Origin: Neorhizobium sp.
Lineage (GTDB): Bacteria > Pseudomonadota > Alphaproteobacteria > Rhizobiales > Rhizobiaceae
Assembly: GCA_028283725.1 (NCBI GenBank)
Contig: JAPWKC010000003.1
Location: 124,001-188,000, forward strand
Length of the DNA: 64,000 bases
Reading direction: 5' to 3'
Under the pieces are notes generated by a model that saw only the letters and a program-made list of their open reading frames with translations, ran no database searches and was not told the DNA's origin. The position numbers were made by a program, and so were the translations under genes. This document shows, in pieces, positions 1 through 64,000 of this stretch (position 1 is its first letter; the number at the start of each line of letters is the position of its first letter).

Positions 1-1
1 C

Positions 2-1117
2 GCGCCACCGCTCACGGCCATCGCGCTCAAATTCGGCGCTGCGGAATATTTCTCGCTGATGGTCGTCGGCCTCGTCTCGTCGATCGCGCTGGCGCATGGC
101 TCGATCATCAAGGCGCTTGCCATGGTGGTGCTCGGGCTGCTTCTGGGGTTGGTCGGCACCGATATCTATACCGGCACGCCGCGCTTCACGCTCGGCATCC
201 GCGAATATGCCGACGGGCTGAATTTCGTCGCGGTGGCCGTCGGCGTTTTCGGGGTGGCGGAGATCCTGCGCAATCTGGAAAACGAAAAGACCCGCACCGT
301 GCTGGTGGCCAAGGTTTCCGGCCTGATGCCGAGCGGCGAGGATTTTCGCGCCATGGTCGGGCCGGTGCTGCGCGGCACGGCGATCGGCTCGATCCTCGGC
401 ATTCTTCCCGGCGGCGGGGCGATCCTTGCCTCGTTTGCCTCCTATACGGTGGAAAAGAAGGTTTCCAAGCATCCCGAACAGTTCGGCCATGGCGCGGTTG
501 CAGGCGTCGCGGGGCCGGAATCGGCCAACAATGCCGGCGCCCAGACCTCGTTCATTCCGCTTCTCACGCTCGGTATTCCCGCCAATCCCGTCATGGCGCT
601 GATGGTGGGGGCGATGATCATCCAGGGCATCGTGCCGGGGCCGAATGTCGCCGTGGAACAGCCGGCGCTGTTCTGGGGCATCATCGCTTCGATGTGGATC
701 GGCAACCTGATGCTGGTCGTGCTCAACCTGCCGCTGATCGGGCTCTGGGTGAAGCTGCTCACCATTCCCTATTACGTGCTGTTCCCGATCATCATGGCCT
801 TCTGTGCCATCGGGGTCTACAGCGTCAATTCCAACGTCTACGACCTTTATGCGGTCGCCTTTTTCGGGTTGATCGGCTACCTGCTCGCCAAACTCCGCTG
901 CGAGCCGGCGCCGCTTCTGCTCGGCTTCGTGCTCGGGCCGCTTCTGGAAGAAAATCTGCGCCGCGCGATGATCCTGTCACGCGGCGATCCCTCGACCTTC
1001 GTGACCCGGCCGATCAGCGCCGGGCTGCTGCTGGTGGCTGTTGCCGTGCTCGTCGTCGTCTTCCTGCCGAGCGTGAAGAAAAAGCGCGACGAGGTGTTCG
1101 TCGAGGAGGAGGGGTGA
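2..1117 (+). CDS. tctA: TctA-family tripartite transporter large permease subunit (5' truncated)
   Basis: Large membrane subunit of a tripartite tricarboxylate transporter, which with a small TctB subunit and a periplasmic TctC protein imports carboxylates. The reading frame is open from base 2, so the N-terminal part lies outside the window and about 371 codons are visible. The protein is made almost entirely of hydrophobic segments and carries the TctA-type Gly-rich motif GILPGGGAILASFASY and the segment AGPESANNAGAQTSFIPLL. It ends with a charged tail (KKKRDEVFVEEEG). It converges on the LacI-type gene that follows after 33 bp. The family assignment is firm; the substrate cannot be read from the sequence. 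Confidence 0.93.
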   Translation, partial: APPLTAIALKFGAAEYFSLMVVGLVSSIALAHGSIIKALAMVVLGLLLGLVGTDIYTGTPRFTLGIREYADGLNFVAVAVGVFGVAEILRNLENEKTRTVLVAKVSGLMPSGEDFRAMVGPVLRGTAIGSILGILPGGGAILASFASYTVEKKVSKHPEQFGHGAVAGVAGPESANNAGAQTSFIPLLTLGIPANPVMALMVGAMIIQGIVPGPNVAVEQPALFWGIIASMWIGNLMLVVLNLPLIGLWVKLLTIPYYVLFPIIMAFCAIGVYSVNSNVYDLYAVAFFGLIGYLLAKLRCEPAPLLLGFVLGPLLEENLRRAMILSRGDPSTFVTRPISAGLLLVAVAVLVVVFLPSVKKKRDEVFVEEEG

Positions 1118-1150
1118 GGCCTCCAGCGCTCTGCCGCACGCCGCTCTGCC

Positions 1151-2243
1151 TCACACAGTTTGCAGCACCTGCAACTCCTCGATCGGGGCGTGGCCGGCAA
1201 TGCGTTTCAGGAGCAGCCTGCCCATGATGTTGCCGGCCTCCGACAGGTCCTCGTAGATCGTCTCGATCTTCGGGCGGATCTCGTCGAACAGGCCGGATGT
1301 CTGTTTGGCCACCAGCCTGATATCGCGGCCGATCGCAAGATCGTGGTCGTAGGCGGCAGACATGACCGACAGCGCCGAGACTTCGCCGCCGCAGATGAAG
1401 CCGTCCGGCCGGTCGGCGCGCGCCATCGCCTCGAAGACCACGGCGCGCACGGCTTCCGACTTGCTGTCGAGCGTCACGCCGGAGGCGATTTCGAAGGCGA
1501 TGCCTTCCTCGCGCACCGCCGTCATGAAGCCGTGGCGCATGTGCTGGCAGAAGGTGAAGCGGTCTGGCGGAAGAATGATGAAGAGCTTGCGACAGCCGGC
1601 CTCGATCAGGCTGCGAGCCGCCCGGTAGGCGAAGGCGTAATTGTCGTAATCGACGAAGGGATGCGGCGTCGCAAGCTCGGTTCGGCCATGACAGACGAAG
1701 GGAAAATCGTTTTCCATCAGAAACTTGACACGGTCATCTGAGGGTTGCGTGCGCGAGAAGAGAAGACCGTCCGCCATGCGGTTGCGGACGATATGGGCGA
1801 CCGGATCGAGCGCCGGCGTATCGGAAAAATGCGGGGTGATGATCAGGTGATAGGGCGTCTCGCGCAGCGCCGCCGAGAGGCCACGGATCATCGAGGCGCC
1901 ATAGCCCAGAATTTCCTCATGCGGGTCGAGAACGAGGCTGATGACATTGGTGCGGCCGGTGCGCAGGCGCTGGGCGGCGCGATCGGGAAAATAGCCGAGG
2001 GATGCAGGCTGCCTCGCGCACCCGGTGGCGGGTATCGAGCGCGATCTGCGGATCGTCGGCCAGCGCCCGCGAAACCGTCGTCACCGCAAGCCCGGTCAGT
2101 TCGGCGACGGTCCGCAGCGTGGGCTTTCGCTGGATCGCAAATCCCTGTCCTGCCGGCCTGACCTGTGCGGCCGGGCTCGATTGGGCTGTCGTTCGTTTGG
2201 GCGCGGATCGCCGTCCCGGCTTGTCCAGGTCGTCCAGCGGCAT
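1151..2243 (-). pseudogene. LacI-family transcriptional regulator, frameshifted
   Basis: The N-terminal part (from ATG at 2243) holds the LacI helix-turn-helix (TLRTVAELTGLAVTTVSRALADDP), and the C-terminal part is a periplasmic-binding-like effector domain running to the stop at 1151-1153. The two halves are in different frames. After DTRHRVREAA the expected LGYFPDRAAQRLRTGRTNV continues only in the next frame, so one base is extra (or two are missing) near 1998-2006. The C-terminal half is otherwise intact and well conserved in style, so this is either a recent inactivating mutation or a sequence error. The gene is divergent from the sugar ABC operon starting at 2498 and is the natural candidate for its regulator. 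Confidence 0.8.
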
Positions 2244-2383
2244 GTCATGTCCTCCACCCGTTGCGGTGATCGAAACGGGCCTCCTCTACATCGTTGCAAA
2301 TTCACGGAAATTTTCCAGAATTTTTTGAACGTCGGGCGAAATTGGTGAGGTTTGGAAAATAATCAAGTAAAAACAGACGGTTA

Positions 2384-2409
2384 TTTTGGCCGATAACATT
2401 TCGCCAAAA
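2384..2409. promoter_or_regulatory. inverted repeat in the lacI/sugar-operon divergent region
   Basis: TTTTGGC (2384-2390) and GCCAAAA (2403-2409) form perfect 7-bp arms around a 12-bp spacer, just upstream of the -35 box of the sugar operon. It is a candidate operator or activator site in the divergent regulatory region. The spacing is not that of a classical contiguous LacI operator; the near-palindrome TATATCGTTATA at 2443-2454, centred on CG and overlapping the -10 element, fits a LacI operator better. Confidence 0.4.
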
Positions 2410-2424
2410 ACCTCAGCGTGTGTC

Positions 2425-2454
2425 TTGACACAGACCCAACCTATATCGTTATAA
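2425..2454 (+). promoter_or_regulatory. probable sigma-70 promoter of the sugar ABC operon
   Basis: TTGACA at 2425-2430 is followed after 18 bp by TTATAA at 2449-2454. The start codon at 2498 lies about 35 bp downstream of the expected transcription start. A CG-centred near-palindrome (2443-2454) overlaps the -10 box, as expected for LacI-type repression. Confidence 0.6.
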
Positions 2455-2497
2455 ATCTTGCTATCCGGAGAGGAGACCGGATTTGGAGGAGATTCTG

Positions 2498-3754
2498 ATG
2501 ACTATTCGTTCGATCGGCAGATTTGCTGCCGGCGTGGCTATCGTTGCGATGATGGCCGGCGCCGCAAAGGCTGCGGAAACCGTGGAAGTGCTGCACTGGT
2601 GGACATCCGGCGGTGAGGCGGCTGCGCTCAATGTCTTGAAGGAAAACCTGCAGAAGCAGGGCGTCGAGTGGAAGGACATGCCGGTTGCCGGCGGTGCCGG
2701 TTCGGCTGCGATGACCGCGCTTCGTGCCCGCGTGACGGCCGGCGATCCGCCGACCGCCGTGCAGCTGCTCGGCTTCGACCTGCGCGACTGGTCGGAAATG
2801 GGCGTTGCCGCCAATCTCGACGATCTCGCCGCCAAGGAGGGATGGGACAAGGTTATCCCGCCAGCGCTGCAGGCGTTTTCCAAATATGACGGCCATTGGG
2901 TGGCCGCCCCCGTCAACATCCACTCGACCAACTGGCTGTGGCTGAACAAGGCGGCTCTCGACAAGGCCGGCGGCAAGGTGCCGACCACTATCGACGAGCT
3001 GTTGGCGCTGCTCGACAAGTTCAAGGCCGATGGCATCATCCCGCTCGCCCATGGCGGCGTTCCGTGGCAGGACGGCACGCTGTGGGAGGCCGTGGTTCTC
3101 TCGGTCGGCGGCCCGGATTTCTACAAGAAGGCCGTGCTCGATGCCGATCCGGCAGCGCTTTCCAGCGACACGATGAAGAAGGTCTTCGACGACATGTCGA
3201 AGCTTCGCACCTATTTCGACCCGAATTTCTCGGGCCGCGAATGGAACCTGTCGACGGCGCTCGTCATCGAAGGCAAGGCCGGCGCGCAGGAAATGGGCGA
3301 CTGGTCGAAGGGCGAATGGCTGCGGGCCAAGAAGGAACCGGGCAAGGATTTCGTCTGCATCCGCTTCCCCGGCACGCAAGGCTCGGTTCTGTTCAACGCC
3401 GACCAGTTCATGATGTTCGACGTCGGCGAAAAGCAGAAGGACGCGCAGATGAAGATGGCGTCCGCCGTCGAGGACCCCGCCTTCCAGATCGCCTTCAACA
3501 CCGTCAAGGGCTCGGTTCCGGCCCGCACAGACGTGCCGGACAGCAAGTTCGACGACTGCGCCAAGAAGGGCATGAAGGATCTGGCGGAAGCCTCGTCCAA
3601 GGGCACGCTGATGGGCTCGCTTGCCCATGGCTACGCCCAGCCGGCCGCCGTCAAGGAAGCCATGCTCGACGTCATCACCCAGCAGCTCAACGGCCAGCTG
3701 ACGACGGACGCCGCGCTGAAGCGCCTGCCGGAAGCGGTCGCTGCGGCGAAGTGA
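2498..3754 (+). CDS. Sugar ABC transporter substrate-binding protein (glucose/mannose type)
   Basis: Periplasmic binding protein that captures a sugar and delivers it to the permease pair encoded downstream. The 418-residue product starts with a clear signal peptide (MTIRSIGRF, hydrophobic core, AKA-A near residue 25). The mature start [19 protein letters not shown] is typical of the COG1653 carbohydrate-binding family, closest in style to GtsA-like glucose/mannose proteins. ATG 2498 is chosen because GGAGGA at 2485-2490 is ideally spaced; a TTG at 2483 in the same frame would overlap that site. First gene of a four-gene operon, followed by a 439-bp gap with hairpins before the permeases. The exact sugar is inferred only from family resemblance. 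Confidence 0.9.
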
Positions 3755-3779
3755 TGGCCGTGGATTGAGCCCTCCCCTG

Positions 3780-3805
3780 AGCCCTTCCCCATGCGGGGGA
3801 GGGCT
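3780..3805 (+). terminator. hairpin between binding-protein and permease genes
   Basis: AGCCCTTCCCC (3780-3790) pairs with GGGGGAGGGCT (3795-3805) with one mismatch around an ATGC loop. There is no long T-run, so partial termination or 3'-end protection of the binding-protein mRNA is more likely than full termination. Confidence 0.5.
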
Positions 3806-3900
3806 CGGGAGAGGCTATTGCATAAGATATTCCCCCTCTGGCCCGACCTGACCTGCCTCGGCCGCTGGTCTTGGCAAAGTCGATCAACGGTCTCGACCGG

Positions 3901-3932
3901 CTCTTTTGGCCCCCGCACGGGGGAGAAAAGAG
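3901..3932. repeat. second palindrome in the 3755-4193 spacer
   Basis: CTCTTTT-GG-CCCCC (3901-3914), a GCAC loop, and GGGGG-AG-AAAAGAG (3919-3932) form a long stem with a small internal loop. It resembles other CTCCCC/GGGGAG palindromes in this window (10377, 31909, 34102). The rest of the 439-bp spacer shows no convincing gene. It contains a degenerate repeat of about 13-14 bp (GGGCTTGAGAGG-like units, about 4058-4125). Confidence 0.5.
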
Positions 3933-4193
3933 ATGCCGCATCTGCCCGCCCGATCCGGCGTCGATGGTGCTGCCGGGAAAGCCCGCTCCGTTTCTGCGGA
4001 TCCGCCTCTATTGGTGGATCCGCAAGGACAGGATGAGAGCCGCGGCTCGATCCAGGCGGGCTTGAGAGGCAGGTTTGCGCGCCGGGCTTCAGGGCCGGGC
4101 TTGCGAGCCAGGCTTGAGAGGGGAGTTTCTTCCAGACGTGGCGCTCGCGCGTTCGCGTGTCGTCGTTGATCCGCCCATGACCGGAGACATTTC

Positions 4194-5135
4194 ATGACAA
4201 CAATAGAACCGGTACCGGTGGTCGTGCCGGCTAGGGGTGGGCCTGATAGGCCGCGACGCTCTTTCGCAGACGGTTTGCGCAACGGACTGCCAAAACTCGT
4301 ACTGGCACCGTCCTTTGCCGTCATCCTCGTGTTCGTCTATGGTTTCATCCTGTGGACGGTCTATCTGTCGTTCACCACCTCGCGCATCCTGCCGGTCTAT
4401 AAATGGGGCGGGTTCGATGCCTATTATAGGCTCTGGTCGCAGCCGAACTGGTATGTGGCGATGCAGAATCTGGCGATTTTCGGCATTCTCTATATCGGCA
4501 TCTGTATCGCCATCGGGCTCTTCATCGCCATCCTGATGGACCAGCGGATCCGGGCGGAAGGCGTGCTCCGGCCGATCTTCCTCTATCCGATGGCGCTCTC
4601 CTTCGTCGTCACCGGCACGGCGTGGAAATGGTTCCTCAATCCCGGCCTCGGGCTTGAGAACACGATGCACAATCTCGGCTGGACGAGCTTCAAGTTCGAC
4701 TGGCTGGTGAACCCGAAAATGGCGATCTACACCGTCGTCATCGCCGGTGTCTGGCAGGCTTCGGGCTTCGTCATGGCGATGTTTCTCGCCGGTCTTCGCG
4801 GCATAGACGGGGAAATCGTCAAAGCGGCGCAGATCGATGGTGCCTCGACCGTGTCCGTCTACCGGCGGATCATCATCCCGATGCTGCGGCCGGTGTTTCT
4901 GTCCGCCTTCATCGTGCTCGCCCATATGGCGATCAAGTCCTACGATCTCGTCATCGCACTCACCGGCGGCGGGCCGGGCAATGCCACCGAACTGCCCTCG
5001 ACCTTCATGTATTCCTACACGTTCACCCGCAACCAGATGAATGTCGGCTCCGCGAGTGCGGTGATGATGCTGATGGGAATTACCGCGATCATCGTGCCCT
5101 ATCTCTATTCCGAACTGCGGGAGAAGAACCAATGA
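4194..5135 (+). CDS. Sugar ABC transporter permease (first of pair)
   Basis: Inner-membrane permease of the binding-protein-dependent sugar family (MalF/GtsB type), 313 residues with about six membrane segments. The cytoplasmic EAA loop that docks the ATPase is visible near residue 205 (GEIVKAAQIDGASTVSVYRR). A Lys/Arg-rich N-terminus precedes the first membrane segment. The gene overlaps the next one by the ATGA at 5132-5135, which indicates translational coupling. It forms the heterodimeric channel with the 5132 product. Confidence 0.9.
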   Translation: MTTIEPVPVVVPARGGPDRPRRSFADGLRNGLPKLVLAPSFAVILVFVYGFILWTVYLSFTTSRILPVYKWGGFDAYYRLWSQPNWYVAMQNLAIFGILYIGICIAIGLFIAILMDQRIRAEGVLRPIFLYPMALSFVVTGTAWKWFLNPGLGLENTMHNLGWTSFKFDWLVNPKMAIYTVVIAGVWQASGFVMAMFLAGLRGIDGEIVKAAQIDGASTVSVYRRIIIPMLRPVFLSAFIVLAHMAIKSYDLVIALTGGGPGNATELPSTFMYSYTFTRNQMNVGSASAVMMLMGITAIIVPYLYSELREKNQ

Positions 5136-6013
5136 GCGGCGCAACCGAAACCGTTTCCGCCGGCTCGGCGCGTTCCGTGCGCTATGTCATCTATGGCGCG
5201 CTGATCGTTTTGGCGCTCGTCTATCTGCTGCCGCTTTACGTGATGGTCTCCACTTCGCTCAAATCGCTGGACGAGATCCGCGGCGGCGACATGCTGGCGC
5301 TGCCGGCAAGTCCGTCGATATCAGCCTGGGTGAAGGCCTGGGGCGAGGCCTGCATCGGCGTCTCCTGTGTGGGGATCAAGGGGTATTTCTGGAACTCGAT
5401 CAAGATGGTGGTGCCAGCCGTTGTCATCTCGACGCTGCTTGGCGCGCTCAACGGCTATGTGCTGACGAAATGGCGCTTTCCCGGCCACAAGATCATCTTC
5501 GGCATGATGCTGTTTGCCTGTTTCATCCCGTTCCAGGCGGTGCTGATCCCGATGGCGCGGCTCCTGGGCGCGATGGGGCTTTCCAACTCCACCGCCGGGC
5601 TCGTGATGGTGCATGTGATCTACGGCCTCGGCTTTACCACGCTGTTCTTCCGCAACTATTACGAGGCGTTTCCCGACGAGCTGGTAAAAGCGGCGATGGT
5701 GGATGGGGCGGGTTTCTTCCGCATCTTCTGGCGCATTCTTCTGCCGAGTTCCGGGCCGATCATCGTCGTCACCGTCATCTACCAGTTCACCAATATCTGG
5801 AACGACTTTTTGTTCGGCGTGTCGTTTTCGTCCGGCGAGGCCTCGCCGATGACGGTGGCGCTCAATAACCTCGTTTCCTCCTCCACCGGCGTCAAGGAAT
5901 ACAATGTCGACATGTCCGCGGCCATCTTCGCCGCGCTGCCGACGCTGTTCGTCTATGTCGTTGCCGGTCGCTATTTCGTGCGTGGCCTGATGGCCGGCGC
6001 CGTGAAGGGATAA
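5132..6013 (+). CDS. Sugar ABC transporter permease (second of pair)
   Basis: Second permease of the importer (MalG/GtsC type), 293 residues and six predicted membrane segments. Its EAA motif (DELVKAAMVDGAGFFRIFWR) lies near residue 185. The periplasmic loop after the first membrane segment contains a Cys pair (ACIGVSCVGIKGY). It starts in a 4-bp overlap with the upstream permease and lies 6 bp before the ATPase gene, so the three are one translational unit. Confidence 0.9.
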   Translation: MSGATETVSAGSARSVRYVIYGALIVLALVYLLPLYVMVSTSLKSLDEIRGGDMLALPASPSISAWVKAWGEACIGVSCVGIKGYFWNSIKMVVPAVVISTLLGALNGYVLTKWRFPGHKIIFGMMLFACFIPFQAVLIPMARLLGAMGLSNSTAGLVMVHVIYGLGFTTLFFRNYYEAFPDELVKAAMVDGAGFFRIFWRILLPSSGPIIVVTVIYQFTNIWNDFLFGVSFSSGEASPMTVALNNLVSSSTGVKEYNVDMSAAIFAALPTLFVYVVAGRYFVRGLMAGAVKG

Positions 6014-6019
6014 TTTCCG

Positions 6020-7114
6020 ATGAGCTTTCTCGAAATCAGAAACCTGAAAAAGAAGATCGGCACGGTCGAGGTGCTGAAGGGCATCGACATCTCGCTCGAA
6101 AAAGGCGGGTTTCTCGTGCTGGTTGGGCCTTCCGGTTGCGGCAAGTCGACGCTTTTGAACTCGATCGCCGGGCTTTTGCCGCCGACATCGGGCGATATCG
6201 TCATCGATGGCGAGGTGGTGACGGACCTGCACCCTTCCAAGCGCGACATCGCCATGGTGTTTCAATCCTACGCGCTCTATCCGAACATGACGGTGGAGGA
6301 AAACATCGCCTTTGCGCTGGAAATGCGCGGTATCGACAAGGCGGCGCGCGCCGTCGCGGTCGCGCAGGTGGCAAAGACCCTGCAGATCGAACATCTCCTG
6401 AAGCGCCGGCCAAGCCAGCTGTCCGGCGGCCAGCGGCAGCGCGTCGCCATGGGCCGGGCGCTGGTGCGCCAGCCGCGCGTCTTCCTGTTCGACGAGCCGC
6501 TCTCCAATCTCGATGCCAAGCTGCGCGTCGAGGTGCGCGCCGAGATCAAGGCGCTGCACCAGAACACCCATGCAACCATCGTCTACGTCACCCATGACCA
6601 GATCGAGGCAATGACGCTTGCGACCAAGATCGTCGTCCTGAAGGAAGGTGCCGTACAGCAGGTCGGCACACCGGCGGAAATCTACAACCGGCCGGCCAAT
6701 CTCTTCGTCGCCGATTTCATGGGCTCGCCGGCGATGAACATGCTGAAGGGCATCACCAGCCATGGCGGTATCTCGCTGTTCGGCGATGTCGGTGTCACGG
6801 TGCCGATGCCGTCTTCGGTGACGTCCGCCGTGCCGGAGGGCAAGTCGGTCATCCTCGGTCTTCGCCCCGAGGCGATCACCGATGGCGGGCTGACCGACCC
6901 GGATGCACGCTCGATCGCACCCGTCGATGCGGAGGCGACGATGATCGAGCCGACCGGCTCCGACACGTTCGTCACCGGCAGGCTGGATGGCGCAAGCTTC
7001 ACCGGCCGGGCACGCGCCGAAGTGGCCGTTTCCGTCGGACAGCGGTTCCGCTTCGCGTTCAATCTCGACAAGGCGGTGGTCTTCGATCCCGATAGCGGCA
7101 TGCGGATTTCCTGA
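6020..7114 (+). CDS. Sugar ABC transporter ATP-binding protein (MalK/UgpC type)
   Basis: ATPase that powers the sugar importer. The 364 residues show Walker A GPSGCGKST at residues 36-44, the Q-loop in MVFQSYALYPNMTV, the signature LSGGQRQR, Walker B VFLFDEPLSNLDAKLR and the switch His in YVTHDQIEAMT. A C-terminal OB/TOBE regulatory region follows (SVILGLRPEAI onward), which marks the MalK/UgpC subfamily. Only 6 bp separate it from the upstream permease. It is the last gene of the operon. Confidence 0.92.
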   Translation: MSFLEIRNLKKKIGTVEVLKGIDISLEKGGFLVLVGPSGCGKSTLLNSIAGLLPPTSGDIVIDGEVVTDLHPSKRDIAMVFQSYALYPNMTVEENIAFALEMRGIDKAARAVAVAQVAKTLQIEHLLKRRPSQLSGGQRQRVAMGRALVRQPRVFLFDEPLSNLDAKLRVEVRAEIKALHQNTHATIVYVTHDQIEAMTLATKIVVLKEGAVQQVGTPAEIYNRPANLFVADFMGSPAMNMLKGITSHGGISLFGDVGVTVPMPSSVTSAVPEGKSVILGLRPEAITDGGLTDPDARSIAPVDAEATMIEPTGSDTFVTGRLDGASFTGRARAEVAVSVGQRFRFAFNLDKAVVFDPDSGMRIS

Positions 7115-7422
7115 CCGTATCGCGGTGTGCGGCGGGTGCCTTTCGATGCCGGTCGTCGTCTGGCACGATGTCTGCCCGTCATCTCCCCGGCATGCCGCGG
7201 TGGGCGCTCGGCCGATGCCGTCCGAGGCGAAAAAGACTGGACTTTCAAAGAGCCCTTGGCCGTTTGGCGAAAAGCCGCTAGAAAGTTGCTGCTGCTATAC
7301 GGCAACGGGCGGGATGGAAGTATGAAACCATGCGGACGGGCAGGATGGACTGCCGCGGACGGCTTGCACGCACTATCGGCCCATCGCTTCGGCTCGTACC
7401 GTCCGATGGTCGGGCGGGCTGA
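7115..7422. other. 308-bp intergenic region before the HWE kinase
   Basis: No convincing gene, terminator or consensus promoter is visible. A GGACT-N17-CGTT near 7233-7258 recalls the stress promoter but matches only three of five -35 bases. The short open frames here lack ribosome sites. Confidence 0.5.
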
Positions 7423-9132
7423 ATGATCAGGATTTCGAGGCTTTTTCCGACGGCATCGCTCGGCGCCTATCTGGCCGTGCTTGCGGTCGGGCTTGCGCTG
7501 CCGCTTCTCATTTTCGTCGGCTATCTGATGCTGCAGCTCGAGGATCACGAGCGCGAAACGCTGTCCAACGACACGGCGGAAGATGCCCAGCAGATCGCGC
7601 GTTCGGTGGACCGGGAATTGCAGGACATGGCGACGACGCTGCGCCTTCTGATCGCTTCGCCGGAACTCGGTGCCGGTGATCTGAAGACCTTTCACAACCG
7701 CACGCAGGACAGCCTGCGCTCCAATTCGCTCTATGTGATCCTTGCCGAGCCCGACGGAAAGCTGAAGCTGAACACGCGGGTTCCCTTCGACACGCCGCTC
7801 GGCAAGACGGCGAATATCGCCTCGCTCAACTCGGTCTTGAAATCGGGCGTGACGGAAGTGTCGGACGTGTTCAAGGGCACGACCAGCAATTCCTGGGTGT
7901 TCAACGTCTCGCGCGCATTGCCGCCCGAGCAAAAGGCAGCGGGGGCGGCGATGATCGTCACCCAGAATGCCGAGGACCTGCAGAAGCTGATCTCGACCGA
8001 CGGGCTGCCGGCGGGATGGTCCGCTGCCGTGCTCGACGGGTCCGGCCATGTCGTCACCTCGGCCGGCGCCGACAGGCTGGCGCAGGGCGCCGATTTCGAT
8101 CGCGACACGCTGAAGCTGATGACCGGCTTTCGCGGCACGATCGAGGATGTCTCGGGCGACGAGAAGCAGATGTACGGCTATGCGCAGATTACCGGCTGGA
8201 CCTGGCGCACCGTCGTGTGGGGGCCGATCGCGTCCGCGCAGGCCAGCATCATCACCACATGGCGGCAGCTGATCGCCGGCGGCGTCATCTTTCTCGCGAT
8301 CAGCATGCTGTTTGCCTATTCGATCGCGCGGCAGCTGCGCGGTCCCATCCGCCAGATCGCCGAAATGGCAGAGCGGATCGGCAAGGGCGAGATCGTCTCG
8401 CCGGTCATTACCAAGATCACCGAGGCGAACCAGGTGGCGATCGCGCTTTCCAACGCCTCCTTCGACCGCAGCCAGGCGGAAGACCGTATTCACCTGATGC
8501 TGCGCGAACTGGTGCACCGGACGAAGAATATCCTGACCCTCGTTCAGGCGATGATGCGGCAGGTGGCGCGTCGCGACACGACGATGGAAGAGTTCCAGAA
8601 GGCGATCGGCAACCGTCTTCAGGGGCTCAGCCGATCGATCGAGGCACTGGCGCAGGAGCAATGGGTCGGCGTGTCCATGCGCCGCGTCGTCGAGATCCAT
8701 ATGGATACGTTCGGCGATGTGGCGGAACGGGTGGAGATGGATGGCAGCGATTTCGTCATGAAGGCGGAGGCGGTGCAGAATCTCGGCCTCGTGCTGCATG
8801 AACTGGCGACCAATTCGGTGAAATACGGTGCGCTCTCGGTGCCCGAGGGCAAGGTGCGCGTCAGCTGGACGGATGCGCCGGTGGAGGCGGAGACCGCGGC
8901 CGGCGAACGGCTTCTGACGCTTCTGTGGGAAGAGCGTGGCGGGCCGCCTGTCATCGCCCCCGATCGCTCCGGTTTCGGCACGACGATCATCCAGCGCCAC
9001 GCGGCGGCCGCCTTTTCGGGAAGCGTCGATGTGGATTTCCGGCCGGACGGCCTGCGCTGGACGCTGACCGCCCCGCGCTCGGCTTTCCAGCGGCAGGATG
9101 GCGACGAGGCGCTGCCGGATTACGATCTCTGA
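7423..9132 (+). CDS. Membrane-bound HWE-family sensor histidine kinase
   Basis: A 569-residue sensor kinase. A membrane segment at about residues 12-37 is followed by a long extracytoplasmic sensing region (about 38-280, probably a double-Cache fold), a second membrane segment (about 282-303) and a HAMP-like linker. The kinase core carries the phospho-acceptor His365 in RELVHRTKNILTLVQA, the N-box LHELATNSVKYGALS (458-472) and WEERGGPP (502-509), which together define the HWE/HisKA_2 class. In alphaproteobacteria such kinases often phosphorylate PhyR and so start the general stress response. That fits the stress-promoter cluster that begins immediately downstream, but no PhyR gene is present in the window, so the link is inferred. 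Confidence 0.9.
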   Translation: MIRISRLFPTASLGAYLAVLAVGLALPLLIFVGYLMLQLEDHERETLSNDTAEDAQQIARSVDRELQDMATTLRLLIASPELGAGDLKTFHNRTQDSLRSNSLYVILAEPDGKLKLNTRVPFDTPLGKTANIASLNSVLKSGVTEVSDVFKGTTSNSWVFNVSRALPPEQKAAGAAMIVTQNAEDLQKLISTDGLPAGWSAAVLDGSGHVVTSAGADRLAQGADFDRDTLKLMTGFRGTIEDVSGDEKQMYGYAQITGWTWRTVVWGPIASAQASIITTWRQLIAGGVIFLAISMLFAYSIARQLRGPIRQIAEMAERIGKGEIVSPVITKITEANQVAIALSNASFDRSQAEDRIHLMLRELVHRTKNILTLVQAMMRQVARRDTTMEEFQKAIGNRLQGLSRSIEALAQEQWVGVSMRRVVEIHMDTFGDVAERVEMDGSDFVMKAEAVQNLGLVLHELATNSVKYGALSVPEGKVRVSWTDAPVEAETAAGERLLTLLWEERGGPPVIAPDRSGFGTTIIQRHAAAAFSGSVDVDFRPDGLRWTLTAPRSAFQRQDGDEALPDYDL

Positions 9133-9162
9133 TCGTGATGTGCATCAATCGTTTTCAACCGC

Positions 9163-9188
9163 GGAACGAAGCGGCAGGAATTGCCGTT
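9163..9188 (+). promoter_or_regulatory. EcfG-type (general stress response) promoter of topoisomerase IB
   Basis: GGAAC (9163-9167), 17 bp, CGTT (9185-9188), an exact match to the alphaproteobacterial EcfG consensus. The ATG at 9197 lies only 8 bp after the -10 element, so the transcript would start at or very near the start codon (leaderless or nearly so). Confidence 0.8.
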
Positions 9189-9196
9189 TCTGCGGC

Positions 9197-10252
9197 ATGG
9201 ATGCTGTGCTTCAGACGATCGATATCGATCCGCAATCGCTCAAAACCATCGGCCTCACCTATGTGAGCGACACCGAGCCGGGGATCCGGCGGCTGCGGCG
9301 CGGCAAGGGGTTTTCCTATCGCCTGCCCGATGGCGAACTGCTTTGCGATGACGACGACAGGCTGCGGATCTCGGCACTCGGCCTGCCGCCGGCCTATGAC
9401 AATGTCTGGATCTGCCTTGATCCGCGCGGCCATTTGCAGGCGACCGGCTTCGATGCGCGCGGACGAAAGCAGTATCGCTATCATACGGACTGGCAGCATT
9501 ATCGCAGCGAGCGGAAATTCGACCAGCTTGCCCTGTTCGGCGAAGCGCTGCCGCGGATCAGGCGGCGGGCGGCGCGGGATCTTGCCCTCGGGCTCGACAG
9601 GTCGGACGCGGTTCTGGCGGCGCTCGTGGCGCTTCTCGATGCAACGCATTTGCGGGTCGGCAACCGGCTCTATGCCAAGGAAAACAAGACTTATGGGGCA
9701 ACGACGCTTCTGAAGCGGCACATGGTGGTCGGCAGCGACGGCATTCTGCTGCGGTTCACCGCCAAGGGCGGCAAGCGGGTGCAGCACACGCTGAAACATC
9801 CCCGGCTGCAACGCATACTCGAAGATATTGCCGATCTGCCGGGGCGCCAGCTCTTCTCGTTTCCCGATGAGGCGGGCGTGCCGCATCCGGTCGATTCGGG
9901 CCGGCTCAACGCCTATCTCGCCAGGGCTGCCGGATTTGCCGTCTCGGCCAAGACGTTTCGCACCTGGGGGGGAAGTCTGGCGGCGTTCAACGCGGCGTGG
10001 GAGATCGTGGCCGACGAGGGAAAGCGGCCGAAGATCCAAGCGCTGACCAAGGCCGCCTCCGAGACATTGCACAACACGCCGGCCGTCTGCCGGTCGAGCT
10101 ATATCCATCCGGATATTCTCGATCTCGCGGCCGATATCGCCCCGATCGAGGGCATGATGACAAAGAAGAGCGCAGTGCCGGCCGGACCGCGCGGCTTGAA
10201 GCGCGACGAGCGGCGAATGCTGGCCTTTCTGCAACGGCAGACGGCGGGTTAG
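9197..10252 (+). CDS. DNA topoisomerase IB (poxvirus type)
   Basis: Relaxes supercoils by a transient 3'-phosphotyrosine link. The 351-residue protein shows the family landmarks LRVGNRLYAKENKTYGATTLLKRH (catalytic Arg/Lys region), FRTWGGSLAAF and the nucleophile Tyr in VCRSSYIHPDILD near the C-terminus. ATG 9197 (MDAVLQTIDID) is preferred over upstream in-frame starts because those would lie inside the stress promoter and the preceding kinase gene. It has no Shine-Dalgarno, as expected for a leaderless message. The gene stands alone, converging on the PfpI gene across a strong hairpin. Confidence 0.92.
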   Translation: MDAVLQTIDIDPQSLKTIGLTYVSDTEPGIRRLRRGKGFSYRLPDGELLCDDDDRLRISALGLPPAYDNVWICLDPRGHLQATGFDARGRKQYRYHTDWQHYRSERKFDQLALFGEALPRIRRRAARDLALGLDRSDAVLAALVALLDATHLRVGNRLYAKENKTYGATTLLKRHMVVGSDGILLRFTAKGGKRVQHTLKHPRLQRILEDIADLPGRQLFSFPDEAGVPHPVDSGRLNAYLARAAGFAVSAKTFRTWGGSLAAFNAAWEIVADEGKRPKIQALTKAASETLHNTPAVCRSSYIHPDILDLAADIAPIEGMMTKKSAVPAGPRGLKRDERRMLAFLQRQTAG

Positions 10253-10376
10253 GGGCGCGGCATTCGGGCCCTCGATAAGAACCCACAATCAGCTCCGACG
10301 GTCCAATGCTGCCGCGATGAACAACGAAAGAGAGAATTGTCGCGATCTGGCCGATTGCCGCCCTGCGATACGGCAA

Positions 10377-10408
10377 AGGCTCTCTCCCCGCGTGCGGGGA
10401 GAGAGCCT
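10377..10408. terminator. bidirectional terminator hairpin
   Basis: A perfect 15-bp inverted repeat (10377-10391 and 10394-10408, core CTCTCCCCGC/GCGGGGAGAG) lies between two convergent genes. T-rich stretches are short on both sides (TTCTT on the plus strand, TTT on the minus). Position and stem strength support a shared terminator; it also belongs to the CTCCCC palindrome family seen elsewhere in the window. Confidence 0.7.
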
Positions 10409-10433
10409 GTTCTTAAAATAGATGGTCGGGTCG

Positions 10434-10994
10434 TTACGCCGCGCGGCGTTCGTGACGACCTTCCTCCACCTCTTCGACGATCTTGTCGACGAAGGGGACA
10501 AGATCCTTCGGCGAGCGCGAGGTGATGATGCCATTATCCGTCACCACGGCCTGATCCTGCCATGTGGCGCCGGCATTGCGCAGGTCGGTGCGGATCGAGG
10601 GATAGGATGTCGCCTTGCGGCCGCGCAGTGCATCCGCCTCGACGAGCAGCCATGGACCGTGGCAGATGGCCGCTACCGGCTTGCCGCTCGCCACGAAGTC
10701 TCGCACCACGTCGAGCGCCGTTTCGTCGGCACGCAGCTTGTCCGGGTTGATCTGGCCGCCCGGAAGAACGAGCGCGTCGTAATCGGCAGCGCGGACATTC
10801 TTCGCCTCGATATCCACGGGAACGCTGTCGCCCCAATCGGTCTCGTCCCAGCTCTTGATTTCGCCGGTCTTGATGGAGGCGATCGTCACCTTTGCACCGC
10901 GCTTCGTCAACTCGTCGCGCGGGACACGCAATTCCGACCGCTCATAGCCGTCGGTGGCGAGGATGAGGATGTTTGCGGATTGAATGGACGTCAT
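10434..10994 (-). CDS. DJ-1/PfpI family type 1 glutamine amidotransferase-like protein
   Basis: A 186-residue DJ-1/PfpI-fold protein, a family of stress proteases, deglycases and chaperones. The nucleophile elbow AAICHGPWLL holds the conserved Cys-His, and the acidic partner is in ATDGYERSEL near the N-terminus. AGGAGA lies 8 bp before the ATG at 10994. The closest relatives by motif are the YhbO/PfpI-like bacterial stress proteins. No exact EcfG promoter is visible upstream, although the gene sits among EcfG-controlled genes. Confidence 0.88.
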   Translation of the reverse strand: MTSIQSANILILATDGYERSELRVPRDELTKRGAKVTIASIKTGEIKSWDETDWGDSVPVDIEAKNVRAADYDALVLPGGQINPDKLRADETALDVVRDFVASGKPVAAICHGPWLLVEADALRGRKATSYPSIRTDLRNAGATWQDQAVVTDNGIITSRSPKDLVPFVDKIVEEVEEGRHERRAA

Positions 10995-11081
10995 GTCTAT
11001 CTCCTATGCGTTTTCGTCTTATGGGAAGTTTTTTTCTTCTGGGCATTCGTGGAAGGGGGCGTCGAGCGCATGACGCAGCAC

Positions 11082-11101
11082 ACGGCACTTTGATGTGCCG
11101 T
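11082..11101. terminator. hairpin downstream of the 11202-11399 gene
   Basis: ACGGCAC (11082-11088) and GTGCCGT (11095-11101) form a perfect 7-bp stem with a 6-bp loop, about 100 bp beyond the stop of the minus-strand small gene. There is no clear T-run. Confidence 0.35.
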
Positions 11102-11201
11102 CACGAACAGACCGGATGAAAGATGTGCCTCGGGCACGTTCGGCCCTGAAGGACGGGCCTCACCGCTGAAACCGCGTGTGAGACCCGAGGCGGATGACCG
11201 C

Positions 11202-11399
11202 CTACAGGCGACCCGTCGACAGGTCGCGGCCGTTGATGGAGGCCGGCACGCTGATTTCTTCGCGCGGCGCCTTTGGAAGCGGAAGCAGGACCGCTTCCGG
11301 GACGATTACCCGCAGCTCTTCCGGCCGCTCGACTGCAAACGTCTTTCTCCCGGAACCTCCGGTGAGCCTGTCTCTGAGCATCTTGAAAAATTGGCGCAT
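11202..11399 (-). CDS. Small hypothetical protein (65 aa) behind an EcfG-like promoter
   Basis: A 65-residue basic, soluble protein (MRQFFKMLRDRLTGGSGRKT...) of unknown function. Evidence that it is real: GGGAGAA lies a few bases before the ATG at 11399, and an EcfG-type promoter sits at 11466-11490 in the right orientation, giving a leader of about 60 nt. The N-terminal MRQFFKMLRDRL could form an amphipathic helix; the rest is rich in Pro, Glu and Val with no recognised motif. Confidence 0.6.
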   Translation of the reverse strand: MRQFFKMLRDRLTGGSGRKTFAVERPEELRVIVPEAVLLPLPKAPREEISVPASINGRDLSTGRL

Positions 11400-11465
11400 G
11401 CTGGTTCTCCCGTCGTCGTTTCCATCGCGGGGGACACGGCCTCTTGCCCGTCCTCACAAAGGGCT

Positions 11466-11490
11466 AACCCGACTGAAGGCAATTCGTTCC
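11466..11490 (-). promoter_or_regulatory. EcfG-like promoter (minus strand)
   Basis: Read on the minus strand: GGAAC (11490-11486), 16 bp, GGTT (11469-11466). It differs from the consensus only at the first base of the CGTT element. It is placed about 65 bp upstream of the 65-aa gene start. Confidence 0.6.
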
Positions 11491-11553
11491 AGCAATTTTT
11501 CACGCTGTAAGACTGCGTGAAGTGCCGTCTTTGCCGGGAAAACAGTGCCTGAG

Positions 11554-11604
11554 GCGACACTGACCCTGAAGCGACACCGACCTTGAGCCGACACTGACCT
11601 TGCC
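11554..11604. repeat. three tandem 17-bp degenerate repeats
   Basis: Units at 11554-11570, 11571-11587 and 11588-11604 share the pattern GCGACACTGACCTTGA with one to four differences each. The region is intergenic (11400-11664). It is one of many short degenerate tandem arrays in this window. Confidence 0.75.
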
Positions 11605-11664
11605 GGCGCGCAGCCAGAAGACCGGCCGGCCGGCGGGAGCCATGGTTCCGACGGGCCGCGATCG

Positions 11665-11742
11665 TCAGACCGGCACCACCATCATGTAGCAGACCGCCAC
11701 CATCAGCACGACGCTTGCCGCTTCGATCCATTCCCTGACCAT
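11665..11742 (-). CDS. 25-aa membrane microprotein under an EcfG promoter
   Basis: The frame encodes MVREWIEAASVVLMVAVCYM followed by MVVPV: a short amphipathic start and a single hydrophobic helix of about 17 residues. GGAGG lies 5 bp before the ATG at 11742. An alternative ATG at 11763 would add seven residues (MTGVEAK) but would bury that ribosome site. An exact EcfG promoter (11791-11815) points at it, with a leader of about 40 nt. The size is like small regulatory membrane proteins. Function unknown. Confidence 0.6.
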   Translation of the reverse strand: MVREWIEAASVVLMVAVCYMMVVPV

Positions 11743-11790
11743 CTTTGCCTCCACACCCGTCATAAGCCTCAAGCCTCTCATGTGTCCGAG

Positions 11791-11815
11791 AACGGTGTGA
11801 GCATCGCACGGTTCC
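11791..11815 (-). promoter_or_regulatory. EcfG-type promoter (minus strand) of the microprotein
   Basis: Read on the minus strand: GGAAC (11815-11811), exactly 16 bp, CGTT (11794-11791), a full consensus match. It is followed by the 25-aa microprotein gene and nothing else in that orientation until 11399. Confidence 0.8.
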
Positions 11816-11899
11816 ATGAAATCGCCATGACTGTGTCGGGATTGCCATAAATGTGAACGGGGTGGTGATCGCCGCGTCACCGGCCGGGTCGGATCCTTA

Positions 11900-12250
11900 T
11901 CAGCGCAACTCGGCTTCTGCCCTTGCGCGGGCCGCTTCGAGTATGGCGCGCACCTCGCGGGCGGCGGCATTTTCGATGGCGAAGGCTTCGCCGGGTTCCA
12001 TGCCGGGATCCTCCTCATTGTCCTTGAACGTGGCGCTGTCGCGCAGCTTCTGGACGAAGGCGACGATCGTCGTCTCGCCGCCGATCATCGCCGCCAGCAT
12101 GTCGACCAGAAGCTCGCGGTGAGCGTGGAGGCGGCCTTCCATTTCCTGCGGGGCCAGTGTTGCGCTCATAAAGGGTGCCGCGCCCTGCACATCGCCCGTC
12201 CTGCCGCCCGTCGTGTCGCTGGTCATTCCGGCCGTGATTTCGCTTGTCAT
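11900..12250 (-). CDS. Hypothetical protein (116 aa), Ala/Glu-rich helical
   Basis: An unrecognised 116-residue protein. The first 25 or so residues are Thr/Gly-rich (MTSEITAGMTSDTTGGRTGD) and look disordered. The remainder looks helical (LHAHRELLVDMLAAMIGG and a C-terminal AREVRAILEAARARAEAEL coiled-coil-like tail). ATG 12250 is selected for its GAGGAGA ribosome site. It lies between EcfG-controlled small genes and glgX, but has no exact EcfG promoter of its own. Confidence 0.7.
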   Translation of the reverse strand: MTSEITAGMTSDTTGGRTGDVQGAAPFMSATLAPQEMEGRLHAHRELLVDMLAAMIGGETTIVAFVQKLRDSATFKDNEEDPGMEPGEAFAIENAAAREVRAILEAARARAEAELR

Positions 12251-12407
12251 CTTTTTGATCTCCTCGCGTTCCGGTGCTCTCGCCATAAACTGACAGGGCC
12301 CGTTAGGGAGATAGGGGAAGCATGGCCGGAGGGAACGCGTGCGGCATGAAAATTCGGCCTTGAAGGGGCGTCCGGCACGTGGTTGCCATCTGCTTAACCG
12401 AGGCCAT

Positions 12408-12432
12408 GGAACCAATGCTGTGCTGCACCATT
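12408..12432 (+). promoter_or_regulatory. weak EcfG-like element upstream of glgX
   Basis: GGAAC (12408-12412), 16 bp, CATT (12429-12432): one mismatch from the EcfG consensus, about 47 bp before the glgX ATG. Offered as a candidate only. Confidence 0.3.
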
Positions 12433-12478
12433 ATTGGGGCAGTTCTCAACGGGCGCCGCAAGGCATGGGGTTTAGGCA

Positions 12479-14557
12479 ATGGACATGAAATCGAATAATT
12501 TAGCCGTCGAAGCAGGATCGTGGACCGAGCTTGGCGCCAATTTCGATGGCAAGGGCGTCAATTTCGCTCTGTTTTCCGCCCATGCCGAGCGGGTTGAGCT
12601 CTGCCTTTACGATCCGAGCGGCAAGGTCGAAATCGCCCGGCTCGAGCTGCCCGAATATACCAACGAGATCTGGCATGGCTATGTGCCCGGCCTCAAGCCC
12701 GGCGCGCTCTACGGATTTCGCGTTCACGGCGCCTACGACCCGGAAAATGGCCATCGCTTCAACGCAAACAAGCTGCTGATCGACCCTTACGCGCGCGAAC
12801 TGGTGGGCGATGTGGAATGGAACGAGGCGCATTTCGCCTACGATCTTCTTCACGAGGACAAGGATCTCACCTTCGACAGCCGCGACAGCGCACCGTTCAT
12901 GCCGAAATGCCGGGTGATCGATCCGAATGCCTTCGACTGGAACGACCAGAACCGTCCGAAAATCTCCTGGCCATCGACCATCGTCTACGAGACGCATGTG
13001 AAGGGCTTCACCCAGCTCAATCCGGCGATCCCGCAAAACCTGCGCGGCACGTTCGAGGCGATGGGCCACAAGGCGACGGTGGATTATATCAAGAGCCTCG
13101 GCATTACCTCGGTCGAGCTTCTGCCGATCCACTGGTTCCCGGATGACCAGCATCTGCTCGACAAGGGGCTGAAGAATTTCTGGGGCTACAATTCGCTGGG
13201 CTTCTTCGCGCCGGCCTCGCGCTATTACGGCCCGAACGGCATCCAGGGTTTTCGCGACATGGTACGCGCCTTCCATGACGGCGGTATCGAGGTCATTCTG
13301 GACGTGGTCTATAACCACACGGCGGAAGGCAACGAGCTTGGGCCGACGCTCTCCTTCAAGGGGATCGACAACTTTTCCTACTACCGCACGCTTTCCGACC
13401 AGCATCGCTATTACATCAACGACACGGGCACCGGAAACACGGTCAACACGTCGCATCCGCGGGTACTGCAGCTGGTGACGGACAGCCTGCGCTACTGGGC
13501 CGAGCATATGCATGTGGACGGATTCCGCTTCGATCTCGGCACCATTCTCGGCCGCGAACCGGAGGGGTTCGATCAGCGCGGCGGCTTCTTCGATGCGGTG
13601 ACACAGGATCCGGTCCTGTCGAAGCTGAAACTGATCGGCGAGCCCTGGGATATCGGCCCCGGCGGCTATCAGGTCGGCGGCTTTCCGCCCGGCTGGGCCG
13701 AGTGGAACGACAAGTATCGCGATACGGTGCGCGAATACTGGAAGGGCGACAATGTCTCGACGGATTTCGCCGCCCGTCTGCTCGGCTCGGGCGATCTCTA
13801 CGATCAGCGCGGCCGTCGGCCCTGGGCCTCCGTCAACTTCATCACCGCGCATGACGGGTTCACGCTGAACGACCTCGTATCCTACAACGAGAAGCACAAC
13901 GAGGATAATGGCGAGGACAATAACGACGGCCATAACGACAACCGGTCCTACAATTACGGCGCCGAAGGCCCGACGGAGGACGAGGGGATCGCGGCCGTCC
14001 GCGAGCGGCAGAAGCGCAACTTCCTTGCAACGCTGCTGTTTTCGCATGGCACGCCGATGCTGCTTGCCGGCGACGAGTTCGGCCGCAGCCAGCTGGGCAA
14101 CAATAACGGCTATGCGCAGGACAGCGAAATCTCCTGGGTCCATTGGGAAAACCTGCCGGAGGCTTGCGAGGAGCTGCGCGAGTTCACCCGCCGGATCATC
14201 GCCTACCGCCACGAGCAGCCGCTTCTGCGACGCGAGAACTGGCGTGACGGCATGGATATCAAGTGGTTCAATGCCGGCGGCGGCTTCCAGCAACCCGAAC
14301 AGTGGGACGAGGGCTCGACGCTCGGCGTCTATCTCGGCCGCGGCGACCTGACCGACGAGCCGGGCATCTGGCACGACGTGCTGATCCTGTTCAATCCGTT
14401 CGAGGGCAATGTTCCCTTCCAAATTCCGCAGTTCGGCGAGGGCGGCTGGGTGCTGGAGCTCACCACATGCGACGTCGCCAAGGTGGGCCAGGTGATCACC
14501 AAGGAGAAGGATTTCGAACTGGAAGGCCGCAGCCTGGCGCTGTTCCGCCGGCCGTAA
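12479..14557 (+). CDS. glgX: Glycogen debranching enzyme GlgX (isoamylase-type GH13)
   Basis: Hydrolyses alpha-1,6 branch points of limit-dextrin glycogen. The 692-residue protein has an N-terminal carbohydrate-binding (CBM48-like) region (NFDGKGVNFALFSAHAERVELCLYD) followed by the GH13 barrel. The barrel shows DVVYNHTAEGNE, the nucleophile region DGFRFDLGTILGRE, the acid/base GEPWDIGPGGYQVG and the transition-state Asp in NFITAHDGFTLNDLVSYNEKHN. Length is normal for the family. A GAGGGGAC/GTCCCCTC terminator follows. It lies in the stress-promoter cluster with glgA 0.9 kb downstream on the other strand; glgB, glgC and glgP are not in the window. Confidence 0.95.
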   Translation: MDMKSNNLAVEAGSWTELGANFDGKGVNFALFSAHAERVELCLYDPSGKVEIARLELPEYTNEIWHGYVPGLKPGALYGFRVHGAYDPENGHRFNANKLLIDPYARELVGDVEWNEAHFAYDLLHEDKDLTFDSRDSAPFMPKCRVIDPNAFDWNDQNRPKISWPSTIVYETHVKGFTQLNPAIPQNLRGTFEAMGHKATVDYIKSLGITSVELLPIHWFPDDQHLLDKGLKNFWGYNSLGFFAPASRYYGPNGIQGFRDMVRAFHDGGIEVILDVVYNHTAEGNELGPTLSFKGIDNFSYYRTLSDQHRYYINDTGTGNTVNTSHPRVLQLVTDSLRYWAEHMHVDGFRFDLGTILGREPEGFDQRGGFFDAVTQDPVLSKLKLIGEPWDIGPGGYQVGGFPPGWAEWNDKYRDTVREYWKGDNVSTDFAARLLGSGDLYDQRGRRPWASVNFITAHDGFTLNDLVSYNEKHNEDNGEDNNDGHNDNRSYNYGAEGPTEDEGIAAVRERQKRNFLATLLFSHGTPMLLAGDEFGRSQLGNNNGYAQDSEISWVHWENLPEACEELREFTRRIIAYRHEQPLLRRENWRDGMDIKWFNAGGGFQQPEQWDEGSTLGVYLGRGDLTDEPGIWHDVLILFNPFEGNVPFQIPQFGEGGWVLELTTCDVAKVGQVITKEKDFELEGRSLALFRRP

Positions 14558-14570
14558 GCGAAAGGCGCGC

Positions 14571-14589
14571 GAGGGGACGGCGTCCCCTC
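14571..14589 (+). terminator. terminator-like hairpin after glgX
   Basis: GAGGGGAC (14571-14578) and GTCCCCTC (14582-14589) form a perfect 8-bp stem with a 3-bp loop, 14 bp after the glgX stop. It is followed by GTTGG rather than a T-run. Confidence 0.55.
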
Positions 14590-14680
14590 GTTGGCTGGGC
14601 GATGCCGGCATCGGCGCGCGAGGGGCTTTGCGCCGCTTCGGGGGGCAACACGGCCTTACCTCCTTTGCTCAACACAGTTG

Positions 14681-14722
14681 CGGACGCAAAACCGGTTTCC
14701 CCTTTTGCCGGAATTGCTCTAG
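14681..14722. repeat. dispersed repeat, copy 1 (GCAAAACCG...GGAATTGCTCTAG element)
   Basis: A 42-bp element that starts ACGCAAAACCG and ends GGAATTGCTCTAG recurs at 52836-52878 with few differences. Both copies end 28-52 bp before the start codon of an unrelated gene. It looks like a dispersed intergenic element of the host genome. Confidence 0.65.
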
Positions 14723-14750
14723 TCATCCTTGTAGACGTGCGAGGGTGACG

Positions 14751-15374
14751 ATGAACAACGCCGCCGGACTTTCTTATGTCGAGATTTCGTCGCCGGGCTC
14801 TGATGATCTGGCGCCGCTCATTCTCTTCCACGGCAGCGGCCGCCGGGAGGATGATCTTGTCGATTTCGCCGCCGCTGCCGCACCCGCGCGGCGCGTGATC
14901 GCGCTCAGAGGCGGGGTGTCCCATGATGGCGGCTTCGCCTTCTTCCGTCGCAATCCGGATCGCTCGCTCGACCAAGGCGAGGTTGGCCGCGCCGCAATTC
15001 AACTCGCAGATTTCGTTCGTATCGTTGGCCGTGCGGACGGGCGGGCGCCTGTTCTCGTCGGCTATTCCAACGGTGCGATCGCTGCTGCGGCGCTGCTTGC
15101 TGCGGCACCGGGAGAGTGTGCCGGTGCCGTGCTGATGCGGCCGCTATCTGCCTTTCCAGGCGCCATCCCTGCCGATCTTTCCGGTCATTCCGCCCTGCTG
15201 ATCGCCGGCGCGCATGACGATCGCCGGGCGCCGGGCGATGTTTTATTGCTTGAAGCGCAGTTGCGTGCCGCCGGCGCTGATGTCAGCGCCCATGTGCTCG
15301 ACTGCGGTCACGGCTGGGATCCGGCCGGCGGTGACGTGGAACTGACACGCTCATGGCTTGGCAGGCTCGGGTGA
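14751..15374 (+). CDS. Alpha/beta hydrolase (phospholipase/carboxylesterase-like)
   Basis: A 207-residue single-domain alpha/beta hydrolase. The oxyanion-hole segment ILFHGSGRREDDL, nucleophile elbow VGYSNGAIAAA (Ser in GYSNG), catalytic Asp region LIAGAHDDRRAP and terminal His in LDCGHGWDPAGGD form a complete catalytic set typical of the YpfH/carboxylesterase family. GAGGG at 14741-14745 supports ATG 14751. The gene is single, with a hairpin shared with glgA downstream. The substrate is unknown. Confidence 0.87.
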   Translation: MNNAAGLSYVEISSPGSDDLAPLILFHGSGRREDDLVDFAAAAAPARRVIALRGGVSHDGGFAFFRRNPDRSLDQGEVGRAAIQLADFVRIVGRADGRAPVLVGYSNGAIAAAALLAAAPGECAGAVLMRPLSAFPGAIPADLSGHSALLIAGAHDDRRAPGDVLLLEAQLRAAGADVSAHVLDCGHGWDPAGGDVELTRSWLGRLG

Positions 15375-15381
15375 GGCGGCC

Positions 15382-15411
15382 GATCCTTGGCGGGCGTAGC
15401 CGGCAAGGATC
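15382..15411. terminator. convergent terminator between hydrolase and glgA
   Basis: GATCCTTG (15382-15389) and CAAGGATC (15404-15411) form an 8-bp stem, extended inward by GC pairs, between two convergent genes. Confidence 0.5.
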
Positions 15412-15455
15412 CTGCTGTCGGTTTCCCGCTATCCGTTTCCGGCATGTTCCCGCCG

Positions 15456-16940
15456 TCAGTTGCCGGGGCTGTTTGTGTCGGTCGCCAATTGCCCGTTGCT
15501 GCGCAGAAGGTTCGTATAGACCGAAGCATATTGCTGGGCGCTGCGTTCCCAGGAGAACCGCGCCTTCATCGCCTGGTTCTGCAGGCGCGCCCACATTTTC
15601 GGATCCTCGTAGGCATGGATGGCGCGGCGCAGCGCCAGACGCAGGCCATCGGTCGTGACCGGATGGAACTGCACCCCGGTCGCAACGCGAGCCGACATCG
15701 CCGCGTCATTGGCGTCGATGATGGTTTCCGACAGGCCACCGGTGCGCGAGACGACCGGCACGCAGCCGTAGCGCAGGGCGTAGAGCTGGGTGAGGCCGCA
15801 GGGCTCGAAGCGGGATGGCTGGACAATGGCGTCGGAGCCGGCGTGGATGAGGTGGGCGGTCGGCTCGTCATAGCCGATATGCACCGACATGCGGCCGGGG
15901 AAACGCTGCGCGGTGGCCAGCAACTGCGCCTCGATCGCGTGGTCGCCCTGGCCGAAGACGATTACCTTGCCGCCCTTGAAGATCACTTCGTCGGCGGTAT
16001 CGGCAAACATGTCGAACCCCTTCTGCCATGTGAGGCGGCTGACGGCGGAAAACACCGGGCCGTCATCCATGTCGAGGCCAAAGCGCTGCAACAGCACCGT
16101 CTTGTTGTCGCGCTTGCGTCTCAGCGTCGACACGTCGTAATTGCGCGGCAGATGCGGGTCGGTCGCCGGATCCCAGATGTCGAGATCGATGCCGTTGACA
16201 ATGCCGCGCAGAACCGAGACGCGCTCGTTCAAAATGCCGTCCATGCCCATGCCGAAACGCGGGGTCAGAACCTCGCGGGCATAGGTGGGGCTGACGGTGG
16301 TGATGGCGTCGGCCATCTGCAAGCCGCCCTTGAGGAAGCTGATATCGCCGAAATATTCCATGCCGTCCATGGCGTAGAGAGAGCTCGGCAGGCCGATCAG
16401 CGGCAGCACGTCGGCGCCGTACTGTCCCTGGAAGGCGATGTTGTGAATGGTGATGACGCTCGGCATGTCGATGCCCATATGGCGCAGGTAGACCGAGGTC
16501 AGGGCCGATTGCCAGTCGTGGGTGTGGATGACGTCGGGCCGCCAGCCGGGGATGAGACCGCCGCCGATCTCGGCCGCCGCCTTCGAGAGCGCGGCAAAGC
16601 GGCGCCAGTTGTCCGGGTGGTCGGTGCCATCCGCGTCGACATAGGGGCCGCCGGGACGATGGTAGAGTTCCGGCGCATCGAGAACCAGAAGGTTGAGGTT
16701 GTCGATACGCACCTTGAGGATCACCGCATGGGTGCCGAGCAGATCCTCGATCGTCGCCACCCGTTCAGGTGCCGGATCGGCCTCGGCCAGCTGGCGCATG
16801 ACCTGCGGATAGCCTGGAATGAGCGATGTCGTCTCGACGCCGAAGGGTTCCAGCGCCTTGGGCAGCGAACCCGTCACGTCTGCGAGGCCGCCCGTCTTGA
16901 CCAGGGGGAAAATCTCCGAGGTTACGGACAGCACTTTCAT
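15456..16940 (-). CDS. glgA: Glycogen synthase GlgA (ADP-glucose type)
   Basis: Transfers glucose from ADP-glucose to the glycogen chain. The 494-residue GT5 enzyme begins [22 protein letters not shown], where KTGGLADV is the ADP-glucose-binding signature. HTHDWQSAL and the C-terminal [23 protein letters not shown] with the catalytic Glu are intact. ATG 16940 is chosen by family alignment; a longer frame back to 17054 has no support. The C-terminus carries a short extra tail ([13 protein letters not shown]). Unlike the usual rhizobial glgPBCA-pgm arrangement, it stands without other synthesis genes. Confidence 0.94.
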
Positions 16941-17245
16941 TTCAGGAACATCCCCGTTTCTGCAGACAACCGGCGCGGTTTTCTCTACGCGGCGCAGTCG
17001 CGGAGGGACGAGTTTTTCCAGAAAGACAGGCGGGGATGTGTGGGTGTTCATCAAGGCTTTCTCCTCCGCTCGGCCGTTGCATCATGGAGAACGCAGATCT
17101 TCGACGCCCTGTCGTCAGGAAATATCGGGGCCGCCGTAGAATTGAACGCTAAAGCCATTGACCGTCCTAGCTAAAACATAGGTTTTTGCGCGGCGGAAAA
17201 ACCGCCGCGCCATATGCGTGCCCAACAGGCGCTCTTTAAAAAGGC
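16941..17245. other. 305-bp region upstream of glgA
   Basis: No gene is supported. It contains a perfect 9-bp stem (GCGCGGCGG at 17188-17196, CCGCCGCGC at 17202-17210) with an A5 loop, preceded by T5 on the plus strand. The glgA promoter is not evident by eye. Confidence 0.45.
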
Positions 17246-17272
17246 AAGGCCGCCGCGAATGCGGGCGGCCTT
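17246..17272 (-). terminator. terminator of the DUF2934 gene
   Basis: AAGGCCGCC (17246-17254) and GGCGGCCTT (17264-17272) form a perfect stem. On the minus strand it is followed by GCCTTTTTAAAG, a T-run typical of intrinsic termination. It overlaps the stop of the minus-strand gene ending at 17271. Confidence 0.7.
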
Positions 17273-17603
17273 ACGATGCGGTCGCGAGTTTCTTGCTCTT
17301 CTTGCGCGGGGCGGCCTCGCTCTTGGCGGCCGCTGCGGCAGGCTTGGTGGCCGATGCCACCGGCTTCTTGGCCGCCGGCGCCTTGGCAACAACTTTCGCC
17401 TTCACGGGTTTTTCCACCGCGTCAGACTTCGGCGCCTTAGCCTTCGCAGCCTTGGCGGGTTTTTCACCGGCCACGGGCTTCAGCGTGACGAATTCGAGTT
17501 TCGCCCGCTCCCAATGTTCATGATCCTTGCCACTGGGATAACCCTCCTCCTCCCAGAGCTCGTAGGCACGTCGCTTGATCCAGTCTTCGTTGGAATCCGC
17601 CAT
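17271..17603 (-). CDS. DUF2934 protein with Ala/Lys-rich tail
   Basis: A 110-residue protein. The N-terminus DWIKRRAYELWEEEGYPSGK (about residues 7-26) is a DUF2934 domain. The rest is a low-complexity Lys/Ala/Pro tail (KPAKAAKAKAPK, AAKKPVASATKPAAA) like the histone-H1-like tails of nucleoid-associated proteins. ATG 17603 has GGAG 6 bp upstream; the longer start at 17657 would lie across the EcfG promoter (17631-17655) and is rejected. The exact promoter match makes it a probable general-stress gene. DNA binding by the basic tail is an inference. Confidence 0.82.
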   Translation of the reverse strand: MADSNEDWIKRRAYELWEEEGYPSGKDHEHWERAKLEFVTLKPVAGEKPAKAAKAKAPKSDAVEKPVKAKVVAKAPAAKKPVASATKPAAAAAKSEAAPRKKSKKLATAS

Positions 17604-17630
17604 CTTCGTCTCCATTCGCCCAATCGCCCA

Positions 17631-17655
17631 AACGGGCCCGTTGCGAAAAAGTTCC
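17631..17655 (-). promoter_or_regulatory. EcfG-type promoter (minus strand) of the DUF2934 gene
   Basis: Minus strand: GGAAC (17655-17651), 16 bp, CGTT (17634-17631), exact consensus. The predicted transcription start lies about 20 bp before the ATG at 17603. Confidence 0.82.
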
Positions 17656-17718
17656 ACTGAAAATCACCGGCCGCCATTCGTGATGAAGAGCGGGTCTTTC
17701 CATTCCATCCAGCCGGGC

Positions 17719-17743
17719 GGAACTTTTGTGGGAGATACGCGTT
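17719..17743 (+). promoter_or_regulatory. EcfG-type promoter (plus strand), divergent
   Basis: GGAAC (17719-17723), 16 bp, CGTT (17740-17743), exact consensus, divergent from the promoter at 17631-17655. The next well-supported gene starts at 17951, so the transcript would have a leader of about 200 nt. Confidence 0.75.
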
Positions 17744-17950
17744 TGAAAGCGCCCGGGTGGCGACGCTGCAGTGCAAAAGGTACTGCGAGAATCGCTCCTG
17801 CGCAACCGGCCGTTTCACCGGAAATCAGGGCCAGACGACGATTTGGCCCGATCCAAAGACAGGCGGGAAAACAAGGCAGTGCCGGAACGCTCCGGCATCG
17901 CCCGGTTTACCCCAAAAAGCCTGCAGGCATCATGAATAAGGGAGAGAAGC

Positions 17951-18280
17951 ATGCAGGACAGGATGAAGATCTACCGGCTTGTTCCGGCGATCGCCGAAAA
18001 CGATCCGAAAGGGCGCAATGCCATGGCGCAGGGCGAAATCGTGGTGAGGGCAAAGACTGCGGTCGACGCCCGTGCCGTGGCAAGCGATGCCGATATCGAT
18101 TTTTCCGGCATCGACGCAACACATGCCCGGAGAAACCTTGCCGAACTGGCACGCGCGTTCCGCAGCGAGACATCCTACAGCGTGATCGAGGATCGCAGCG
18201 GCCGCTATGTGCCGAACGGCCCGCGTTGCGTCATCGAGGGCGGCGTGCGCCTCGACCGACCGGTGTCGACGCAGCTCTGA
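17951..18280 (+). CDS. Conserved hypothetical protein (109 aa), probable stress gene
   Basis: A 109-residue soluble protein (MQDRMKIYRLVPAIAENDP...GEIVVRAKTAVDARAVASDA...YSVIEDRSGRYVPNGPR). It resembles a family of short uncharacterised proteins I associate with rhizobia, with a KIYRL start and a DSGRY motif; no function is known to me. GGAGAG lies 6 bp before the ATG. An exact EcfG promoter lies upstream (17719-17743). No catalytic motif or membrane segment is seen. Confidence 0.72.
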   Translation: MQDRMKIYRLVPAIAENDPKGRNAMAQGEIVVRAKTAVDARAVASDADIDFSGIDATHARRNLAELARAFRSETSYSVIEDRSGRYVPNGPRCVIEGGVRLDRPVSTQL

Positions 18281-18286
18281 TTGCCG

Positions 18287-18400
18287 GCCTCCGGTCTCCG
18301 GTTGCCGATCGCAAGTTGCCGATCACCAGTCGTCGGTCTCCAATTGTCGGTCTCCGGCGGCTTGCCGGTCGCCGTTTCTGCCGGCCGCCTGCTTGCCAGT
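18287..18400. repeat. degenerate short repeats (GTTGCCGAT / GTCGGTCTCC units)
   Basis: The stretch after the 109-aa gene is built from imperfect, roughly 12-13 bp units such as GTTGCCGATCGCA, GTTGCCGATCACCA, GTCGTCGGTCTCC and ATTGTCGGTCTCC. It shows no gene and no clean hairpin. It accounts for most of the 262-bp gap to 18543. Confidence 0.55.
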
Positions 18401-18542
18401 TGCGGGGGGACGTCTGCGAGCAATCGATCCCCGACCATATCTGCGACGATGCGGGGCTGGCTATCCGCGCAGTTGCCTGCATGAATCGTTGCCTGGCTGA
18501 ATGGTTGTTTAGGTGACTGGCTGCGTCTTATGCCGGTCCGGC

Positions 18543-18728
18543 TCAGCCGCCGGTGTTCTCCGCGTCGCCCTTGTCACCGAGTGCCTTTTGAAGGTCGAGC
18601 GCCGGTTTCAGCAGCCGATCGGGCACGGCTTCCTTTTCGATCTCGGTCATGAGAACCGAAACCTTGCGGTTTACCCGCCGTCCTATCCGTGTCTCGACTT
18701 GCGCATCGGGCGCCTGTTTTTTCGCCAT
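18543..18728 (-). CDS. NepR-like anti-sigma factor candidate (61 aa)
   Basis: A 61-residue protein: MAKKQAPDAQVETRIGRRVN, then KVSVLMTEIEKEAVPDRLLK, then PALDLQKALGDKGD. The order of IGRR, a helix, E-x-VPDR-L-L and a second Leu-rich helix matches the NepR pattern (IGxxLR..., EPVPDRFLDLL...). NepR proteins sequester EcfG sigma factors until phosphorylated PhyR binds them. It lies 0.8 kb from the ECF sigma gene, on the opposite strand and separated by a 72-aa gene, which is not the usual nepR-ecfG operon. The assignment rests on a short motif, so it is moderate. Confidence 0.5.
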   Translation of the reverse strand: MAKKQAPDAQVETRIGRRVNRKVSVLMTEIEKEAVPDRLLKPALDLQKALGDKGDAENTGG

Positions 18729-18916
18729 CTGGACCTCTGACCCATCGCTTCGGCACGTCTTTCAGCCCGACCGGAGTGCGGCGGCAGGGCGGTGCACGAT
18801 CCAGCCCGTTTCGTCTGTCTTACAGCAATCGGAATGCGTGCAGGTATTCCGAAAAAGTCACGCCGACCGAAAAAAGTGCCGTTCAAGGGCGGCAGATACG
18901 GCCCTGGTTCAACGAC

Positions 18917-18949
18917 AACGGGCGCTTTCCTATCCGGAGAGCGCCCGTT
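18917..18949 (+). terminator. plus-strand intrinsic terminator with no obvious upstream gene
   Basis: AACGGGCGCT (18917-18926) and AGCGCCCGTT (18940-18949) form a perfect 10-bp stem followed by TTGTT on the plus strand. The flanking genes (18543-18728, 19000-19218) are both on the minus strand, so the terminator may end an unannotated plus-strand RNA. Confidence 0.55.
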
Positions 18950-18999
18950 TTGTTCCAGATCCGATGCGGTTTTTGCCGTTTCACGCAGAGCAAACCGGC

Positions 19000-20057
<1,058 letters not shown>

Positions 20058-20153
20058 GCGGCGTCTCGCGGAGCGTCAGGCAGCGGGCCTTGCGACCGGA
20101 CAGGATCTTTCGAACGGCAAGCATTTTTAAGATGTAGCGAGTATCATGCGGAG

Positions 20154-20176
20154 GCCGCCATGAAATGTATGGCGGC
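20154..20176. terminator. hairpin after the sigma factor gene
   Basis: GCCGCCAT (20154-20161) and ATGGCGGC (20169-20176) form a perfect 8-bp stem with a 7-bp loop, followed by TTAA, about 100 bp after the sigma stop and 21 bp before the next start. Confidence 0.45.
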
Positions 20177-20197
20177 TTAACCCTTCAGGATACTCCC

Positions 20198-20693
20198 ATG
20201 CGAAAAATAATCGCTCTGGCGTTGCTTGCAGCCGCATTCCCCGTGCTTGCCCACGCCAAAACCATCAAGTTCCCAAGCGAAAAGCCGATCGCCAGCATCA
20301 CCATCCCGAACAGCTGGGAGCCGGAGGAGACGGAAAGCGGCGTGCAGGGGACTTCGCCCGATAGCGCCGTCTATCTTTCGGCCGATGTGGCCAGCACCAA
20401 GTCGATCGAGAAAGTCAGCGGCGATGCGGTCGATTTCCTCACCAAGAACGGTGTGACCATCGACCCCAAGACCCAGAAGGAGACGCCGATCACCGAGGTG
20501 AACGGCAATGCAGATGACGACGCTCGAATGGGACGGCAAGGATGAGGACGGCCCCGTCAGCGTCGGCCTGCTCTTCGTCCAGACGTCCGGCAATCGCGCG
20601 CTCGTCGTCACCTACTGGGGCAGCAAGGGCGACGAAGACAAGCATGACAGCGAGGTCAAGGCGATTATCGGCTCGATCAAGCCGGTCAACTGA
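20198..20693 (+). pseudogene. Secreted hypothetical protein, frameshifted
   Basis: The gene starts MRKIIALALLAAAFPVLAHA with a good signal peptide, cleaved at AHA-K, and continues through ITIPNSWEPEETESGVQGTS and SADVASTKSIEKVSGDAVDF. Near 20503-20508 the frame must change by one base to continue as MQMTTLEWDGKDEDGPVSVG and LVVTYWGSKGDEDKHDSEVK, ending at 20693 (IIGSIKPVN). Together the halves make one periplasmic protein of about 164 residues. The original frame runs only a few more codons. It is either a recent frameshift or a one-base sequence error (an extra A in GGCAATGCAG). Confidence 0.7.
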
Positions 20694-20856
20694 CAACATC
20701 GCGATGCGGCGGGGATGGCGTTTTCGCCGTCTCCGCCGATACGGCAAATCTCATCGACCTGGCCTGCATCACCGCCTTGATCATCACCGCGTTGTTCCAT
20801 GGCCAAAGCGCGGCCGAAGCCTCAATCGAGCAGGCCGGTGCCGGGCATCCGATGGC

Positions 20857-21600
20857 TCAGTCGGGGTCCCGATCGAGTTCCGGATAATGGCGGAAGATGC
20901 CGCTCTCGTTGAAGGCAAGCCTTCGATCCGAGGCGAGATAGGCCGCAATCCGCGGCCGCTGTCTCACTTCGTCGCGCAGAGCGGCCACATTCGGATAGAG
21001 GCGATCGAAATCGGCCATGGCACGCGGGAAAGCGTAGCCTAGCCCTTCGGCAATCTGGAAAATCGACAGATCGACATAGGTGAAGCTGCGGCCGATCGCG
21101 TGGCGTTCTTCGCCCTTTGCCTGGCGATCATCGGATGATGCCAGAAGACGGTCGAAATAGCCGATGAATTTCGGCACCCGGTGCTTCAGAAACGCTGTCG
21201 TGCGCGCCTTTGCCTCCTCCATCTGATCCTCGTAATAATCTGCCGTGCTGATCGGATGGTGCGTGTCATGCACTTCGGCGACGAAATCCGTGATCGTCAG
21301 CTGCAGGCCGAGGGCGTCCAGCCGCAGCGTTTCGTCATCCGGCACCAATGCAAGTTTCGGCGCCAGATAATGGAGGATGTTGGCGACATGCGAGACGATG
21401 CGCTCGCCATCCTTCAGAAAGGGAGGCGCGAAGGGCGGGACGGCTCCACCATCGGCGCCCTTCAGGCAGGACATCATCCTGTCCATGCCGCCCGGCTCGC
21501 GCACCACGTCGCGATAGTCCGCGCCGGCATCTTCGAGCGCAAGGCGGATAAACTCGCCGCGGCCCTGCAGTCCATCCCAGTAGAAAAGTTCGTAGGGCAT
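20857..21600 (-). CDS. Glutathione S-transferase family protein
   Basis: A 247-residue GST. The thioredoxin-like N-domain begins MPYELFYWDGLQGRGEFIRL, with Tyr/Arg in the positions typical of the sigma/mu-like bacterial GSTs. It continues to the cis-Pro region PPFAPPFLKDGERIVSHVAN, where Ser-His binds the glutathione gamma-glutamyl group. The helical C-domain (SFTYVDLSIFQIAEGLGYAF) is complete. Start at 21600 fits the family. The likely role is detoxification of electrophiles; the substrate is unknown. It lies next to a BON protein at the edge of the stress cluster. Confidence 0.86.
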   Translation of the reverse strand: MPYELFYWDGLQGRGEFIRLALEDAGADYRDVVREPGGMDRMMSCLKGADGGAVPPFAPPFLKDGERIVSHVANILHYLAPKLALVPDDETLRLDALGLQLTITDFVAEVHDTHHPISTADYYEDQMEEAKARTTAFLKHRVPKFIGYFDRLLASSDDRQAKGEERHAIGRSFTYVDLSIFQIAEGLGYAFPRAMADFDRLYPNVAALRDEVRQRPRIAAYLASDRRLAFNESGIFRHYPELDRDPD

Positions 21601-21649
21601 GCCTGTTTCCCTGTAGGTGTCGTTGGTATCGGTGCGCTGTCGGAAAGGC

Positions 21650-21946
21650 TCAAAGGCCGCGGCTGGGTTGCGGCTCGACAGCCCTGATGGCGTTCCTGAC
21701 CTCGGTGACGCCGGCGATCGCGGCCGCCACTTCTGCCGCACGCGCCACTTCCTGCGGATAGAGAACGGTGCCTGTCAGCGTGACCACGGATCCCTCCGCC
21801 ACGACCGTGACATGCGCCGCATCGACGCCGCCCGCAATGCCCAAGGCGTCGGAGACGGCGATCTCGAGCGTCGCCTGCGGCGGGTATTCGCCATCCATGG
21901 CCGGCGGCGCCTCGTGAAATTCCCGGTTCTTGTAGACCATCGTCAT
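21650..21946 (-). CDS. BON-domain protein (98 aa)
   Basis: A single BON domain occupies most of the 98 residues: EIAVSDALGIAGGVDAAHVT, then VVAEGSVVTLTGTVLYPQEV, then ARAAEVAAAIAGVTEVRNAI. This is the OsmY-type fold of stress-linked proteins that bind membranes or small ligands. No signal peptide is seen, so the protein is probably cytoplasmic. A variant EcfG promoter (TGAAC-N16-CGTT) lies upstream at 21977-22001. It is separate from the GST gene by 49 bp in the same direction. Confidence 0.85.
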   Translation of the reverse strand: MTMVYKNREFHEAPPAMDGEYPPQATLEIAVSDALGIAGGVDAAHVTVVAEGSVVTLTGTVLYPQEVARAAEVAAAIAGVTEVRNAIRAVEPQPSRGL

Positions 21947-21976
21947 TCTCCCGGTCTCTGGTCGGTGTTCCTATCA

Positions 21977-22001
21977 AACGCGCGAGACGAGCCAAGGTTC
22001 A
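21977..22001 (-). promoter_or_regulatory. variant EcfG-like promoter upstream of the BON gene
   Basis: Minus strand: TGAAC (22001-21997), 16 bp, CGTT (21980-21977): a single mismatch at the first base of the -35 element and correct spacing, about 30 bp before the ATG at 21946. Confidence 0.45.
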
Positions 22002-22021
22002 TGACGCAGCGGTTGCATTGC

Positions 22022-22072
22022 TTGACAGATGGCGGATTTCGAATTATGACTGACGAAAATTGAAAAACGTCA
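22022..22072 (+). promoter_or_regulatory. promoter and candidate TetR operator
   Basis: TTGACA (22022-22027), 17 bp, TATGAC (22045-22050) resembles a sigma-70 promoter for the TetR gene. Just downstream TGACG (22051-22055) and CGTCA (22068-22072) form an inverted repeat with a 12-bp spacer, as expected for an autorepressing TetR operator. Confidence 0.5.
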
Positions 22073-22097
22073 CTAATTATTCGAAAGCTTGGCATCC

Positions 22098-22700
22098 ATG
22101 GATATTTCAGGACCGTCGGTCGACAGTGTGAGGCAGGAGAATATCGATCGCATCCTTGATGCGGCCGAGCGGTTGTTCAAGCATTACGGCTACACCAAGA
22201 CGAACGTGGCCGACATCGCCCGCGAACTCGGCATGTCGACGGCCAATATCTACCGGTTCTTCGCCTCGAAGGCCGATATCCATCAGGCGCTGTGCCGGCG
22301 CATGGTGGGCGCGGTCTACCAGATGGCGGTTTCGGTGACGTCTGGGGAGGGCAGCGCGTGCGAGAAGCTGAAGGCCTATGCGCTTGCCCAGCACCGGATC
22401 ACCGCCGAGACCATGCTCGACGAGAAGAAAGTGCATGAAATGGTGGTCGTGGCCATGGAAGAGAACTGGCCGGTGATCGAGGAGCATATCGAGCGGCTGC
22501 GCGTGCTCTGCCAGGGGATCATCGAAGGCGGTATCGCATCCGGCGAATTGCGCCAGCAGGACGCGGCGATCGCGTCGGAGAACTTCATGTCGGCGATCGT
22601 CATTCTCTGTCATCCGCAGCTGGTGGCGAAATGCCTGGCGGAAACCCGCATCGGCCAGCCGGAAGACCTGATCGATTTTGCGCTTCGGGCGCTGAAATAA
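22098..22700 (+). CDS. TetR/AcrR family regulator
   Basis: A 200-residue regulator. The N-terminal HTH is classic TetR (ILDAAERLFKHYGYTKTNVA followed by DIARELGMSTANIYRFFASK). The C-terminal helical ligand/dimer domain is uncharacterised. ATG 22098 (MDISGPSVDS) is preferred over an in-frame TTG three codons upstream. It lies 81 bp before the RND adaptor gene on the same strand, so it is the likely local repressor of the efflux genes and perhaps co-transcribed with them. Confidence 0.9.
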   Translation: MDISGPSVDSVRQENIDRILDAAERLFKHYGYTKTNVADIARELGMSTANIYRFFASKADIHQALCRRMVGAVYQMAVSVTSGEGSACEKLKAYALAQHRITAETMLDEKKVHEMVVVAMEENWPVIEEHIERLRVLCQGIIEGGIASGELRQQDAAIASENFMSAIVILCHPQLVAKCLAETRIGQPEDLIDFALRALK

Positions 22701-22781
22701 AGACAGACAGACCGGCTGGGCCTGACGAGCGGGGCGCTCGCAAACCAGCCATACCTTCAACGACGACGAGGAGTGGGGACG

Positions 22782-23948
22782 ATGTCTTCGCCTGTTTCGA
22801 GATTTGCTTATCGTATCGGCTCCGGCCTTGCCGTCACGGCGCTTGTCGTGGCTCTGGCATCCTGTTCGGATGAGAAAAAGGCCGAAGCGCCCGAAGTGGT
22901 GCGGCCCGTCAAGGTGGCCGAAATCGGCCCGCCGGATGCCGGGCGCAAGCTCGTCTATTCCGGTTCGGTCAAGGCGCGCACCGAGATGAATCTCGGCTTT
23001 CGCGTTTCCGGCAAGATCACCGAACGGCTCGTCGATGTCGGCGACCGGGTGACGGCCGGCCAGGTTCTGGCAAAGATCGACGAGACCGATTACCGGCTGT
23101 CGCTCGACAGCGCCAAGGCCAACCTTGCGTCTGCCCAGAAACAGGCCGAGATCGCCGGCATCGCGCTCAACCGGGCCCAGACGCTGCGCGAGAAGAACGT
23201 CTCCTCGCAGGCGGATCTCGATCAGGCGACCCTGTCGCGCGATCAGGCCATCTCGTCGCGCCAGTCGGCGGAAGCCGCGCTCGATCAGGCAAAGAACCAG
23301 GTGGCCTATACGGAACTGAAGGCCGACAGGCCGGGCATCGTCACGGCCGTCAGCGCCGATGTCGGCCAGGTGGTGGCGAGCGGTTCGGCCGTTTTGACGG
23401 TCGCCGCCGACGGCTCGAAGGAAGTGCTGATCGCCGTGCCTGAAATCGACGTTGCGCAGTTCAAGCCCGGCAAGGCGGTGACGGCGCGTTTCTGGTCGTC
23501 CGACAATGTCATGCTGGATGGCAAGGTGCGTGAAGTGGCCGGCAGCGCCGATGCGCAGTCCCGCACCTTTGCCGTCAGGGTCTCGCTTCCGGACGATCCG
23601 CGCGTGCTGCTCGGCATGACGGCGACCGTCATTGCCTCGCTCGACAATTCCTCCCCAGCCTATTCCGTGCCGCTCGCAGCCCTTGCCAAGAAGGGCGAGC
23701 AGCCGATCGTGTGGGTCGTCGACAGGGCCAAGGGCACCGTCAGTTCGCGGCCCGTCACCGTCGCCGATTTCTCCGACGAGGGCGTGCGGATTTCCAAGGG
23801 GCTTGCGACCGGCGACATCGTGGTGTCGGCCGGCACGCAGTTCATGAAGGAAGACATGAAGGTGCGGCTGCCGGAAACGGTGTCGTCGCGCTTCGGCAGC
23901 GTCAACAGCCTCACCACCGCCTCGATCGGTGTGACTTCCGGCAACTGA
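22782..23948 (+). CDS. RND efflux periplasmic adaptor (membrane fusion lipoprotein)
   Basis: Links the inner-membrane pump to an outer-membrane channel. The 388-residue product has a lipoprotein signal: hydrophobic stretch ending LVVALASC at about residue 27, giving an acylated Cys. It has the biotinyl-lipoyl-like halves (EMNLGFRVSGKITERLVDVG and DRPGIVTAVSADVGQVVASG) flanking a helical hairpin, then the beta-barrel region. ATG 22782 has GAGGAG upstream. It is followed after 46 bp by the pump gene. No TolC-type outer-membrane gene is in the operon. Confidence 0.92.
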   Translation: MSSPVSRFAYRIGSGLAVTALVVALASCSDEKKAEAPEVVRPVKVAEIGPPDAGRKLVYSGSVKARTEMNLGFRVSGKITERLVDVGDRVTAGQVLAKIDETDYRLSLDSAKANLASAQKQAEIAGIALNRAQTLREKNVSSQADLDQATLSRDQAISSRQSAEAALDQAKNQVAYTELKADRPGIVTAVSADVGQVVASGSAVLTVAADGSKEVLIAVPEIDVAQFKPGKAVTARFWSSDNVMLDGKVREVAGSADAQSRTFAVRVSLPDDPRVLLGMTATVIASLDNSSPAYSVPLAALAKKGEQPIVWVVDRAKGTVSSRPVTVADFSDEGVRISKGLATGDIVVSAGTQFMKEDMKVRLPETVSSRFGSVNSLTTASIGVTSGN

Positions 23949-23994
23949 CCGCATCGGGCTTCGGCCTTTCCGCTCTTTCGAAGGACCCAGGACC

Positions 23995-26900
23995 ATGTCG
24001 TCGTCTCACAATCATCCGCCGGCCTCGGGCCATCAATCGGGTCCCCATGGGCCCGGCGCTCCGGACCCGGAAAAGTTCAACCTGTCGCGCTGGGCGATCC
24101 AGCATCCCAGCATCGGGCGCTTTCTCTTCGGCCTGATCATCGTCATGGGCGTGCTCGGCGTGATGAACATGGGCCAGAAGGAAGATCCCGACTTCACCTT
24201 CCGCGTCATGGTGGTGCAGGCCGCGTGGCCCGGCGCCTCGATCGACGACATGGAAAACCAGGTGGTCAACAAGATCGAGCGCAAGCTGCAGGAGACCCCG
24301 CATCTCGACTGGGTGAAATCCTATACCCGCGCCGGCCTGTCGATCACCACGATCCAGATCAAGGGCGATACCAGCGCCCAGCAGGTGGCCGACGCCTTCT
24401 ATCAGGTGCGCAAGAAGATCGGCGATATCCGCCAGGACCTGCCGTCCGGCCTGCAGGGGCCGTATTTCAACGATGAATTCGGCGATACCTATATCACGCT
24501 CAACGCCATCGTCGGCGACGGCTATACCTATCCGGAACTGAAGCAGTTCGCCATCCAGGCGCGCGACATGCTGCTCGCCACGCCGGGCGTCGAAAAAGCG
24601 ACGATCCTTGGCGATCAGGCCCAGAAGATCTTTATCGACGTGTCCTCCAAGGCGCTCGCAGAGCGCGGTCTGACCGTTACCGACGTGCAGAACGCGCTGT
24701 CCGGCCAGAATGCGGTGGATGCCGCCGGTACGGTCGAGACGCGTGACCGCTCGGTGCGCATTTCGGTTGAGGGCGGCATCAAGTCGTCGGCCGATATCCG
24801 CGAATTGCGCATCCGCTCCGGCGATCAGGTGTTCCGTCTCGGCGATATCGCCACGGTCAAGGACGGGCTCGAAGATCCGTTCCAGCGGAAATTCCGCTTC
24901 AACGGACAGGATGCCGTCGAGATCGGCGTCGTGATGGGACCCGGCCACAAGGTGACGGATGTCGGCAAGTCCGTCGAGGCGACCTATGCGCAGTTCGAAA
25001 AGACGCTTCCCGTCGGCGTTGAGGTGCATCAGATCTCCAACCAGCCGGAAGTCGTCACCGAGGCCGTCGGCGAATTCACCCAGGCGCTGATGGAGGCGCT
25101 GGTCATCGTGCTGATCGTCTCCCTGATCTCGATCGGCTGGCGCTCGGGCATCGTGATCGCCATCGCCATCCCGCTCGTGCTCTCGGCCACGCTTGCGATC
25201 ATGTATTACATGGGCATCGAATTGCAGCGCATCTCGCTCGGCGCGCTGATCATCGCGCTCGGGCTTCTGGTCGACGATGCGATGATCGTCGTCGAGATGA
25301 TGGAGCGCAAGCTGGAAGAGGGTCTGCCGCGGCTGGAGGCGGCAAGCTTTGCCTATTCCTCCACCGCTTTCCCGATGCTCACCGGCACGCTGATCACCAC
25401 GGCCGGCTTCATTCCCGTCGGTTTCGCCGCTTCCACCGCCGGCGAATACGTGCGCTCGCTGTTTTTCGTCGTCGGCATCGCGCTTGTGACCTCGTGGTTC
25501 GTCGCGGTCTATTTCACGCCGTGGCTCGGCCACATGATCCTGAAACAGCGGGCGCATGTGGGAACCCACAAGGATGCCTATGATACGCGTTTCTATCGCC
25601 GCCTGCGCGCGACCGTCGGTTGGGCCGTGCGTCACCGGCTGATCGTCATCGCGATGACCTTCCTTGCCTTCGGCGGCAGCATCTATGCCTTCAAGTTCAT
25701 TCCGCAGAGCTTCTTCCCGCAATCGTCGCGGCCGGAAATCCTCGTCGACATGTGGCTGCCGGAAGGTACCAGCGTCTATGAGGTGGAGCGACAGGCGAAG
25801 GCGCTCGAACAGAAGGTGATGACCGATCCGGACCAGTCCTTCGTCGCCACCTTCATCGGCGAGGGCGCGCCGCGCTTCTTCCTGCCGCTCGACCAGCAGC
25901 TGCGCAACCCGAACTATGCCCAGCTGCTCGTCATGTCGAAGGGGCTCGAAGAGCGCGAGCGGCTGATCGTCAAACTGCGCACCATCCTTGCCACAGACTT
26001 TCCGACGGTGCGCGGCAAGGTGGACCGGCTGTTCCTCGGCCCGCCCGTCGGCTGGGCGGTGCAGATGCGTGTCACCGGGCCGGACAAGGCGCAGGTACGC
26101 CGCATTGCCGACCAGGTGAAGCAGCGGTTCGAACAGCAGCCCGGTTATGGCGCGATCCACGATGACTGGATGGAGCCTGTGACCGCGATGAAGCTCGTCA
26201 TCGATCAGGACCGCGCCCGCGCGCTCGGCATCACCTCGCAGCGGGTCCGCCAGATGCTGCAGGCGGCCGTCTCCGGGGCTGCACTGGGCGATTTCCGCGA
26301 TGGCGAGGAAACCGTCTCGGTCGTGCTGCGCGAGCCGGATGCGACCCGCACCCTGCTCTCGGCGGTCAATTCGATCTCCATTCCGTCGGATCTCGGCGGC
26401 ACTGTTCCTGCCTCGCAGGTGGCGCGTGTCGTGCCGGTGATGGAACAGGGGATCGAGTGGCGGCGCGACCGCCTGCCGACGATCACGGTCAAGGCGACGC
26501 TGCCCGACAGTATCGAGCCGACGCAGGCCTCGATCAACCTCTATAACAGCATGGCCGATCTGCGCGCCCAGCTGCCATCCGGCTATCACATCGATATCCA
26601 GGGCGGTGCGGAGGACTCTGCCGAAAGCCAGCAATCGATCGCCGCCAAGGCGCCGGTTATGCTGCTCGTCATGCTCGTGCTCCTGATGATCCAGCTTCGG
26701 CATTTCGGCAAGGCTATGCTGGTGCTGGCCACGGGTCCGCTCGGCATCATCGGTGCCGCCATGGCACTTCTGATCTCCGGCGCCCCCTTCGGCTTCGTCG
26801 CCATCCTCGGCGTGATCGCGCTGCTCGGCATCATCATCCGCAACTCGATCATCCTCGTCGACCAGATCGATCAGGATATCGCGGCGGGCATGCACCGGCA

Positions 26901-27192
26901 GGAGGCGATCGTCGGGGCCGCGGTTCGCCGCTTCCGGCCGATCATGCTCACCGCGCTCACCGCCGTGCTGGCGCTGATCCCGATCTCGCGGGGTCTGTTC
27001 TGGGGGCCGCTCGCCTATGCGATGATGGGCGGCATTCTGGTGGCAACCGTGCTGACCCTGCTCGTGCTGCCGGCAGCCTATGCTTTGTTCTTCGGTCGCG
27101 ATCCGAAGGCAAAGGCCGGCGAAGGCGAAGCGGCCGAAAACCAGGGCGACCTGTTCGACGGGCACGAGGGGCTGAAGGTGGCGGCGGAGTAA
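23995..27192 (+). CDS. RND family efflux pump permease (AcrB-like)
   Basis: Proton-driven trimeric exporter, 1065 residues with the usual duplicated architecture: TM1 near residues 40-60, a large periplasmic loop, a TM2-TM6 block, a second loop and the final TM block. TM4 carries the proton-relay acid pair in GLLVDDAMIVVEMMERKL (about residues 422-440). The extended cytoplasmic N-terminus (about 30 residues, His/Pro/Gly-rich) and acidic C-terminus are unremarkable. The family is COG0841, closest in style to the non-AcrB HAE1-like pumps of alphaproteobacteria. Substrate unknown. Confidence 0.94.
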   Translation: MSSSHNHPPASGHQSGPHGPGAPDPEKFNLSRWAIQHPSIGRFLFGLIIVMGVLGVMNMGQKEDPDFTFRVMVVQAAWPGASIDDMENQVVNKIERKLQETPHLDWVKSYTRAGLSITTIQIKGDTSAQQVADAFYQVRKKIGDIRQDLPSGLQGPYFNDEFGDTYITLNAIVGDGYTYPELKQFAIQARDMLLATPGVEKATILGDQAQKIFIDVSSKALAERGLTVTDVQNALSGQNAVDAAGTVETRDRSVRISVEGGIKSSADIRELRIRSGDQVFRLGDIATVKDGLEDPFQRKFRFNGQDAVEIGVVMGPGHKVTDVGKSVEATYAQFEKTLPVGVEVHQISNQPEVVTEAVGEFTQALMEALVIVLIVSLISIGWRSGIVIAIAIPLVLSATLAIMYYMGIELQRISLGALIIALGLLVDDAMIVVEMMERKLEEGLPRLEAASFAYSSTAFPMLTGTLITTAGFIPVGFAASTAGEYVRSLFFVVGIALVTSWFVAVYFTPWLGHMILKQRAHVGTHKDAYDTRFYRRLRATVGWAVRHRLIVIAMTFLAFGGSIYAFKFIPQSFFPQSSRPEILVDMWLPEGTSVYEVERQAKALEQKVMTDPDQSFVATFIGEGAPRFFLPLDQQLRNPNYAQLLVMSKGLEERERLIVKLRTILATDFPTVRGKVDRLFLGPPVGWAVQMRVTGPDKAQVRRIADQVKQRFEQQPGYGAIHDDWMEPVTAMKLVIDQDRARALGITSQRVRQMLQAAVSGAALGDFRDGEETVSVVLREPDATRTLLSAVNSISIPSDLGGTVPASQVARVVPVMEQGIEWRRDRLPTITVKATLPDSIEPTQASINLYNSMADLRAQLPSGYHIDIQGGAEDSAESQQSIAAKAPVMLLVMLVLLMIQLRHFGKAMLVLATGPLGIIGAAMALLISGAPFGFVAILGVIALLGIIIRNSIILVDQIDQDIAAGMHRQEAIVGAAVRRFRPIMLTALTAVLALIPISRGLFWGPLAYAMMGGILVATVLTLLVLPAAYALFFGRDPKAKAGEGEAAENQGDLFDGHEGLKVAAE

Positions 27193-27219
27193 GGCTTGAG
27201 GCGTGAGGGAGCGTTTCCG

Positions 27220-27627
27220 TCAGAGCGACAAAAACGTGGCTGCCGGTAGGGAAAAGCGTTCACCGAGCGCCTTTGCCTGACGAAGATTGATCTGTCGTTT
27301 CCCGCCCAAAATGGCGGAAACGACAGATTGCGCGCCGACTTCCGGCAGGTCGGACTGACCGAGACCATGTTCGTCCATCAGGTAGCGCAGGGAATCGGTT
27401 CCGGTCACGGCAGGCATGGGGCGATGCTTCTCGTCATAGGCCTCGACGAGATCTCCCATGTGCGATGCGAGAAGAGCCAGCGGATGATCCTCGTCCTCGC
27501 CGACTTCGGCGAGGATCTCATCGAGCTGTTCGACGAGCCGGTCATATTCCACTTCGTTTGTCGGCATGGCGAGAAGCGGGGCCACATGGGTCCAGTGTTC
27601 ACTCACCAGTTTCACGAGTGCGCTCAT
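27220..27627 (-). CDS. higA: HigA-type antitoxin (orphaned)
   Basis: A 135-residue COG5499 HigA antitoxin. The N-terminal half (MSALVKLVSEHWTHVAPLLA...EYDRLVEQLDEILAEVGEDE) is the toxin-facing region. The C-terminal half is an HTH (SLRYLMDEHGLGQSDLPEVG followed by AQSVVSAILGGKRQINLRQA). In intact modules the toxin gene lies directly upstream; here only the toxin's C-terminal remnant remains, its stop lying 3 bp before this ATG. The antitoxin itself looks complete and could still bind DNA. Confidence 0.88.
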   Translation of the reverse strand: MSALVKLVSEHWTHVAPLLAMPTNEVEYDRLVEQLDEILAEVGEDEDHPLALLASHMGDLVEAYDEKHRPMPAVTGTDSLRYLMDEHGLGQSDLPEVGAQSVVSAILGGKRQINLRQAKALGERFSLPAATFLSL

Positions 27628-27630
27628 CGT

Positions 27631-27783
27631 CTAGTCTTTCCACTTGCCCCTGTTATATTCCGCATGGTCCATGATCGCCTGAATATAGACTTTTCTGAAC
27701 CGGTAATGCACGACGGCGATCAGCCTCAGCTTGTTGCCGCCGATATCGAAAACGTGAAATTTCCCAACCTTTCTGGTCGCATA
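27631..27783 (-). pseudogene. HigB toxin remnant (C-terminal half)
   Basis: The frame ending at TAG 27631-27633 encodes VGKFHVFDIGGNKLRLIAVV, then HYRFRKVYIQAIMDHAEYNR, then GKWKD, the C-terminal half of a HigB-type mRNA interferase. No ATG, GTG or TTG lies in this frame upstream of the conserved region, and the N-terminal half is absent. The homology stops close to the palindrome at 27777-27799, next to the 3' end of the LysR gene. The toxin is therefore almost certainly dead. Confidence 0.78.
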
Positions 27784-27799
27784 GCAAATTGCTATGCGA
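27777..27799. repeat. perfect 23-bp palindrome at the higB breakpoint
   Basis: TCGCATAGCA (27777-27786), AAT, TGCTATGCGA (27790-27799). It lies 6 bp from the LysR stop codon and marks where HigB homology ends. It could act as a terminator for the LysR gene, an operator kept from the toxin-antitoxin module, or a deletion scar. Confidence 0.7.
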
Positions 27800-27804
27800 C
27801 GCCA

Positions 27805-28734
27805 TCACCCCCGCCCCAGAAACGCATCCTTCTCCTTCTCCACGGCCGCGAAAATATAGTCGGCGACGGCGCGGAACCTTGGCACATGCGCCGTGTCCCG
27901 ATGGCGGATCAGCCAGTAGTGGCGGGTGAGCTGGACGTCACCGCCCAGAACCAGCTCAAGATCGCTCTGCCGGTCGGCGATGAAATGGGGGAGGATGCAG
28001 AGGCCCTGGCCTTTCTTGGTCGCCGTCAATTGCGCAAAAATGCTCGAACTCTGGAAGCGCGGCTTGATGCCGGGATGCACGTCGCCGAGATAATCCAGGC
28101 CCGGTGCGAAAATCATGTCCTCGATATAGCCGATGAACGGGTGATCGAGGAGATCCTCGCGCTTCCTCAACGGTCTCGCGGAGGAAAGGTAATCTTTCGA
28201 ACCGTAGATGCTGAGCCTGTAATCGGTGATCTTCTCGATCCGGTAGGGGCCGGCCTTGGGCGGGTCGAGCGATACGGCGATATCGGCCTCCTTGCGCGAC
28301 AGCGACATGATCTGCTGGATCGTCACCAGTTCGAGCGACAGGTTCGGATGGCGCTCGGCAAAATCGCCGATCTGGTGGGCGAAGAAGAAATTGGCAAAGC
28401 CTTCCGGCGCGCTCAGGCGTATGACGCCGCGATGGGCCGTGGCGCCCTCGCTGACATCGGCCTGCAACCGGTCGGTCTCCTGCTCGATCCGCTCGGCCGT
28501 CTCGATGAAGCGCTGGCCCATCGCCGTCAGCACGTAGCCGCGCGGATTGCGTTCGAAGAGCTTGACCTTCAAGGCAAATTCCAGCCGGTCGATGCGGCGC
28601 GACACCGTGGCGTGGCTGGTGCGCAGGTGCCTTGCGGCCGTCGACAATTGCCCGGTGCGGGCGACCGCCAGAAAGTATTGCAGATCATCCCAGGTGAAAT
28701 TCGGGTGCCCCGGATGAGGCGTCGTTCCCGTCAT
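27805..28734 (-). CDS. LysR-family transcriptional regulator
   Basis: A 309-residue LTTR. The winged HTH at about residues 10-70 (FTWDDLQYFLAVARTGQLST, AARHLRTSHATVSRRIDRLE) is followed by a complete effector domain. ATG 28734 is chosen for its strong GGAGGAGAGGAG ribosome site. It is divergent from the LivK-type binding protein gene at 29093 with a 358-bp intergenic region holding an inverted repeat, so it is the likely regulator of that transport and catabolic operon. Confidence 0.9.
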   Translation of the reverse strand: MTGTTPHPGHPNFTWDDLQYFLAVARTGQLSTAARHLRTSHATVSRRIDRLEFALKVKLFERNPRGYVLTAMGQRFIETAERIEQETDRLQADVSEGATAHRGVIRLSAPEGFANFFFAHQIGDFAERHPNLSLELVTIQQIMSLSRKEADIAVSLDPPKAGPYRIEKITDYRLSIYGSKDYLSSARPLRKREDLLDHPFIGYIEDMIFAPGLDYLGDVHPGIKPRFQSSSIFAQLTATKKGQGLCILPHFIADRQSDLELVLGGDVQLTRHYWLIRHRDTAHVPRFRAVADYIFAAVEKEKDAFLGRG

Positions 28735-28755
28735 CGCTCCTCTCCTCCGTCCCTT

Positions 28756-28803
28756 GGTCAATCCATTGGCCAATCGGTGGGCCAATCGGTTGGTCAGTCA
28801 GTG
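28756..28803. repeat. four tandem 12-bp degenerate repeats
   Basis: Units GGTCAATCCATT, GGCCAATCGGTG, GGCCAATCGGTT and GGTCAGTCAGTG lie in tandem at 28756-28803, immediately upstream of the LysR ribosome site. Weaker copies continue to about 28830. Confidence 0.7.
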
Positions 28804-28883
28804 CGTCCGTGCGCTGACCAGTCCGCTGTCCACGTCCCCGCCGAACCGCCGGCCCGGTCCTCCAGTCTCCCCGCCAGAGGGTG

Positions 28884-28909
28884 GCATCTGTTCAAAAATG
28901 CACAGATGC
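28884..28909. promoter_or_regulatory. inverted repeat, candidate LysR binding site
   Basis: GCATCTGT (28884-28891) and ACAGATGC (28902-28909), perfect 8-bp arms with a 10-bp spacer, lie in the LysR/binding-protein divergent region. The dimensions match the site at 60803-60828 downstream of another LysR gene. Confidence 0.55.
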
Positions 28910-29092
28910 TGTCCGCAATTAACTAGGCGGCGGCGCTTGCGTCAACGGGTGTTTTCCTCAACCATACAGCCACGGCGTGTCGCTTTGAGGAGGGCGACCC
29001 GCCATTTTTGAACAGAGTGACAGGACTTTTACGGAGGCGGCTTTCGTCTCCAATCCATTTTCCGCTTTGCACATTCTCTGGGAGGAGAACTC

Positions 29093-30322
29093 ATGCGCAA
29101 GACCATTCTGGCGTCGCTGGCGTTTTCGCTGGCGGCCGCGACGGCTTTGGTGCCGAGCATTTCCGCCGCGCAGACCGCTGACAAACTTTCCGACGGCAAG
29201 GTCAAGATCGGCATCTTGAACGACCAGTCCGGCGTCTATGCGGATTTCGGCGGCAAATCGTCGGTCGAGGCGGCCAAGATGGCGATCGAGGATTTTGGCG
29301 GCAAGGTGCTCGGCGCACCGATCGAGATCGTCGATGCCGATCACCAGAACAAGCCCGACATCGCCTCCAATATCGCCCGCCAGTGGTATGACACGCAGCA
29401 GGTGGATGCGATCATGGATCTCACCACGTCCTCGGTCGGTCTCGCCGTGCAGGCCTTGTCGAAGGACAAGAAGAAGATCACCATCAATACCGGTGCCGCC
29501 ACGACCGATCTCACCGGCAAGGCCTGCACCCCCTATGGTTTCCACTGGGCCTATGACACGCATGCGCTTGCCGTCGGCACCGGCGGCGCGATGGTCAAGC
29601 AGGGCGGCGACAGCTGGTTCTTCCTGACGGCAGACTATGCCTTCGGTTATTCGCTGGAGCAGCAGACCGGCGATTACGTCAAAGCCAATGGCGGCAAGGT
29701 GCTCGGCTCCGTGCGCCATCCTTTGTCGACGCAGGATTTCTCGTCCTTCCTGCTTCAGGCGCAATCTTCCGGCGCCAAGGTGATCGGGCTTGCCAATGCC
29801 GGCCTCGACACGGCAAACGCCATCAAGCAGGCCGCCGAATTCGGCATTACCCAGGGCGGCCAGCATCTGGCGGCGCTGCTCTTCACGCTTGCCGAAGTGA
29901 ATGGTCTCGGCCTTGAAGCGGCGCAGGGGCTGACGCTCACCGAGGGCTATTACTGGAACCTCGACGACAAGAGCCGCGAGTTTGCCAAGAAATTCTTCGC
30001 CCGCACCAAGAAAATGCCAAACATGATCCATGCCGGCACCTATTCGGCGGTGACGCAATATCTGAAGGCGGTGCAGAAGGCCGGCACCGACGAGCCGGAT
30101 GCGGTGGCGAAAGAACTGCATTCCATGCCGGTCGACGACTTTTTCGCCCGCGGCGGGACCGTCGGGCCGAACGGCCGGATGATCCACGACATGTATCTTC
30201 TGCAGGTGAAGAAGCCCTCGGAAAGCAAGGAACCGTGGGACTATTATAACGTGCTTGCCACCATTCCCGGCAAGGAGGCCTATATCGATCCGGCCAAGAG
30301 CGGCTGCGATCTGGTGAAGTGA
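29093..30322 (+). CDS. ABC transporter substrate-binding protein, LivK/branched-chain type
   Basis: A 409-residue periplasmic binding protein of the Peripla_BP_6 class, which binds branched-chain amino acids, amides, urea or aromatic acids. Signal peptide MRKTILASLAFSLAAATALV is cleaved near ISAAQ (about residue 26). The mature protein starts VKIGILNDQSGVYADFGGKS, typical of the family. CTGGGAGGAG precedes the ATG. It heads an operon with two ATPases and two permeases. Neighbouring valine-type catabolic genes suggest a branched-chain acid or derivative as ligand, but this is inference. Confidence 0.9.
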   Translation: MRKTILASLAFSLAAATALVPSISAAQTADKLSDGKVKIGILNDQSGVYADFGGKSSVEAAKMAIEDFGGKVLGAPIEIVDADHQNKPDIASNIARQWYDTQQVDAIMDLTTSSVGLAVQALSKDKKKITINTGAATTDLTGKACTPYGFHWAYDTHALAVGTGGAMVKQGGDSWFFLTADYAFGYSLEQQTGDYVKANGGKVLGSVRHPLSTQDFSSFLLQAQSSGAKVIGLANAGLDTANAIKQAAEFGITQGGQHLAALLFTLAEVNGLGLEAAQGLTLTEGYYWNLDDKSREFAKKFFARTKKMPNMIHAGTYSAVTQYLKAVQKAGTDEPDAVAKELHSMPVDDFFARGGTVGPNGRMIHDMYLLQVKKPSESKEPWDYYNVLATIPGKEAYIDPAKSGCDLVK

Positions 30323-30327
30323 CGCCG

Positions 30328-31110
30328 ATGGCTGTCGCTCAGCAAAACCTCGTCGAAGAGCCGCGGGTGGTGTTGTCCGCCCGCGGCCTGACGAAACATT
30401 TCGGCGCCTTTGCCGCGGTCAAAAACGTCGATCTCGACGTGCATCACGCCCGCGTCCATGCGCTGATCGGACCGAATGGCGCGGGCAAGACGACCGTGTT
30501 CAATCTCCTGACCAAATTCCACCAGCCGACGGCGGGCGAAATCACCCTGCTCGGCAACGATATCACCAAAACCGCGCCGGACCGGGTGGCGCGGATGGGG
30601 CTGGTGCGGTCGTTCCAGATCTCGGCGGTGTTTCCCTATCTCTCGGTCATCGACAATGTACGGGTGGCGCTGCAACGGCCGAACCGCTTGTCGACGCAGT
30701 TCTGGCTGCCGATGTCGTCGCTCGACCGGTTGAACGCGCGGGCCGACGAACTGATCTCGTCGGTCGGTTTGACGCGCGAACGCAATGCGCTCGCCGCCGA
30801 TCTTTCCTATGGCCGCAAGCGCGTGCTGGAGATCGCAACGACGCTGGCGCTCGATCCGAAGGTTCTGCTTCTCGATGAGCCGATGGCCGGCATGGGGCAG
30901 GAGGATATCGGCACCGTGTCGTCGATCATCCGCGAGGTGGCAAAGACCCGCGCGGTGTTGATGGTCGAGCATAATCTGAAGGTTGTCGCCGATATCTGCC
31001 ATCACGTCACGGTGCTTCAGCGGGGCGAGATCCTGGCCGAGGGCGACTATCAGACCGTGTCGCAGGACGAGCGGGTGCGGCTCGCCTATATGGGGTCGGA
31101 GGAGGCGTGA
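30328..31110 (+). CDS. ABC transporter ATP-binding protein, LivG type
   Basis: A 260-residue ATPase with Walker A GPNGAGKTT near residue 50, a long helical insertion typical of LivG (FQISAVFPYLSVIDNVRVAL), signature LSYGRKRVLEIA, Walker B VLLLDEPMAGMG and switch VEHNLKVV. The signature has Tyr-Gly-Arg-Lys rather than GGQ, which is common in LivG. It starts 5 bp after the binding-protein stop (ATG 30328 rather than an in-frame GTG at 30319 that overlaps the upstream gene) and overlaps the next gene by one base. Confidence 0.92.
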   Translation: MAVAQQNLVEEPRVVLSARGLTKHFGAFAAVKNVDLDVHHARVHALIGPNGAGKTTVFNLLTKFHQPTAGEITLLGNDITKTAPDRVARMGLVRSFQISAVFPYLSVIDNVRVALQRPNRLSTQFWLPMSSLDRLNARADELISSVGLTRERNALAADLSYGRKRVLEIATTLALDPKVLLLDEPMAGMGQEDIGTVSSIIREVAKTRAVLMVEHNLKVVADICHHVTVLQRGEILAEGDYQTVSQDERVRLAYMGSEEA

Positions 31111-31814
31111 TGGGTGAGGCTCTGCTTTCGGTTTCCAAGCTCAATGCCTGGTATGGCGAAAGCCATGTCCTGCACGGCGTCGACATGACGATCGGCGAGG
31201 GCGAGATGATCACCATCCTCGGCCGCAACGGCGTCGGCAAGACGACGACGCTCAGAACCATCGTCGGCATCATCCGCGAGCGACGGGGCGAGATCCGCTT
31301 CGGCGGTCGCGACATGCTCTCGGTGCCGCTGCATCGCACGGCGCATCAGGGGATCGGCTTCGTGCCGGAGGAGCGCGGTATTTTTTCGACGCTCTCGGTG
31401 GAGGAAAACCTGATGCTGCCGCCGGTCGTCTCCAAGGGCGGCATGCCGCTCGACGAGATTTTCGAGCTTTTTCCCAATCTCTACGAGCGTCGCGCCAGCC
31501 CCGGCACGAAGCTCTCGGGCGGCGAACAGCAAATGCTCGCCATCGCCCGCATCCTGCGCACCGGCATTCGGCTCCTCATCCTCGACGAGCCGACGGAGGG
31601 ACTGGCGCCGGTCATCGTGCAGCGGATCGGCGAGGTTCTGAAAAAGCTGAAGGAGCGGGGAATGACGATCCTGCTCGTCGAGCAGAATTTTCGCTTCGCC
31701 AGCCGCATCGCCGACCGCTTCTACCTGATGGATCACGGCCAGATGGTCGCCGACTTCCCGGTCCGCGAACTGCCGGAGCGGATGGGCATGCTCAACAAGG
31801 TTCTGGGGGTATGA
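31110..31814 (+). CDS. ABC transporter ATP-binding protein, LivF type
   Basis: Partner ATPase of 234 residues: LNAWYGESHVLHGVDMTIGE, Walker A GRNGVGKTT, signature LSGGEQQMLAIAR, Walker B LLILDEPTEGLAP and VEQNFRFA. It overlaps the LivG-type stop (TGATG). A 334-bp gap with repeats follows before the permease genes. Confidence 0.92.
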   Translation: MGEALLSVSKLNAWYGESHVLHGVDMTIGEGEMITILGRNGVGKTTTLRTIVGIIRERRGEIRFGGRDMLSVPLHRTAHQGIGFVPEERGIFSTLSVEENLMLPPVVSKGGMPLDEIFELFPNLYERRASPGTKLSGGEQQMLAIARILRTGIRLLILDEPTEGLAPVIVQRIGEVLKKLKERGMTILLVEQNFRFASRIADRFYLMDHGQMVADFPVRELPERMGMLNKVLGV

Positions 31815-32148
31815 GGATGGCGGAGATTTTTGAACGGAAGACCGCCGGTGGTCCGGCCAGCCATATCGAGCCCCCTTATCTGGGACGGTCGTTTTCCGGC
31901 CTGTCGGGCGTCTCTCCCTCATGCGGGGAGACTATGAGCCGCGCCCGTCTGCCGCAGTGGAGCCTCGCCGGGGCAGACTCGTCAAGCCCTTCCCCGGATC
32001 GGGAGAGCGCGGGTCGGACGCATTTGGCCGGATGGCGTTTGGTCGGATGGCGCTTGGCTGAATGGCATCTGGCGGGGGAGAGTGTGGGAAGGGCGTCGTC
32101 TCGCGCGGATCGCACGGTGAGCGCCGGCACGACCGGGAGGAGCCGCTG
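31815..32148. repeat. 334-bp spacer with hairpin and 15-bp tandem repeats
   Basis: The gap between LivF-type and LivH-type genes holds no supported gene. At about 31909-31931 GTCTCTCC...GGGGAGAC makes an imperfect hairpin of the CTCCCC family. At 32023-32067 three 15-bp units are in tandem: TTTGGCCGGATGGCG, TTTGGTCGGATGGCG and CTTGGCTGAATGGCA. Confidence 0.65.
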
Positions 32149-33036
32149 ATGATGACGATCTTCGGCATTCCGCTTCAGGCGTTTCTGGGCCAGTTGCTGA
32201 TCGGCCTGATCAATGGTTCCTTCTATGCGCTGTTGAGCCTCGGGCTTGCCGTCATCTTCGGCCTGCTTCGGGTCATCAACTTCGCCCATGGCGCGCAGTA
32301 TATGCTCGGCGCCTTCGTGGCGCTGCTTCTCCTGCAGAATTTCGGCATCAACTACTGGTTCGCGCTGATCCTCGTTCCTTTGATTGTCGGGATTTTCGGG
32401 GTGATCATCGAGCGGCTGATGCTGTCGCGGCTCTATTCGCTCGATCCGCTCTATGGCCTGCTCTTCACCTTCGGGCTGGCGCTGACGATCGAGGGGACAT
32501 TCCGCTATCTCTACGGCGCCTCCGGCCAGCCCTATGCGCCGCCGCCGCAACTGACCGGCGCCACCAATCTCGGCTTCATGTTCCTGCCCATCTATCGAGG
32601 GTGGGTCGTGGTGCTGTCGCTCGTCGCCTGTATCGGCACATGGCTTCTGATCGAGAAGACTAAGCTCGGGGCCTATCTTCGGGCCGCAACCGAGAACGCC
32701 ACGCTGGTTCAGGCTTTTGGCGTGAATGTGCCGGTGCTTCTGACGCTGACCTATGGGCTCGGGGCGGCACTTGCGGCCTTTGCCGGGGTGCTGGCGGCGC
32801 CCGTCTATCAGGTGTCGCCGCTGATGGGGTCGAATATCATCATCGTCGTGTTTGCGGTGGTCGTCGTCGGCGGCATGGGCTCCATCATGGGGGCGATCGT
32901 CACCGGCTACATGCTCGGCATCGCCGAGGGGCTGACCAAGGTGTTTTATCCCGAAGCGTCCAATATCGTCATCTTCGTCATCATGGCGATCGTGCTTCTG
33001 GTGCGCCCGGCAGGCCTGTTCGGGAAGGATGCGTGA
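32149..33036 (+). CDS. ABC transporter permease, LivH type
   Basis: A 295-residue membrane protein with about eight hydrophobic segments. The LivH signature (NGSFYALLSLGLAVIFGLLR followed by VINFAHGAQYMLGAF) is intact, and the C-terminal GGMGSIMGAIVTGYMLGIAE is the conserved cytoplasmic/ATPase-facing region. GGGAGG (32135-32140) supports ATG 32149; the next codon is also ATG. It ends 1 bp before the following gene's start. Confidence 0.92.
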   Translation: MMTIFGIPLQAFLGQLLIGLINGSFYALLSLGLAVIFGLLRVINFAHGAQYMLGAFVALLLLQNFGINYWFALILVPLIVGIFGVIIERLMLSRLYSLDPLYGLLFTFGLALTIEGTFRYLYGASGQPYAPPPQLTGATNLGFMFLPIYRGWVVVLSLVACIGTWLLIEKTKLGAYLRAATENATLVQAFGVNVPVLLTLTYGLGAALAAFAGVLAAPVYQVSPLMGSNIIIVVFAVVVVGGMGSIMGAIVTGYMLGIAEGLTKVFYPEASNIVIFVIMAIVLLVRPAGLFGKDA

Positions 33037-33037
33037 G

Positions 33038-34072
33038 ATGAGCGAGGTCATTCCCGTGAACGACAAGCAAATGAGTGCCGAGCGCGATACTGCAACGACC
33101 CCCGTGCGGCCGGAACGATCGGCCGCCGCCAGCCGCACTTATGCGATCTTCCTCGCCATCGGTCTCGTCATCCTCATCGTCGCGCCGATGTTTCTCTATC
33201 CGATCTTCCTGATGAAGCTTCTATGCTTCGCGCTGTTTGCCTGTGCCTTCAATCTCCTCCTCGGCTATACGGGGCTTTTATCCTTCGGCCATGCGGCGTT
33301 TTTCGGCGGCGCTGCCTATTTCACCGCGCATGCGGTGAAGGAATGGGGTTTTCCGCCGGAACTCGGGCTTCTCGTCGGGGCGGCAGGGGCAGCCCTGCTC
33401 GGGCTGATCATGGGCTTTTTCGCGATCCGAAGGCAGGGCATCTATTTCGCGATGATCACGCTGGCGCTGTCGCAGATGTTCTTCTTCTTCTGCCTTCAGG
33501 CGCGCTTCACCCATGGCGAGGACGGCATACAGTCGGTGCCGCGCGGGCATCTGTTCGGCGTCATCGATCTCAACGACACGTCCTCCATGTATTATTTCGT
33601 GCTCGCCGTGTTTCTGATCGGGCTTGTCATCATCTGGCGCTTCATCAACTCGCCCTTCGGGATGATCCTGAAATCCATCCGCGAAAACGAGCAACGCGCC
33701 ATTTCGCTCGGCTATTCGGTGGCCCGCTACAAGCTCGGCGCCTTCGTCATGTCGGCGGCGCTGGCGGGGCTGGCGGGCGGGTTGAAGGCGCTGGTCTTCC
33801 AGTTCGCGACGCTGACCGACGTCGCCTGGCAGATGTCCGGCGAGGTGATCCTGATGTCGCTTCTGGGCGGTATCGGCACGCTGATCGGGCCGATCTTCGG
33901 GGCGGGTCTCGTGGTGGCCTTGCAGAACTATCTGGCGACGTCGGAATTTCCGGTGACGATCATCACCGGCATCGTCTTCATGGTCTGCGTGCTGGTCTTC
34001 CGTCGCGGCATTGTCGGCGAGTTCTATGCCTCGAAAATCGGGCGCAAACTCGGCTTCGAGCATCGGCGGTAA
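33038..34072 (+). CDS. ABC transporter permease, LivM type
   Basis: A 344-residue partner permease with a polar N-terminal extension of about 35 residues before the first membrane helix. The LivM core LLGYTGLLSFGHAAFFGGAA and the SIRENEQRAISLGYSVARYK loop are intact. ATG 33038 (MSEVIPVNDK) is chosen over ATG 33029 because the latter leaves no room for the GGAAGGA ribosome site. Last gene of the importer. Confidence 0.9.
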   Translation: MSEVIPVNDKQMSAERDTATTPVRPERSAAASRTYAIFLAIGLVILIVAPMFLYPIFLMKLLCFALFACAFNLLLGYTGLLSFGHAAFFGGAAYFTAHAVKEWGFPPELGLLVGAAGAALLGLIMGFFAIRRQGIYFAMITLALSQMFFFFCLQARFTHGEDGIQSVPRGHLFGVIDLNDTSSMYYFVLAVFLIGLVIIWRFINSPFGMILKSIRENEQRAISLGYSVARYKLGAFVMSAALAGLAGGLKALVFQFATLTDVAWQMSGEVILMSLLGGIGTLIGPIFGAGLVVALQNYLATSEFPVTIITGIVFMVCVLVFRRGIVGEFYASKIGRKLGFEHRR

Positions 34073-34101
34073 GCGCAACAAAACCCCACCCGCTGGCCAG
34101 C

Positions 34102-34125
34102 CATCTCCCCGTCGCGCGGGAGATG
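34102..34125. terminator. palindrome between the importer and GMC oxidoreductase genes
   Basis: CATCTCCC (34102-34109) and GGGAGATG (34118-34125), perfect 8-bp arms with an 8-bp GC loop. It belongs to the CTCCCC/GGGGAG palindrome family in this window. It may attenuate transcription into the catabolic genes. Confidence 0.5.
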
Positions 34126-34161
34126 GACGGGAGGCGGCTGGACTGAAAGCGACATAGATCC

Positions 34162-35757
34162 ATGACCACTTACGACTATATCATCGTCGGGGCAGGCAGC
34201 GCCGGATGCGTTCTTGCCAATCGTCTCTCGGCCGATCCGGCGAACCGGGTCCTGCTGCTCGAGGCCGGCGGAAACGACAATTATCACTGGGTGCATATCC
34301 CGGTCGGCTATCTCTACTGCATCAACAATCCGCGCACCGACTGGTGCTTTACGACGGAGAAGGAGGAGGGGCTGAACGGCCGGTCGCTCTCCTATCCGCG
34401 CGGCAAGCTGCTCGGCGGATGCTCGTCGATCAACGGCATGATCTATATGCGCGGCCAGGCGCGCGACTATGATCTGTGGCGGCAGATGGGCTGCACCGGC
34501 TGGGGCTGGGATGACGTGCTGCCGCTCTTTCGCAAATCGGAGGATCATTATCGCGGCGGCGACGACCAGCATGGCGAAGGCGGCGAGTGGCGGGTGGAGA
34601 AGGCCCGCGTACGGTGGGCGGTGCTCGATGCGTTCCAGTCGGCGGCAGAAGAGGCCGGCATCCGCAAAATCGACGATTTCAACCGCGGCGACAACGAGGG
34701 GTCGAGCTATTTCGACGTCAACCAGCGCTCCGGCATCCGCTGGAACACGGCCAAGGCGTTTTTGCGCCCGGCGATGAAACGGGCCAATCTCGCTGTGATG
34801 ACCAAAGCGCAGGTGAAGCGGCTGATCATCGAAAACGGCACGGTCTCGGGCGTCGAATTCGTGCGCGACGGGGTCATGGACAAGGCGTTCGCGCGGCGGG
34901 AGACCATTCTGTCGGCAGGCGCCATCGGCACGCCGCAGGTGCTGGAGCTTTCCGGCATCGGCCGCGGCGAGGTTTTGCAATCGGCCGGCATTCCGGTCGT
35001 GAAAGAGGTGCGCGGCGTGGGCGAAAACCTGCAGGATCATCTGCAATTGCGCATGGTCTACAAGGTAACGGGCGTGCCGACCTTGAACGAGAAGGCATCG
35101 AGCCTGATCGGCAAGGCGTCGATCGGGCTCGAATACGCGCTGAAACGCTCCGGCCCGATGTCGATGGCGCCGAGCCAGCTCGGCATTTTTACCCGTTCCG
35201 GCCCCAATAAAGAAACGGCGGATCTCGAATATCACGTCCAGCCGGTGTCGCTCGACAAGTTCGGCGATCCCGTCCATGCCTTCCCGGCAATGACGGCGAG
35301 CGTGTGCAATCTGCGGCCCGAAAGCCGGGGTTCCGTCCATGTGAAAGGCCCGGATTTTGCCGCTGCACCGGCGATCCGGCCGAATTATCTGTCGACGGCG
35401 GGGGATCGCGACGTGGCTGTGAGATCCATCCGGTTGACGCGCGAGATCGTCCGGCAGCCCGCCTTTTCCCGCTATCATCCGCAGGAATACAGACCGGGCT
35501 CCGCCTACGAGACGGATGCGGATCTGGAAGCGGCAGCCGGCGAGATCGGCACGACGATCTTTCACCCGGTGGGCACGGCGCGGATGGGCAGCGATCCCGA
35601 CAGCGTCGTCGATATCAGGTTGAAAATGCGGGGACTGCAAAAATTGCGCATCGCCGACGCCTCGATCATGCCCAATATAACCTCGGGCAACACCAATTCG
35701 CCGACGATCATGATTGCCGAAAAGGCAGCCGAGATGATCCTTTCGGATAACCGGTGA
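34162..35757 (+). CDS. GMC-family FAD oxidoreductase (choline dehydrogenase-like)
   Basis: A 531-residue flavoprotein alcohol dehydrogenase. The N-terminal Rossmann motif DYIIVGAGSAGCVLANRLS binds FAD. GMC signature 1 (YPRGKLLGGCSSINGMIYMR) and signature 2 (GAIGTPQVLELSGIG) are present. The C-terminal active-site His is in FHPVGTARMG, and the Asn is in ITSGNTNSPT. Length is normal. It overlaps a GTG of the next frame, and the following hydrolase starts 29 bp later. The substrate is unknown. Position between a LivKGFHM importer and 3-hydroxyisobutyrate genes suggests an alcohol or hydroxy-acid step of the same pathway. Confidence 0.92.
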   Translation: MTTYDYIIVGAGSAGCVLANRLSADPANRVLLLEAGGNDNYHWVHIPVGYLYCINNPRTDWCFTTEKEEGLNGRSLSYPRGKLLGGCSSINGMIYMRGQARDYDLWRQMGCTGWGWDDVLPLFRKSEDHYRGGDDQHGEGGEWRVEKARVRWAVLDAFQSAAEEAGIRKIDDFNRGDNEGSSYFDVNQRSGIRWNTAKAFLRPAMKRANLAVMTKAQVKRLIIENGTVSGVEFVRDGVMDKAFARRETILSAGAIGTPQVLELSGIGRGEVLQSAGIPVVKEVRGVGENLQDHLQLRMVYKVTGVPTLNEKASSLIGKASIGLEYALKRSGPMSMAPSQLGIFTRSGPNKETADLEYHVQPVSLDKFGDPVHAFPAMTASVCNLRPESRGSVHVKGPDFAAAPAIRPNYLSTAGDRDVAVRSIRLTREIVRQPAFSRYHPQEYRPGSAYETDADLEAAAGEIGTTIFHPVGTARMGSDPDSVVDIRLKMRGLQKLRIADASIMPNITSGNTNSPTIMIAEKAAEMILSDNR

Positions 35758-35786
35758 CGGCAAGGCGACAGAGCGGAGTGCGGGCA

Positions 35787-37046
35787 ATGGTTGAGAGCGT
35801 GGGACAGGTGGGACAGGTGGGGCAAGGAGCGGGAGAGGTGATCTTCGAGCGGCTCGGCTCGGCGGCGATCATCCGCCTCAACCGGCCAAAGGCGCTGAAC
35901 AGCCTGACGCTCGACATGGTGCGCGCCATCCGGCCGGCCATGGCGGATTATGCGAGCGACCCTTCGGTCACGTCGGTCGTGATAACAGGCGAGGGCGAGC
36001 GCGGGTTTTGCGCCGGCGGCGATATCAGGGCGATCCATGACCTCGGCAAACGAGGGGAGGGTGAGGCCGCCGCGCAGTTCTGGCGCGAGGAATTTCCGCT
36101 GAACTATACGATCTCGCATTATCCGAAACCCTATGTGGCGCTGATGGACGGCATCGTCATGGGCGGCGGGGTCGGTATTTCCGCCCATGGGCGGCACCGG
36201 GTCGTCACCGAGCGCACAAGGCTTGCCATGCCGGAAACCGGCATCGGCTATGTGCCCGATGTCGGCGTGACATGGCTTTTAGGCCGGGCGCCGGGCGAGA
36301 CCGGCACATGGATGGCGCTGACCGGGCTCGAACTCGATGCGGCGGATGCCATCCATGCCGGCTTTGCCGATCATTGCGTGCCTTGCGGGCGACTTGCCGA
36401 TCTGGTTGCCGCCCTTGCAGACCTTCCGGTCGGGCTTGCCGGGGATGAAGCGCATGCGGCGGTGGAGGGCGCGATCTCGCGGTTCTCGGTTTCGGCCGGT
36501 GACAGCCGGCTGGCAGGCGAGCGGGACCTCATCGACCGAGTGTTTGCCGGGAATGGAGGGGGCTGGCAGGCACGGACCCGGCATGTAGGGGCCGGAGTTG
36601 GAGGGGCCGGGCATGTAGAAAACGGGCCCGGAGCGAACGGGAATGGCGCAAACGGGAATATCGGGGCCGGGGATGTCGGGGCCGGGGATGGCAGCGATAC
36701 GGTCGAACATATCCTCTTTATGCTCGATGGCGAGGCGGGCGAGTTTGCCAAGATGACGCGCGAGACGATCCGCCGCCGTTCGCCGACCAGTCTCAAGCTC
36801 GCCTTGAAAATGGTGCGGATGGCACGCGTCAGTTCCGGTCTCGTCGAGTGCCTGGAGCGGGAATTTACCGTCGGCCGGCACATCCTGCGGCACGGCGATT
36901 TCTACGAGGGGGTGCGGGCGGCGATCGTCGACAAGGATCGCAATCCGAAATGGTCGCCGCCGACCCTCGCCGATATCCGCGACGCGGATCTGGACCGCTA
37001 TTTCGCCGGTGGGCACGAGGTTCTGTTTCCCGATCACCGGCTTTAA
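35787..37046 (+). CDS. 3-hydroxyisobutyryl-CoA hydrolase (enoyl-CoA hydratase family) with repeat-born inserts
   Basis: Crotonase-fold thioesterase of valine catabolism, 419 residues. AIIRLNRPKALNSLTLDMVR, the oxyanion-hole ERGFCAGGDIR and MDGIVMGGGVGIS, and the catalytic Glu region LAMPETGIGYVPDVGVTWLL are those of HIBCH. The C-terminal HIBCH cap (EFTVGRHILRHGDFYEGVRA and IVDKDRNPKWSPP) confirms the subfamily. ATG 35787 follows GGAG. Two oddities stand out. The N-terminus contains VGQVGQVGQ from 9-bp repeats. About 40 residues of Gly/Asn/Val repeats (VGAGVGGAGHV...GANGNGANGNIGAGDVGAGD; DNA about 36580-36700, 15-bp units) sit between conserved segments, making the protein about 60 residues longer than usual. 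Confidence 0.88.
   Translation: MVESVGQVGQVGQGAGEVIFERLGSAAIIRLNRPKALNSLTLDMVRAIRPAMADYASDPSVTSVVITGEGERGFCAGGDIRAIHDLGKRGEGEAAAQFWREEFPLNYTISHYPKPYVALMDGIVMGGGVGISAHGRHRVVTERTRLAMPETGIGYVPDVGVTWLLGRAPGETGTWMALTGLELDAADAIHAGFADHCVPCGRLADLVAALADLPVGLAGDEAHAAVEGAISRFSVSAGDSRLAGERDLIDRVFAGNGGGWQARTRHVGAGVGGAGHVENGPGANGNGANGNIGAGDVGAGDGSDTVEHILFMLDGEAGEFAKMTRETIRRRSPTSLKLALKMVRMARVSSGLVECLEREFTVGRHILRHGDFYEGVRAAIVDKDRNPKWSPPTLADIRDADLDRYFAGGHEVLFPDHRL
36580..36700. repeat. 15-bp tandem repeats inside the HIBCH gene
   Basis: Pairs of 15-bp units (GGGGCCGGAGTTGGA-like, GCGAACGGGAATGGC-like and ATGTCGGGGCCGGGG) run through this coding stretch. The period keeps the frame and encodes five-residue Gly/Asn/Val blocks. 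Confidence 0.7.
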
Positions 37047-37069
37047 TCATCGATTTCTGGGAGGATATC

Positions 37070-38014
37070 ATGGCACGGATCGCTTTCATCGGGCTCGGAA
37101 ACATGGGCGGGCCGATGGCCGCCAATCTGGTCAAGGCCGGGCATCACGTCTGCGGCTTCGATCTATCGGTGGCATCCGTCGCGGCGGCCGAAGACGGCGG
37201 CGTGACGGCGGCACGCACGCTTGCCGATGCGGTCAATGGCGGCGAGGGGATGCATGGAGGGCATCCGGGCGGTCATGGAGGAGGACGGGCCGATTGCGTC
37301 ATCACCATGCTGCCGAAGGGCGAGCATGTGCTGTCCGTCTGGCATGCGCTGGCAGCCCTTCTTTCCGAAGGCGCTTCGGAGGACATGCTTTTGATCGATT
37401 GCTCGACGATCGATGTGCAGAGCGCCCGCGAGGCGCATGGGCTTGCCGATGCGATGGGCTGCCTGTCGCTCGATGCGCCGGTTTCGGGGGGAACGGTCGG
37501 GGCATCCGCCGGCACGCTCACCTTCATGGCCGGTGGATCGTCAGCCGCGTTCGACAAGGGCGAGCCGATCCTGGCGGCGATGGGCAAGCGGATCGTCCAT
37601 TGCGGTGAGGCGGGCGCCGGGCAGGCGGCGAAGATCTGCAACAACATGATCCTCGGCATTTCGATGATCGGCGTGGCGGAGGCCTTTGCGCTCGGCGAAA
37701 AGCTCGGGCTTAGCCATCAGGCACTGTTCGACGTCGCCTCCACCTCGTCGGGCCAGTGCTGGGCGCTCACCACCAATTGCCCGGTGCCCGGCCCGGTGCC
37801 GACCTCGCCCGCCAATCGCGATTACAGGCCGGGCTTTGCCGCAAGCCTGATGCTGAAGGACCTCAATCTGTCGCAGGAGGCGGCCGGCCAGTCGGGCGCG
37901 GCAACGCCGCTCGGCAGGCATGCCAGCGAGCTATATGCGGCGTTCGAAAAGGCCGGCCATGGGGCAGAGGATTTTTCGGCGATCATCAATCTGCTGCGCG
38001 AGCGTGCCGGGTGA
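37070..38014 (+). CDS. mmsB: 3-hydroxyisobutyrate dehydrogenase
   Basis: NAD-dependent oxidation of 3-hydroxyisobutyrate to methylmalonate semialdehyde. The 314-residue protein opens with MARIAFIGLGNMGGPMAANL (Rossmann, family signature). It has DAPVSGGTVGASAGTLTFMA (substrate loop) and the catalytic Lys in GAGQAAKICNNMILGISMIG. GGGAGGA precedes ATG 37070. A Gly/His-rich insert (NGGEGMHGGHPGGHGGGRAD, around residues 55-75) interrupts the segment just before CVITMLPKG; normal family members pass directly into this strand. It pairs functionally with the upstream hydrolase. Confidence 0.94.
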   Translation: MARIAFIGLGNMGGPMAANLVKAGHHVCGFDLSVASVAAAEDGGVTAARTLADAVNGGEGMHGGHPGGHGGGRADCVITMLPKGEHVLSVWHALAALLSEGASEDMLLIDCSTIDVQSAREAHGLADAMGCLSLDAPVSGGTVGASAGTLTFMAGGSSAAFDKGEPILAAMGKRIVHCGEAGAGQAAKICNNMILGISMIGVAEAFALGEKLGLSHQALFDVASTSSGQCWALTTNCPVPGPVPTSPANRDYRPGFAASLMLKDLNLSQEAAGQSGAATPLGRHASELYAAFEKAGHGAEDFSAIINLLRERAG

Positions 38015-38494
38015 GCGCGCGCGAATGCGCGCCGCGATTTTTCAGGCTCGCCCGAGGCGTTTCCGCTCGCCGGGTTGACGCAGGTCTTTGCCCGGAACCG
38101 GAGACCACGCCTGGGAGACATGCTCGCGGCCTTCGATCTGGAAACGGCTTTATCCACACCGGCGGTTCCGGCATGGTTGGGACATGGGGCAGGCAGGTCA
38201 TGCGGGGTATGCGGTAGATTATTCATCTGCCTGCCCCGGCCGTTTTCTTCCGGTCTCCTGCGGGACGTGCCAGTTCCCGTTCTCGACCATCATCCACGAC
38301 CATCACCGGAAACCGGGTCCCTTTGTCGAAGGGCGAACCAGAGAGGACGGCCGGCTCGCGAACCCGGTTTCCCATCCGATGACGCGATGATTGTCAGGCA
38401 GGTTTCAGCGAGGGGGATGACGCGAGCGGCAATTATTTTATATCCGGTTGAAATGGTGCGGGTATTTTTGGCGCTGCCGTGTTCGTGCCTGGCG
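38015..38494. other. 480-bp intergenic region with terminator and inverted repeat
   Basis: GCGCGC (38017-38022), GAAT, GCGCGC (38027-38032), then a T-run around 38038-38042, form a likely mmsB terminator. Further on GGAAACCGGGT (38308-38318) and ACCCGGTTTCC (38362-38372) form perfect 11-bp arms 43 bp apart, like the ends of a small intergenic mosaic element. No gene is supported. Confidence 0.55.
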
Positions 38495-38899
38495 TCAATC
38501 CATTCCGTAGGCCGCACGGGCCATCCGGCACGCCTCATCGCCCGGTGAACATTCTCGGCAGACGTCGGGCCTCACGTCATAGATCATGCAGGCGGTTTTC
38601 TCGCCGACACGACCCGACAGCGCCGAACACTGCTCGCCGACGCAGCGCATGCCGCGCAGATCGTCGGCGACGAAGCGGGCGGGGATCAGATCCAGCGCCT
38701 CGTCGGTCTCCATCGTGAACCGCGGCCATTCGGACGAGTAGGAACAGCAGGCGCCGCAGGTCTGGCAATCGAAATCGGCGAAAGCGTCGGTGTCGTCTTC
38801 GAAGGATGCCGGTTCATGCGGATTGGCATGCCGTTCGAGGCCGCGATCCGGCCCGGTCCGGTTCGAAGCGGCGGCTGTCCTGTGGGGGTCAAAAACCAT
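38495..38899 (-). CDS. YkgJ-family cysteine-cluster protein
   Basis: A 134-residue protein of the PF03692 (YkgJ / flagellin N-methylase-like) family, thought to bind zinc or an iron-sulfur centre. The cysteines appear as DCQTCGACCSYSS, MRCVGEQCSALSG, TACMIYDVRPDVCRECSPGD and CRMA. The N-terminal 40 residues (VFDPHRTAAASNRTGPDRGL...) are likely disordered. Function is unknown in this family's short members. It stands alone between catabolic genes. Confidence 0.85.
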   Translation of the reverse strand: MVFDPHRTAAASNRTGPDRGLERHANPHEPASFEDDTDAFADFDCQTCGACCSYSSEWPRFTMETDEALDLIPARFVADDLRGMRCVGEQCSALSGRVGEKTACMIYDVRPDVCRECSPGDEACRMARAAYGMD

Positions 38900-39029
38900 C
38901 TGTCGTCCGCCTCGTTTCCATCGCCTGATTTCAAAGATTATACCATGGCGGTCAAGGATATGATCTTTTCGGCATGAAAAAGGCGCGGGGCCGGGCCCCG
39001 CGCCGTAATTCCGATCCCTCGGAAAAACC

Positions 39030-40466
39030 TCAGTTCATCTGGCTGACGAAACGGGTTTCCAGATAGGCTTCGACAGCTTCCGAGCCACCTTCCGTGCCGT
39101 AGCCCGAATCCTTGATGCCGCCGAACGGGACTTCCGGCAGGGCCAGACCGTTGTGGTTGATCGTCAGCATGCCGGCTTCGACTTCACGGCCGAGCGCATG
39201 CGCCGTCTTTACCGAGCCGGTGAAGGCGTAGGATGCGAGACCGAAGGGCAGGCGGTTGGCTTCTGCGATGGCGTCCTCGAAGGTCGAGAAACGGTTGACG
39301 ATGGCGATCGGGCCAAAGGGCTCGTCGTTCATCATCTTGGCCGTGGTCGGAACGTCGGCGATCACGGTCGGCTCGAAGAAGTTGCCCTTGTTGCCGATGC
39401 GCTTGCCGCCGGTCTTGATCGTCGCGCCGGCGGAGACGGCATCGTGGATCATGTCTTCCATGACCGGGATGCGGCGCTCGTTGGCGAGCGGGCCCATGAT
39501 GACGCCGTCCTCAAGGCCGTTGCCGACCTTGATGGCTTCGGCCGCCTTGACGAAGCCTGCCATGAACTTGTCGGCAATCCCGTCCTGAATGAGGAAGCGG
39601 GTCGGGGCAACGCAGACCTGGCCGGCATTGCGGAATTTCGACATCGCGGTGATTTCGATCGCCTTTTCGAGATCGGCGTCGTCGAAGATCATCACCGGAG
39701 CATGGCCGCCGAGTTCCATCGTGGCGCGCTTCATGTATTTGCCGGCGAGTGCGGCCAGATGCTTGCCGACCGGCGTGGAGCCGGTGAACGAGATCTTGCG
39801 GATGACGGGGCTTGCCGTCAGGTATTCGGAAATTTCGGCAGGAACGCCGAAGACGAGACCGATGACGCCCGCCGGTACGCCGGCATCGGCAAAGGCGCGG
39901 ATGAGCTCGGCAGGCGAGGCCGGGGTTTCTTCCGGCGCCTTGACGATGAAGGAGCAACCGGTGGCGAGCGCTGCGGACAGTTTGCGGACGATCTGGTTGA
40001 TCGGGAAGTTCCACGGCGTGAAGGCGGCAACCGGGCCAACCGGGAACTTGACCGCCATCTGCTGTACGCCGCCGAAGCGGGCCGGGATGATCTGGCCATA
40101 GGTGCGGCGGGCTTCTTCGGCAAACCAGTCGATCGTGTCGGCGGCGCCCATGATCTCCATCTTGGACTGGGCGAGCGGCTTACCCTGTTCGCGGGTCATC
40201 ATATAAGCGATCGCATCCGCGCGCGAGCGCAGGTTGTCCGCAGCCTTGCGCATGATTTTCGAACGGTCGAAGGCAGAGGTGTCGCGCCAGATCTTGAAGC
40301 CCTTGTCGGCAGCTTCCAGCGCCAGATCAAGGTCGGCCTTGCGGGCATGCGCAATCTTGCCGATGACTTCCTCGGTTGCCGGGTCGGAAACCGCAATAGT
40401 CTCGCCGGCAAGGGCATCGCGCCATTCGCCGTTGATGAAAAGCTTGACGTCGGGATAGGTTTGCAT
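39030..40466 (-). CDS. gabD: Succinate/glutarate-semialdehyde dehydrogenase
   Basis: NAD(P)-dependent aldehyde dehydrogenase of 478 residues. GabD-type features are [20 protein letters not shown], the cofactor loop [14 protein letters not shown], catalytic Glu in [15 protein letters not shown] and catalytic Cys in [14 protein letters not shown]. The C-terminal [20 protein letters not shown] is typical of SSADH. ATG 40466 ([13 protein letters not shown]) is selected by family alignment; the upstream in-frame 44 codons contain 12-bp repeats (PENAPRT) and no support. Nearby gcdH suggests the enzyme may act on glutarate semialdehyde in lysine breakdown, as DavD does; succinate semialdehyde is the alternative. 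Confidence 0.9.
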
Positions 40467-40635
40467 GGTGTCCACTTTCGTTCTCGGGGCGTTCTCGGGG
40501 GCGTTCTCGCGGGGCGGTTTCGAAGTGTCGCTGCGGGGCGAAGACCGGCCGCAGGCATGAATCTGCGGTAGTTGAGGTAAGGTATCCGGGCGCGACAATC
40601 AACGCCGTGCGGCGAATAAACTCATATTATCTCTC

Positions 40636-40650
40636 AAAAGTATGACTTTT
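40636..40650. promoter_or_regulatory. palindrome between gabD and XRE-cupin genes
   Basis: AAAAGT (40636-40641), ATG, ACTTTT (40645-40650) is a perfect AT-rich palindrome upstream of gabD and 14 bp beyond the regulator's stop. A plausible operator for the XRE-cupin regulator. Confidence 0.45.
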
Positions 40651-40663
40651 CACAGGGGGCTGT

Positions 40664-41347
40664 TCAGAGATAGGGCGGGGTACAGGCGCTGACGACCTCG
40701 CAGCGCTCGCAACCGATATTGCGATAGCGATGCGGCAGGCGGCTGTCGAAGAGATAGGCGTCGCCGCGTTTCAATATACGGGTCTGGGCGCCGACCGTCA
40801 GTTCCAGTTCGCCCGAGACGACGACGCCACCTTCTTCGGCCGCGTGGGAGAGCATGGTCTGGCCGGTATCGGCGCCGGGCTCGTAGAATTCGTGCATGAT
40901 CTGCACGCTGCGGGCCTTGGCGTCGCCCACCTGCATCAGCTTCAGAAGGCCGGTCGAGAGCGGCGTCAGCTCGTCGGCGCGGTAGAAGATCTGATCCACC
41001 GGCGGCAGGGTCAGCGCGAAGAAATCCGTGAGCGGGTAGCTGATCGCCTCGAGGATTTTCTTCAGCGAGGCGATCGAGGGGCTCACCTTGTTCTTCTCGA
41101 TCAGCGAGACCAGCGAATGGGTCACGCCCGCCCTGACGGCAAGCGCCCGCTGCGACAGGCCGTGCTGGCGGCGCACCAGCTTCAGGCGCTCACCGACATC
41201 GAAGCCGCCGTCGGTCTCGCAGCTGGCCGGGGCGTCGGTGGGGCCAACGGTCGGGGGAACGGTGGGGCGATGGGTATCGCCATGGGTCGCGCCATGGGTC
41301 GCGTCGGTCGCGGTTTCGGCCGCGTTCTGCGTTTCCATGGCGTGCAT
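40664..41347 (-). CDS. XRE-family regulator with C-terminal cupin domain (PuuR-like)
   Basis: A 227-residue regulator. An HTH_3 domain (VGERLKLVRRQHGLSQRALA, VRAGVTHSLVSLIEKNKVSP) is followed by a cupin_2 ligand domain (VVVSGELELTVGAQTRILKR, GDAYLFDSRLPHRYRNIG). The family controls putrescine, GABA or amino-acid catabolism. It lies directly upstream of gabD in the same direction. The N-terminal 45 residues are a low-complexity tract (ATDATHGATHGDTHRPTVPP, TVGPT) built on 12-bp DNA repeats and unlike the family. Start at 41347 or 41338 cannot be separated. Confidence 0.85.
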   Translation of the reverse strand: MHAMETQNAAETATDATHGATHGDTHRPTVPPTVGPTDAPASCETDGGFDVGERLKLVRRQHGLSQRALAVRAGVTHSLVSLIEKNKVSPSIASLKKILEAISYPLTDFFALTLPPVDQIFYRADELTPLSTGLLKLMQVGDAKARSVQIMHEFYEPGADTGQTMLSHAAEEGGVVVSGELELTVGAQTRILKRGDAYLFDSRLPHRYRNIGCERCEVVSACTPPYL

Positions 41348-41490
41348 CGCTCGAAGCGTCCCTGTTGCATTCCGGCCCGCTTGCGCGGCGCGATACTGAT
41401 ACACCGATCGCGGAAAATTCTCCAATGACGAAAAGCGGCGCGGGCCGGGCCCTGCCAGGCCCGATTTCGCGGGAGCTTTGCAGGCAATCG

Positions 41491-42681
41491 TCAGAAGAAG
41501 GCCTGAATGCCGGTCTGTGCCCGGCCGAGGATCAGCGCATGGACGTCGTGCGTGCCCTCGTAGGTGTTGACGGTCTCGAGGTTCTGGGCGTGGCGCATGA
41601 CATGGAATTCGATCTGGATCCCGTTGCCGCCATGCATGTCGCGGGCCTGGCGGGCGATATCGAGCGCCTTGCCGCAATTGTTGCGCTTGACGATGGAGAT
41701 CATTTCCGGCGCCATCCGGTGCTGGTCCATCAGCTGGCCGACGCGCAGCGAAGCCTGAAGGCCGAGCGCGATATCCGTCTGCATGTCGGCGAGTTTCTTC
41801 TGGTAGAGCTGGGTGCCGGCGAGCGGCTTGCCGAACTGCTTTCGGTCGAGGCCATATTGCCGGGCGCGGAACCAGCAGTCTTCGGCAGCCCCCATCACGC
41901 CCCAGGAAATGCCGTAGCGGGCGCGGTTCAGACAGCCGAACGGACCCTTCAGGCCTGAGACGCCCGGCAGCATGGCGCCTTCCTTCACTTCCACGCCATC
42001 CATGACGATCTCGCCGGTGATCGAGGCGCGCAGCGACAGTTTTCCGCCGATCTTCGGCGCCGAGAGACCCTTCATGCCCTTTTCCAGCACAAAGCCGCGG
42101 ATCTCGTTGTTATGAGCCTCGGATTTTGCCCAGACGACGAAGACGTCGGCGATCGGGGCGTTGGAGATCCACATTTTTGAGCCGCGCAGACGGTAGCCGC
42201 CCTCGATCTTTTCGGCGCGCGTCTTCATGCCGCCCGGATCGGAGCCGGCATCCGGCTCGGTCAGGCCGAAACAGCCGATCAGATCGCCGGAGACGAGGCC
42301 GGGAAGATATTTCTGTTTCTGTTCGTCGGAGCCATAGGCGAAGATCGGGTAGATGACGAGCGAGGACTGCACGCTCATCATCGAGCGGTAGCCGCTGTCG
42401 ATACGCTCGATCTCGCGGGCGACGAGGCCATAGGCGACATAGGAGGCGTTGGCCGCGCCATATTCTTCCGGCAGGGTGACGCCGAGAAGGCCGGTCTTGC
42501 CCATCAGCTTGAACAGGCCGGTCTCCGTCGTCTCGTCGAGATAGGCTTCCTGCACGCGCGGCAGAAGCTCGGCCTTGGCGAAAGACGCCGCCGCATCGCG
42601 GATCATCCGCTCCTCATCGGTCAGCTGGTCTTCCAGAAGGAAGGGGTCGTTCCAAACAAAGGCTGCGCGTGCGCTCATCAT
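41491..42681 (-). CDS. gcdH: Glutaryl-CoA dehydrogenase
   Basis: FAD enzyme that oxidises and decarboxylates glutaryl-CoA to crotonyl-CoA in lysine, hydroxylysine and tryptophan breakdown. The 396 residues match the family closely. FAD contact [34 protein letters not shown], catalytic-base Glu in [20 protein letters not shown] and the GIQAF C-terminus are all characteristic. A GGGAGACG site precedes ATG 42681. It is divergent from a LysR gene, as gcdH commonly is with gcdR. Confidence 0.94.
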
Positions 42682-42770
42682 CGTCTCCCGAGGGGCTTTC
42701 AAGGGTCGGTCTTGTCGCCTCATTATTGTCTTGCGCCAGAATGTCGCAAGCGGCGTTTACTCAAGAAGCC

Positions 42771-43709
42771 ATGAGCGTTAGGAATAGTGCCATGGTCATC
42801 GTCAGCCGCAAGCTTCTGCCGTCAACCGCAGCCCTCGCCGCCTTCGATTCCGTCGCGCGGCTCAAAAGCTTTTCTGCGGCGGCCGACGAGCTTTCCCTGA
42901 CGCAAGGGGCAATCAGCCGGCAGGTTTCAGGCCTCGAAGAGCAGCTCGGCGTGCTTCTCTTCGAGCGCACCAGCCGCGGCGTGGAGCTGACTTCCGTCGG
43001 CGTCGACTATGCGCGGGCGATCGGCGAAGCGCTTGGCCAGATCCGTTCCGCCTCGCTCGATGCCATGACGAAACGACATAGCCACACGCTGAACCTTGCC
43101 ATTTTGCCGACCTTCGGCACGCGCTGGCTGATGCCGCGCATTCCGCAATTCGTCGCCCGACACCCGGATATCACGCTCAACTTCGCCACCCGCATCGGCG
43201 TGTTCGATTTTTCCCGCGAGGGGATCGATATGGCCATCCATATCGGAAAACCGGACTGGCCGGGGGCCGACTGCACGTTCCTGATGGAGGAAATGGTGGC
43301 GCCGGTCTCGTCGCCCGCCTTTCTCGCCAGCCATCCGATCGGTCACGGCGAGGATCTGTTGAAACTGCCGCTCCTGCATCTGGCGTCGCGGCCGGGCGCG
43401 TGGGGGCATTGGTTCGACAGTCTCGGCATTTCGGGCCAGCCTGCGCCCGGCATGCGCTTCGAGCAGTTCGGCAATGTGGCGCAGGCTGTCATGGCCGGGC
43501 TCGGCGTGGCGCTGATGCCGCTCTTTCTCATCGATACCGAACTGAAGACCGGCCAGATCGTCGAGGCTTTCCCGCATCAGGTGAAGAGCCCCAGCGCCTA
43601 TTATGCCGTGTCGCCGGCAAGCCGGGCGGATTTTCGCCCCGTCGCGCTGTTCCGGTCGTGGCTGATCGAGGAAGTCGGCCGATACCGCGAAGAGGTCGTC
43701 GGCTGGTAG
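42771..43709 (+). CDS. LysR-family regulator, GcdR-like
   Basis: A 312-residue LTTR of the GcvA/AmpR-like group. HTH is LPSTAALAAFDSVARLKSFS followed by AAADELSLTQGAISRQVSGL, and the effector domain contains ILPTFGTRWLMPRIPQFVAR. Its position divergent to gcdH (90 bp) makes it the likely glutarate-responsive activator. Start is uncertain: ATG 42771 (MSVRNSAM) or ATG 42792 (MVIVSRKLL), the latter preceded by AGGA. Confidence 0.88.
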   Translation: MSVRNSAMVIVSRKLLPSTAALAAFDSVARLKSFSAAADELSLTQGAISRQVSGLEEQLGVLLFERTSRGVELTSVGVDYARAIGEALGQIRSASLDAMTKRHSHTLNLAILPTFGTRWLMPRIPQFVARHPDITLNFATRIGVFDFSREGIDMAIHIGKPDWPGADCTFLMEEMVAPVSSPAFLASHPIGHGEDLLKLPLLHLASRPGAWGHWFDSLGISGQPAPGMRFEQFGNVAQAVMAGLGVALMPLFLIDTELKTGQIVEAFPHQVKSPSAYYAVSPASRADFRPVALFRSWLIEEVGRYREEVVGW

Positions 43710-43872
43710 GGGCCACGGTTTCCGCTCTTTAATGGGGCCGTTTTCGAAGGGCCATATGCTTTACTCAACCTGTCGCAAAATAACGATTTTCCGTCGTTCT
43801 CCACATGTCTGAGGCGGGTGCTGCGGCGCGTCCATCAAACATGGACTCGACAATCGTCAGCAAGGCAACTAA

Positions 43873-43894
43873 GGTGATTAAACGATTAATCACC
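43873..43894. promoter_or_regulatory. LacI-type operator of the purine operon
   Basis: GGTGATTAA (43873-43881), ACGA, TTAATCACC (43886-43894): perfect 9-bp arms around a CG-containing centre, the shape of LacI/PurR-family operators. It lies 32 bp before the LacI start codon, which implies autorepression of the whole operon. Confidence 0.7.
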
Positions 43895-43926
43895 CTCTCA
43901 CCCCACCCCTCAACCATGGCGCTCGC

Positions 43927-45081
43927 ATGGCGAACACCCGCTCAGCCACGAACATGACCGCGATTGCGGATGCGCTCGGCGTGTCGGCGGCGACCGTGTC
44001 GAACGCGCTGTCGGGCAAGGGGCGGGTGTCGCCCGAACTGGCGGAAAAGATCCGCGCCAAGGCCGAGGAGATGGGCTATGTGCCAAGTCAGACGGCGCGG
44101 GCGCTGCGCACCGGCCGTTCCGGCGTTTTCGGCCTCGTGCTTCCCGATATCGCCAACCCGCTTTTCCCGCGCATAGCACAGGCTATCGAGCATGCGGCGG
44201 CAACGGCCGGCTATGGCGTGCTGATCGCCGACAGTCGCGGTGACAGTGCCGCGCAGACGTTAGCCATCCAGCGGCTTTTGGAGCGCGATGTCGACGGCAT
44301 CGTCATCGTGCCGCGTTTCGGCACGCGGATCACCGATCTCGGCTGTCCCGTCTCCGTCATCGACAGCCCTTCGACGCCCGGCAATACCGTCTCTGCCGAT
44401 CATTGGCAGGGCGGCCAGCTGATTGCCGACCATCTCCTGTCGCTCGGCCATCGGCATTTCGCCTTCGTCGGCCACACGCCGCTTTCCAACGTGCAGGGCG
44501 ACCGTATCGGCGGCATGAAATCGCGGCTGCCGAAGGATGCCCGTTTCGAGACGATGTGGATCGACAGGATCGAGGCCGAACGCGGCCGCGGCTGTCCGCT
44601 CGGCGTGAAGGATCTGGTGGCGCGCGGCATTACCGCCTTTGCCGCGACCAACGATCTTCATGCGCTGAGGGTGCTCACCGAATTGCAGCAGGCGGGCGTC
44701 AAGGTGCCGGAGGATGTCAGCGTCACCGGTTTCGACGATCTCGTCTGGTCCTCGGTCGTGACGCCGGGACTGACGACGGTGAAGCAGGACATGGCGGCGA
44801 TCGCCGATATTGCCGTCGGGGCGCTGATCGACGTGATCGAGGCCGGGCCGCAGGATGCGCCTGTGGCTGAAAATGCCAGCGGCACTGCGCCAAAACGGGC
44901 CGTTGCCGTCGGCCGGGCCGACCGGGTCGCCATGAGCCTTGTGGAGCGCCAGACGACCGGGCCAGCTGCCGGTCCCGCTGGCGGGCCCGCTCGGGCGCAA
45001 GCCAACAATTTCCCCGGCGACGATGCCGGGGCGCATTCCACTTCTTCTCTCACCCAGCCTTTGCGAAGGAATGAACCATGA
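43927..45081 (+). CDS. LacI-family regulator of the purine uptake/salvage operon
   Basis: A 384-residue LacI regulator. HTH MTAIADALGVSAATVSNALS and hinge SQTARALRTGRSGVFGLVLP are canonical, and a full periplasmic-binding-like effector domain follows. The C-terminus carries an extra 40-50 residues of low-complexity sequence (TTGPAAGPAGGPARAQANNF), again repeat-like. The stop overlaps the next gene's start (ATGA at 45078-45081), so the regulator is the first gene of the operon it most likely controls through the operator at 43873. Confidence 0.9.
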   Translation: MANTRSATNMTAIADALGVSAATVSNALSGKGRVSPELAEKIRAKAEEMGYVPSQTARALRTGRSGVFGLVLPDIANPLFPRIAQAIEHAAATAGYGVLIADSRGDSAAQTLAIQRLLERDVDGIVIVPRFGTRITDLGCPVSVIDSPSTPGNTVSADHWQGGQLIADHLLSLGHRHFAFVGHTPLSNVQGDRIGGMKSRLPKDARFETMWIDRIEAERGRGCPLGVKDLVARGITAFAATNDLHALRVLTELQQAGVKVPEDVSVTGFDDLVWSSVVTPGLTTVKQDMAAIADIAVGALIDVIEAGPQDAPVAENASGTAPKRAVAVGRADRVAMSLVERQTTGPAAGPAGGPARAQANNFPGDDAGAHSTSSLTQPLRRNEP

Positions 45082-46109
45082 AGACCGTGATGATGGCTTC
45101 GGCCGCACTGCTTTTCGCCGGCGTGTCGGGCGCCGGGCTTGCCCATGCCGACGACAAGACCCTGACGATCTCGACCTATTCGATCTCGCAGGACGACTTC
45201 AAGACCATCGTCTACGAACCCTTCGAGAAGATCTGCGGCTGCAAGATCGTCGTGGAAACCGGCAACAGCGTCCAGCGCCTCGCCAAGATGGAAGAGAACA
45301 AGGATCACCCGGTCGTCGACATGGCCGTGGTCTCGATGGCCGATGCGCTGAACGCCTCGCGCAAGGGGCTTCTCGACAAGATCGACACGTCGAAGCTTTC
45401 CAACTTCAACAAGCTCTACGACATCGCCAAGGACCCCAACCATGACGGCATGAGCGTCGGCTACACGTTCTACTCGACCTCGATCGTCTACCGTTCGGAC
45501 AAGATGAAGATCGACAGCTGGGCCGACCTCCTGAAGCCGGAATATGCAAGCCATATCGCCTGGCCGAACGTCTCGACCACCGGCGGCCCGCCGTCGCTCT
45601 ACATGCTCGGCCTGGCGCTCGGCAAGGATGCGCCGGATCTGGCCGCGCCGATCGCCGCGATCGGGGAGAAGAAGGACGATATCGTCACCTTCTACGAGAC
45701 CTCCTCGCAGCTCGTGCAGCTGATGAAGCAGGAAGAGATCTGGGCCGCACCGACAGGCCGCTTCGCCTGGGCGCCCTTCACCAAGCTCGGCATGCCGATC
45801 GCCTGGGCCACGCCGAAGGAAGGCCAGACCGGCGGCATGAACGTGATGATCCTCACCAAGGGTTCGAAGAACCAGGCGCTTGCCATGCAGTTCATGGATT
45901 TCTGGCTCTCCACCGAGGTGCAGACCAAGCTTGCCGAAAAGATGGTCGACAGCCCGGCCAACAAGGAGGTCAAGGTCTCCGACGCGGTCGCCGCCAACAT
46001 CACCTATGGCGAAGACACGGCGAAAAGCCTGAAGCTCATCCCGTCCGCCGTCGCCCTCGACAACCGCGCCGGCTGGATCAAGAGCTGGAACGAGAAGGTC
46101 GGCCAGTAA
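45078..46109 (+). CDS. ABC substrate-binding protein, PotD/spermidine-like
   Basis: A 343-residue periplasmic binding protein (SBP_bac_6/8, COG0687/COG1840 type). The signal peptide MKTVMMASAALLFAGVSGAG is cleaved near AHA-DD. The mature start KTLTISTYSISQDDFKTIVY is typical of the polyamine/iron/thiamine group. Four following genes form the importer, and then come purine-metabolism enzymes, so the ligand is probably a purine base or nucleoside rather than a polyamine. That is inferred from context alone. Confidence 0.88.
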   Translation: MKTVMMASAALLFAGVSGAGLAHADDKTLTISTYSISQDDFKTIVYEPFEKICGCKIVVETGNSVQRLAKMEENKDHPVVDMAVVSMADALNASRKGLLDKIDTSKLSNFNKLYDIAKDPNHDGMSVGYTFYSTSIVYRSDKMKIDSWADLLKPEYASHIAWPNVSTTGGPPSLYMLGLALGKDAPDLAAPIAAIGEKKDDIVTFYETSSQLVQLMKQEEIWAAPTGRFAWAPFTKLGMPIAWATPKEGQTGGMNVMILTKGSKNQALAMQFMDFWLSTEVQTKLAEKMVDSPANKEVKVSDAVAANITYGEDTAKSLKLIPSAVALDNRAGWIKSWNEKVGQ

Positions 46110-46442
46110 GGAACAGGGAGCGGGGGCATCGATCCAGCCCCCGTTCTTCGCCCCCGTCCTCCGCCCCTCCGGCATCCTCGGGCTCGTCCCGGGGATCTGG
46201 CCCGGGGATCTGACCCCGCCAGCCGCCCTTTCGGCCATCCCGTCCGATGGCGGACCCTCGGAACAAGTCCGAGAACTATGCCGAGCGTGGGCTGCCGGGC
46301 AGGACATATGCGGAGAAGGCGCGGTGCCTGTCTTGCCTTTCAAAAGGCGAAACGGCGAGCGCCGAGATTGAAAAAGATAGAGTGCCATATGCGTCCGTTC
46401 AGACGCACGGCGCTCCAGAGACGAACCTGGAGACCACGATCG
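46110..46442. terminator. 333-bp spacer with hairpin and REP-like palindromes
   Basis: CGGGGGC (46121-46127) and GCCCCCG (46137-46143) form a stem just after the binding-protein stop. The remainder contains direct repeats CCCGGGGATCTG (about 46194-46215) and the palindrome CTCGGA-ACAAG-TCCGAG (about 46257-46273), a variant of the REP-like element at 55973-55995. No gene is supported. Confidence 0.55.
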
Positions 46443-47291
46443 ATGTTTCAAAACCGGGCCGAGGCGTTTGCCCTGGCACTTCCTGCGGCGCTTTTCGTCA
46501 CGCTGGTCTTCCTCGTGCCGGTGGTGGCGCTGTTGTCGGAAGGGTTCCATCTCAATGGAAGCTGGACGATATCCGCCTATGTGGATTTCTTCTCCTCGTC
46601 GCTGAACCAGGCCGTCTTCTGGCGCACGCTGAAACTCGGCGCCATCGTCACCGTCGTGTCGGCCGTCATCGGCTATGCGGCGGCGTTTGCCATTGTCGGC
46701 CTGTCGCCCACGGCCAAGGGGCGCGTCACCGGTCTGGTGATGATGCCGCTGATGATCTCGCCCGTGGCGCGCACCTATGCCTGGATCGTCATTCTGGGGC
46801 GCACCGGCATCGTCAACGAGGCGCTGCACGCCATCGGGCTCACGGATGCGCCGCTGCGCATCCTGTTTTCCGAAACGGCGATCTTCATCGGCCTGTTGCA
46901 GCTTTTTCTGCCGCTGATGATCATCTCGCTGATTTCGGCGCTCGAAAACATGCCGCGTGATGCCGTGCCTGCCGCCCGCGTGCTCGGGGCAAACTGGTTC
47001 CAGGTGTTCTGGAAGGTCATCCTGCCACTCACCCGCGAGGGCCTCGTCGTCGGCGGCACGCTGGTCTTCACCGGCTCGCTCACCGCTTACATCACGCCGG
47101 CCATTCTCGGCGGTTCCAAGGTGCTGATGCTCGAAACGCTGATGTACCAGCAGGTATCGGTGTCCAACAATTTCGTCGCGGCAAGCGTCATCGCCTGCAT
47201 CCTGATCGTCATGAGCTTTGCCGCCAACATTCTCCTGAAACGCGTCGCCACGGCCCGCAACAAGATTCGCAGAGAAGGGGCTGCCGCATGA
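46443..47291 (+). CDS. ABC permease, PotB type
   Basis: A 282-residue inner-membrane permease with six hydrophobic segments. The EAA loop (ENMPRDAVPAARVLGANWFQ followed by VFWKVILPL) is intact near residue 175. ATG 46443 (MFQNRAEAFALALPAALFVT) is chosen because the upstream extension of the frame runs through spacer palindromes. It overlaps the next gene by ATGA. Confidence 0.9.
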   Translation: MFQNRAEAFALALPAALFVTLVFLVPVVALLSEGFHLNGSWTISAYVDFFSSSLNQAVFWRTLKLGAIVTVVSAVIGYAAAFAIVGLSPTAKGRVTGLVMMPLMISPVARTYAWIVILGRTGIVNEALHAIGLTDAPLRILFSETAIFIGLLQLFLPLMIISLISALENMPRDAVPAARVLGANWFQVFWKVILPLTREGLVVGGTLVFTGSLTAYITPAILGGSKVLMLETLMYQQVSVSNNFVAASVIACILIVMSFAANILLKRVATARNKIRREGAAA

Positions 47292-48070
47292 TCGCCCGCA
47301 CTCTCTTTATCCCGGTTGTCCTCCTCCTCGTCCTGACGTTTCTGATCGGGCCATTCCTGATCATCGTCGCCGCGTCGTTTTCGGCCGGCGAGACGCTGGC
47401 CTTCCCGCCGCAGGGCTTTTCGCTGCAGTGGATCTTCAAGGTCTTCACGGTCGACAGTTTTCGCGCCTCCTTCGCAACCTCGATGCTGCTTGCCGTCGGC
47501 GGCACGGCGGCAGCACTTCTTCTCGGCATTCCGGCATCCTATGCGCTGTCGCGCTACACGCTGCCGGGCGCCGAGATCGTCCGCACCGTGGTTTCGGCGC
47601 CGATCATCGTGCCGGGGATCATCGTCGGGCTTGCTCTGCTTCGCTATATCGTCGTGCCGATGCAGGCCTCGATGACGCTGATCCTGTTTCTCGCCCATAC
47701 GGCGCTGGTTCTGCCCTATGCGGTGCGCGTCGTCTCGGCGAGCCTTGAAAACCTGCGCTCCGATATCGAGGAAGCGGCCGTTCTCCTCGGCTCGTCGCGG
47801 CTCGGCGCCTTCTTCCGCGTCGTGCTTCCGAATATCCGCGGCGGCATTCTGTCGGCCTTCATCCTCGGCTTCGTGACGAGCTTCAACCAGGTGCCGCTGT
47901 CGCTGTTCCTGTCGGCGCCCGGCGTTCGCACGCTGCCCGTCGACATGATGGCCTATATGGAAATCGTCTTCGACCCGTCGGTCGCAGCGCTCTCCTCGCT
48001 GCTCGCCTTCCTTTCCATCGGCATCGTCTTTGCCGCCGAACGCTTCCTGGGGTTCTCCCGCTATGTCTAA
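47288..48070 (+). CDS. ABC permease, PotC type
   Basis: A 260-residue partner permease with six membrane segments and an EAA loop (ENLRSDIEEAAVLLGSSRLG). It overlaps both neighbours (4 bp upstream, 8 bp downstream), marking tight translational coupling. Confidence 0.9.
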   Translation: MIARTLFIPVVLLLVLTFLIGPFLIIVAASFSAGETLAFPPQGFSLQWIFKVFTVDSFRASFATSMLLAVGGTAAALLLGIPASYALSRYTLPGAEIVRTVVSAPIIVPGIIVGLALLRYIVVPMQASMTLILFLAHTALVLPYAVRVVSASLENLRSDIEEAAVLLGSSRLGAFFRVVLPNIRGGILSAFILGFVTSFNQVPLSLFLSAPGVRTLPVDMMAYMEIVFDPSVAALSSLLAFLSIGIVFAAERFLGFSRYV

Positions 48071-49100
48071 GACTTCCTATCTCACCCTCGACAAGATGAC
48101 GCTGGCTTACGGCGATGCCGTCGCCGTGCCGGAGCTCGAACTGGCGGTCGAGAAGGGCGAGCTGATCGCGCTTCTCGGTCCTTCGGGCTGCGGCAAAACG
48201 ACCACGATGCGGGCGATTGCAGGGCTTCTGCCGGTAAAGAGCGGCCGGGTGGTGCTCGACGGGGTTGACATTACCCGCGTTGCGGCCAACAAGCGCGCCG
48301 TCGGGCTGATGTTCCAGTCCTACGCGCTTTTCCCGCATCTGACGGTCTATGAGAACGTCGCCTTCGGTCTTCGCCTGAAGGGCATGCGCGGGTCAGAACT
48401 CGATGCCAAGGTTCGTGCCGGTCTCACCTCCGTGGGGCTTGCGCAATTTGCAGACCGCAAGCCCGCCGAATTGTCCGGCGGCCAGCAGCAGCGCGTGGCG
48501 CTCGCCCGTTCGATGGTGATGGAGCCGAAGGTTCTGTTGCTCGACGAGCCGCTCTCCAACCTCGATGCGCGCCTGCGCCTCGATATGCGGACCGAGTTGC
48601 AGCGGGTACAGAAGGATACCGGCGTGACGATGATCTTCGTCACCCACGATCAGGCCGAAGCGCTGTCGCTCGCCGACCGGATCGTCGTCATGAAGTCCGG
48701 CCGGATCGAGCAGATCGGCACGCCGGAAGACATTTACAACCGGCCGGTTTCCGCCTTCGTGGCCGATTTCGTCGGGTTCGAGAATATCTTCCCGCTGGAG
48801 GCGGGAAAACTGAAGACTTCGGCGGGGCTCGTTCCCCTGTCGCAACCGCTTTCCGACCAGACCCCTTCAGCGGCGGGTCTGGCCTGGCGGCCGCGTATGG
48901 TGACCCTGGGCTCAGGTCCTTTCCGGGGCACCGTGCGCGGCACATCCTTTGCGGGCCACACCCGCGAATATCTACTGGACAGCGTGCTCGGCGAGATCAA
49001 GGCTGAGGTGGATGCGTCGGAACCGGTCCATGCGATCGGAACCGAGGTTGCCTTCGACCTTGAGGCGGACCGCGCCGCGCCGCTGTCCAGGTTCAACTGA
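48063..49100 (+). CDS. ABC ATP-binding protein, PotA type
   Basis: A 345-residue ATPase: Walker A GPSGCGKTTT at about residues 39-48, Q-loop LMFQSYALFPHL, signature LSGGQQQRVALAR, Walker B VLLLDEPLSNLDAR, switch FVTHDQAEALS, and a C-terminal TOBE region. It completes the importer encoded from 45078. Confidence 0.92.
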   Translation: MSKTSYLTLDKMTLAYGDAVAVPELELAVEKGELIALLGPSGCGKTTTMRAIAGLLPVKSGRVVLDGVDITRVAANKRAVGLMFQSYALFPHLTVYENVAFGLRLKGMRGSELDAKVRAGLTSVGLAQFADRKPAELSGGQQQRVALARSMVMEPKVLLLDEPLSNLDARLRLDMRTELQRVQKDTGVTMIFVTHDQAEALSLADRIVVMKSGRIEQIGTPEDIYNRPVSAFVADFVGFENIFPLEAGKLKTSAGLVPLSQPLSDQTPSAAGLAWRPRMVTLGSGPFRGTVRGTSFAGHTREYLLDSVLGEIKAEVDASEPVHAIGTEVAFDLEADRAAPLSRFN

Positions 49101-49126
49101 GATCGGTTCGACGGAAGGGGCAGGGC

Positions 49127-50062
49127 ATGGGCATCTGGATCGATACCGATATGGGCTTCGACGATATCGCCGCGATCATGGTCGCGGCGCATGCGGGGCT
49201 GACGATCGACGGCATTTCACTGGTCTTCGGCAATGCACCTCTTCAGCAAGTGCGCCGCAATGCGGCGGGGGCGGCATCCGCCTTCGTCTGGCCGTTTCCC
49301 ATCCATGCGGGCCGCAGCCTGCCGGTTCTCGGCAAGCTGGAAACCGCGACCGGGATCCTTTCCGATCAGGGCATGCCGAGTGCCGGGCGGCATCTGCCGG
49401 AGGCAGAAGACGCCTTTCAGTCCGATGCCTTCGACGCGCTCTGCGCCTGGCTCGGGAACGGCGATGACGCGACAGATGGCGCCAGGCGCATCATGGCGCT
49501 CGGGCCGCTCACCAATATCGCCGCCGTCTGCCTGGCGCGGCCCGATCTTGCCAGGAAAATCACCGAACTCACCTGGATGGGCGGCGGGCTGACGGCCGGC
49601 AATCACACGACATCGGCCGAATTCAACGCGCTGGCCGACCCGGAAGCGCTCGGCATCGTTCTGGCGCATGGCATTCCGCTGCGCATGGTCGAGCTCGATC
49701 TTTGCCGCAAGGTGCTCTGCGCGCCCGACGACATCGTGCCGATCCGGGCGGCGGGCGGCCGCAATGCGGAGCTTCTGGCCGATCTTCTGGCGGGCTTCGT
49801 GGCGATTGCCACCAGCCGCGGCCGGCCGGCCATGGCGCTTTACGACGCGGTGGCCGCCGCCGCCTTCATCCGTCCCGATCTCGTGCGCTGGCAGGCGGCG
49901 CGGATCGACGTGGAGATGGCCGGGACGCTCACGCGCGGCCGCACCGTGGTCGAGACAAGGCTCGGCCGCGGCGAATTCAATGCCACTTTCGGCGCCGATA
50001 TCGATGCCGAGACGGCGCGCACGCTCATTCTTGAAACACTCCAAGCGGAGGCAAGCTGGTGA
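49127..50062 (+). CDS. Nucleoside hydrolase (IUNH family)
   Basis: Cleaves nucleosides to base and ribose. The 311-residue protein has the Asp-rich calcium site DTDMGFDDIAAIMVA at residues 6-20, the ALGPLTNIAAVC segment and TWMGGGL, all hallmarks of inosine-uridine-preferring hydrolases. The later Asp of the metal site is in ALYDAVAAAAFIRPD. Its place between importer and adenine deaminase supports a purine nucleoside substrate. Confidence 0.9.
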   Translation: MGIWIDTDMGFDDIAAIMVAAHAGLTIDGISLVFGNAPLQQVRRNAAGAASAFVWPFPIHAGRSLPVLGKLETATGILSDQGMPSAGRHLPEAEDAFQSDAFDALCAWLGNGDDATDGARRIMALGPLTNIAAVCLARPDLARKITELTWMGGGLTAGNHTTSAEFNALADPEALGIVLAHGIPLRMVELDLCRKVLCAPDDIVPIRAAGGRNAELLADLLAGFVAIATSRGRPAMALYDAVAAAAFIRPDLVRWQAARIDVEMAGTLTRGRTVVETRLGRGEFNATFGADIDAETARTLILETLQAEASW

Positions 50063-51846
50063 AACACATTATCGCTGACGTCAATGAATTCACCGATCCC
50101 GCCATGCGCGAGCGCGCCGTCATCGCCGCCCGCGGGGACCAGCCTTTCGATATCCTGATCACCGGCGGCACGCTGATCGACATGGTGACGGGCGAGCGCC
50201 GCGCCGCCGATATCGGCCTCGTCGGGCCGATGATCGCCAGCGTGCATGCGCCGGGAAGCCGTTCGGACGCAGGGCAGATCGTCGATGCGACCGGCGCCTT
50301 CGTCTCGCCGGGGCTGATCGACACCCACATGCATATCGAAAGCTCGATGGTGACGCCGGCGACCTATGCCGCGACCGTGCTTGCCCGCGGTGTGACCACC
50401 GTCGTCTGGGATCCGCACGAGTTCGGCAATGTCAATGGCGTCGATGGCGTGCGCTGGGCGGTCGAGGCGGTCAAGGACCTGCCGCTGCGCGTCATCACGC
50501 TTGCGCCATCCTGCGTGCCGTCTGCGCCGGGGCTTGAGGTTGCCGGTGCCGATTTCGACGCCGAGACGATCGAGGAAATGCTCTACTGGCCGAAGATCGC
50601 GGGCCTTGCCGAAATGATGAACATGCGCGGCGTGATCGACCGCGATCCCCGCACGAGCGGCATCGTGCAGGCGGCACTCGCGTCCGAAAAGCTCGTCTGC
50701 GGGCACGGGCGCGGCCTTGCCGGCGCCGATCTCGCCGCCTTCATGGCGGCCGGCATCGGCTCCGACCATGAAGTCATATCGGGCGAGGATCTCCTGGCAA
50801 AGATCCGGGCCGGCCTCACCATCGAGATGCGCGGCTCCCACGACCATCTTCTGCCGGAATTCGTCGAGGCGCTCAACACGCTGCCGCATCTGCCGCAGAC
50901 GCTGACGCTGTGCACCGACGACGTGTTCCCGGACGATCTCATCGATGGCGGCGGGCTCGACGACGTGGTGCGCCGGCTTGTGCGTTACGGTATGGCGCCG
51001 GAATGGGCACTGCGCGCTGCCACGCTCAATGCCGCCATGCGGCTGCATCGCCGCGATCTCGGCCTGATCGCCGCCGGCCGCCGCGCCGATATCGCGATCT
51101 TCGAGGATCTTGCCGATTTTCGCGCCCGCACGGTTTTTGCGAGCGGCACGATCGTGGCGCAGGATGGCGAGATGATCGTGTCGGTCGAGCAGGCCGATCC
51201 GACGCCGCTTCTCGGCTCGGTCAAGCTACAGCCTCTCAAGGCCGATGATTTCAGACTGCGGTCGGAGGGAAGGCGGGTTCGTCTTGCCACCATCGACAAG
51301 CCGCGGTTCACGCAATGGGGGCAGACGGAAGCGGATGTCGTCGACGGGTTCGTGGTACCCCCGGAGGGCACGACGCATATTGCCGTGACCCACCGCCACG
51401 GTCGTGTCGACAGCCGCACCCGTCTAGGGTTCATGCGCCAGTGGGGCGAGTGGAAGGGGGCTTTCGCCACCTCGCTGGCGCATGACAGCCATAACCTCAC
51501 GGTGTTTGGCGCCGATCCGGCCGATATGGCCGCCGCCGCAAACGCCGTGATCGCTTCGGGTGGCGGCATGGCCGTGGCCGAACACGGCAAGGTGACGGTG
51601 CTTCTGCCGCTGCCGCTTTCGGGCCTCGTGTCGGAAGCGCCGGTTAAGGAGGTGGCCGACGGGTTCCGCGCCATCCGCGCCGCAATGGACGGCATTGCCG
51701 ACTGGCAGCCGCCCTATCTGGTGTTCAAGGCCTGTTTCGGCGCAACGCTTGCCTGCAATCCAGGCCCGCACCAGACCGATCGCGGCATTTCCGACGTCTC
51801 GACCGGCACGGTGCTGGACAACCCGATCCTCGAGGTGCTGGCGTAA
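50059..51846 (+). CDS. ade: Adenine deaminase
   Basis: Amidohydrolase converting adenine to hypoxanthine, 595 residues. The metal ligands start with GLIDTHMHIESSMVTPATYA (His-x-His near residue 90), the WDPHEFGNVNGVDG loop is typical of AdeC enzymes, and the GSDHEVISGEDLLAKIRAGL and LCTDDVFPDDL regions complete the active site. The start is GTG, overlapping the hydrolase stop (GTGA). The length matches the family. Confidence 0.92.
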   Translation: MKHIIADVNEFTDPAMRERAVIAARGDQPFDILITGGTLIDMVTGERRAADIGLVGPMIASVHAPGSRSDAGQIVDATGAFVSPGLIDTHMHIESSMVTPATYAATVLARGVTTVVWDPHEFGNVNGVDGVRWAVEAVKDLPLRVITLAPSCVPSAPGLEVAGADFDAETIEEMLYWPKIAGLAEMMNMRGVIDRDPRTSGIVQAALASEKLVCGHGRGLAGADLAAFMAAGIGSDHEVISGEDLLAKIRAGLTIEMRGSHDHLLPEFVEALNTLPHLPQTLTLCTDDVFPDDLIDGGGLDDVVRRLVRYGMAPEWALRAATLNAAMRLHRRDLGLIAAGRRADIAIFEDLADFRARTVFASGTIVAQDGEMIVSVEQADPTPLLGSVKLQPLKADDFRLRSEGRRVRLATIDKPRFTQWGQTEADVVDGFVVPPEGTTHIAVTHRHGRVDSRTRLGFMRQWGEWKGAFATSLAHDSHNLTVFGADPADMAAAANAVIASGGGMAVAEHGKVTVLLPLPLSGLVSEAPVKEVADGFRAIRAAMDGIADWQPPYLVFKACFGATLACNPGPHQTDRGISDVSTGTVLDNPILEVLA

Positions 51847-51900
51847 CCCTGCCTGGCGCCCGGAGCGCAAGGAGACCCAAAGGGCATCCGTTGGGTTGGT

Positions 51901-51921
51901 GTCCTCGCCCTTGTGGCGAGG
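51901..51921. repeat. REP-like palindrome in the 51847-52033 gap
   Basis: CCTCGCC (51903-51909), CTTGT, GGCGAGG (51915-51921). A second, weaker relative (GCTCGGGACGCTGCCCGCGG) follows at about 51956. They resemble the elements at 46257 and 55973. Confidence 0.55.
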
Positions 51922-52033
51922 ATCCAAGCACGGGCAATATTGTGCGTGGACAGATGCTCGGGACGCTGCCCGCGGATGACGCTACAAGGGGGTGGAAGGG
52001 TGCCGACACAAACAACAAAAAGGGGAGAAGCCG

Positions 52034-52711
52034 ATGCAGCCGCATGATTTCTGGCAGGAGATCCACGCACCCGCCACGTTCGACACGGGTGGGCCGCATG
52101 GCTTTTTCTATCCCGCCGAACTCGACGATGGCAGGCAGATCCGTTTGCCGATCCGGCCACTTGCCGGGGGGCAGAATGCGCTCGCCTCGCTGATCGTCAA
52201 TCAGGCCGGTTTCGACGTGCAGGATACGCTTGCCGCCGATCTTGCGCCGAAACTTGCAGCCTTTCGCCCGGAAGTGATCGTCGGCCTGCCGACGCTCGGG
52301 CTGACGCTTGCCGCCGCCGTCGCCCGTGCGCTCGGGCACAGCCGCTACGTGCCGCTCGGGACCTCGCGGAAATTCTGGTACGAGGATGCGCTCTCCGTGC
52401 CGCTGTCCTCCATCACCACGCCGGAACAGGCCAAGCGCCTCTATGTCGATCCGCGCATGCTGCCGCTGATCCGGGGCAAACGGGTGGCGCTGATCGACGA
52501 CGTCATTTCGTCCGGTACCTCGATCGTCGCCGGCCTGTCGCTGATGACGGCGCTCGGGATCGAGCCGGTCGTCATCGGGGCGGCCATGCTGCAATCGGAA
52601 CGCTGGCATGAGCGGCTCGATGCCGCCGATGCGCGGTGGCGCCCACGGGTGGTCTCGGCGTTTCGCACGCCCCTGTTGAAAACGGCTGGCGAAGGTCTCT
52701 GGACCGCCTGA
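52034..52711 (+). CDS. Purine-type phosphoribosyltransferase
   Basis: A 225-residue type I PRTase. The PRPP-binding motif GKRVALIDDVISSGTSIVAG (about residues 150-168) is exact. PEVIVGLPTLGLTLAAAVAR and the flexible loop region SRKFWYEDALSVPLSSITTP fit the adenine/orotate/xanthine PRTase fold. GGGGAGAA lies before the ATG. As the last gene of the operon it probably converts the purine base released by the hydrolase or deaminase to a nucleotide; the exact base is not determined. A strong terminator follows. Confidence 0.87.
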   Translation: MQPHDFWQEIHAPATFDTGGPHGFFYPAELDDGRQIRLPIRPLAGGQNALASLIVNQAGFDVQDTLAADLAPKLAAFRPEVIVGLPTLGLTLAAAVARALGHSRYVPLGTSRKFWYEDALSVPLSSITTPEQAKRLYVDPRMLPLIRGKRVALIDDVISSGTSIVAGLSLMTALGIEPVVIGAAMLQSERWHERLDAADARWRPRVVSAFRTPLLKTAGEGLWTA

Positions 52712-52771
52712 ACGAAATGCGGGACGATCGCAATTCCTGTCTCGTCCTGTCTTGCGCAAGACCGAAGGCCC

Positions 52772-52816
52772 GGCATAGCATCACCGCGTTTATTCTAAAC
52801 GCGGTGATGCTATGCC
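52772..52816 (+). terminator. perfect 21-bp-arm terminator of the purine operon
   Basis: Positions 52772-52792 and 52796-52816 are perfectly complementary over 21 bp with a TTC loop (inner part CACCGCGTTTA/TAAACGCGGTG), followed by TTTTTGTTTCTT. It is a very strong intrinsic terminator. Confidence 0.85.
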
Positions 52817-52835
52817 TTTTTGTTTCTTCGCAATC

Positions 52836-52878
52836 CGGCACGCAAAACCGCTTTTCACTTTCGCTGGAATTGCTCTAG
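52836..52878. repeat. dispersed repeat, copy 2 (GCAAAACCG...GGAATTGCTCTAG element)
   Basis: Second copy of the element at 14681-14722; both end GGAATTGCTCTAG and contain ACGCAAAACCG. It lies between the operon terminator and the dipeptidase start at 52930. Confidence 0.65.
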
Positions 52879-52929
52879 GATCAACCTCTTAACGATCGCC
52901 TTCGTCTTCAATCATTCGGGAATGCAAGC

Positions 52930-53979
52930 ATGGAACTGGTGTTCGACGGGCATAATGATGTGCTCCTCAGGCTATGGCGCAACCACAAGGCTGGTGGCGA
53001 TCCGGTGGCGGAGTTCACGGACGGGACACCGGAAGGACATATCGACGGGCCAAGGGCAAAGGCGGGCGGTCTCGCCGGCGGGTTCTGCGCCATCTATATC
53101 CCATCGGGCGATCTGGTGCTCGCCGAACCCGATGAGAAGGGCCATTACGATACGCCGCTTGCAGCCCCGCTCGACTATTATCCGTCGCTGACGATCGCCA
53201 TGGAAAAGGCGGCGATCGCCGTCAGGCTGGACCGGGCCGGCGCATGGCGGCTTTGCCGCACGACGGCCGATATCCGCAAGGCGATGGCAGACGGCGTGTT
53301 CGCCGCCGTCCTGCATATGGAAGGCTGCGAGCCGCTCGACGCCAATCTCGACAATCTGCAGGTCTTTTATGCCGCCGGCCTCCGGTCGCTCGGGCCTGTC
53401 TGGAGCCGTCACAATATTTTCGGCCATGGCGTGCCTTTCGCCTTTCCGATGTCGCCCGATACGGCGCCCGGCCTTACCGATCTCGGTTTCGAGCTGGTGA
53501 AGGAATGCAACCGTCTCGGTATCGTGATCGACCTGTCGCATATCACCGAAAAGGGTTTTTGGGACGTGGCCAAAACCTCGACCATGCCGCTTGTCGCCAG
53601 CCATTCGAACGCCCATGCGCTGACGCCGGTTGCCCGCAACCTCACCGACAAGCAGATGGATGCGATCAAGGAAAGCGGCGGCATTGCCGGCCTCAACTAT
53701 GCCGTGACCATGCTGCGCGAGGATGCCCGCGACGACGGCGCGACGCCCATCTCCGACATGGTGCGCCATATCAACCATATGGTGGAGCGGATGGGGATCG
53801 ATCATGTCGGGTTGGGCTCGGACTTCGACGGGGCGACCGTTCCGCGCGAAATCCACGATGCCGCCGGCAACCAGAATCTGGTTGCGGCCCTAAAAACCGA
53901 GGGGTACGCTGACGCCGACGTGGCAAAACTCTGCCGGGAAAACTGGCTGAGAGTGATGGCCAAGACCTGGCACGAATAG
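52930..53979 (+). CDS. Membrane dipeptidase family (renal dipeptidase-like) metallohydrolase
   Basis: A 349-residue zinc dipeptidase of the M19 family. Metal ligands are visible: His8/Asp10 in FDGHNDVLLRLW, the bridging Glu in LHMEGCEPLD, His in IDLSHITEKGFW and HSNAHALTPVARN, and the Asp in GLGSDFDGATVP. No signal peptide is present, so it is cytoplasmic. It lies directly upstream of a peptide importer and would cleave imported dipeptides. Confidence 0.9.
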   Translation: MELVFDGHNDVLLRLWRNHKAGGDPVAEFTDGTPEGHIDGPRAKAGGLAGGFCAIYIPSGDLVLAEPDEKGHYDTPLAAPLDYYPSLTIAMEKAAIAVRLDRAGAWRLCRTTADIRKAMADGVFAAVLHMEGCEPLDANLDNLQVFYAAGLRSLGPVWSRHNIFGHGVPFAFPMSPDTAPGLTDLGFELVKECNRLGIVIDLSHITEKGFWDVAKTSTMPLVASHSNAHALTPVARNLTDKQMDAIKESGGIAGLNYAVTMLREDARDDGATPISDMVRHINHMVERMGIDHVGLGSDFDGATVPREIHDAAGNQNLVAALKTEGYADADVAKLCRENWLRVMAKTWHE

Positions 53980-54195
53980 CTCCGGACACGAATAGCTCAG
54001 GGTGCCGATAGATCCGGGCGCACGTGGGCCGGGAGACCAACAGAGCCGGGCAAGAACAGCCGGGCGAGCCGGAAGCCTTAAAAAGGGATCGGCTCAGCGA
54101 GATTTCGATGCGCGCATGAGGGAAAACATGCGCCATCGGGGATAAACGACCAACCAACCAAGAACCGTACCGTTTTCAAGGACAGGGGAAGTTTT

Positions 54196-55836
54196 ATGAT
54201 CCATTCGTTCAACAAGAGCCTTCGCGTGCTTTCCGCAAGCGCCGCGCTCGCCTTGATGTTTTCATCCGCGCCATCGGCGTTTGCCGCGACCCCGGCCGAT
54301 ACGCTGGTCGAAGGCTTTGCGTTCGACGACATCATTTCCATGGATCCGGGCGAAGCCTACGAGATCTCCACCGGCGAAATCACCGGCAATACCTATAGCC
54401 TGCTCGTGCGCCTCGACCTCAAAGACCCGACCAAGGTGATCGGCGACCTTGCCGACAGCTGGACGATCTCGCCCGACAAGATGACCTATACGTTCAAGCT
54501 GAAGAAGGGCCTGAAATTCGCCTCGGGCAACCCGATCACGGCGCAGGACGTGGCCTTCTCCTTCGAGCGCGCCATCAAGCTCGACAAGAGCCCCGCCTTC
54601 ATCATCGGCCAGTTCGGGCTGACCGGCGACAATGTTGCGGACAAGGCGAAGGCCACCGACGACGAGACGTTTACCTTCACGGTCGACAAGCCCTATGCGC
54701 CGAGCTTCGTCTTGAACTGCCTGTCGGCGACGGTTGCCGCCGTGGTCGACAAGAAGCTCGTCATGCAGCATGTCCAGAAGGTCACGCCGTCTTCCGACTA
54801 CAAGTATGACAACGATTTCGGCAATGGCTGGCTGAAGACCAATTATGCCGGTTCCGGCCCGTTCAAGCTGCGCGAGTGGAAGGCCAACCAGGTCGTGCTG
54901 CTCGAGCGCAACGACGATTACTATGGCGACAAGCCGAAGATGAAGCGCGTCATCTACCGCTTCATGAAGGAAAGTGCTGCCCAGCGTCTGGCGCTCGAAA
55001 ACGGCGATATCGACATCGCCCGCAACCTTTCGCCGAACGATCTCGACGCCGTGACCAAGAGCGACAAGCTGGCCGAGACCGACGCGCCGAAGGGCACCGT
55101 CTACTACATCTCGTTCAACCAGAAGAACAAGGATCTCGCCAAGCCGGAAGTCTGGGAAGCGCTGAAATATCTCATCGACTACGATGCGATCGGCAAGACG
55201 CTGATCAAGGGCATCGGCCAGGTCCACCAGACGTTCGAGCCGGCCGGCATGCTCGGTGCGCTCGACAGCAATCCCTACAAGCTCGACATCGCGAAAGCCA
55301 AAGAACTCCTGGCAAAGGCCGGCCTGCCGGACGGGTTCTCCGTCACGATGGACACCCGCTCGATCGAGCCGATCACCGGTATCGCCCAGTCGATCCAGCA
55401 GACGTTTGCGCAGGGCGGCGTGAAACTGTCGATCATTCCGGGCGACGGCAAGCAGGTTCTGACCAAGTACCGCGCGCGTAATCACGATATCTATATCGGT
55501 GATTGGGGCGTCGATTACTGGGATCCGCATTCCAACGCGCAGACCTTTACCACGAACCCCGACAATTCCGACGCCGGCAAGACCAAGACGCTCGCCTGGC
55601 GCAATACCTGGGATCCGGGCGCTCTTTCCAAGGAAAGCGATGCGGCGCTGTTCGAGACCGACAGTGCCAAGCGCGGCGCCATGTATGAGGACATGCAGAA
55701 GCAGATCCTCGAAAAGAGCCCGTTCGCCATCATCTACCAGAAGACCGAGGTCGGCGCGTATTCGAAGAAGGTGACCGGCTTCAAGCTCGGCCCGAGCTTC
55801 GATACCAACTATGTCAGCCCGATCGGCAAGGAGTGA
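54196..55836 (+). CDS. Peptide ABC transporter substrate-binding protein (DppA type)
   Basis: A 546-residue SBP_bac_5 protein. Signal peptide MIHSFNKSLRVLSASAALAL is cleaved near AFA-AT. The mature chain has the family's ELADSWTISPD-like block (DLADSWTISPDKMTYTFKLK) and DYWDPHSNAQTFTTN near the C-terminal ligand pocket. GACAGGGGAAG precedes the ATG. A 334-bp spacer with hairpins separates it from the permeases. The dipeptidase neighbour supports a di- or oligopeptide ligand. Confidence 0.9.
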   Translation: MIHSFNKSLRVLSASAALALMFSSAPSAFAATPADTLVEGFAFDDIISMDPGEAYEISTGEITGNTYSLLVRLDLKDPTKVIGDLADSWTISPDKMTYTFKLKKGLKFASGNPITAQDVAFSFERAIKLDKSPAFIIGQFGLTGDNVADKAKATDDETFTFTVDKPYAPSFVLNCLSATVAAVVDKKLVMQHVQKVTPSSDYKYDNDFGNGWLKTNYAGSGPFKLREWKANQVVLLERNDDYYGDKPKMKRVIYRFMKESAAQRLALENGDIDIARNLSPNDLDAVTKSDKLAETDAPKGTVYYISFNQKNKDLAKPEVWEALKYLIDYDAIGKTLIKGIGQVHQTFEPAGMLGALDSNPYKLDIAKAKELLAKAGLPDGFSVTMDTRSIEPITGIAQSIQQTFAQGGVKLSIIPGDGKQVLTKYRARNHDIYIGDWGVDYWDPHSNAQTFTTNPDNSDAGKTKTLAWRNTWDPGALSKESDAALFETDSAKRGAMYEDMQKQILEKSPFAIIYQKTEVGAYSKKVTGFKLGPSFDTNYVSPIGKE

Positions 55837-56170
55837 TCGTCTGAACGGCATGCCCTCGGGCGGCGGCTTCGCGAGGAGCCGCCCATTGCCGGCCAGGCTG
55901 CAATCCCTCTTTGTCGTCATGCTCGGGCTCGTCTCGAGCATCTGCAACGTCTGATATAATCGAGGCGGTCAGATCCTCGGGACAAGCCCGAGGATGACGG
56001 CATTTGTCGACAAGAGGGGAAGCAGTTGCTCCCCCTGTGTTCCCGATATGCTCCGAACAACGCTTACCATGAGGCTTCGCCTTGCGGGCTTGCCGGTGCC
56101 ATAATGGCTTACCTCCAAAGGGCTTACCTGCAAGGGCCGGTTTGGGGATCGATCTCAGGAGATCCGCTCA
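55837..56170. repeat. 334-bp spacer with hairpin and REP-like palindromes
   Basis: GGGCGGC (55858-55864) and GCCGCCC (55878-55884) form a stem after the binding-protein stop. ATGCTCG/CGAGCAT (55919-55941) and ATCCTCGGG-ACAAG-CCCGAGGAT (55973-55995) are REP-like palindromes. Near 56104-56135 two 15-bp GGCTTACCT-type units are in tandem. No gene is supported. Confidence 0.65.
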
Positions 56171-57241
56171 TTGAGCATGACCACCGTTACACCGAAGGCA
56201 CGGCCCCGAAAGAAGAGCCGTAGCCATCGTTTCGCCGTCAGCCTCCTGCGTTTTCTCGTGGTGGCGGTGACGACCTATCTCGGCCTTCTCGCCGTTACCT
56301 TCTTCATCGGCCGCGTGGTGCCCATCGATCCGGTTCTCGCCATTCTCGGCGACCGGGCGCCGGCAGACGTGGTGGAGCGCACGCGCCGGGCGCTCGGCCT
56401 CGACCTGCCGCTCTACGAACAGTTCTTCATCTATCTGAAGAGCGTGCTGAACGGCGATTTCGGCACATCCGTGCTGACCACCAATCCGGTCATGTCCGAC
56501 ATTGCCGAGGTGTTTCCGGCAACGCTGGAACTGGCGATGGTCGGGACGATCATCGGCACCGTGATCGGCATCCCCTCCGGCGTGCTCGCCGCCGTCAAGC
56601 GCAACAGCATTGTCGACCAGATCGTCCGCGTCATCGGGCTTGTCGGCTATTCGGTGCCGATCTTCTGGCTGGCGCTGATCGCGCTGGTGATCTTCTACGC
56701 CAAGCTCAGGCTCGTCGCCTTTCCCGGCCGGCTCGATGTGGTCTATCAATATACGTTCGAGCCGATCACCGGGCTCTATCTCATCGACAGCGCCATCACC
56801 GGCCAGTGGGATGTGTTCTGGGATGCGTTCCGCCACATCATCCTGCCCGGCGCGCTTCTGGGTTATTTCTCGCTCGCCTATATCAGCCGCATGACGCGGT
56901 CGTTCATGCTGAACGAGCTGGGGCAGGAATATATCGTGGCCGTCAGGGCCAAGGGGCTATCGGAGAGCAAGATCATCTGGGGCCATGCGCTCAGGAATGC
57001 CGCCGTGCCGCTCGTCACCGTGATCGCGCTGTCGTTTGCCGGTCTGCTCGAAGGCTCGGTTCTGACGGAGACGGTGTTCTCCTGGCCGGGCATCGGCTTC
57101 TACATCACCAATTCGCTGCAGAATGCCGATATGAACGCCGTTCTCGGCGGTACGATCATCATCGGCACCGTCTTCATCGGCATCAACCTTCTTTCCGATC
57201 TCCTGTATCGGTTCCTCGATCCAAGGACGCGCAACCGATGA
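56171..57241 (+). CDS. Peptide ABC permease, DppB type
   Basis: A 356-residue permease with a basic cytoplasmic N-terminus and six membrane segments. The EAA loop (QEYIVAVRAKGLSESKIIWG) and the DppB C-terminus (LEGSVLTETVFSWPGIGFYI) are intact. A TTG start at 56171 is chosen because AGGAG (56157-56161) is 9 bp away; the ATG two codons later (56177) is 15 bp from it. It overlaps the next gene by ATGA. Confidence 0.9.
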   Translation: MSMTTVTPKARPRKKSRSHRFAVSLLRFLVVAVTTYLGLLAVTFFIGRVVPIDPVLAILGDRAPADVVERTRRALGLDLPLYEQFFIYLKSVLNGDFGTSVLTTNPVMSDIAEVFPATLELAMVGTIIGTVIGIPSGVLAAVKRNSIVDQIVRVIGLVGYSVPIFWLALIALVIFYAKLRLVAFPGRLDVVYQYTFEPITGLYLIDSAITGQWDVFWDAFRHIILPGALLGYFSLAYISRMTRSFMLNELGQEYIVAVRAKGLSESKIIWGHALRNAAVPLVTVIALSFAGLLEGSVLTETVFSWPGIGFYITNSLQNADMNAVLGGTIIIGTVFIGINLLSDLLYRFLDPRTRNR

Positions 57242-58182
57242 GCACACCATCCGTGACCATGGGTGAAAGCCCGAAACCCTACAGCCGTGAATGGCTGCTA
57301 TCCGACCGGCCGGCCTCGCGCCGGCAGGCGCAGCTCGGCCGCGCCTACGTGACCTGGCGGCGGTTTTCCGCCAATCCGCTGGCGCTTCTCGGGCTCGGCA
57401 TCATTATCGCGCTGATCCTGATCGCCGCGTTTGCCGATGTGCTTGCACCGCATTCGCCTGTCATCGGCGATCTTGGCGGATCGCGGCTTTTCCCGCCCGG
57501 CACCGGCTCCTTCCTGCTCGGCTCCGACGATCAGGGCCGCGACATCCTCTCGCGGCTTCTCTACGGCTCGCGCTGGACGCTGCTCGTCGTCGTCCTCGTC
57601 GCCATCATCTCGGCGCCGATCGGGCTGATCGTCGGCACCGTTTCCGGTTATGCCGGCGGGTGGGTGGATGCCGTCCTGATGCGGATCACCGACATCTTTC
57701 TGGCTTTCCCGAAACTGGTTCTGGCGCTCGCCTTCGTCGCAGCGCTCGGGCCGGGCATCCAGAACGCCATCATCGCCATCGCCATCACCTCCTGGCCGCC
57801 TTACGCCCGTATCGCGCGGGCCGAGACGATCACGGTGCGCAATTCCGATTACATTTCGGTGGTGAAGCTGATGGGGGCCTCGCCGGTGCGCATCGTGCTT
57901 CGGCATATCATCCCGCTCTGCATGTCGTCGCTCATCGTGCGCGTGACACTCGACATGGCGGGGATCATTTTGACGGCCGCCGGCCTCGGCTTCCTCGGGC
58001 TCGGCGCCCAGCCGCCGCTGCCGGAATGGGGCGCGATGATCGCCGATGGCCGCCGCTTCATCCTCGACCAGTGGTGGGTTGCCGCCATGCCCGGCATCGC
58101 CATCCTCGTCGTTTCGCTCGGCTTCAACCTTCTGGGCGACGGATTGCGCGATGCGCTCGACCCGCGGGAGGGCAACCAATGA
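57238..58182 (+). CDS. Peptide ABC permease, DppC type
   Basis: A 314-residue permease of the OppC/DppC group. HSPVIGDLGGSRLFPPGTGS and LLGSDDQGRDILSRLLYGSR form the conserved N-terminal block, and RNSDYISVVKLMGASPVRIV the EAA loop. It starts in the 4-bp overlap with DppB and overlaps DppD by 4 bp (ATGA at 58179). Confidence 0.92.
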   Translation: MSTPSVTMGESPKPYSREWLLSDRPASRRQAQLGRAYVTWRRFSANPLALLGLGIIIALILIAAFADVLAPHSPVIGDLGGSRLFPPGTGSFLLGSDDQGRDILSRLLYGSRWTLLVVVLVAIISAPIGLIVGTVSGYAGGWVDAVLMRITDIFLAFPKLVLALAFVAALGPGIQNAIIAIAITSWPPYARIARAETITVRNSDYISVVKLMGASPVRIVLRHIIPLCMSSLIVRVTLDMAGIILTAAGLGFLGLGAQPPLPEWGAMIADGRRFILDQWWVAAMPGIAILVVSLGFNLLGDGLRDALDPREGNQ

Positions 58183-59015
58183 GCCAGCCATTGCTCACGG
58201 TCGACAATCTCAAGGTCAGCTATCCCACCCGCACCGGCGTGGTGGAGGCGGTGCGCGGCGTTTCCTTCACGCTTGGAAAGGAACGTCTCGGCATCGTCGG
58301 CGAAAGCGGCTCGGGCAAGTCGCAGACCGGCCGCGCCATCATGGGGCTGACGCCGCCATCGGGCATCGTGACGGCCGATCGTCTGAACTTTTCCGGCATC
58401 GATCTTCTGTCGGCATCGCACAAGGAGCGCCGGAGCTTGCGCGGCAAGCGTATCGCCATGGTGTTGCAGGACCCGAAATATTCGCTCGACCCCGTCATGC
58501 CGATCGGCAAACAGATCATGGAGACGCTGCGCGCCCATGAGAAGATCGACAAGAAAGAAGCCCGCGAGCGCGTGTTGAAGATGCTGGAAGCGGTGCAGAT
58601 CCGCGATGCGGAGCGCGTCTTTCAACTGCATCCGCACGAGGTGTCGGGCGGCATGGGGCAGCGCGTGATGATCGCCATGATGCTGATCGCCGGGCCGGAA
58701 CTGCTGATTGCCGACGAGCCGACTTCGGCGCTCGACGTCACCGTGCAGCTCGAAGTGCTCGGCATCATGGACAAGCTGGTTTCCGAACGCGGCATGGGGC
58801 TGATCTTCGTCAGCCACGACCTGCGGCTCGTGTCCTCCTTCTGCGACCGGGTGCTCGTCATGTATGCCGGCCGGGTGGTGGAAGAGCTTGCGGCGGCCGA
58901 TCTGAAGAATGCCAAACATCCCTATACGCAGGGGCTCTTGAACTGCATGCCCGATATCGGCGAGGACCGTCATCCGCTTCCCGTTCTCGATCGCAAGCCG
59001 GAGTGGGCGCTATGA
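58179..59015 (+). CDS. Peptide ABC ATP-binding protein, DppD type
   Basis: A 278-residue ATPase. Walker A GESGSGKSQTG, DLLSASHKERRSLRGKRIAM, Q-loop MVLQDPKYSLDPVM, signature VSGGMGQRVMIAMML, Walker B LLIADEPTSALDVT and switch FVSHDLRLVSSF are intact. It lacks the long Cys-rich Fe-S type tail of some DppD proteins; the end is short (DRKPEWAL). It overlaps the DppF start. Confidence 0.92.
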   Translation: MSQPLLTVDNLKVSYPTRTGVVEAVRGVSFTLGKERLGIVGESGSGKSQTGRAIMGLTPPSGIVTADRLNFSGIDLLSASHKERRSLRGKRIAMVLQDPKYSLDPVMPIGKQIMETLRAHEKIDKKEARERVLKMLEAVQIRDAERVFQLHPHEVSGGMGQRVMIAMMLIAGPELLIADEPTSALDVTVQLEVLGIMDKLVSERGMGLIFVSHDLRLVSSFCDRVLVMYAGRVVEELAAADLKNAKHPYTQGLLNCMPDIGEDRHPLPVLDRKPEWAL

Positions 59016-59761
59016 AGACCGCATTGTCAGCAAAAGACCTCTGCGTCGTCTATGACGATTTCTATGCGCTGGACCATGTCGCAATCGAGGTGTCCGAGGG
59101 AGAATCCTTCGGTCTCGTCGGCGAAAGCGGCTCGGGCAAGTCGACGCTGCTGCGCGCCATTGCCGGACTTGCACCGGTGGTTGACGGCACGATCACGGTG
59201 GCAGGCGAGACGCTTTCGGGCGCCGGGCGCAGCAAGAGCTTCTATCGCAACGTCCAGATGGTGTTTCAGGACCCTTACGGATCGCTCCATCCACGCCAGA
59301 CGATCGACCGGCTGCTGCTCGAACCGCTTGCCATCCACGGCATTGCCGACAGCGAGACCAAGATCACGCGGGCGCTGGACGAGGTGGGTCTCGGCAACGG
59401 GTTCCGCTTCCGCTATCCGCACCAGTTGTCGGGCGGCCAGCGGCAGCGCGTGGCGATCGCAAGGGCGCTGATCGTCGAGCCGCAGGTGCTGCTTCTCGAC
59501 GAGCCGACTTCGGCGCTCGATGCCTCGGTGCAGGCCGAGGTGCTGAACCTGCTCGAACAGGTGCGGCGCGACCGCAAGCTGACCTTCCTAATGGTCAGCC
59601 ACGATCTCGGCGTCGTGCATCACATGTGCGAGCGGCTCGCCGTGATGCGCGGCGGCAAGGTGGTGGAAACGATTGCCGCCGAAGCGCTGGTCAAACGGGA
59701 GTTTTCCGCCGATTATACCCGCCAGCTTCTCGTCGCCAGCGAAGGCTTTCGCCGCAGTTGA
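59012..59761 (+). CDS. Peptide ABC ATP-binding protein, DppF type
   Basis: A 249-residue partner ATPase: Walker A GESGSGKSTLLRA, Q-loop MVFQDPYGSLHPRQT, signature LSGGQRQRVAIARAL, Walker B VLLLDEPTSALDAS, switch MVSHDLGVVHH. It is shorter than many DppF proteins, lacking the C-terminal oligopeptide-HPY extension. Last gene of the first peptide importer; a LysR gene follows after 62 bp. Confidence 0.92.
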   Translation: MKTALSAKDLCVVYDDFYALDHVAIEVSEGESFGLVGESGSGKSTLLRAIAGLAPVVDGTITVAGETLSGAGRSKSFYRNVQMVFQDPYGSLHPRQTIDRLLLEPLAIHGIADSETKITRALDEVGLGNGFRFRYPHQLSGGQRQRVAIARALIVEPQVLLLDEPTSALDASVQAEVLNLLEQVRRDRKLTFLMVSHDLGVVHHMCERLAVMRGGKVVETIAAEALVKREFSADYTRQLLVASEGFRRS

Positions 59762-59823
59762 GGTCTGGGTGGCTCAGCCCGCTCATTTGCCCATAGGGTA
59801 AGCCAGAAGGAAAACGGACGCGC

Positions 59824-60756
59824 ATGCAGCTACGCGCCCTGATGTATTTCGACGAACTGGTGCGCACCAACTCGATGCGCGCCGCCGCCGAAAATCTCAA
59901 TGTCGCGGCGACCGCCGTGTCGCGGCAGATCGAGAACCTCGAACATTATTTCGGCACGCCGCTCGTCGAGCGCAGCAATCGCGGCATCAGGCTCACGGCG
60001 GCAGGCGAGCTTCTGGCGGCGCGCGCCGGGCGCACGCTGCGCGAACTCGAACACGTGCATCAGCTGATCGACGATCTTCAGGGCCTGCAACGGGGCAGGG
60101 TGGTGATTTCGGCTGCCGGTGCGACTGTTGCCAATCTCATCGCGCCGGTTCTGGCCGAGTTCAGCCTGCGCTATCCGAAACTGCGGTTCGAAGTGTCGAT
60201 CGGCAGCGCCCGCGAGGCGATGGATGCGCTCGCCTCATCCGAAGCCGATATTACCGTATCGCTGTTTGCGCCGAAGATCATGCCGAACGTCAAGGTGCGG
60301 CTGCGCTCGGAAATGGTCTATGACGTGGTGATGGCGGCAGGCCACCCGATGGCGCAGAATGCGGAACTGTCGCTGCGCGACGTGGCGCATCTGCCAATCG
60401 CGCTGCCGGACAAGACTTTTGCCGCAAGGCAGGCGTTCGAGGAGCTGTTTTCGAAAAAGGGGATCGTGCTCGATCCCGTCTTCGTCACCAGTTCGCTGGA
60501 AATGCTGCGGGAACTGGTGTTGCGCAATGCGGCGATCACCTTCCTGCCGGCGCTCACGGTGCAGCGCGATATCGACGCGGGCATGATGCGCGCCGTGCCG
60601 CTTTCGGCCGGTTCGGCGCTGCGCGTCTCGATCGATCTGTGCATCTCTCCCGACCGGCAATTGTCGTTTGCCGCAAGCAAGCTGGTCGATTTCATGGAAG
60701 CGTTCATGCGCGGCGTGCCACGCCGCAGCCGACGTAGCGGCGCGGCGGCGCGTTAG
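59824..60756 (+). CDS. LysR-family regulator between two peptide importers
   Basis: A 310-residue LTTR. HTH MQLRALMYFDELVRTNSMRA followed by AAENLNVAATAVSRQIENLE, then a complete effector domain and a basic C-terminus (RRSRRSGAAAR). It lies between two peptide-type importers in the same direction. The inverted repeat at 60803-60828 downstream suggests it regulates the second one. Confidence 0.9.
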   Translation: MQLRALMYFDELVRTNSMRAAAENLNVAATAVSRQIENLEHYFGTPLVERSNRGIRLTAAGELLAARAGRTLRELEHVHQLIDDLQGLQRGRVVISAAGATVANLIAPVLAEFSLRYPKLRFEVSIGSAREAMDALASSEADITVSLFAPKIMPNVKVRLRSEMVYDVVMAAGHPMAQNAELSLRDVAHLPIALPDKTFAARQAFEELFSKKGIVLDPVFVTSSLEMLRELVLRNAAITFLPALTVQRDIDAGMMRAVPLSAGSALRVSIDLCISPDRQLSFAASKLVDFMEAFMRGVPRRSRRSGAAAR

Positions 60757-60802
60757 GAAATTCCGTGTAGCTCTTTCGGCTACGCGGGGCACACAAAATT
60801 CT

Positions 60803-60828
60803 GCATTGTGTGTGCACTTGCACAATGC
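60803..60828. promoter_or_regulatory. inverted repeat upstream of the second peptide importer
   Basis: GCATTGTG (60803-60810) and CACAATGC (60821-60828), perfect 8-bp arms with a 10-bp spacer, about 70 bp before the binding-protein start. Same geometry as the LysR-associated site at 28884-28909. Confidence 0.55.
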
Positions 60829-60898
60829 AACACTCTTGGCAAAACGACGTTCCGGTCGAGCCGATCACGCCGGGGCGTCCTCCAGAAGGGGACATTGG

Positions 60899-62428
60899 AT
60901 GGGCAGAACGATTTTGAAGGCCTCGGCCTTTTCGCTGAAGGGTGCGGTGTTTGCCGCTATCGCCACCGTGGGGCTGATTGCCGCTGCAACGGGCGCCGAA
61001 GCCGCGGCGAAGACGTCCGTTACGATCGGCATGTCGGTGGAGCCGACCGGGCTCGACCCGACGGTGGCAGCCCCGGTCGCCATCGGCCAGGTGACGTGGC
61101 AGAACGTCTTCGAAGGCCTGACGACGATCGACAAGACCGGCAAGGTCGTGCCGGAACTCGCCGAAAGCTGGACGATCTCGCCCGACGGCAAGACCTATAC
61201 GTTCAAGCTGCATGATGGGGTGAAGTTCCACAATGGCGTGGCCTTCGATTCCGCGACGGCGAAATATACGCTCGATCGCGCCCGTGGCGCAGATTCGGTC
61301 AATCCCCAGAAGCGCTACCTTGCGTCGATCGACACGATCGAGACGCCGGATGCGACGACGCTGGTGCTGAAGCTGAAGCAGCCGGCGGGCAGCCTGCTCT
61401 ATTGGCTGGGATGGCCTGCTTTCAGCATGGTCGAAGCCAAATCCGCAGCCGACGACAAGACGACGCCTGTCGGCACCGGCCCTCTGAAATTCGTCAGCTG
61501 GGAAAAGGGTGCCAAGGTTCAGCTCGCCAAGAATGCCGATTACTGGAACAAGGCCGTCTCGCTGAAGATCGAAACCGCCACTTTCCGCTTCATCAACGAT
61601 CCGCAGGCGCAGGCCGCGGCGCTGACGGCCGGCGATGTCGATGCATTTCCGGAATTCGGCGCGCCGGAACTGGTGAAATCCTTCGAGAGCAACAAGAAGC
61701 TTGCAACCGTCATCGGCAATACCGAGATGAAGGTCGTTGCCGGCATGAACAATGCCCGCAAGCCGTTCACCGACAAGAAGGTGCGTCAGGCGCTGATGAT
61801 GGCCGTCGATCGCAAGACGCTGATCGAAGGCGCATGGTCGGGCTACGGCACGGCGATCGGCAGCCACTACACGCCGAACGACCGCGGTTTCAAGGACCTG
61901 ACGGGCACCTACCCCTATGACGTCGAGAAGGCCAAGAAGCTTCTGGCGGACGCCGGCTATCCGAACGGTTTCACCTTCACCATGAAGGCGCCGCAGATGG
62001 CATACGCACAGCGCAGCGCCCAGGTTCTGCAGGCGCTGTTTGCCGAAATCGGCGTGACGATGAATATCGAGACGACGGAATTCCCGGCCAAATGGGTGTC
62101 CGACGTTATGAAGGGGACCGATTTCGACATGACCATCGTTGCCCATTCGGAGCCGATGGACATCGATATCTATGCGCGCGACCCCTATTACTTCAACTAC
62201 AAGAACCCGGCGTTCAACGAGACGCTGACGAAGATCGAGGCGACTGCCGATCCGGCCGAGCAGGACAAGCTCTATGGCGAGGCGCAGACGATTCTCGCCA
62301 ATGACGTACCGTCGCTCTTCCTCTTCGTCATGCCGAAGCTCGGCGTGTGGGATGCCAAGCTCAAGGGCCTGTGGGCCAACGAGCCGATCCCGTCCAACGT
62401 GCTGACCGACGTGCATTGGGAAGAGTGA
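60899..62428 (+). CDS. Peptide-type ABC substrate-binding protein of a second importer
   Basis: A 509-residue SBP_bac_5 protein. Signal peptide MGRTILKASAFSLKGAVFAA is cleaved after TGAEAAA. The mature start SVTIGMSVEPTGLDPTVAAP and ELAESWTISPDGKTYTFKLH are typical of the DppA/NikA family. AAGGGGA precedes ATG 60899. It is clearly diverged from the DppA-type protein at 54196 and is not a recent duplicate. Ligand unknown. Confidence 0.9.
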   Translation: MGRTILKASAFSLKGAVFAAIATVGLIAAATGAEAAAKTSVTIGMSVEPTGLDPTVAAPVAIGQVTWQNVFEGLTTIDKTGKVVPELAESWTISPDGKTYTFKLHDGVKFHNGVAFDSATAKYTLDRARGADSVNPQKRYLASIDTIETPDATTLVLKLKQPAGSLLYWLGWPAFSMVEAKSAADDKTTPVGTGPLKFVSWEKGAKVQLAKNADYWNKAVSLKIETATFRFINDPQAQAAALTAGDVDAFPEFGAPELVKSFESNKKLATVIGNTEMKVVAGMNNARKPFTDKKVRQALMMAVDRKTLIEGAWSGYGTAIGSHYTPNDRGFKDLTGTYPYDVEKAKKLLADAGYPNGFTFTMKAPQMAYAQRSAQVLQALFAEIGVTMNIETTEFPAKWVSDVMKGTDFDMTIVAHSEPMDIDIYARDPYYFNYKNPAFNETLTKIEATADPAEQDKLYGEAQTILANDVPSLFLFVMPKLGVWDAKLKGLWANEPIPSNVLTDVHWEE

Positions 62429-62788
62429 GGGTTTTTCGACAGTCTTGCGCTGCGGGGTGATCTGATGAGGGGCGGGGTGGTTGCCCAAGGGCACGCCCCC
62501 TCCCGATCCCTGAAGCCCTTCGATCTGGCCCTTCCCATCAAGGGGAGGTGCTCAACCCGGCGCAGGGCCGGGCCTTTTCGAGGCAGTTCGGTGCTGCGCG
62601 TCTGCTCTCATTGTTGTGAGGGAGATGGCCGACCGGCCAGAGGGGGAGGGCGATCAACGAACGCCCCGTCCCGGCGAAAACCGATACCTCGCGCGGTCAA
62701 AGGTCCATGACAGGGCCGTCCCGCATCCACCCCTCGTCTGTCGTGATCACGTGGATATGAGGGTCAATACAATGCCCAGGTAGAGTGC
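62429..62788. repeat. 360-bp spacer with rhizobial intergenic-element-like palindromes
   Basis: CCCGGC (62556-62561), GCAGG, GCCGGG (62567-62572), then CCTTTT form a terminator-like hairpin. TGGCCG-AC-CGGCCA (62626-62639) lies in GGGAGATGGCCGACCGGCCA, which resembles the GGGAGATG...CAGAGGGGG elements common in Rhizobium intergenic regions. No gene is supported. Confidence 0.6.
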
Positions 62789-63739
62789 ATGATTTCAATT
62801 CTCCTCCGCCGGATCGTCAGCCTCGTCGTGACGCTGCTGGTGGTCTCGGTGCTGATCTTCTTCGTGATGAACCTTCTGCCGGGCGATCCGGCAGCGATCA
62901 TGCTCGGCACATCGGCAAGCCCGGATACGCTGGCAGCACTTCGCGCCGAACTCGGCCTCGATCAGCCGCTTCCGGTGCGTTATCTCGCATGGCTGACCGG
63001 CGTGCTGCATGGCGATCTCGGCCGGTCCTATACCTATGGCGTGCCGGTGGCGGGCCTGATCGCAGACCGGCTGGCCGTCACGATCCCGCTGGCGCTGATC
63101 GCCGTCGTCATTTCCGTTGCGATCGCCGTGCCGCTCGGCGTGCAGGCGGCGCGCAAGCATAACGGCCTGTTCGACGTGATCGCCGGGTTCTTCTCCTATA
63201 TCAGCATCGCGTTGCCGGCCTTCTGGGTCGGGCTTCTCCTGATCATCGTCTTTTCCACCATGCTCGGCCTGATGCCGGCCGGTGGTTTTCCGGGGTGGGG
63301 CGAGGGTTTTGGCGAGGGCCTGAAGGCACTGGTGATGCCGGCGATCGCGCTGGCGCTGCCGCAGGCGGGCGTGCTGACCCGTGTTGCCCGCGCCGCCGTG
63401 CTCGAAGTGATGAACGAGGATTTTGTCCGCACCGCGCGCGCCAAGGGGATCAGCGAAAACACCGCGATCTGGCGGCATGCCGTACCGAATGCGCTGGTGC
63501 CGGTCGTCACCATGATCGGCCTGCAATTCACCTTTCTCATCGCGGGCGCCGTGCTCGTCGAAAACGTCTTCAATCTGCCGGGGCTCGGACGGCTCGCCTA
63601 TCAGGCGCTGTCGCAGCGTGACATCGTCGTCATGCAGGATGTCGTCCTGTTCTTCTCGGCACTGGTCATCGTCATGAATTTCATTGTCGACCTCGTCTAT
63701 CTCGTCATCGATCCGCGTCTTCGGGCAGGTGCACGATGA
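62789..63739 (+). CDS. Peptide-type ABC permease, DppB type (second importer)
   Basis: A 316-residue permease. DppB N-terminus LLRRIVSLVVTLLVVSVLIF with the conserved NLLPGDPAAIMLG, LRAELGLDQPLPVRYLAWLT and HGDLGRSY; EAA loop NEDFVRTARAKGISENTAIW; C-terminus AGAVLVENVFNLPGLGRLAY. It overlaps the next permease by ATGA. Confidence 0.92.
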   Translation: MISILLRRIVSLVVTLLVVSVLIFFVMNLLPGDPAAIMLGTSASPDTLAALRAELGLDQPLPVRYLAWLTGVLHGDLGRSYTYGVPVAGLIADRLAVTIPLALIAVVISVAIAVPLGVQAARKHNGLFDVIAGFFSYISIALPAFWVGLLLIIVFSTMLGLMPAGGFPGWGEGFGEGLKALVMPAIALALPQAGVLTRVARAAVLEVMNEDFVRTARAKGISENTAIWRHAVPNALVPVVTMIGLQFTFLIAGAVLVENVFNLPGLGRLAYQALSQRDIVVMQDVVLFFSALVIVMNFIVDLVYLVIDPRLRAGAR

Positions 63740-64000
63740 AGAAGATCCTCCGTCGTCCGCTCTTCCTCACCGGTCTCCTCATCACCGCCGTGCTCGTCAT
63801 CGTGGCGCTCGTCTCGCTCGTGTGGACACCGCAGCCGCCGACGAAAATGAATATCCTGCACAAGCTGCAGCCGCCGCTTGCCTACGGGTTCCTCGGCACC
63901 GACCAGTTCGGCCGCGACCTTGCCTCGGCGCTGATGGTGGGAGCGTGGAATTCGCTTTCCACGTCGGTTCTCGCGGTCGTTCTCGGGGCCAGCATCGGCA
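63736..64000 (+). CDS. Peptide-type ABC permease, DppC type (3' truncated by window end)
   Basis: The frame from ATG 63736 encodes MKKILRRPLFLTGLLITAVL, then PPLAYGFLGTDQFGRDLASA and LMVGAWNSLSTSVLAVVLGA before the window ends (88 codons visible). LGTDQFGRDLAS is the DppC/OppC N-terminal block. The remaining two thirds and probably the ATPases lie beyond 64000. Confidence 0.9.
   Translation, partial: MKKILRRPLFLTGLLITAVLVIVALVSLVWTPQPPTKMNILHKLQPPLAYGFLGTDQFGRDLASALMVGAWNSLSTSVLAVVLGASIG

Follow-up and report, generated by a model that had tools for sequence, protein, structure and literature searches.

Among the described systems, the rpoE5 region on pSymB of Sinorhizobium meliloti offers the nearest comparison. 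Sections of Lang et al. 2018 (PMC6180224) report an unannotated RsiA-like ORF opposite SMb21687, beside rpoE5, the activation of rpoE5 by the canonical RpoE2, and a single putative target upon RpoE5 overexpression. We located this matching locus, with rpoE5 and its RpoE2-dependent promoter, and compared it with the window, that is, the whole 64,000-nucleotide stretch of DNA analysed here. Both harbor a non-canonical sigma of the ECF15 type behind a GGAAC promoter, a NepR-like ORF (tail-to-tail with the sigma gene in S. meliloti), and, in the neighborhood, relatives of the genes encoding a 65-aa, a 115-aa and an 'FPASDP' protein, some with exact motifs. They differ in that RpoE5 is only about 52% identical to the window sigma and is not its neighbor in a sigma tree, that exact sites are scarcer at the S. 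meliloti locus (24 kb of L227 contain two), and that DUF2934, glgX, glgA and a 25-aa gene are clustered as well only in the window. The ORF itself was thus already noted by Lang et al. 2018 (PMC6180224); what is new here is its wide conservation. A second point of comparison is Rhizobium etli, which, like the genome studied here, has a canonical and a non-canonical EcfG (EcfG1 and EcfG2), the EcfG1 motif being given as GGAAC-N16-CGTT in the part of Jans et al. 2013 (PMC3892343) concerned. Finally, the canonical alphaproteobacterial phyR, nepR-ecfG locus has the same promoter type as the island; the window locus, in contrast, lacks a PhyR, and the NepR-like gene there does not share an operon with the sigma. 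The literature search for earlier reports of clustered EcfG islands and NepR-like partners covered open-licence PMC papers, in which absence is weak evidence.

The scan of the window recovered all six exact copies of GGAAC-N16/17-CGTT that had been predicted, at 9163 (+), 11791 (-), 17631 (-), 17719 (+), 19258 (-) and 19373 (+), and no further exact copy in the 64 kb. Among 100 dinucleotide shuffles, the mean was 1.14 exact motifs per 64 kb and none reached six. Three near sites were also found, at 11466 (-) (GGAAC..GGTT), 12408 (+) (GGAAC..CATT) and 21977 (-) (TGAAC..CGTT). The first had been announced as a one-mismatch copy and the other two as weaker; each of the three has one mismatch and a 16-base spacer.

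The density scan proposed with the original prediction was extended to the whole assembly (4,078,552 bases). It yielded 84 exact motifs versus 90 for a reversed-pattern control; the bare motif is therefore not enriched genome-wide. Yet the island cluster is rare: when the 84 sites were placed at random, at least six sites per 10.3 kb were encountered in 5 of 20,000 placements. Equal density elsewhere, which would have told against an island, was not found for this cluster; the canonical general stress response (GSR) locus has a cluster of its own, with four sites in 6 kb, and the density of this second cluster was attained in 330 of 20,000 placements once the island sites were removed. A sharper motif derived from the conserved sites, GGAAC-N-W-W (A/T after GGAACN), gave 28 genomic matches versus 6 for the control, five of the 28 falling inside the island; the sixth island site, that of the 25-aa gene, does not fit it. 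A spacer-based score built from the conserved sites separated the island sites poorly (-4.0 for the 25-aa gene site, -1.2 for the topoisomerase site). All counts leave out 37 stretches of motif context (L144-L180).

Given the matching genome-wide counts, the clustering could be attributed to chance and to the laxity of a short motif in GC-rich DNA. The scan statistic and the enrichment of the refined motif both speak against this explanation, and it is contradicted by conservation at orthologous genes, which makes it highly improbable. In the island regions of 23 congeners (444,552 bases), 133 exact sites were counted, compared to 8 for the control. Judged by sequence, the island block is conserved among these relatives, and the retention of sites at orthologous genes supports the view that they act like promoters. 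Gene starts in the congeners were projected from tblastn alignments, so the distances given below for them are approximate.

Each exact copy does face a gene start, as had been predicted, with two cases that deserve mention. The predicted promoter at 9163..9188 (+), exact in 5 of 8 orthologues, lies just 8 bp before the start used for a DNA topoisomerase IB gene (9197..10252, +; Topoisom_I and Top1B_N_bact domains), a start that is uncertain. The one at 17719..17743 (+) lies about 207 bp from the gene for an uncharacterised 109-aa protein (17951..18280, +; present in 13 of 23 congeners), whereas exact sites in the congeners lie at 33 to 69 bp; among the 13 orthologues, ten have an exact site and three a one-mismatch site. 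The extra leader at 17745-17935 has no second copy in the assembly, and no Rfam match at gathering score was obtained within 7000-23000.

Conservation of the exact site among orthologues was complete for two of the small genes. The 25-aa hydrophobic peptide gene (11665..11742, -; 21 of 23 congeners), preceded by a GGAGG stretch resembling a ribosome site, has its putative promoter at 11791..11815 (-), exact in 21 of 21 orthologues at 28 to 41 bp before the start. An alternative upstream ATG at 11763 is possible for this gene. The 72-aa protein with a conserved FPASDP motif (19000..19218, -; 22 of 23 congeners) is encoded divergently from the sigma gene, behind a predicted promoter at 19258..19283 (-); all 22 orthologues have an exact site no more than 300 bp away. 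The protein has no match in Pfam or NCBIfam. The description of the genes served as small and uncharacterised is true of several of them. The DUF2934 gene (17271..17603, -; PF11154, 43.7 bits) is present in all 23 congeners, and its putative promoter (17631..17655, -) is exact in 17 and has one mismatch in the remaining 6.

For the 65-aa gene (11202..11399, -; C-terminal end of the protein, VPASINGRDLSTGRL; 11 of 23 congeners), the variant promoter at 11466..11490 (-) is a one-mismatch site in 10 of 11 orthologues and exact in the other. The candidate promoter GGAAC-N16-CATT of glgX (12408..12432, +) has one mismatch in 18 of 22 orthologues and is exact in one, the -10 being mostly CATT or CTTT; the rpoE5 promoter, as printed for S. 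meliloti, likewise has CATT. GlgX itself (12479..14557, +; CBM_48 and Alpha-amylase; 22 of 23 congeners) is a glycogen debranching enzyme of the isoamylase type. The BON-domain gene (21650..21946, -; PF04972, 43.9 bits) has the variant TGAAC-N16-CGTT at 21977..22001 (-); of its 16 orthologues, 12 have a one-mismatch site, mostly TGAAC, at a distance of up to 300 bp. In Sphingomonas melonis, topoisomerase IB is tabulated among the EcfG-regulated genes, its site reading GGAAC..CATT, and glgX, of confirmed EcfG-dependence, is classed as a putative indirect target, according to portions of PMC6599016. No EcfG site is claimed for the glycogen synthase gene glgA (15456..16940, -; Glyco_transf_5; 23 of 23 congeners): 10 exact and 7 one-mismatch sites were found among the 23, but mostly 126 to 183 bp upstream and often without the A/T run, and they were not kept as support. 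Elsewhere in the congener regions, a GST-like gene has a one-mismatch site in 7 of 14 cases, while O_sec is present in 0, TetR in 2 and the abhydrolase in 1 of 23; these rows were likewise set aside.

The sigma gene (19497..20057, +; GTG start; Sigma70_r2 and r4_2 above cut-off) is preceded by a predicted EcfG-type promoter at 19373..19398 (+), exact in 20 and with one mismatch in 2 of the 23 congeners. All 23 have a sigma of this type, with 80 to 87% identity (the G016 copy is split into two matches). In the PDB, the sigma chain of a sigma/NepR entry, 5uxx_A, matches best (E = 8.7e-35; 1.2e-21 for the runner-up), and the identity is 43% with the genome's own canonical EcfG (E = 2.9e-36) compared to 34% with the next listed ECF sigma of its own (E = 2.2e-22). 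By these homology measures, the window sigma is a second, non-canonical EcfG (EcfG2, RpoE5-like), nearer to known EcfG proteins than to other ECF sigmas. PhyR_sigma2 is also above cut-off, but it is not EcfG-specific, since other ECF sigmas of the genome pass it too. In the sigma tree, the canonical EcfG of this genome forms a pair with S. meliloti RpoE2, apart from the window sigma. The R. etli p42f gene, which we take to be EcfG2 from its position and number, groups with canonical EcfG. Orthology of the window sigma to RpoE5 was considered and is not borne out by this tree, which was built on 74 sigma rows, thinned from 109, and has 19 of 71 inner branches open, weak deep branches and flagged long branches. 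As for the proposed autoregulation, the upstream EcfG-type promoter is present, but control by the sigma itself does not follow, its S. meliloti counterpart rpoE5 being activated by canonical RpoE2 (PMC6180224, in part).

The island had also been viewed as a self-contained stress module. It is not, because the canonical phyR, nepR-ecfG locus, with another HWE kinase, is found 50 kb from it, beyond the limits of the window. The assembly (78% complete) contains a single PhyR by profile search (C2:193573, outside the window), so that the window locus has none of its own; the other matches to the PhyR model are sigmas without receiver domain. Likewise, the canonical NepR at the locus 50 kb away is the only NepR above the Pfam cut-off in this 78% complete assembly. 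The HWE histidine kinase announced in the window is indeed there (7423..9132, +; HWE_HK, 70.3 bits, above cut-off), with a Cache-like sensor domain (dCache_1, 27.2 bits, under the cut-off of 45), but it was found in just 6 of 23 island regions from congeners (two being truncated at contig ends). Nineteen of the 23 congeners carry a canonical-type EcfG (about 43% identity) and the window-type sigma 33 to 65 kb apart on one contig; in the remaining four, the two are on separate contigs.

The NepR-like gene, sm61 (18543..18728, -), encodes a 61-aa protein, probably an anti-sigma partner, and is present in 23 of 23 congeners. It lies on the strand opposite to the sigma gene, outside its operon, and has no EcfG promoter of its own in the window (two exact and two one-mismatch sites among the 23 congeners). 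The window copy has no match in Pfam or NCBIfam, none of the 23 congener copies reaches the Pfam NepR cut-off and 21 are sub-threshold (34 of the sub-threshold rows were taken into account). Naming sm61 through Pfam alone, or through NCBIfam, where nothing recurred, was therefore abandoned. Among 30 members, NepR was nevertheless the only Pfam family matched by more than two (12 of 30, best E = 0.00068). Profile comparison bears out the original prediction: hhalign of sm61 against true NepR gave 90.6% (P = 1.3e-6) and 88.9% (P = 2.4e-6) over 36 columns without gaps, and the top two matches of a PDB profile search were both NepR, with E values of 0.03-0.05 that are not significant alone. The row sets used, A3 (30 rows) and A4 (20 rows), were hand-picked from the sm61 copies found. 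NepR consists of two helices interrupted at a conserved VPxR turn; the AlphaFold model of sm61 has helices at 8-32 and 37-59 (pLDDT 80.5, pTM 0.39), which is compatible with such an arrangement; a fold search with this model returned no match. On the profile evidence, we conclude that sm61 is a real but very divergent NepR-like gene.

We then consider its linkage to the sigma. All 23 congeners have sm61 linked to the window-type sigma, and linkage extends to Mesorhizobium and Sinorhizobium, often in tail-to-tail orientation. Of 16 genomes outside the genus, 12 have an EcfG2-profile sigma no more than 7 kb from sm61, and the other four have no such sigma in the stretch taken (one at a contig end). 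Co-occurrence of the two is significant (Fisher P = 2.4e-7), and the linked cases group together on the sigma tree (12 changes compared to 24 in shuffles, 0 of 500 being as low). Among the named non-genus loci, sm61 was not detected at E = 1e-5 in 30 of 61; at the 31 loci that have it, it is encoded on the strand opposite to the sigma, about 1 kb or less downstream, in 23 cases. Counts on the set of 80 loci, the best 80 of 459, are not random samples. The pairing is not universal, as no sm61 was detected in the 35 kb around the R. etli p42f gene (about 15 kb on the upstream and 20 kb on the downstream side).

We consider it rather probable that the island serves the alphaproteobacterial GSR as a conserved outpost around a second EcfG, itself probably restrained by its own NepR-like protein; the genomic evidence would fit the following scheme. 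Stress signals would act on the canonical PhyR/NepR/EcfG switch 50 kb away, as in the rest of the family, and the freed EcfG would open the GGAAC-N16/17-CGTT promoters of the island, as suggested by their conservation and by the RpoE2 control of rpoE5. Topoisomerase IB, glgX, DUF2934, BON, several tiny proteins and the second sigma would thereby be switched on; the second sigma would probably add to the response or branch it, and sm61, encoded nearby on the opposite strand, would probably hold it in check, given its homology and conserved linkage.

A less probable reading is that the island genes are ordinary targets of canonical EcfG, with the second sigma as a weak amplifier and sm61 without a role in its control. 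It agrees with the activation of rpoE5 by RpoE2 and the single putative target of RpoE5, and with Caulobacter SigU, which sections of PMC4814048 describe as amplifying mildly without binding NepR; however, in Mesorhizobium loci where few or no other island genes were found, sm61 stays beside the EcfG2-type sigma. More doubtful still, sm61 could serve as a decoy of the NepR type, titrating phosphorylated PhyR and thereby dampening the response as a whole. Such a role has a parallel in Methylobacterium extorquens, where none of three NepR homologues interacted with an EcfG in two-hybrid assays and two of them bound PhyR (same source, in part), but sm61 is linked to the second sigma, and PhyR is 50 kb off in the window genome.

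Beyond the conserved outpost favored here, there may be an even chance that many rhizobia have a second partner switch, in which a highly divergent, mostly unannotated, dedicated NepR (sm61) is paired with EcfG2/RpoE5, often tail-to-tail. The control of extra EcfG copies is a question in print, that of R. etli EcfG2 by NepR being called unclear in the part of Jans et al. 2013 (PMC3892343) concerned, and a conserved, linked NepR-like family is a concrete candidate partner. A second partner switch, if true, would explain why sigmas of the EcfG2/RpoE5 type can seem silent on overexpression, and how an EcfG2-type sigma can run parallel to the canonical response. The island also provides a conserved training set of EcfG promoters, with 95 exact sites and a sharper motif, and a 25-aa peptide gene whose predicted promoter is exact in every congener that has the gene.

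The six exact EcfG-type sites (GGAAC-N16/17-CGTT) were found where originally predicted, at 9163 (+), 11791 (-), 17631 (-), 17719 (+), 19258 (-) and 19373 (+), and they are the sole exact matches within the window. The three near sites, at 11466 (-), 12408 (+) and 21977 (-), are also present with one mismatch each and, although termed 'weak', are conserved as variants. The proposed check of motif density over the whole genome gave 84 matches, compared to 90 for the pattern read backwards, so the bare motif alone carries little information; the island cluster is still rare, since when 84 sites were placed at random 20,000 times, 5 trials put at least six of them within 10.3 kb. The 95 conserved exact sites have A/T-rich positions after GGAACN. 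When two W were required there, the genome yielded 28 matches (6 for the control), and all four congeners tried were above control, the smallest excess being that of G017 (30 compared to 21). A true clustering of these sites is very likely.

Conservation was assessed in 20-kb neighbourhoods of the sigma gene from 23 same-genus genomes (two of these neighbourhoods, L126 and L142, stop short at a contig end), a group which, judged by named loci, resembles Neorhizobium and close kin. These 444,552 bases contained 133 exact sites, compared to 8 for the reversed pattern. Counting present orthologues only, and sites up to 300 bp upstream, exact sites preceded the gene of a 25-aa hydrophobic peptide (11665-11742; detected in 21 of the 23 congeners and matched by neither Pfam nor NCBIfam) in 21/21 cases, the FPASDP gene (72-aa protein, divergent from sigma) in 22/22, the sigma gene in 20/23 and the topoisomerase IB gene in 5/8. 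The DUF2934 gene had 17/23 and the 109-aa gene 10/13, with one-mismatch sites in the remaining 6 and 3, respectively. A one-mismatch variant was kept upstream of glgX (18/22), the 65-aa gene (10/11) and the BON gene (12/16); the glgX -10 variant, CATT, is also the -10 of the S. meliloti rpoE5 promoter as printed in PMC6180224. The 115-aa gene had an exact site in just 4 of 22 orthologues, and the PfpI gene had none, with four one-mismatch sites among 11. Most island promoters are likely controlled by EcfG proteins.

For the 109-aa gene, some 207 bp separate site and start here (17745-17951), compared to 33 to 69 bp for congener exact sites. This leader has a strong predicted RNA fold (z -3.83), with no second copy in the genome and no Rfam match; it is possibly an EcfG-driven small RNA or a long leader.

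The window sigma gene, EcfG2 (19497-20057, +), is not that of the main switch. The canonical general stress response (GSR) locus, at 190043-195991 of the same contig (C2), comprises PhyR (C2:193573) with an HWE kinase downstream, NepR (C2:193236) with the adjoining canonical ecfG, four exact sites, a weak DUF883 match and a Crp-type regulator. As the window covers C2:124001-188000, this locus lies outside it, starting about 50 kb from the island, which makes the window sigma a second EcfG. Both types occur on one contig, 33 to 65 kb apart, in 19 of 23 congeners. In the tree, the genome's canonical EcfG pairs with S. meliloti RpoE2, while the window sigma groups with congener copies and other named sigma loci. 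S. meliloti RpoE5 branches separately, and the R. etli p42f sigma is placed within the canonical group; the tree has flagged long branches, and its deep order is unsure. An 'RpoE5-like' label thus rests on common neighbours, not on the tree. The PhyR_sigma2 domain does not identify EcfG, since the genome's other ECF sigmas also exceed its cut-off. Completeness of the assembly is given as 78% (4 contigs), so that gene absence from it is weak evidence. In congener G016, tblastn recovered the window-type sigma gene as two overlapping matches (C1:539076-539580) instead of a single one, so it is broken there. Downstream of the window sigma, a secreted-protein ORF (20165-20693) is seemingly split near 20520 into a 126-aa ORF and a 61-aa ORF in a different frame, which might reflect either a sequencing error or a genuine interruption; a tblastn search of the 23 congener regions with the first part of this ORF (20195-20545) found nothing.

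A 61-aa ORF, sm61 (18543-18728, -), is NepR-like by profile comparison. It is present in 23/23 congeners, always on the strand opposite to sigma and 0.5 to 6 kb away; its own upstream site is rare (two exact and two one-mismatch among the 23). The window copy has no match in Pfam or NCBIfam, and 21 of the 23 congener copies match Pfam NepR below threshold. Among 30 diverse members, 12 matched Pfam NepR, with a best E of 0.00068. Its profile matched true NepR at 90.6% (P 1.3e-6), or 88.9% with a broader alignment, and NepR took the top two places in both profile searches of PDB (177,635 sequences), at E of only 0.03 to 0.05. The predicted structure has two helices with a break at a VPDR turn; a fold search with it gave no match.

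The linkage extends beyond the genus. Among 151 family genomes, 19 carried sm61 and 31 had a match to the sigma at an E of at most 1e-45. Outside the genus, the sigma was present in 12 of 16 genomes with sm61, compared to 16 of 132 without (Fisher P = 2.4e-7). An EcfG2-profile sigma lay within 7 kb of sm61 in 12 of these 16 (one weak, E 5e-30; one cut by a contig end) and in four no such sigma was found at that distance. Two of the 16 loci, L218 and L220, hold most of the island (glgX, DUF2934, 65-aa gene, FPASDP, topoisomerase IB, BON). Of the best 80 of 459 named sigma loci, 50 had sm61 (E 1e-5), namely 19/19 of the genus-like group and 31/61 others, 23 of these 31 with sm61 on the opposite strand at most about 1 kb downstream. 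On plasmid pB2-1-8 of Mesorhizobium sp. B2-1-8, sm61 adjoins the sigma gene and carries the annotation 'hypothetical protein'; S. meliloti pSymB has the same pair, and there the published promoter (PMC6180224) identifies the sigma as rpoE5. No sm61 was found in about 35 kb around the EcfG-like sigma of R. etli p42f.

Lang et al. (2018; PMC6180224) describe rpoE5 as an RpoE2 target in S. meliloti and, opposite SMb21687, an ORF that lacks annotation and resembles RsiA1/RsiA2; they leave its significance open. A NepR-like neighbour is thus already in print for one species. No description of sm61 as a conserved family was found in the open-licence PMC papers searched, a weak absence. According to Jans et al. 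(2013; PMC3892343), canonical and non-canonical EcfG act in parallel, and NepR control of EcfG2 is unclear. In Sphingomonas melonis (PMC6599016), topoisomerase IB is tabled as EcfG-regulated with a GGAAC..CATT site, and glgX is confirmed as EcfG-dependent, probably indirectly.

The island thus combines conserved promoters, a second sigma and a linked, divergent NepR homologue, with the canonical switch at a distance. Canonical EcfG would turn on the island genes and EcfG2, which sm61 would hold back; the chance that sm61 acts on EcfG2 is about even or somewhat better. The island products, through topoisomerase IB, GlgX in glycogen or trehalose-precursor metabolism, and the small proteins, may help the cell to survive stress.
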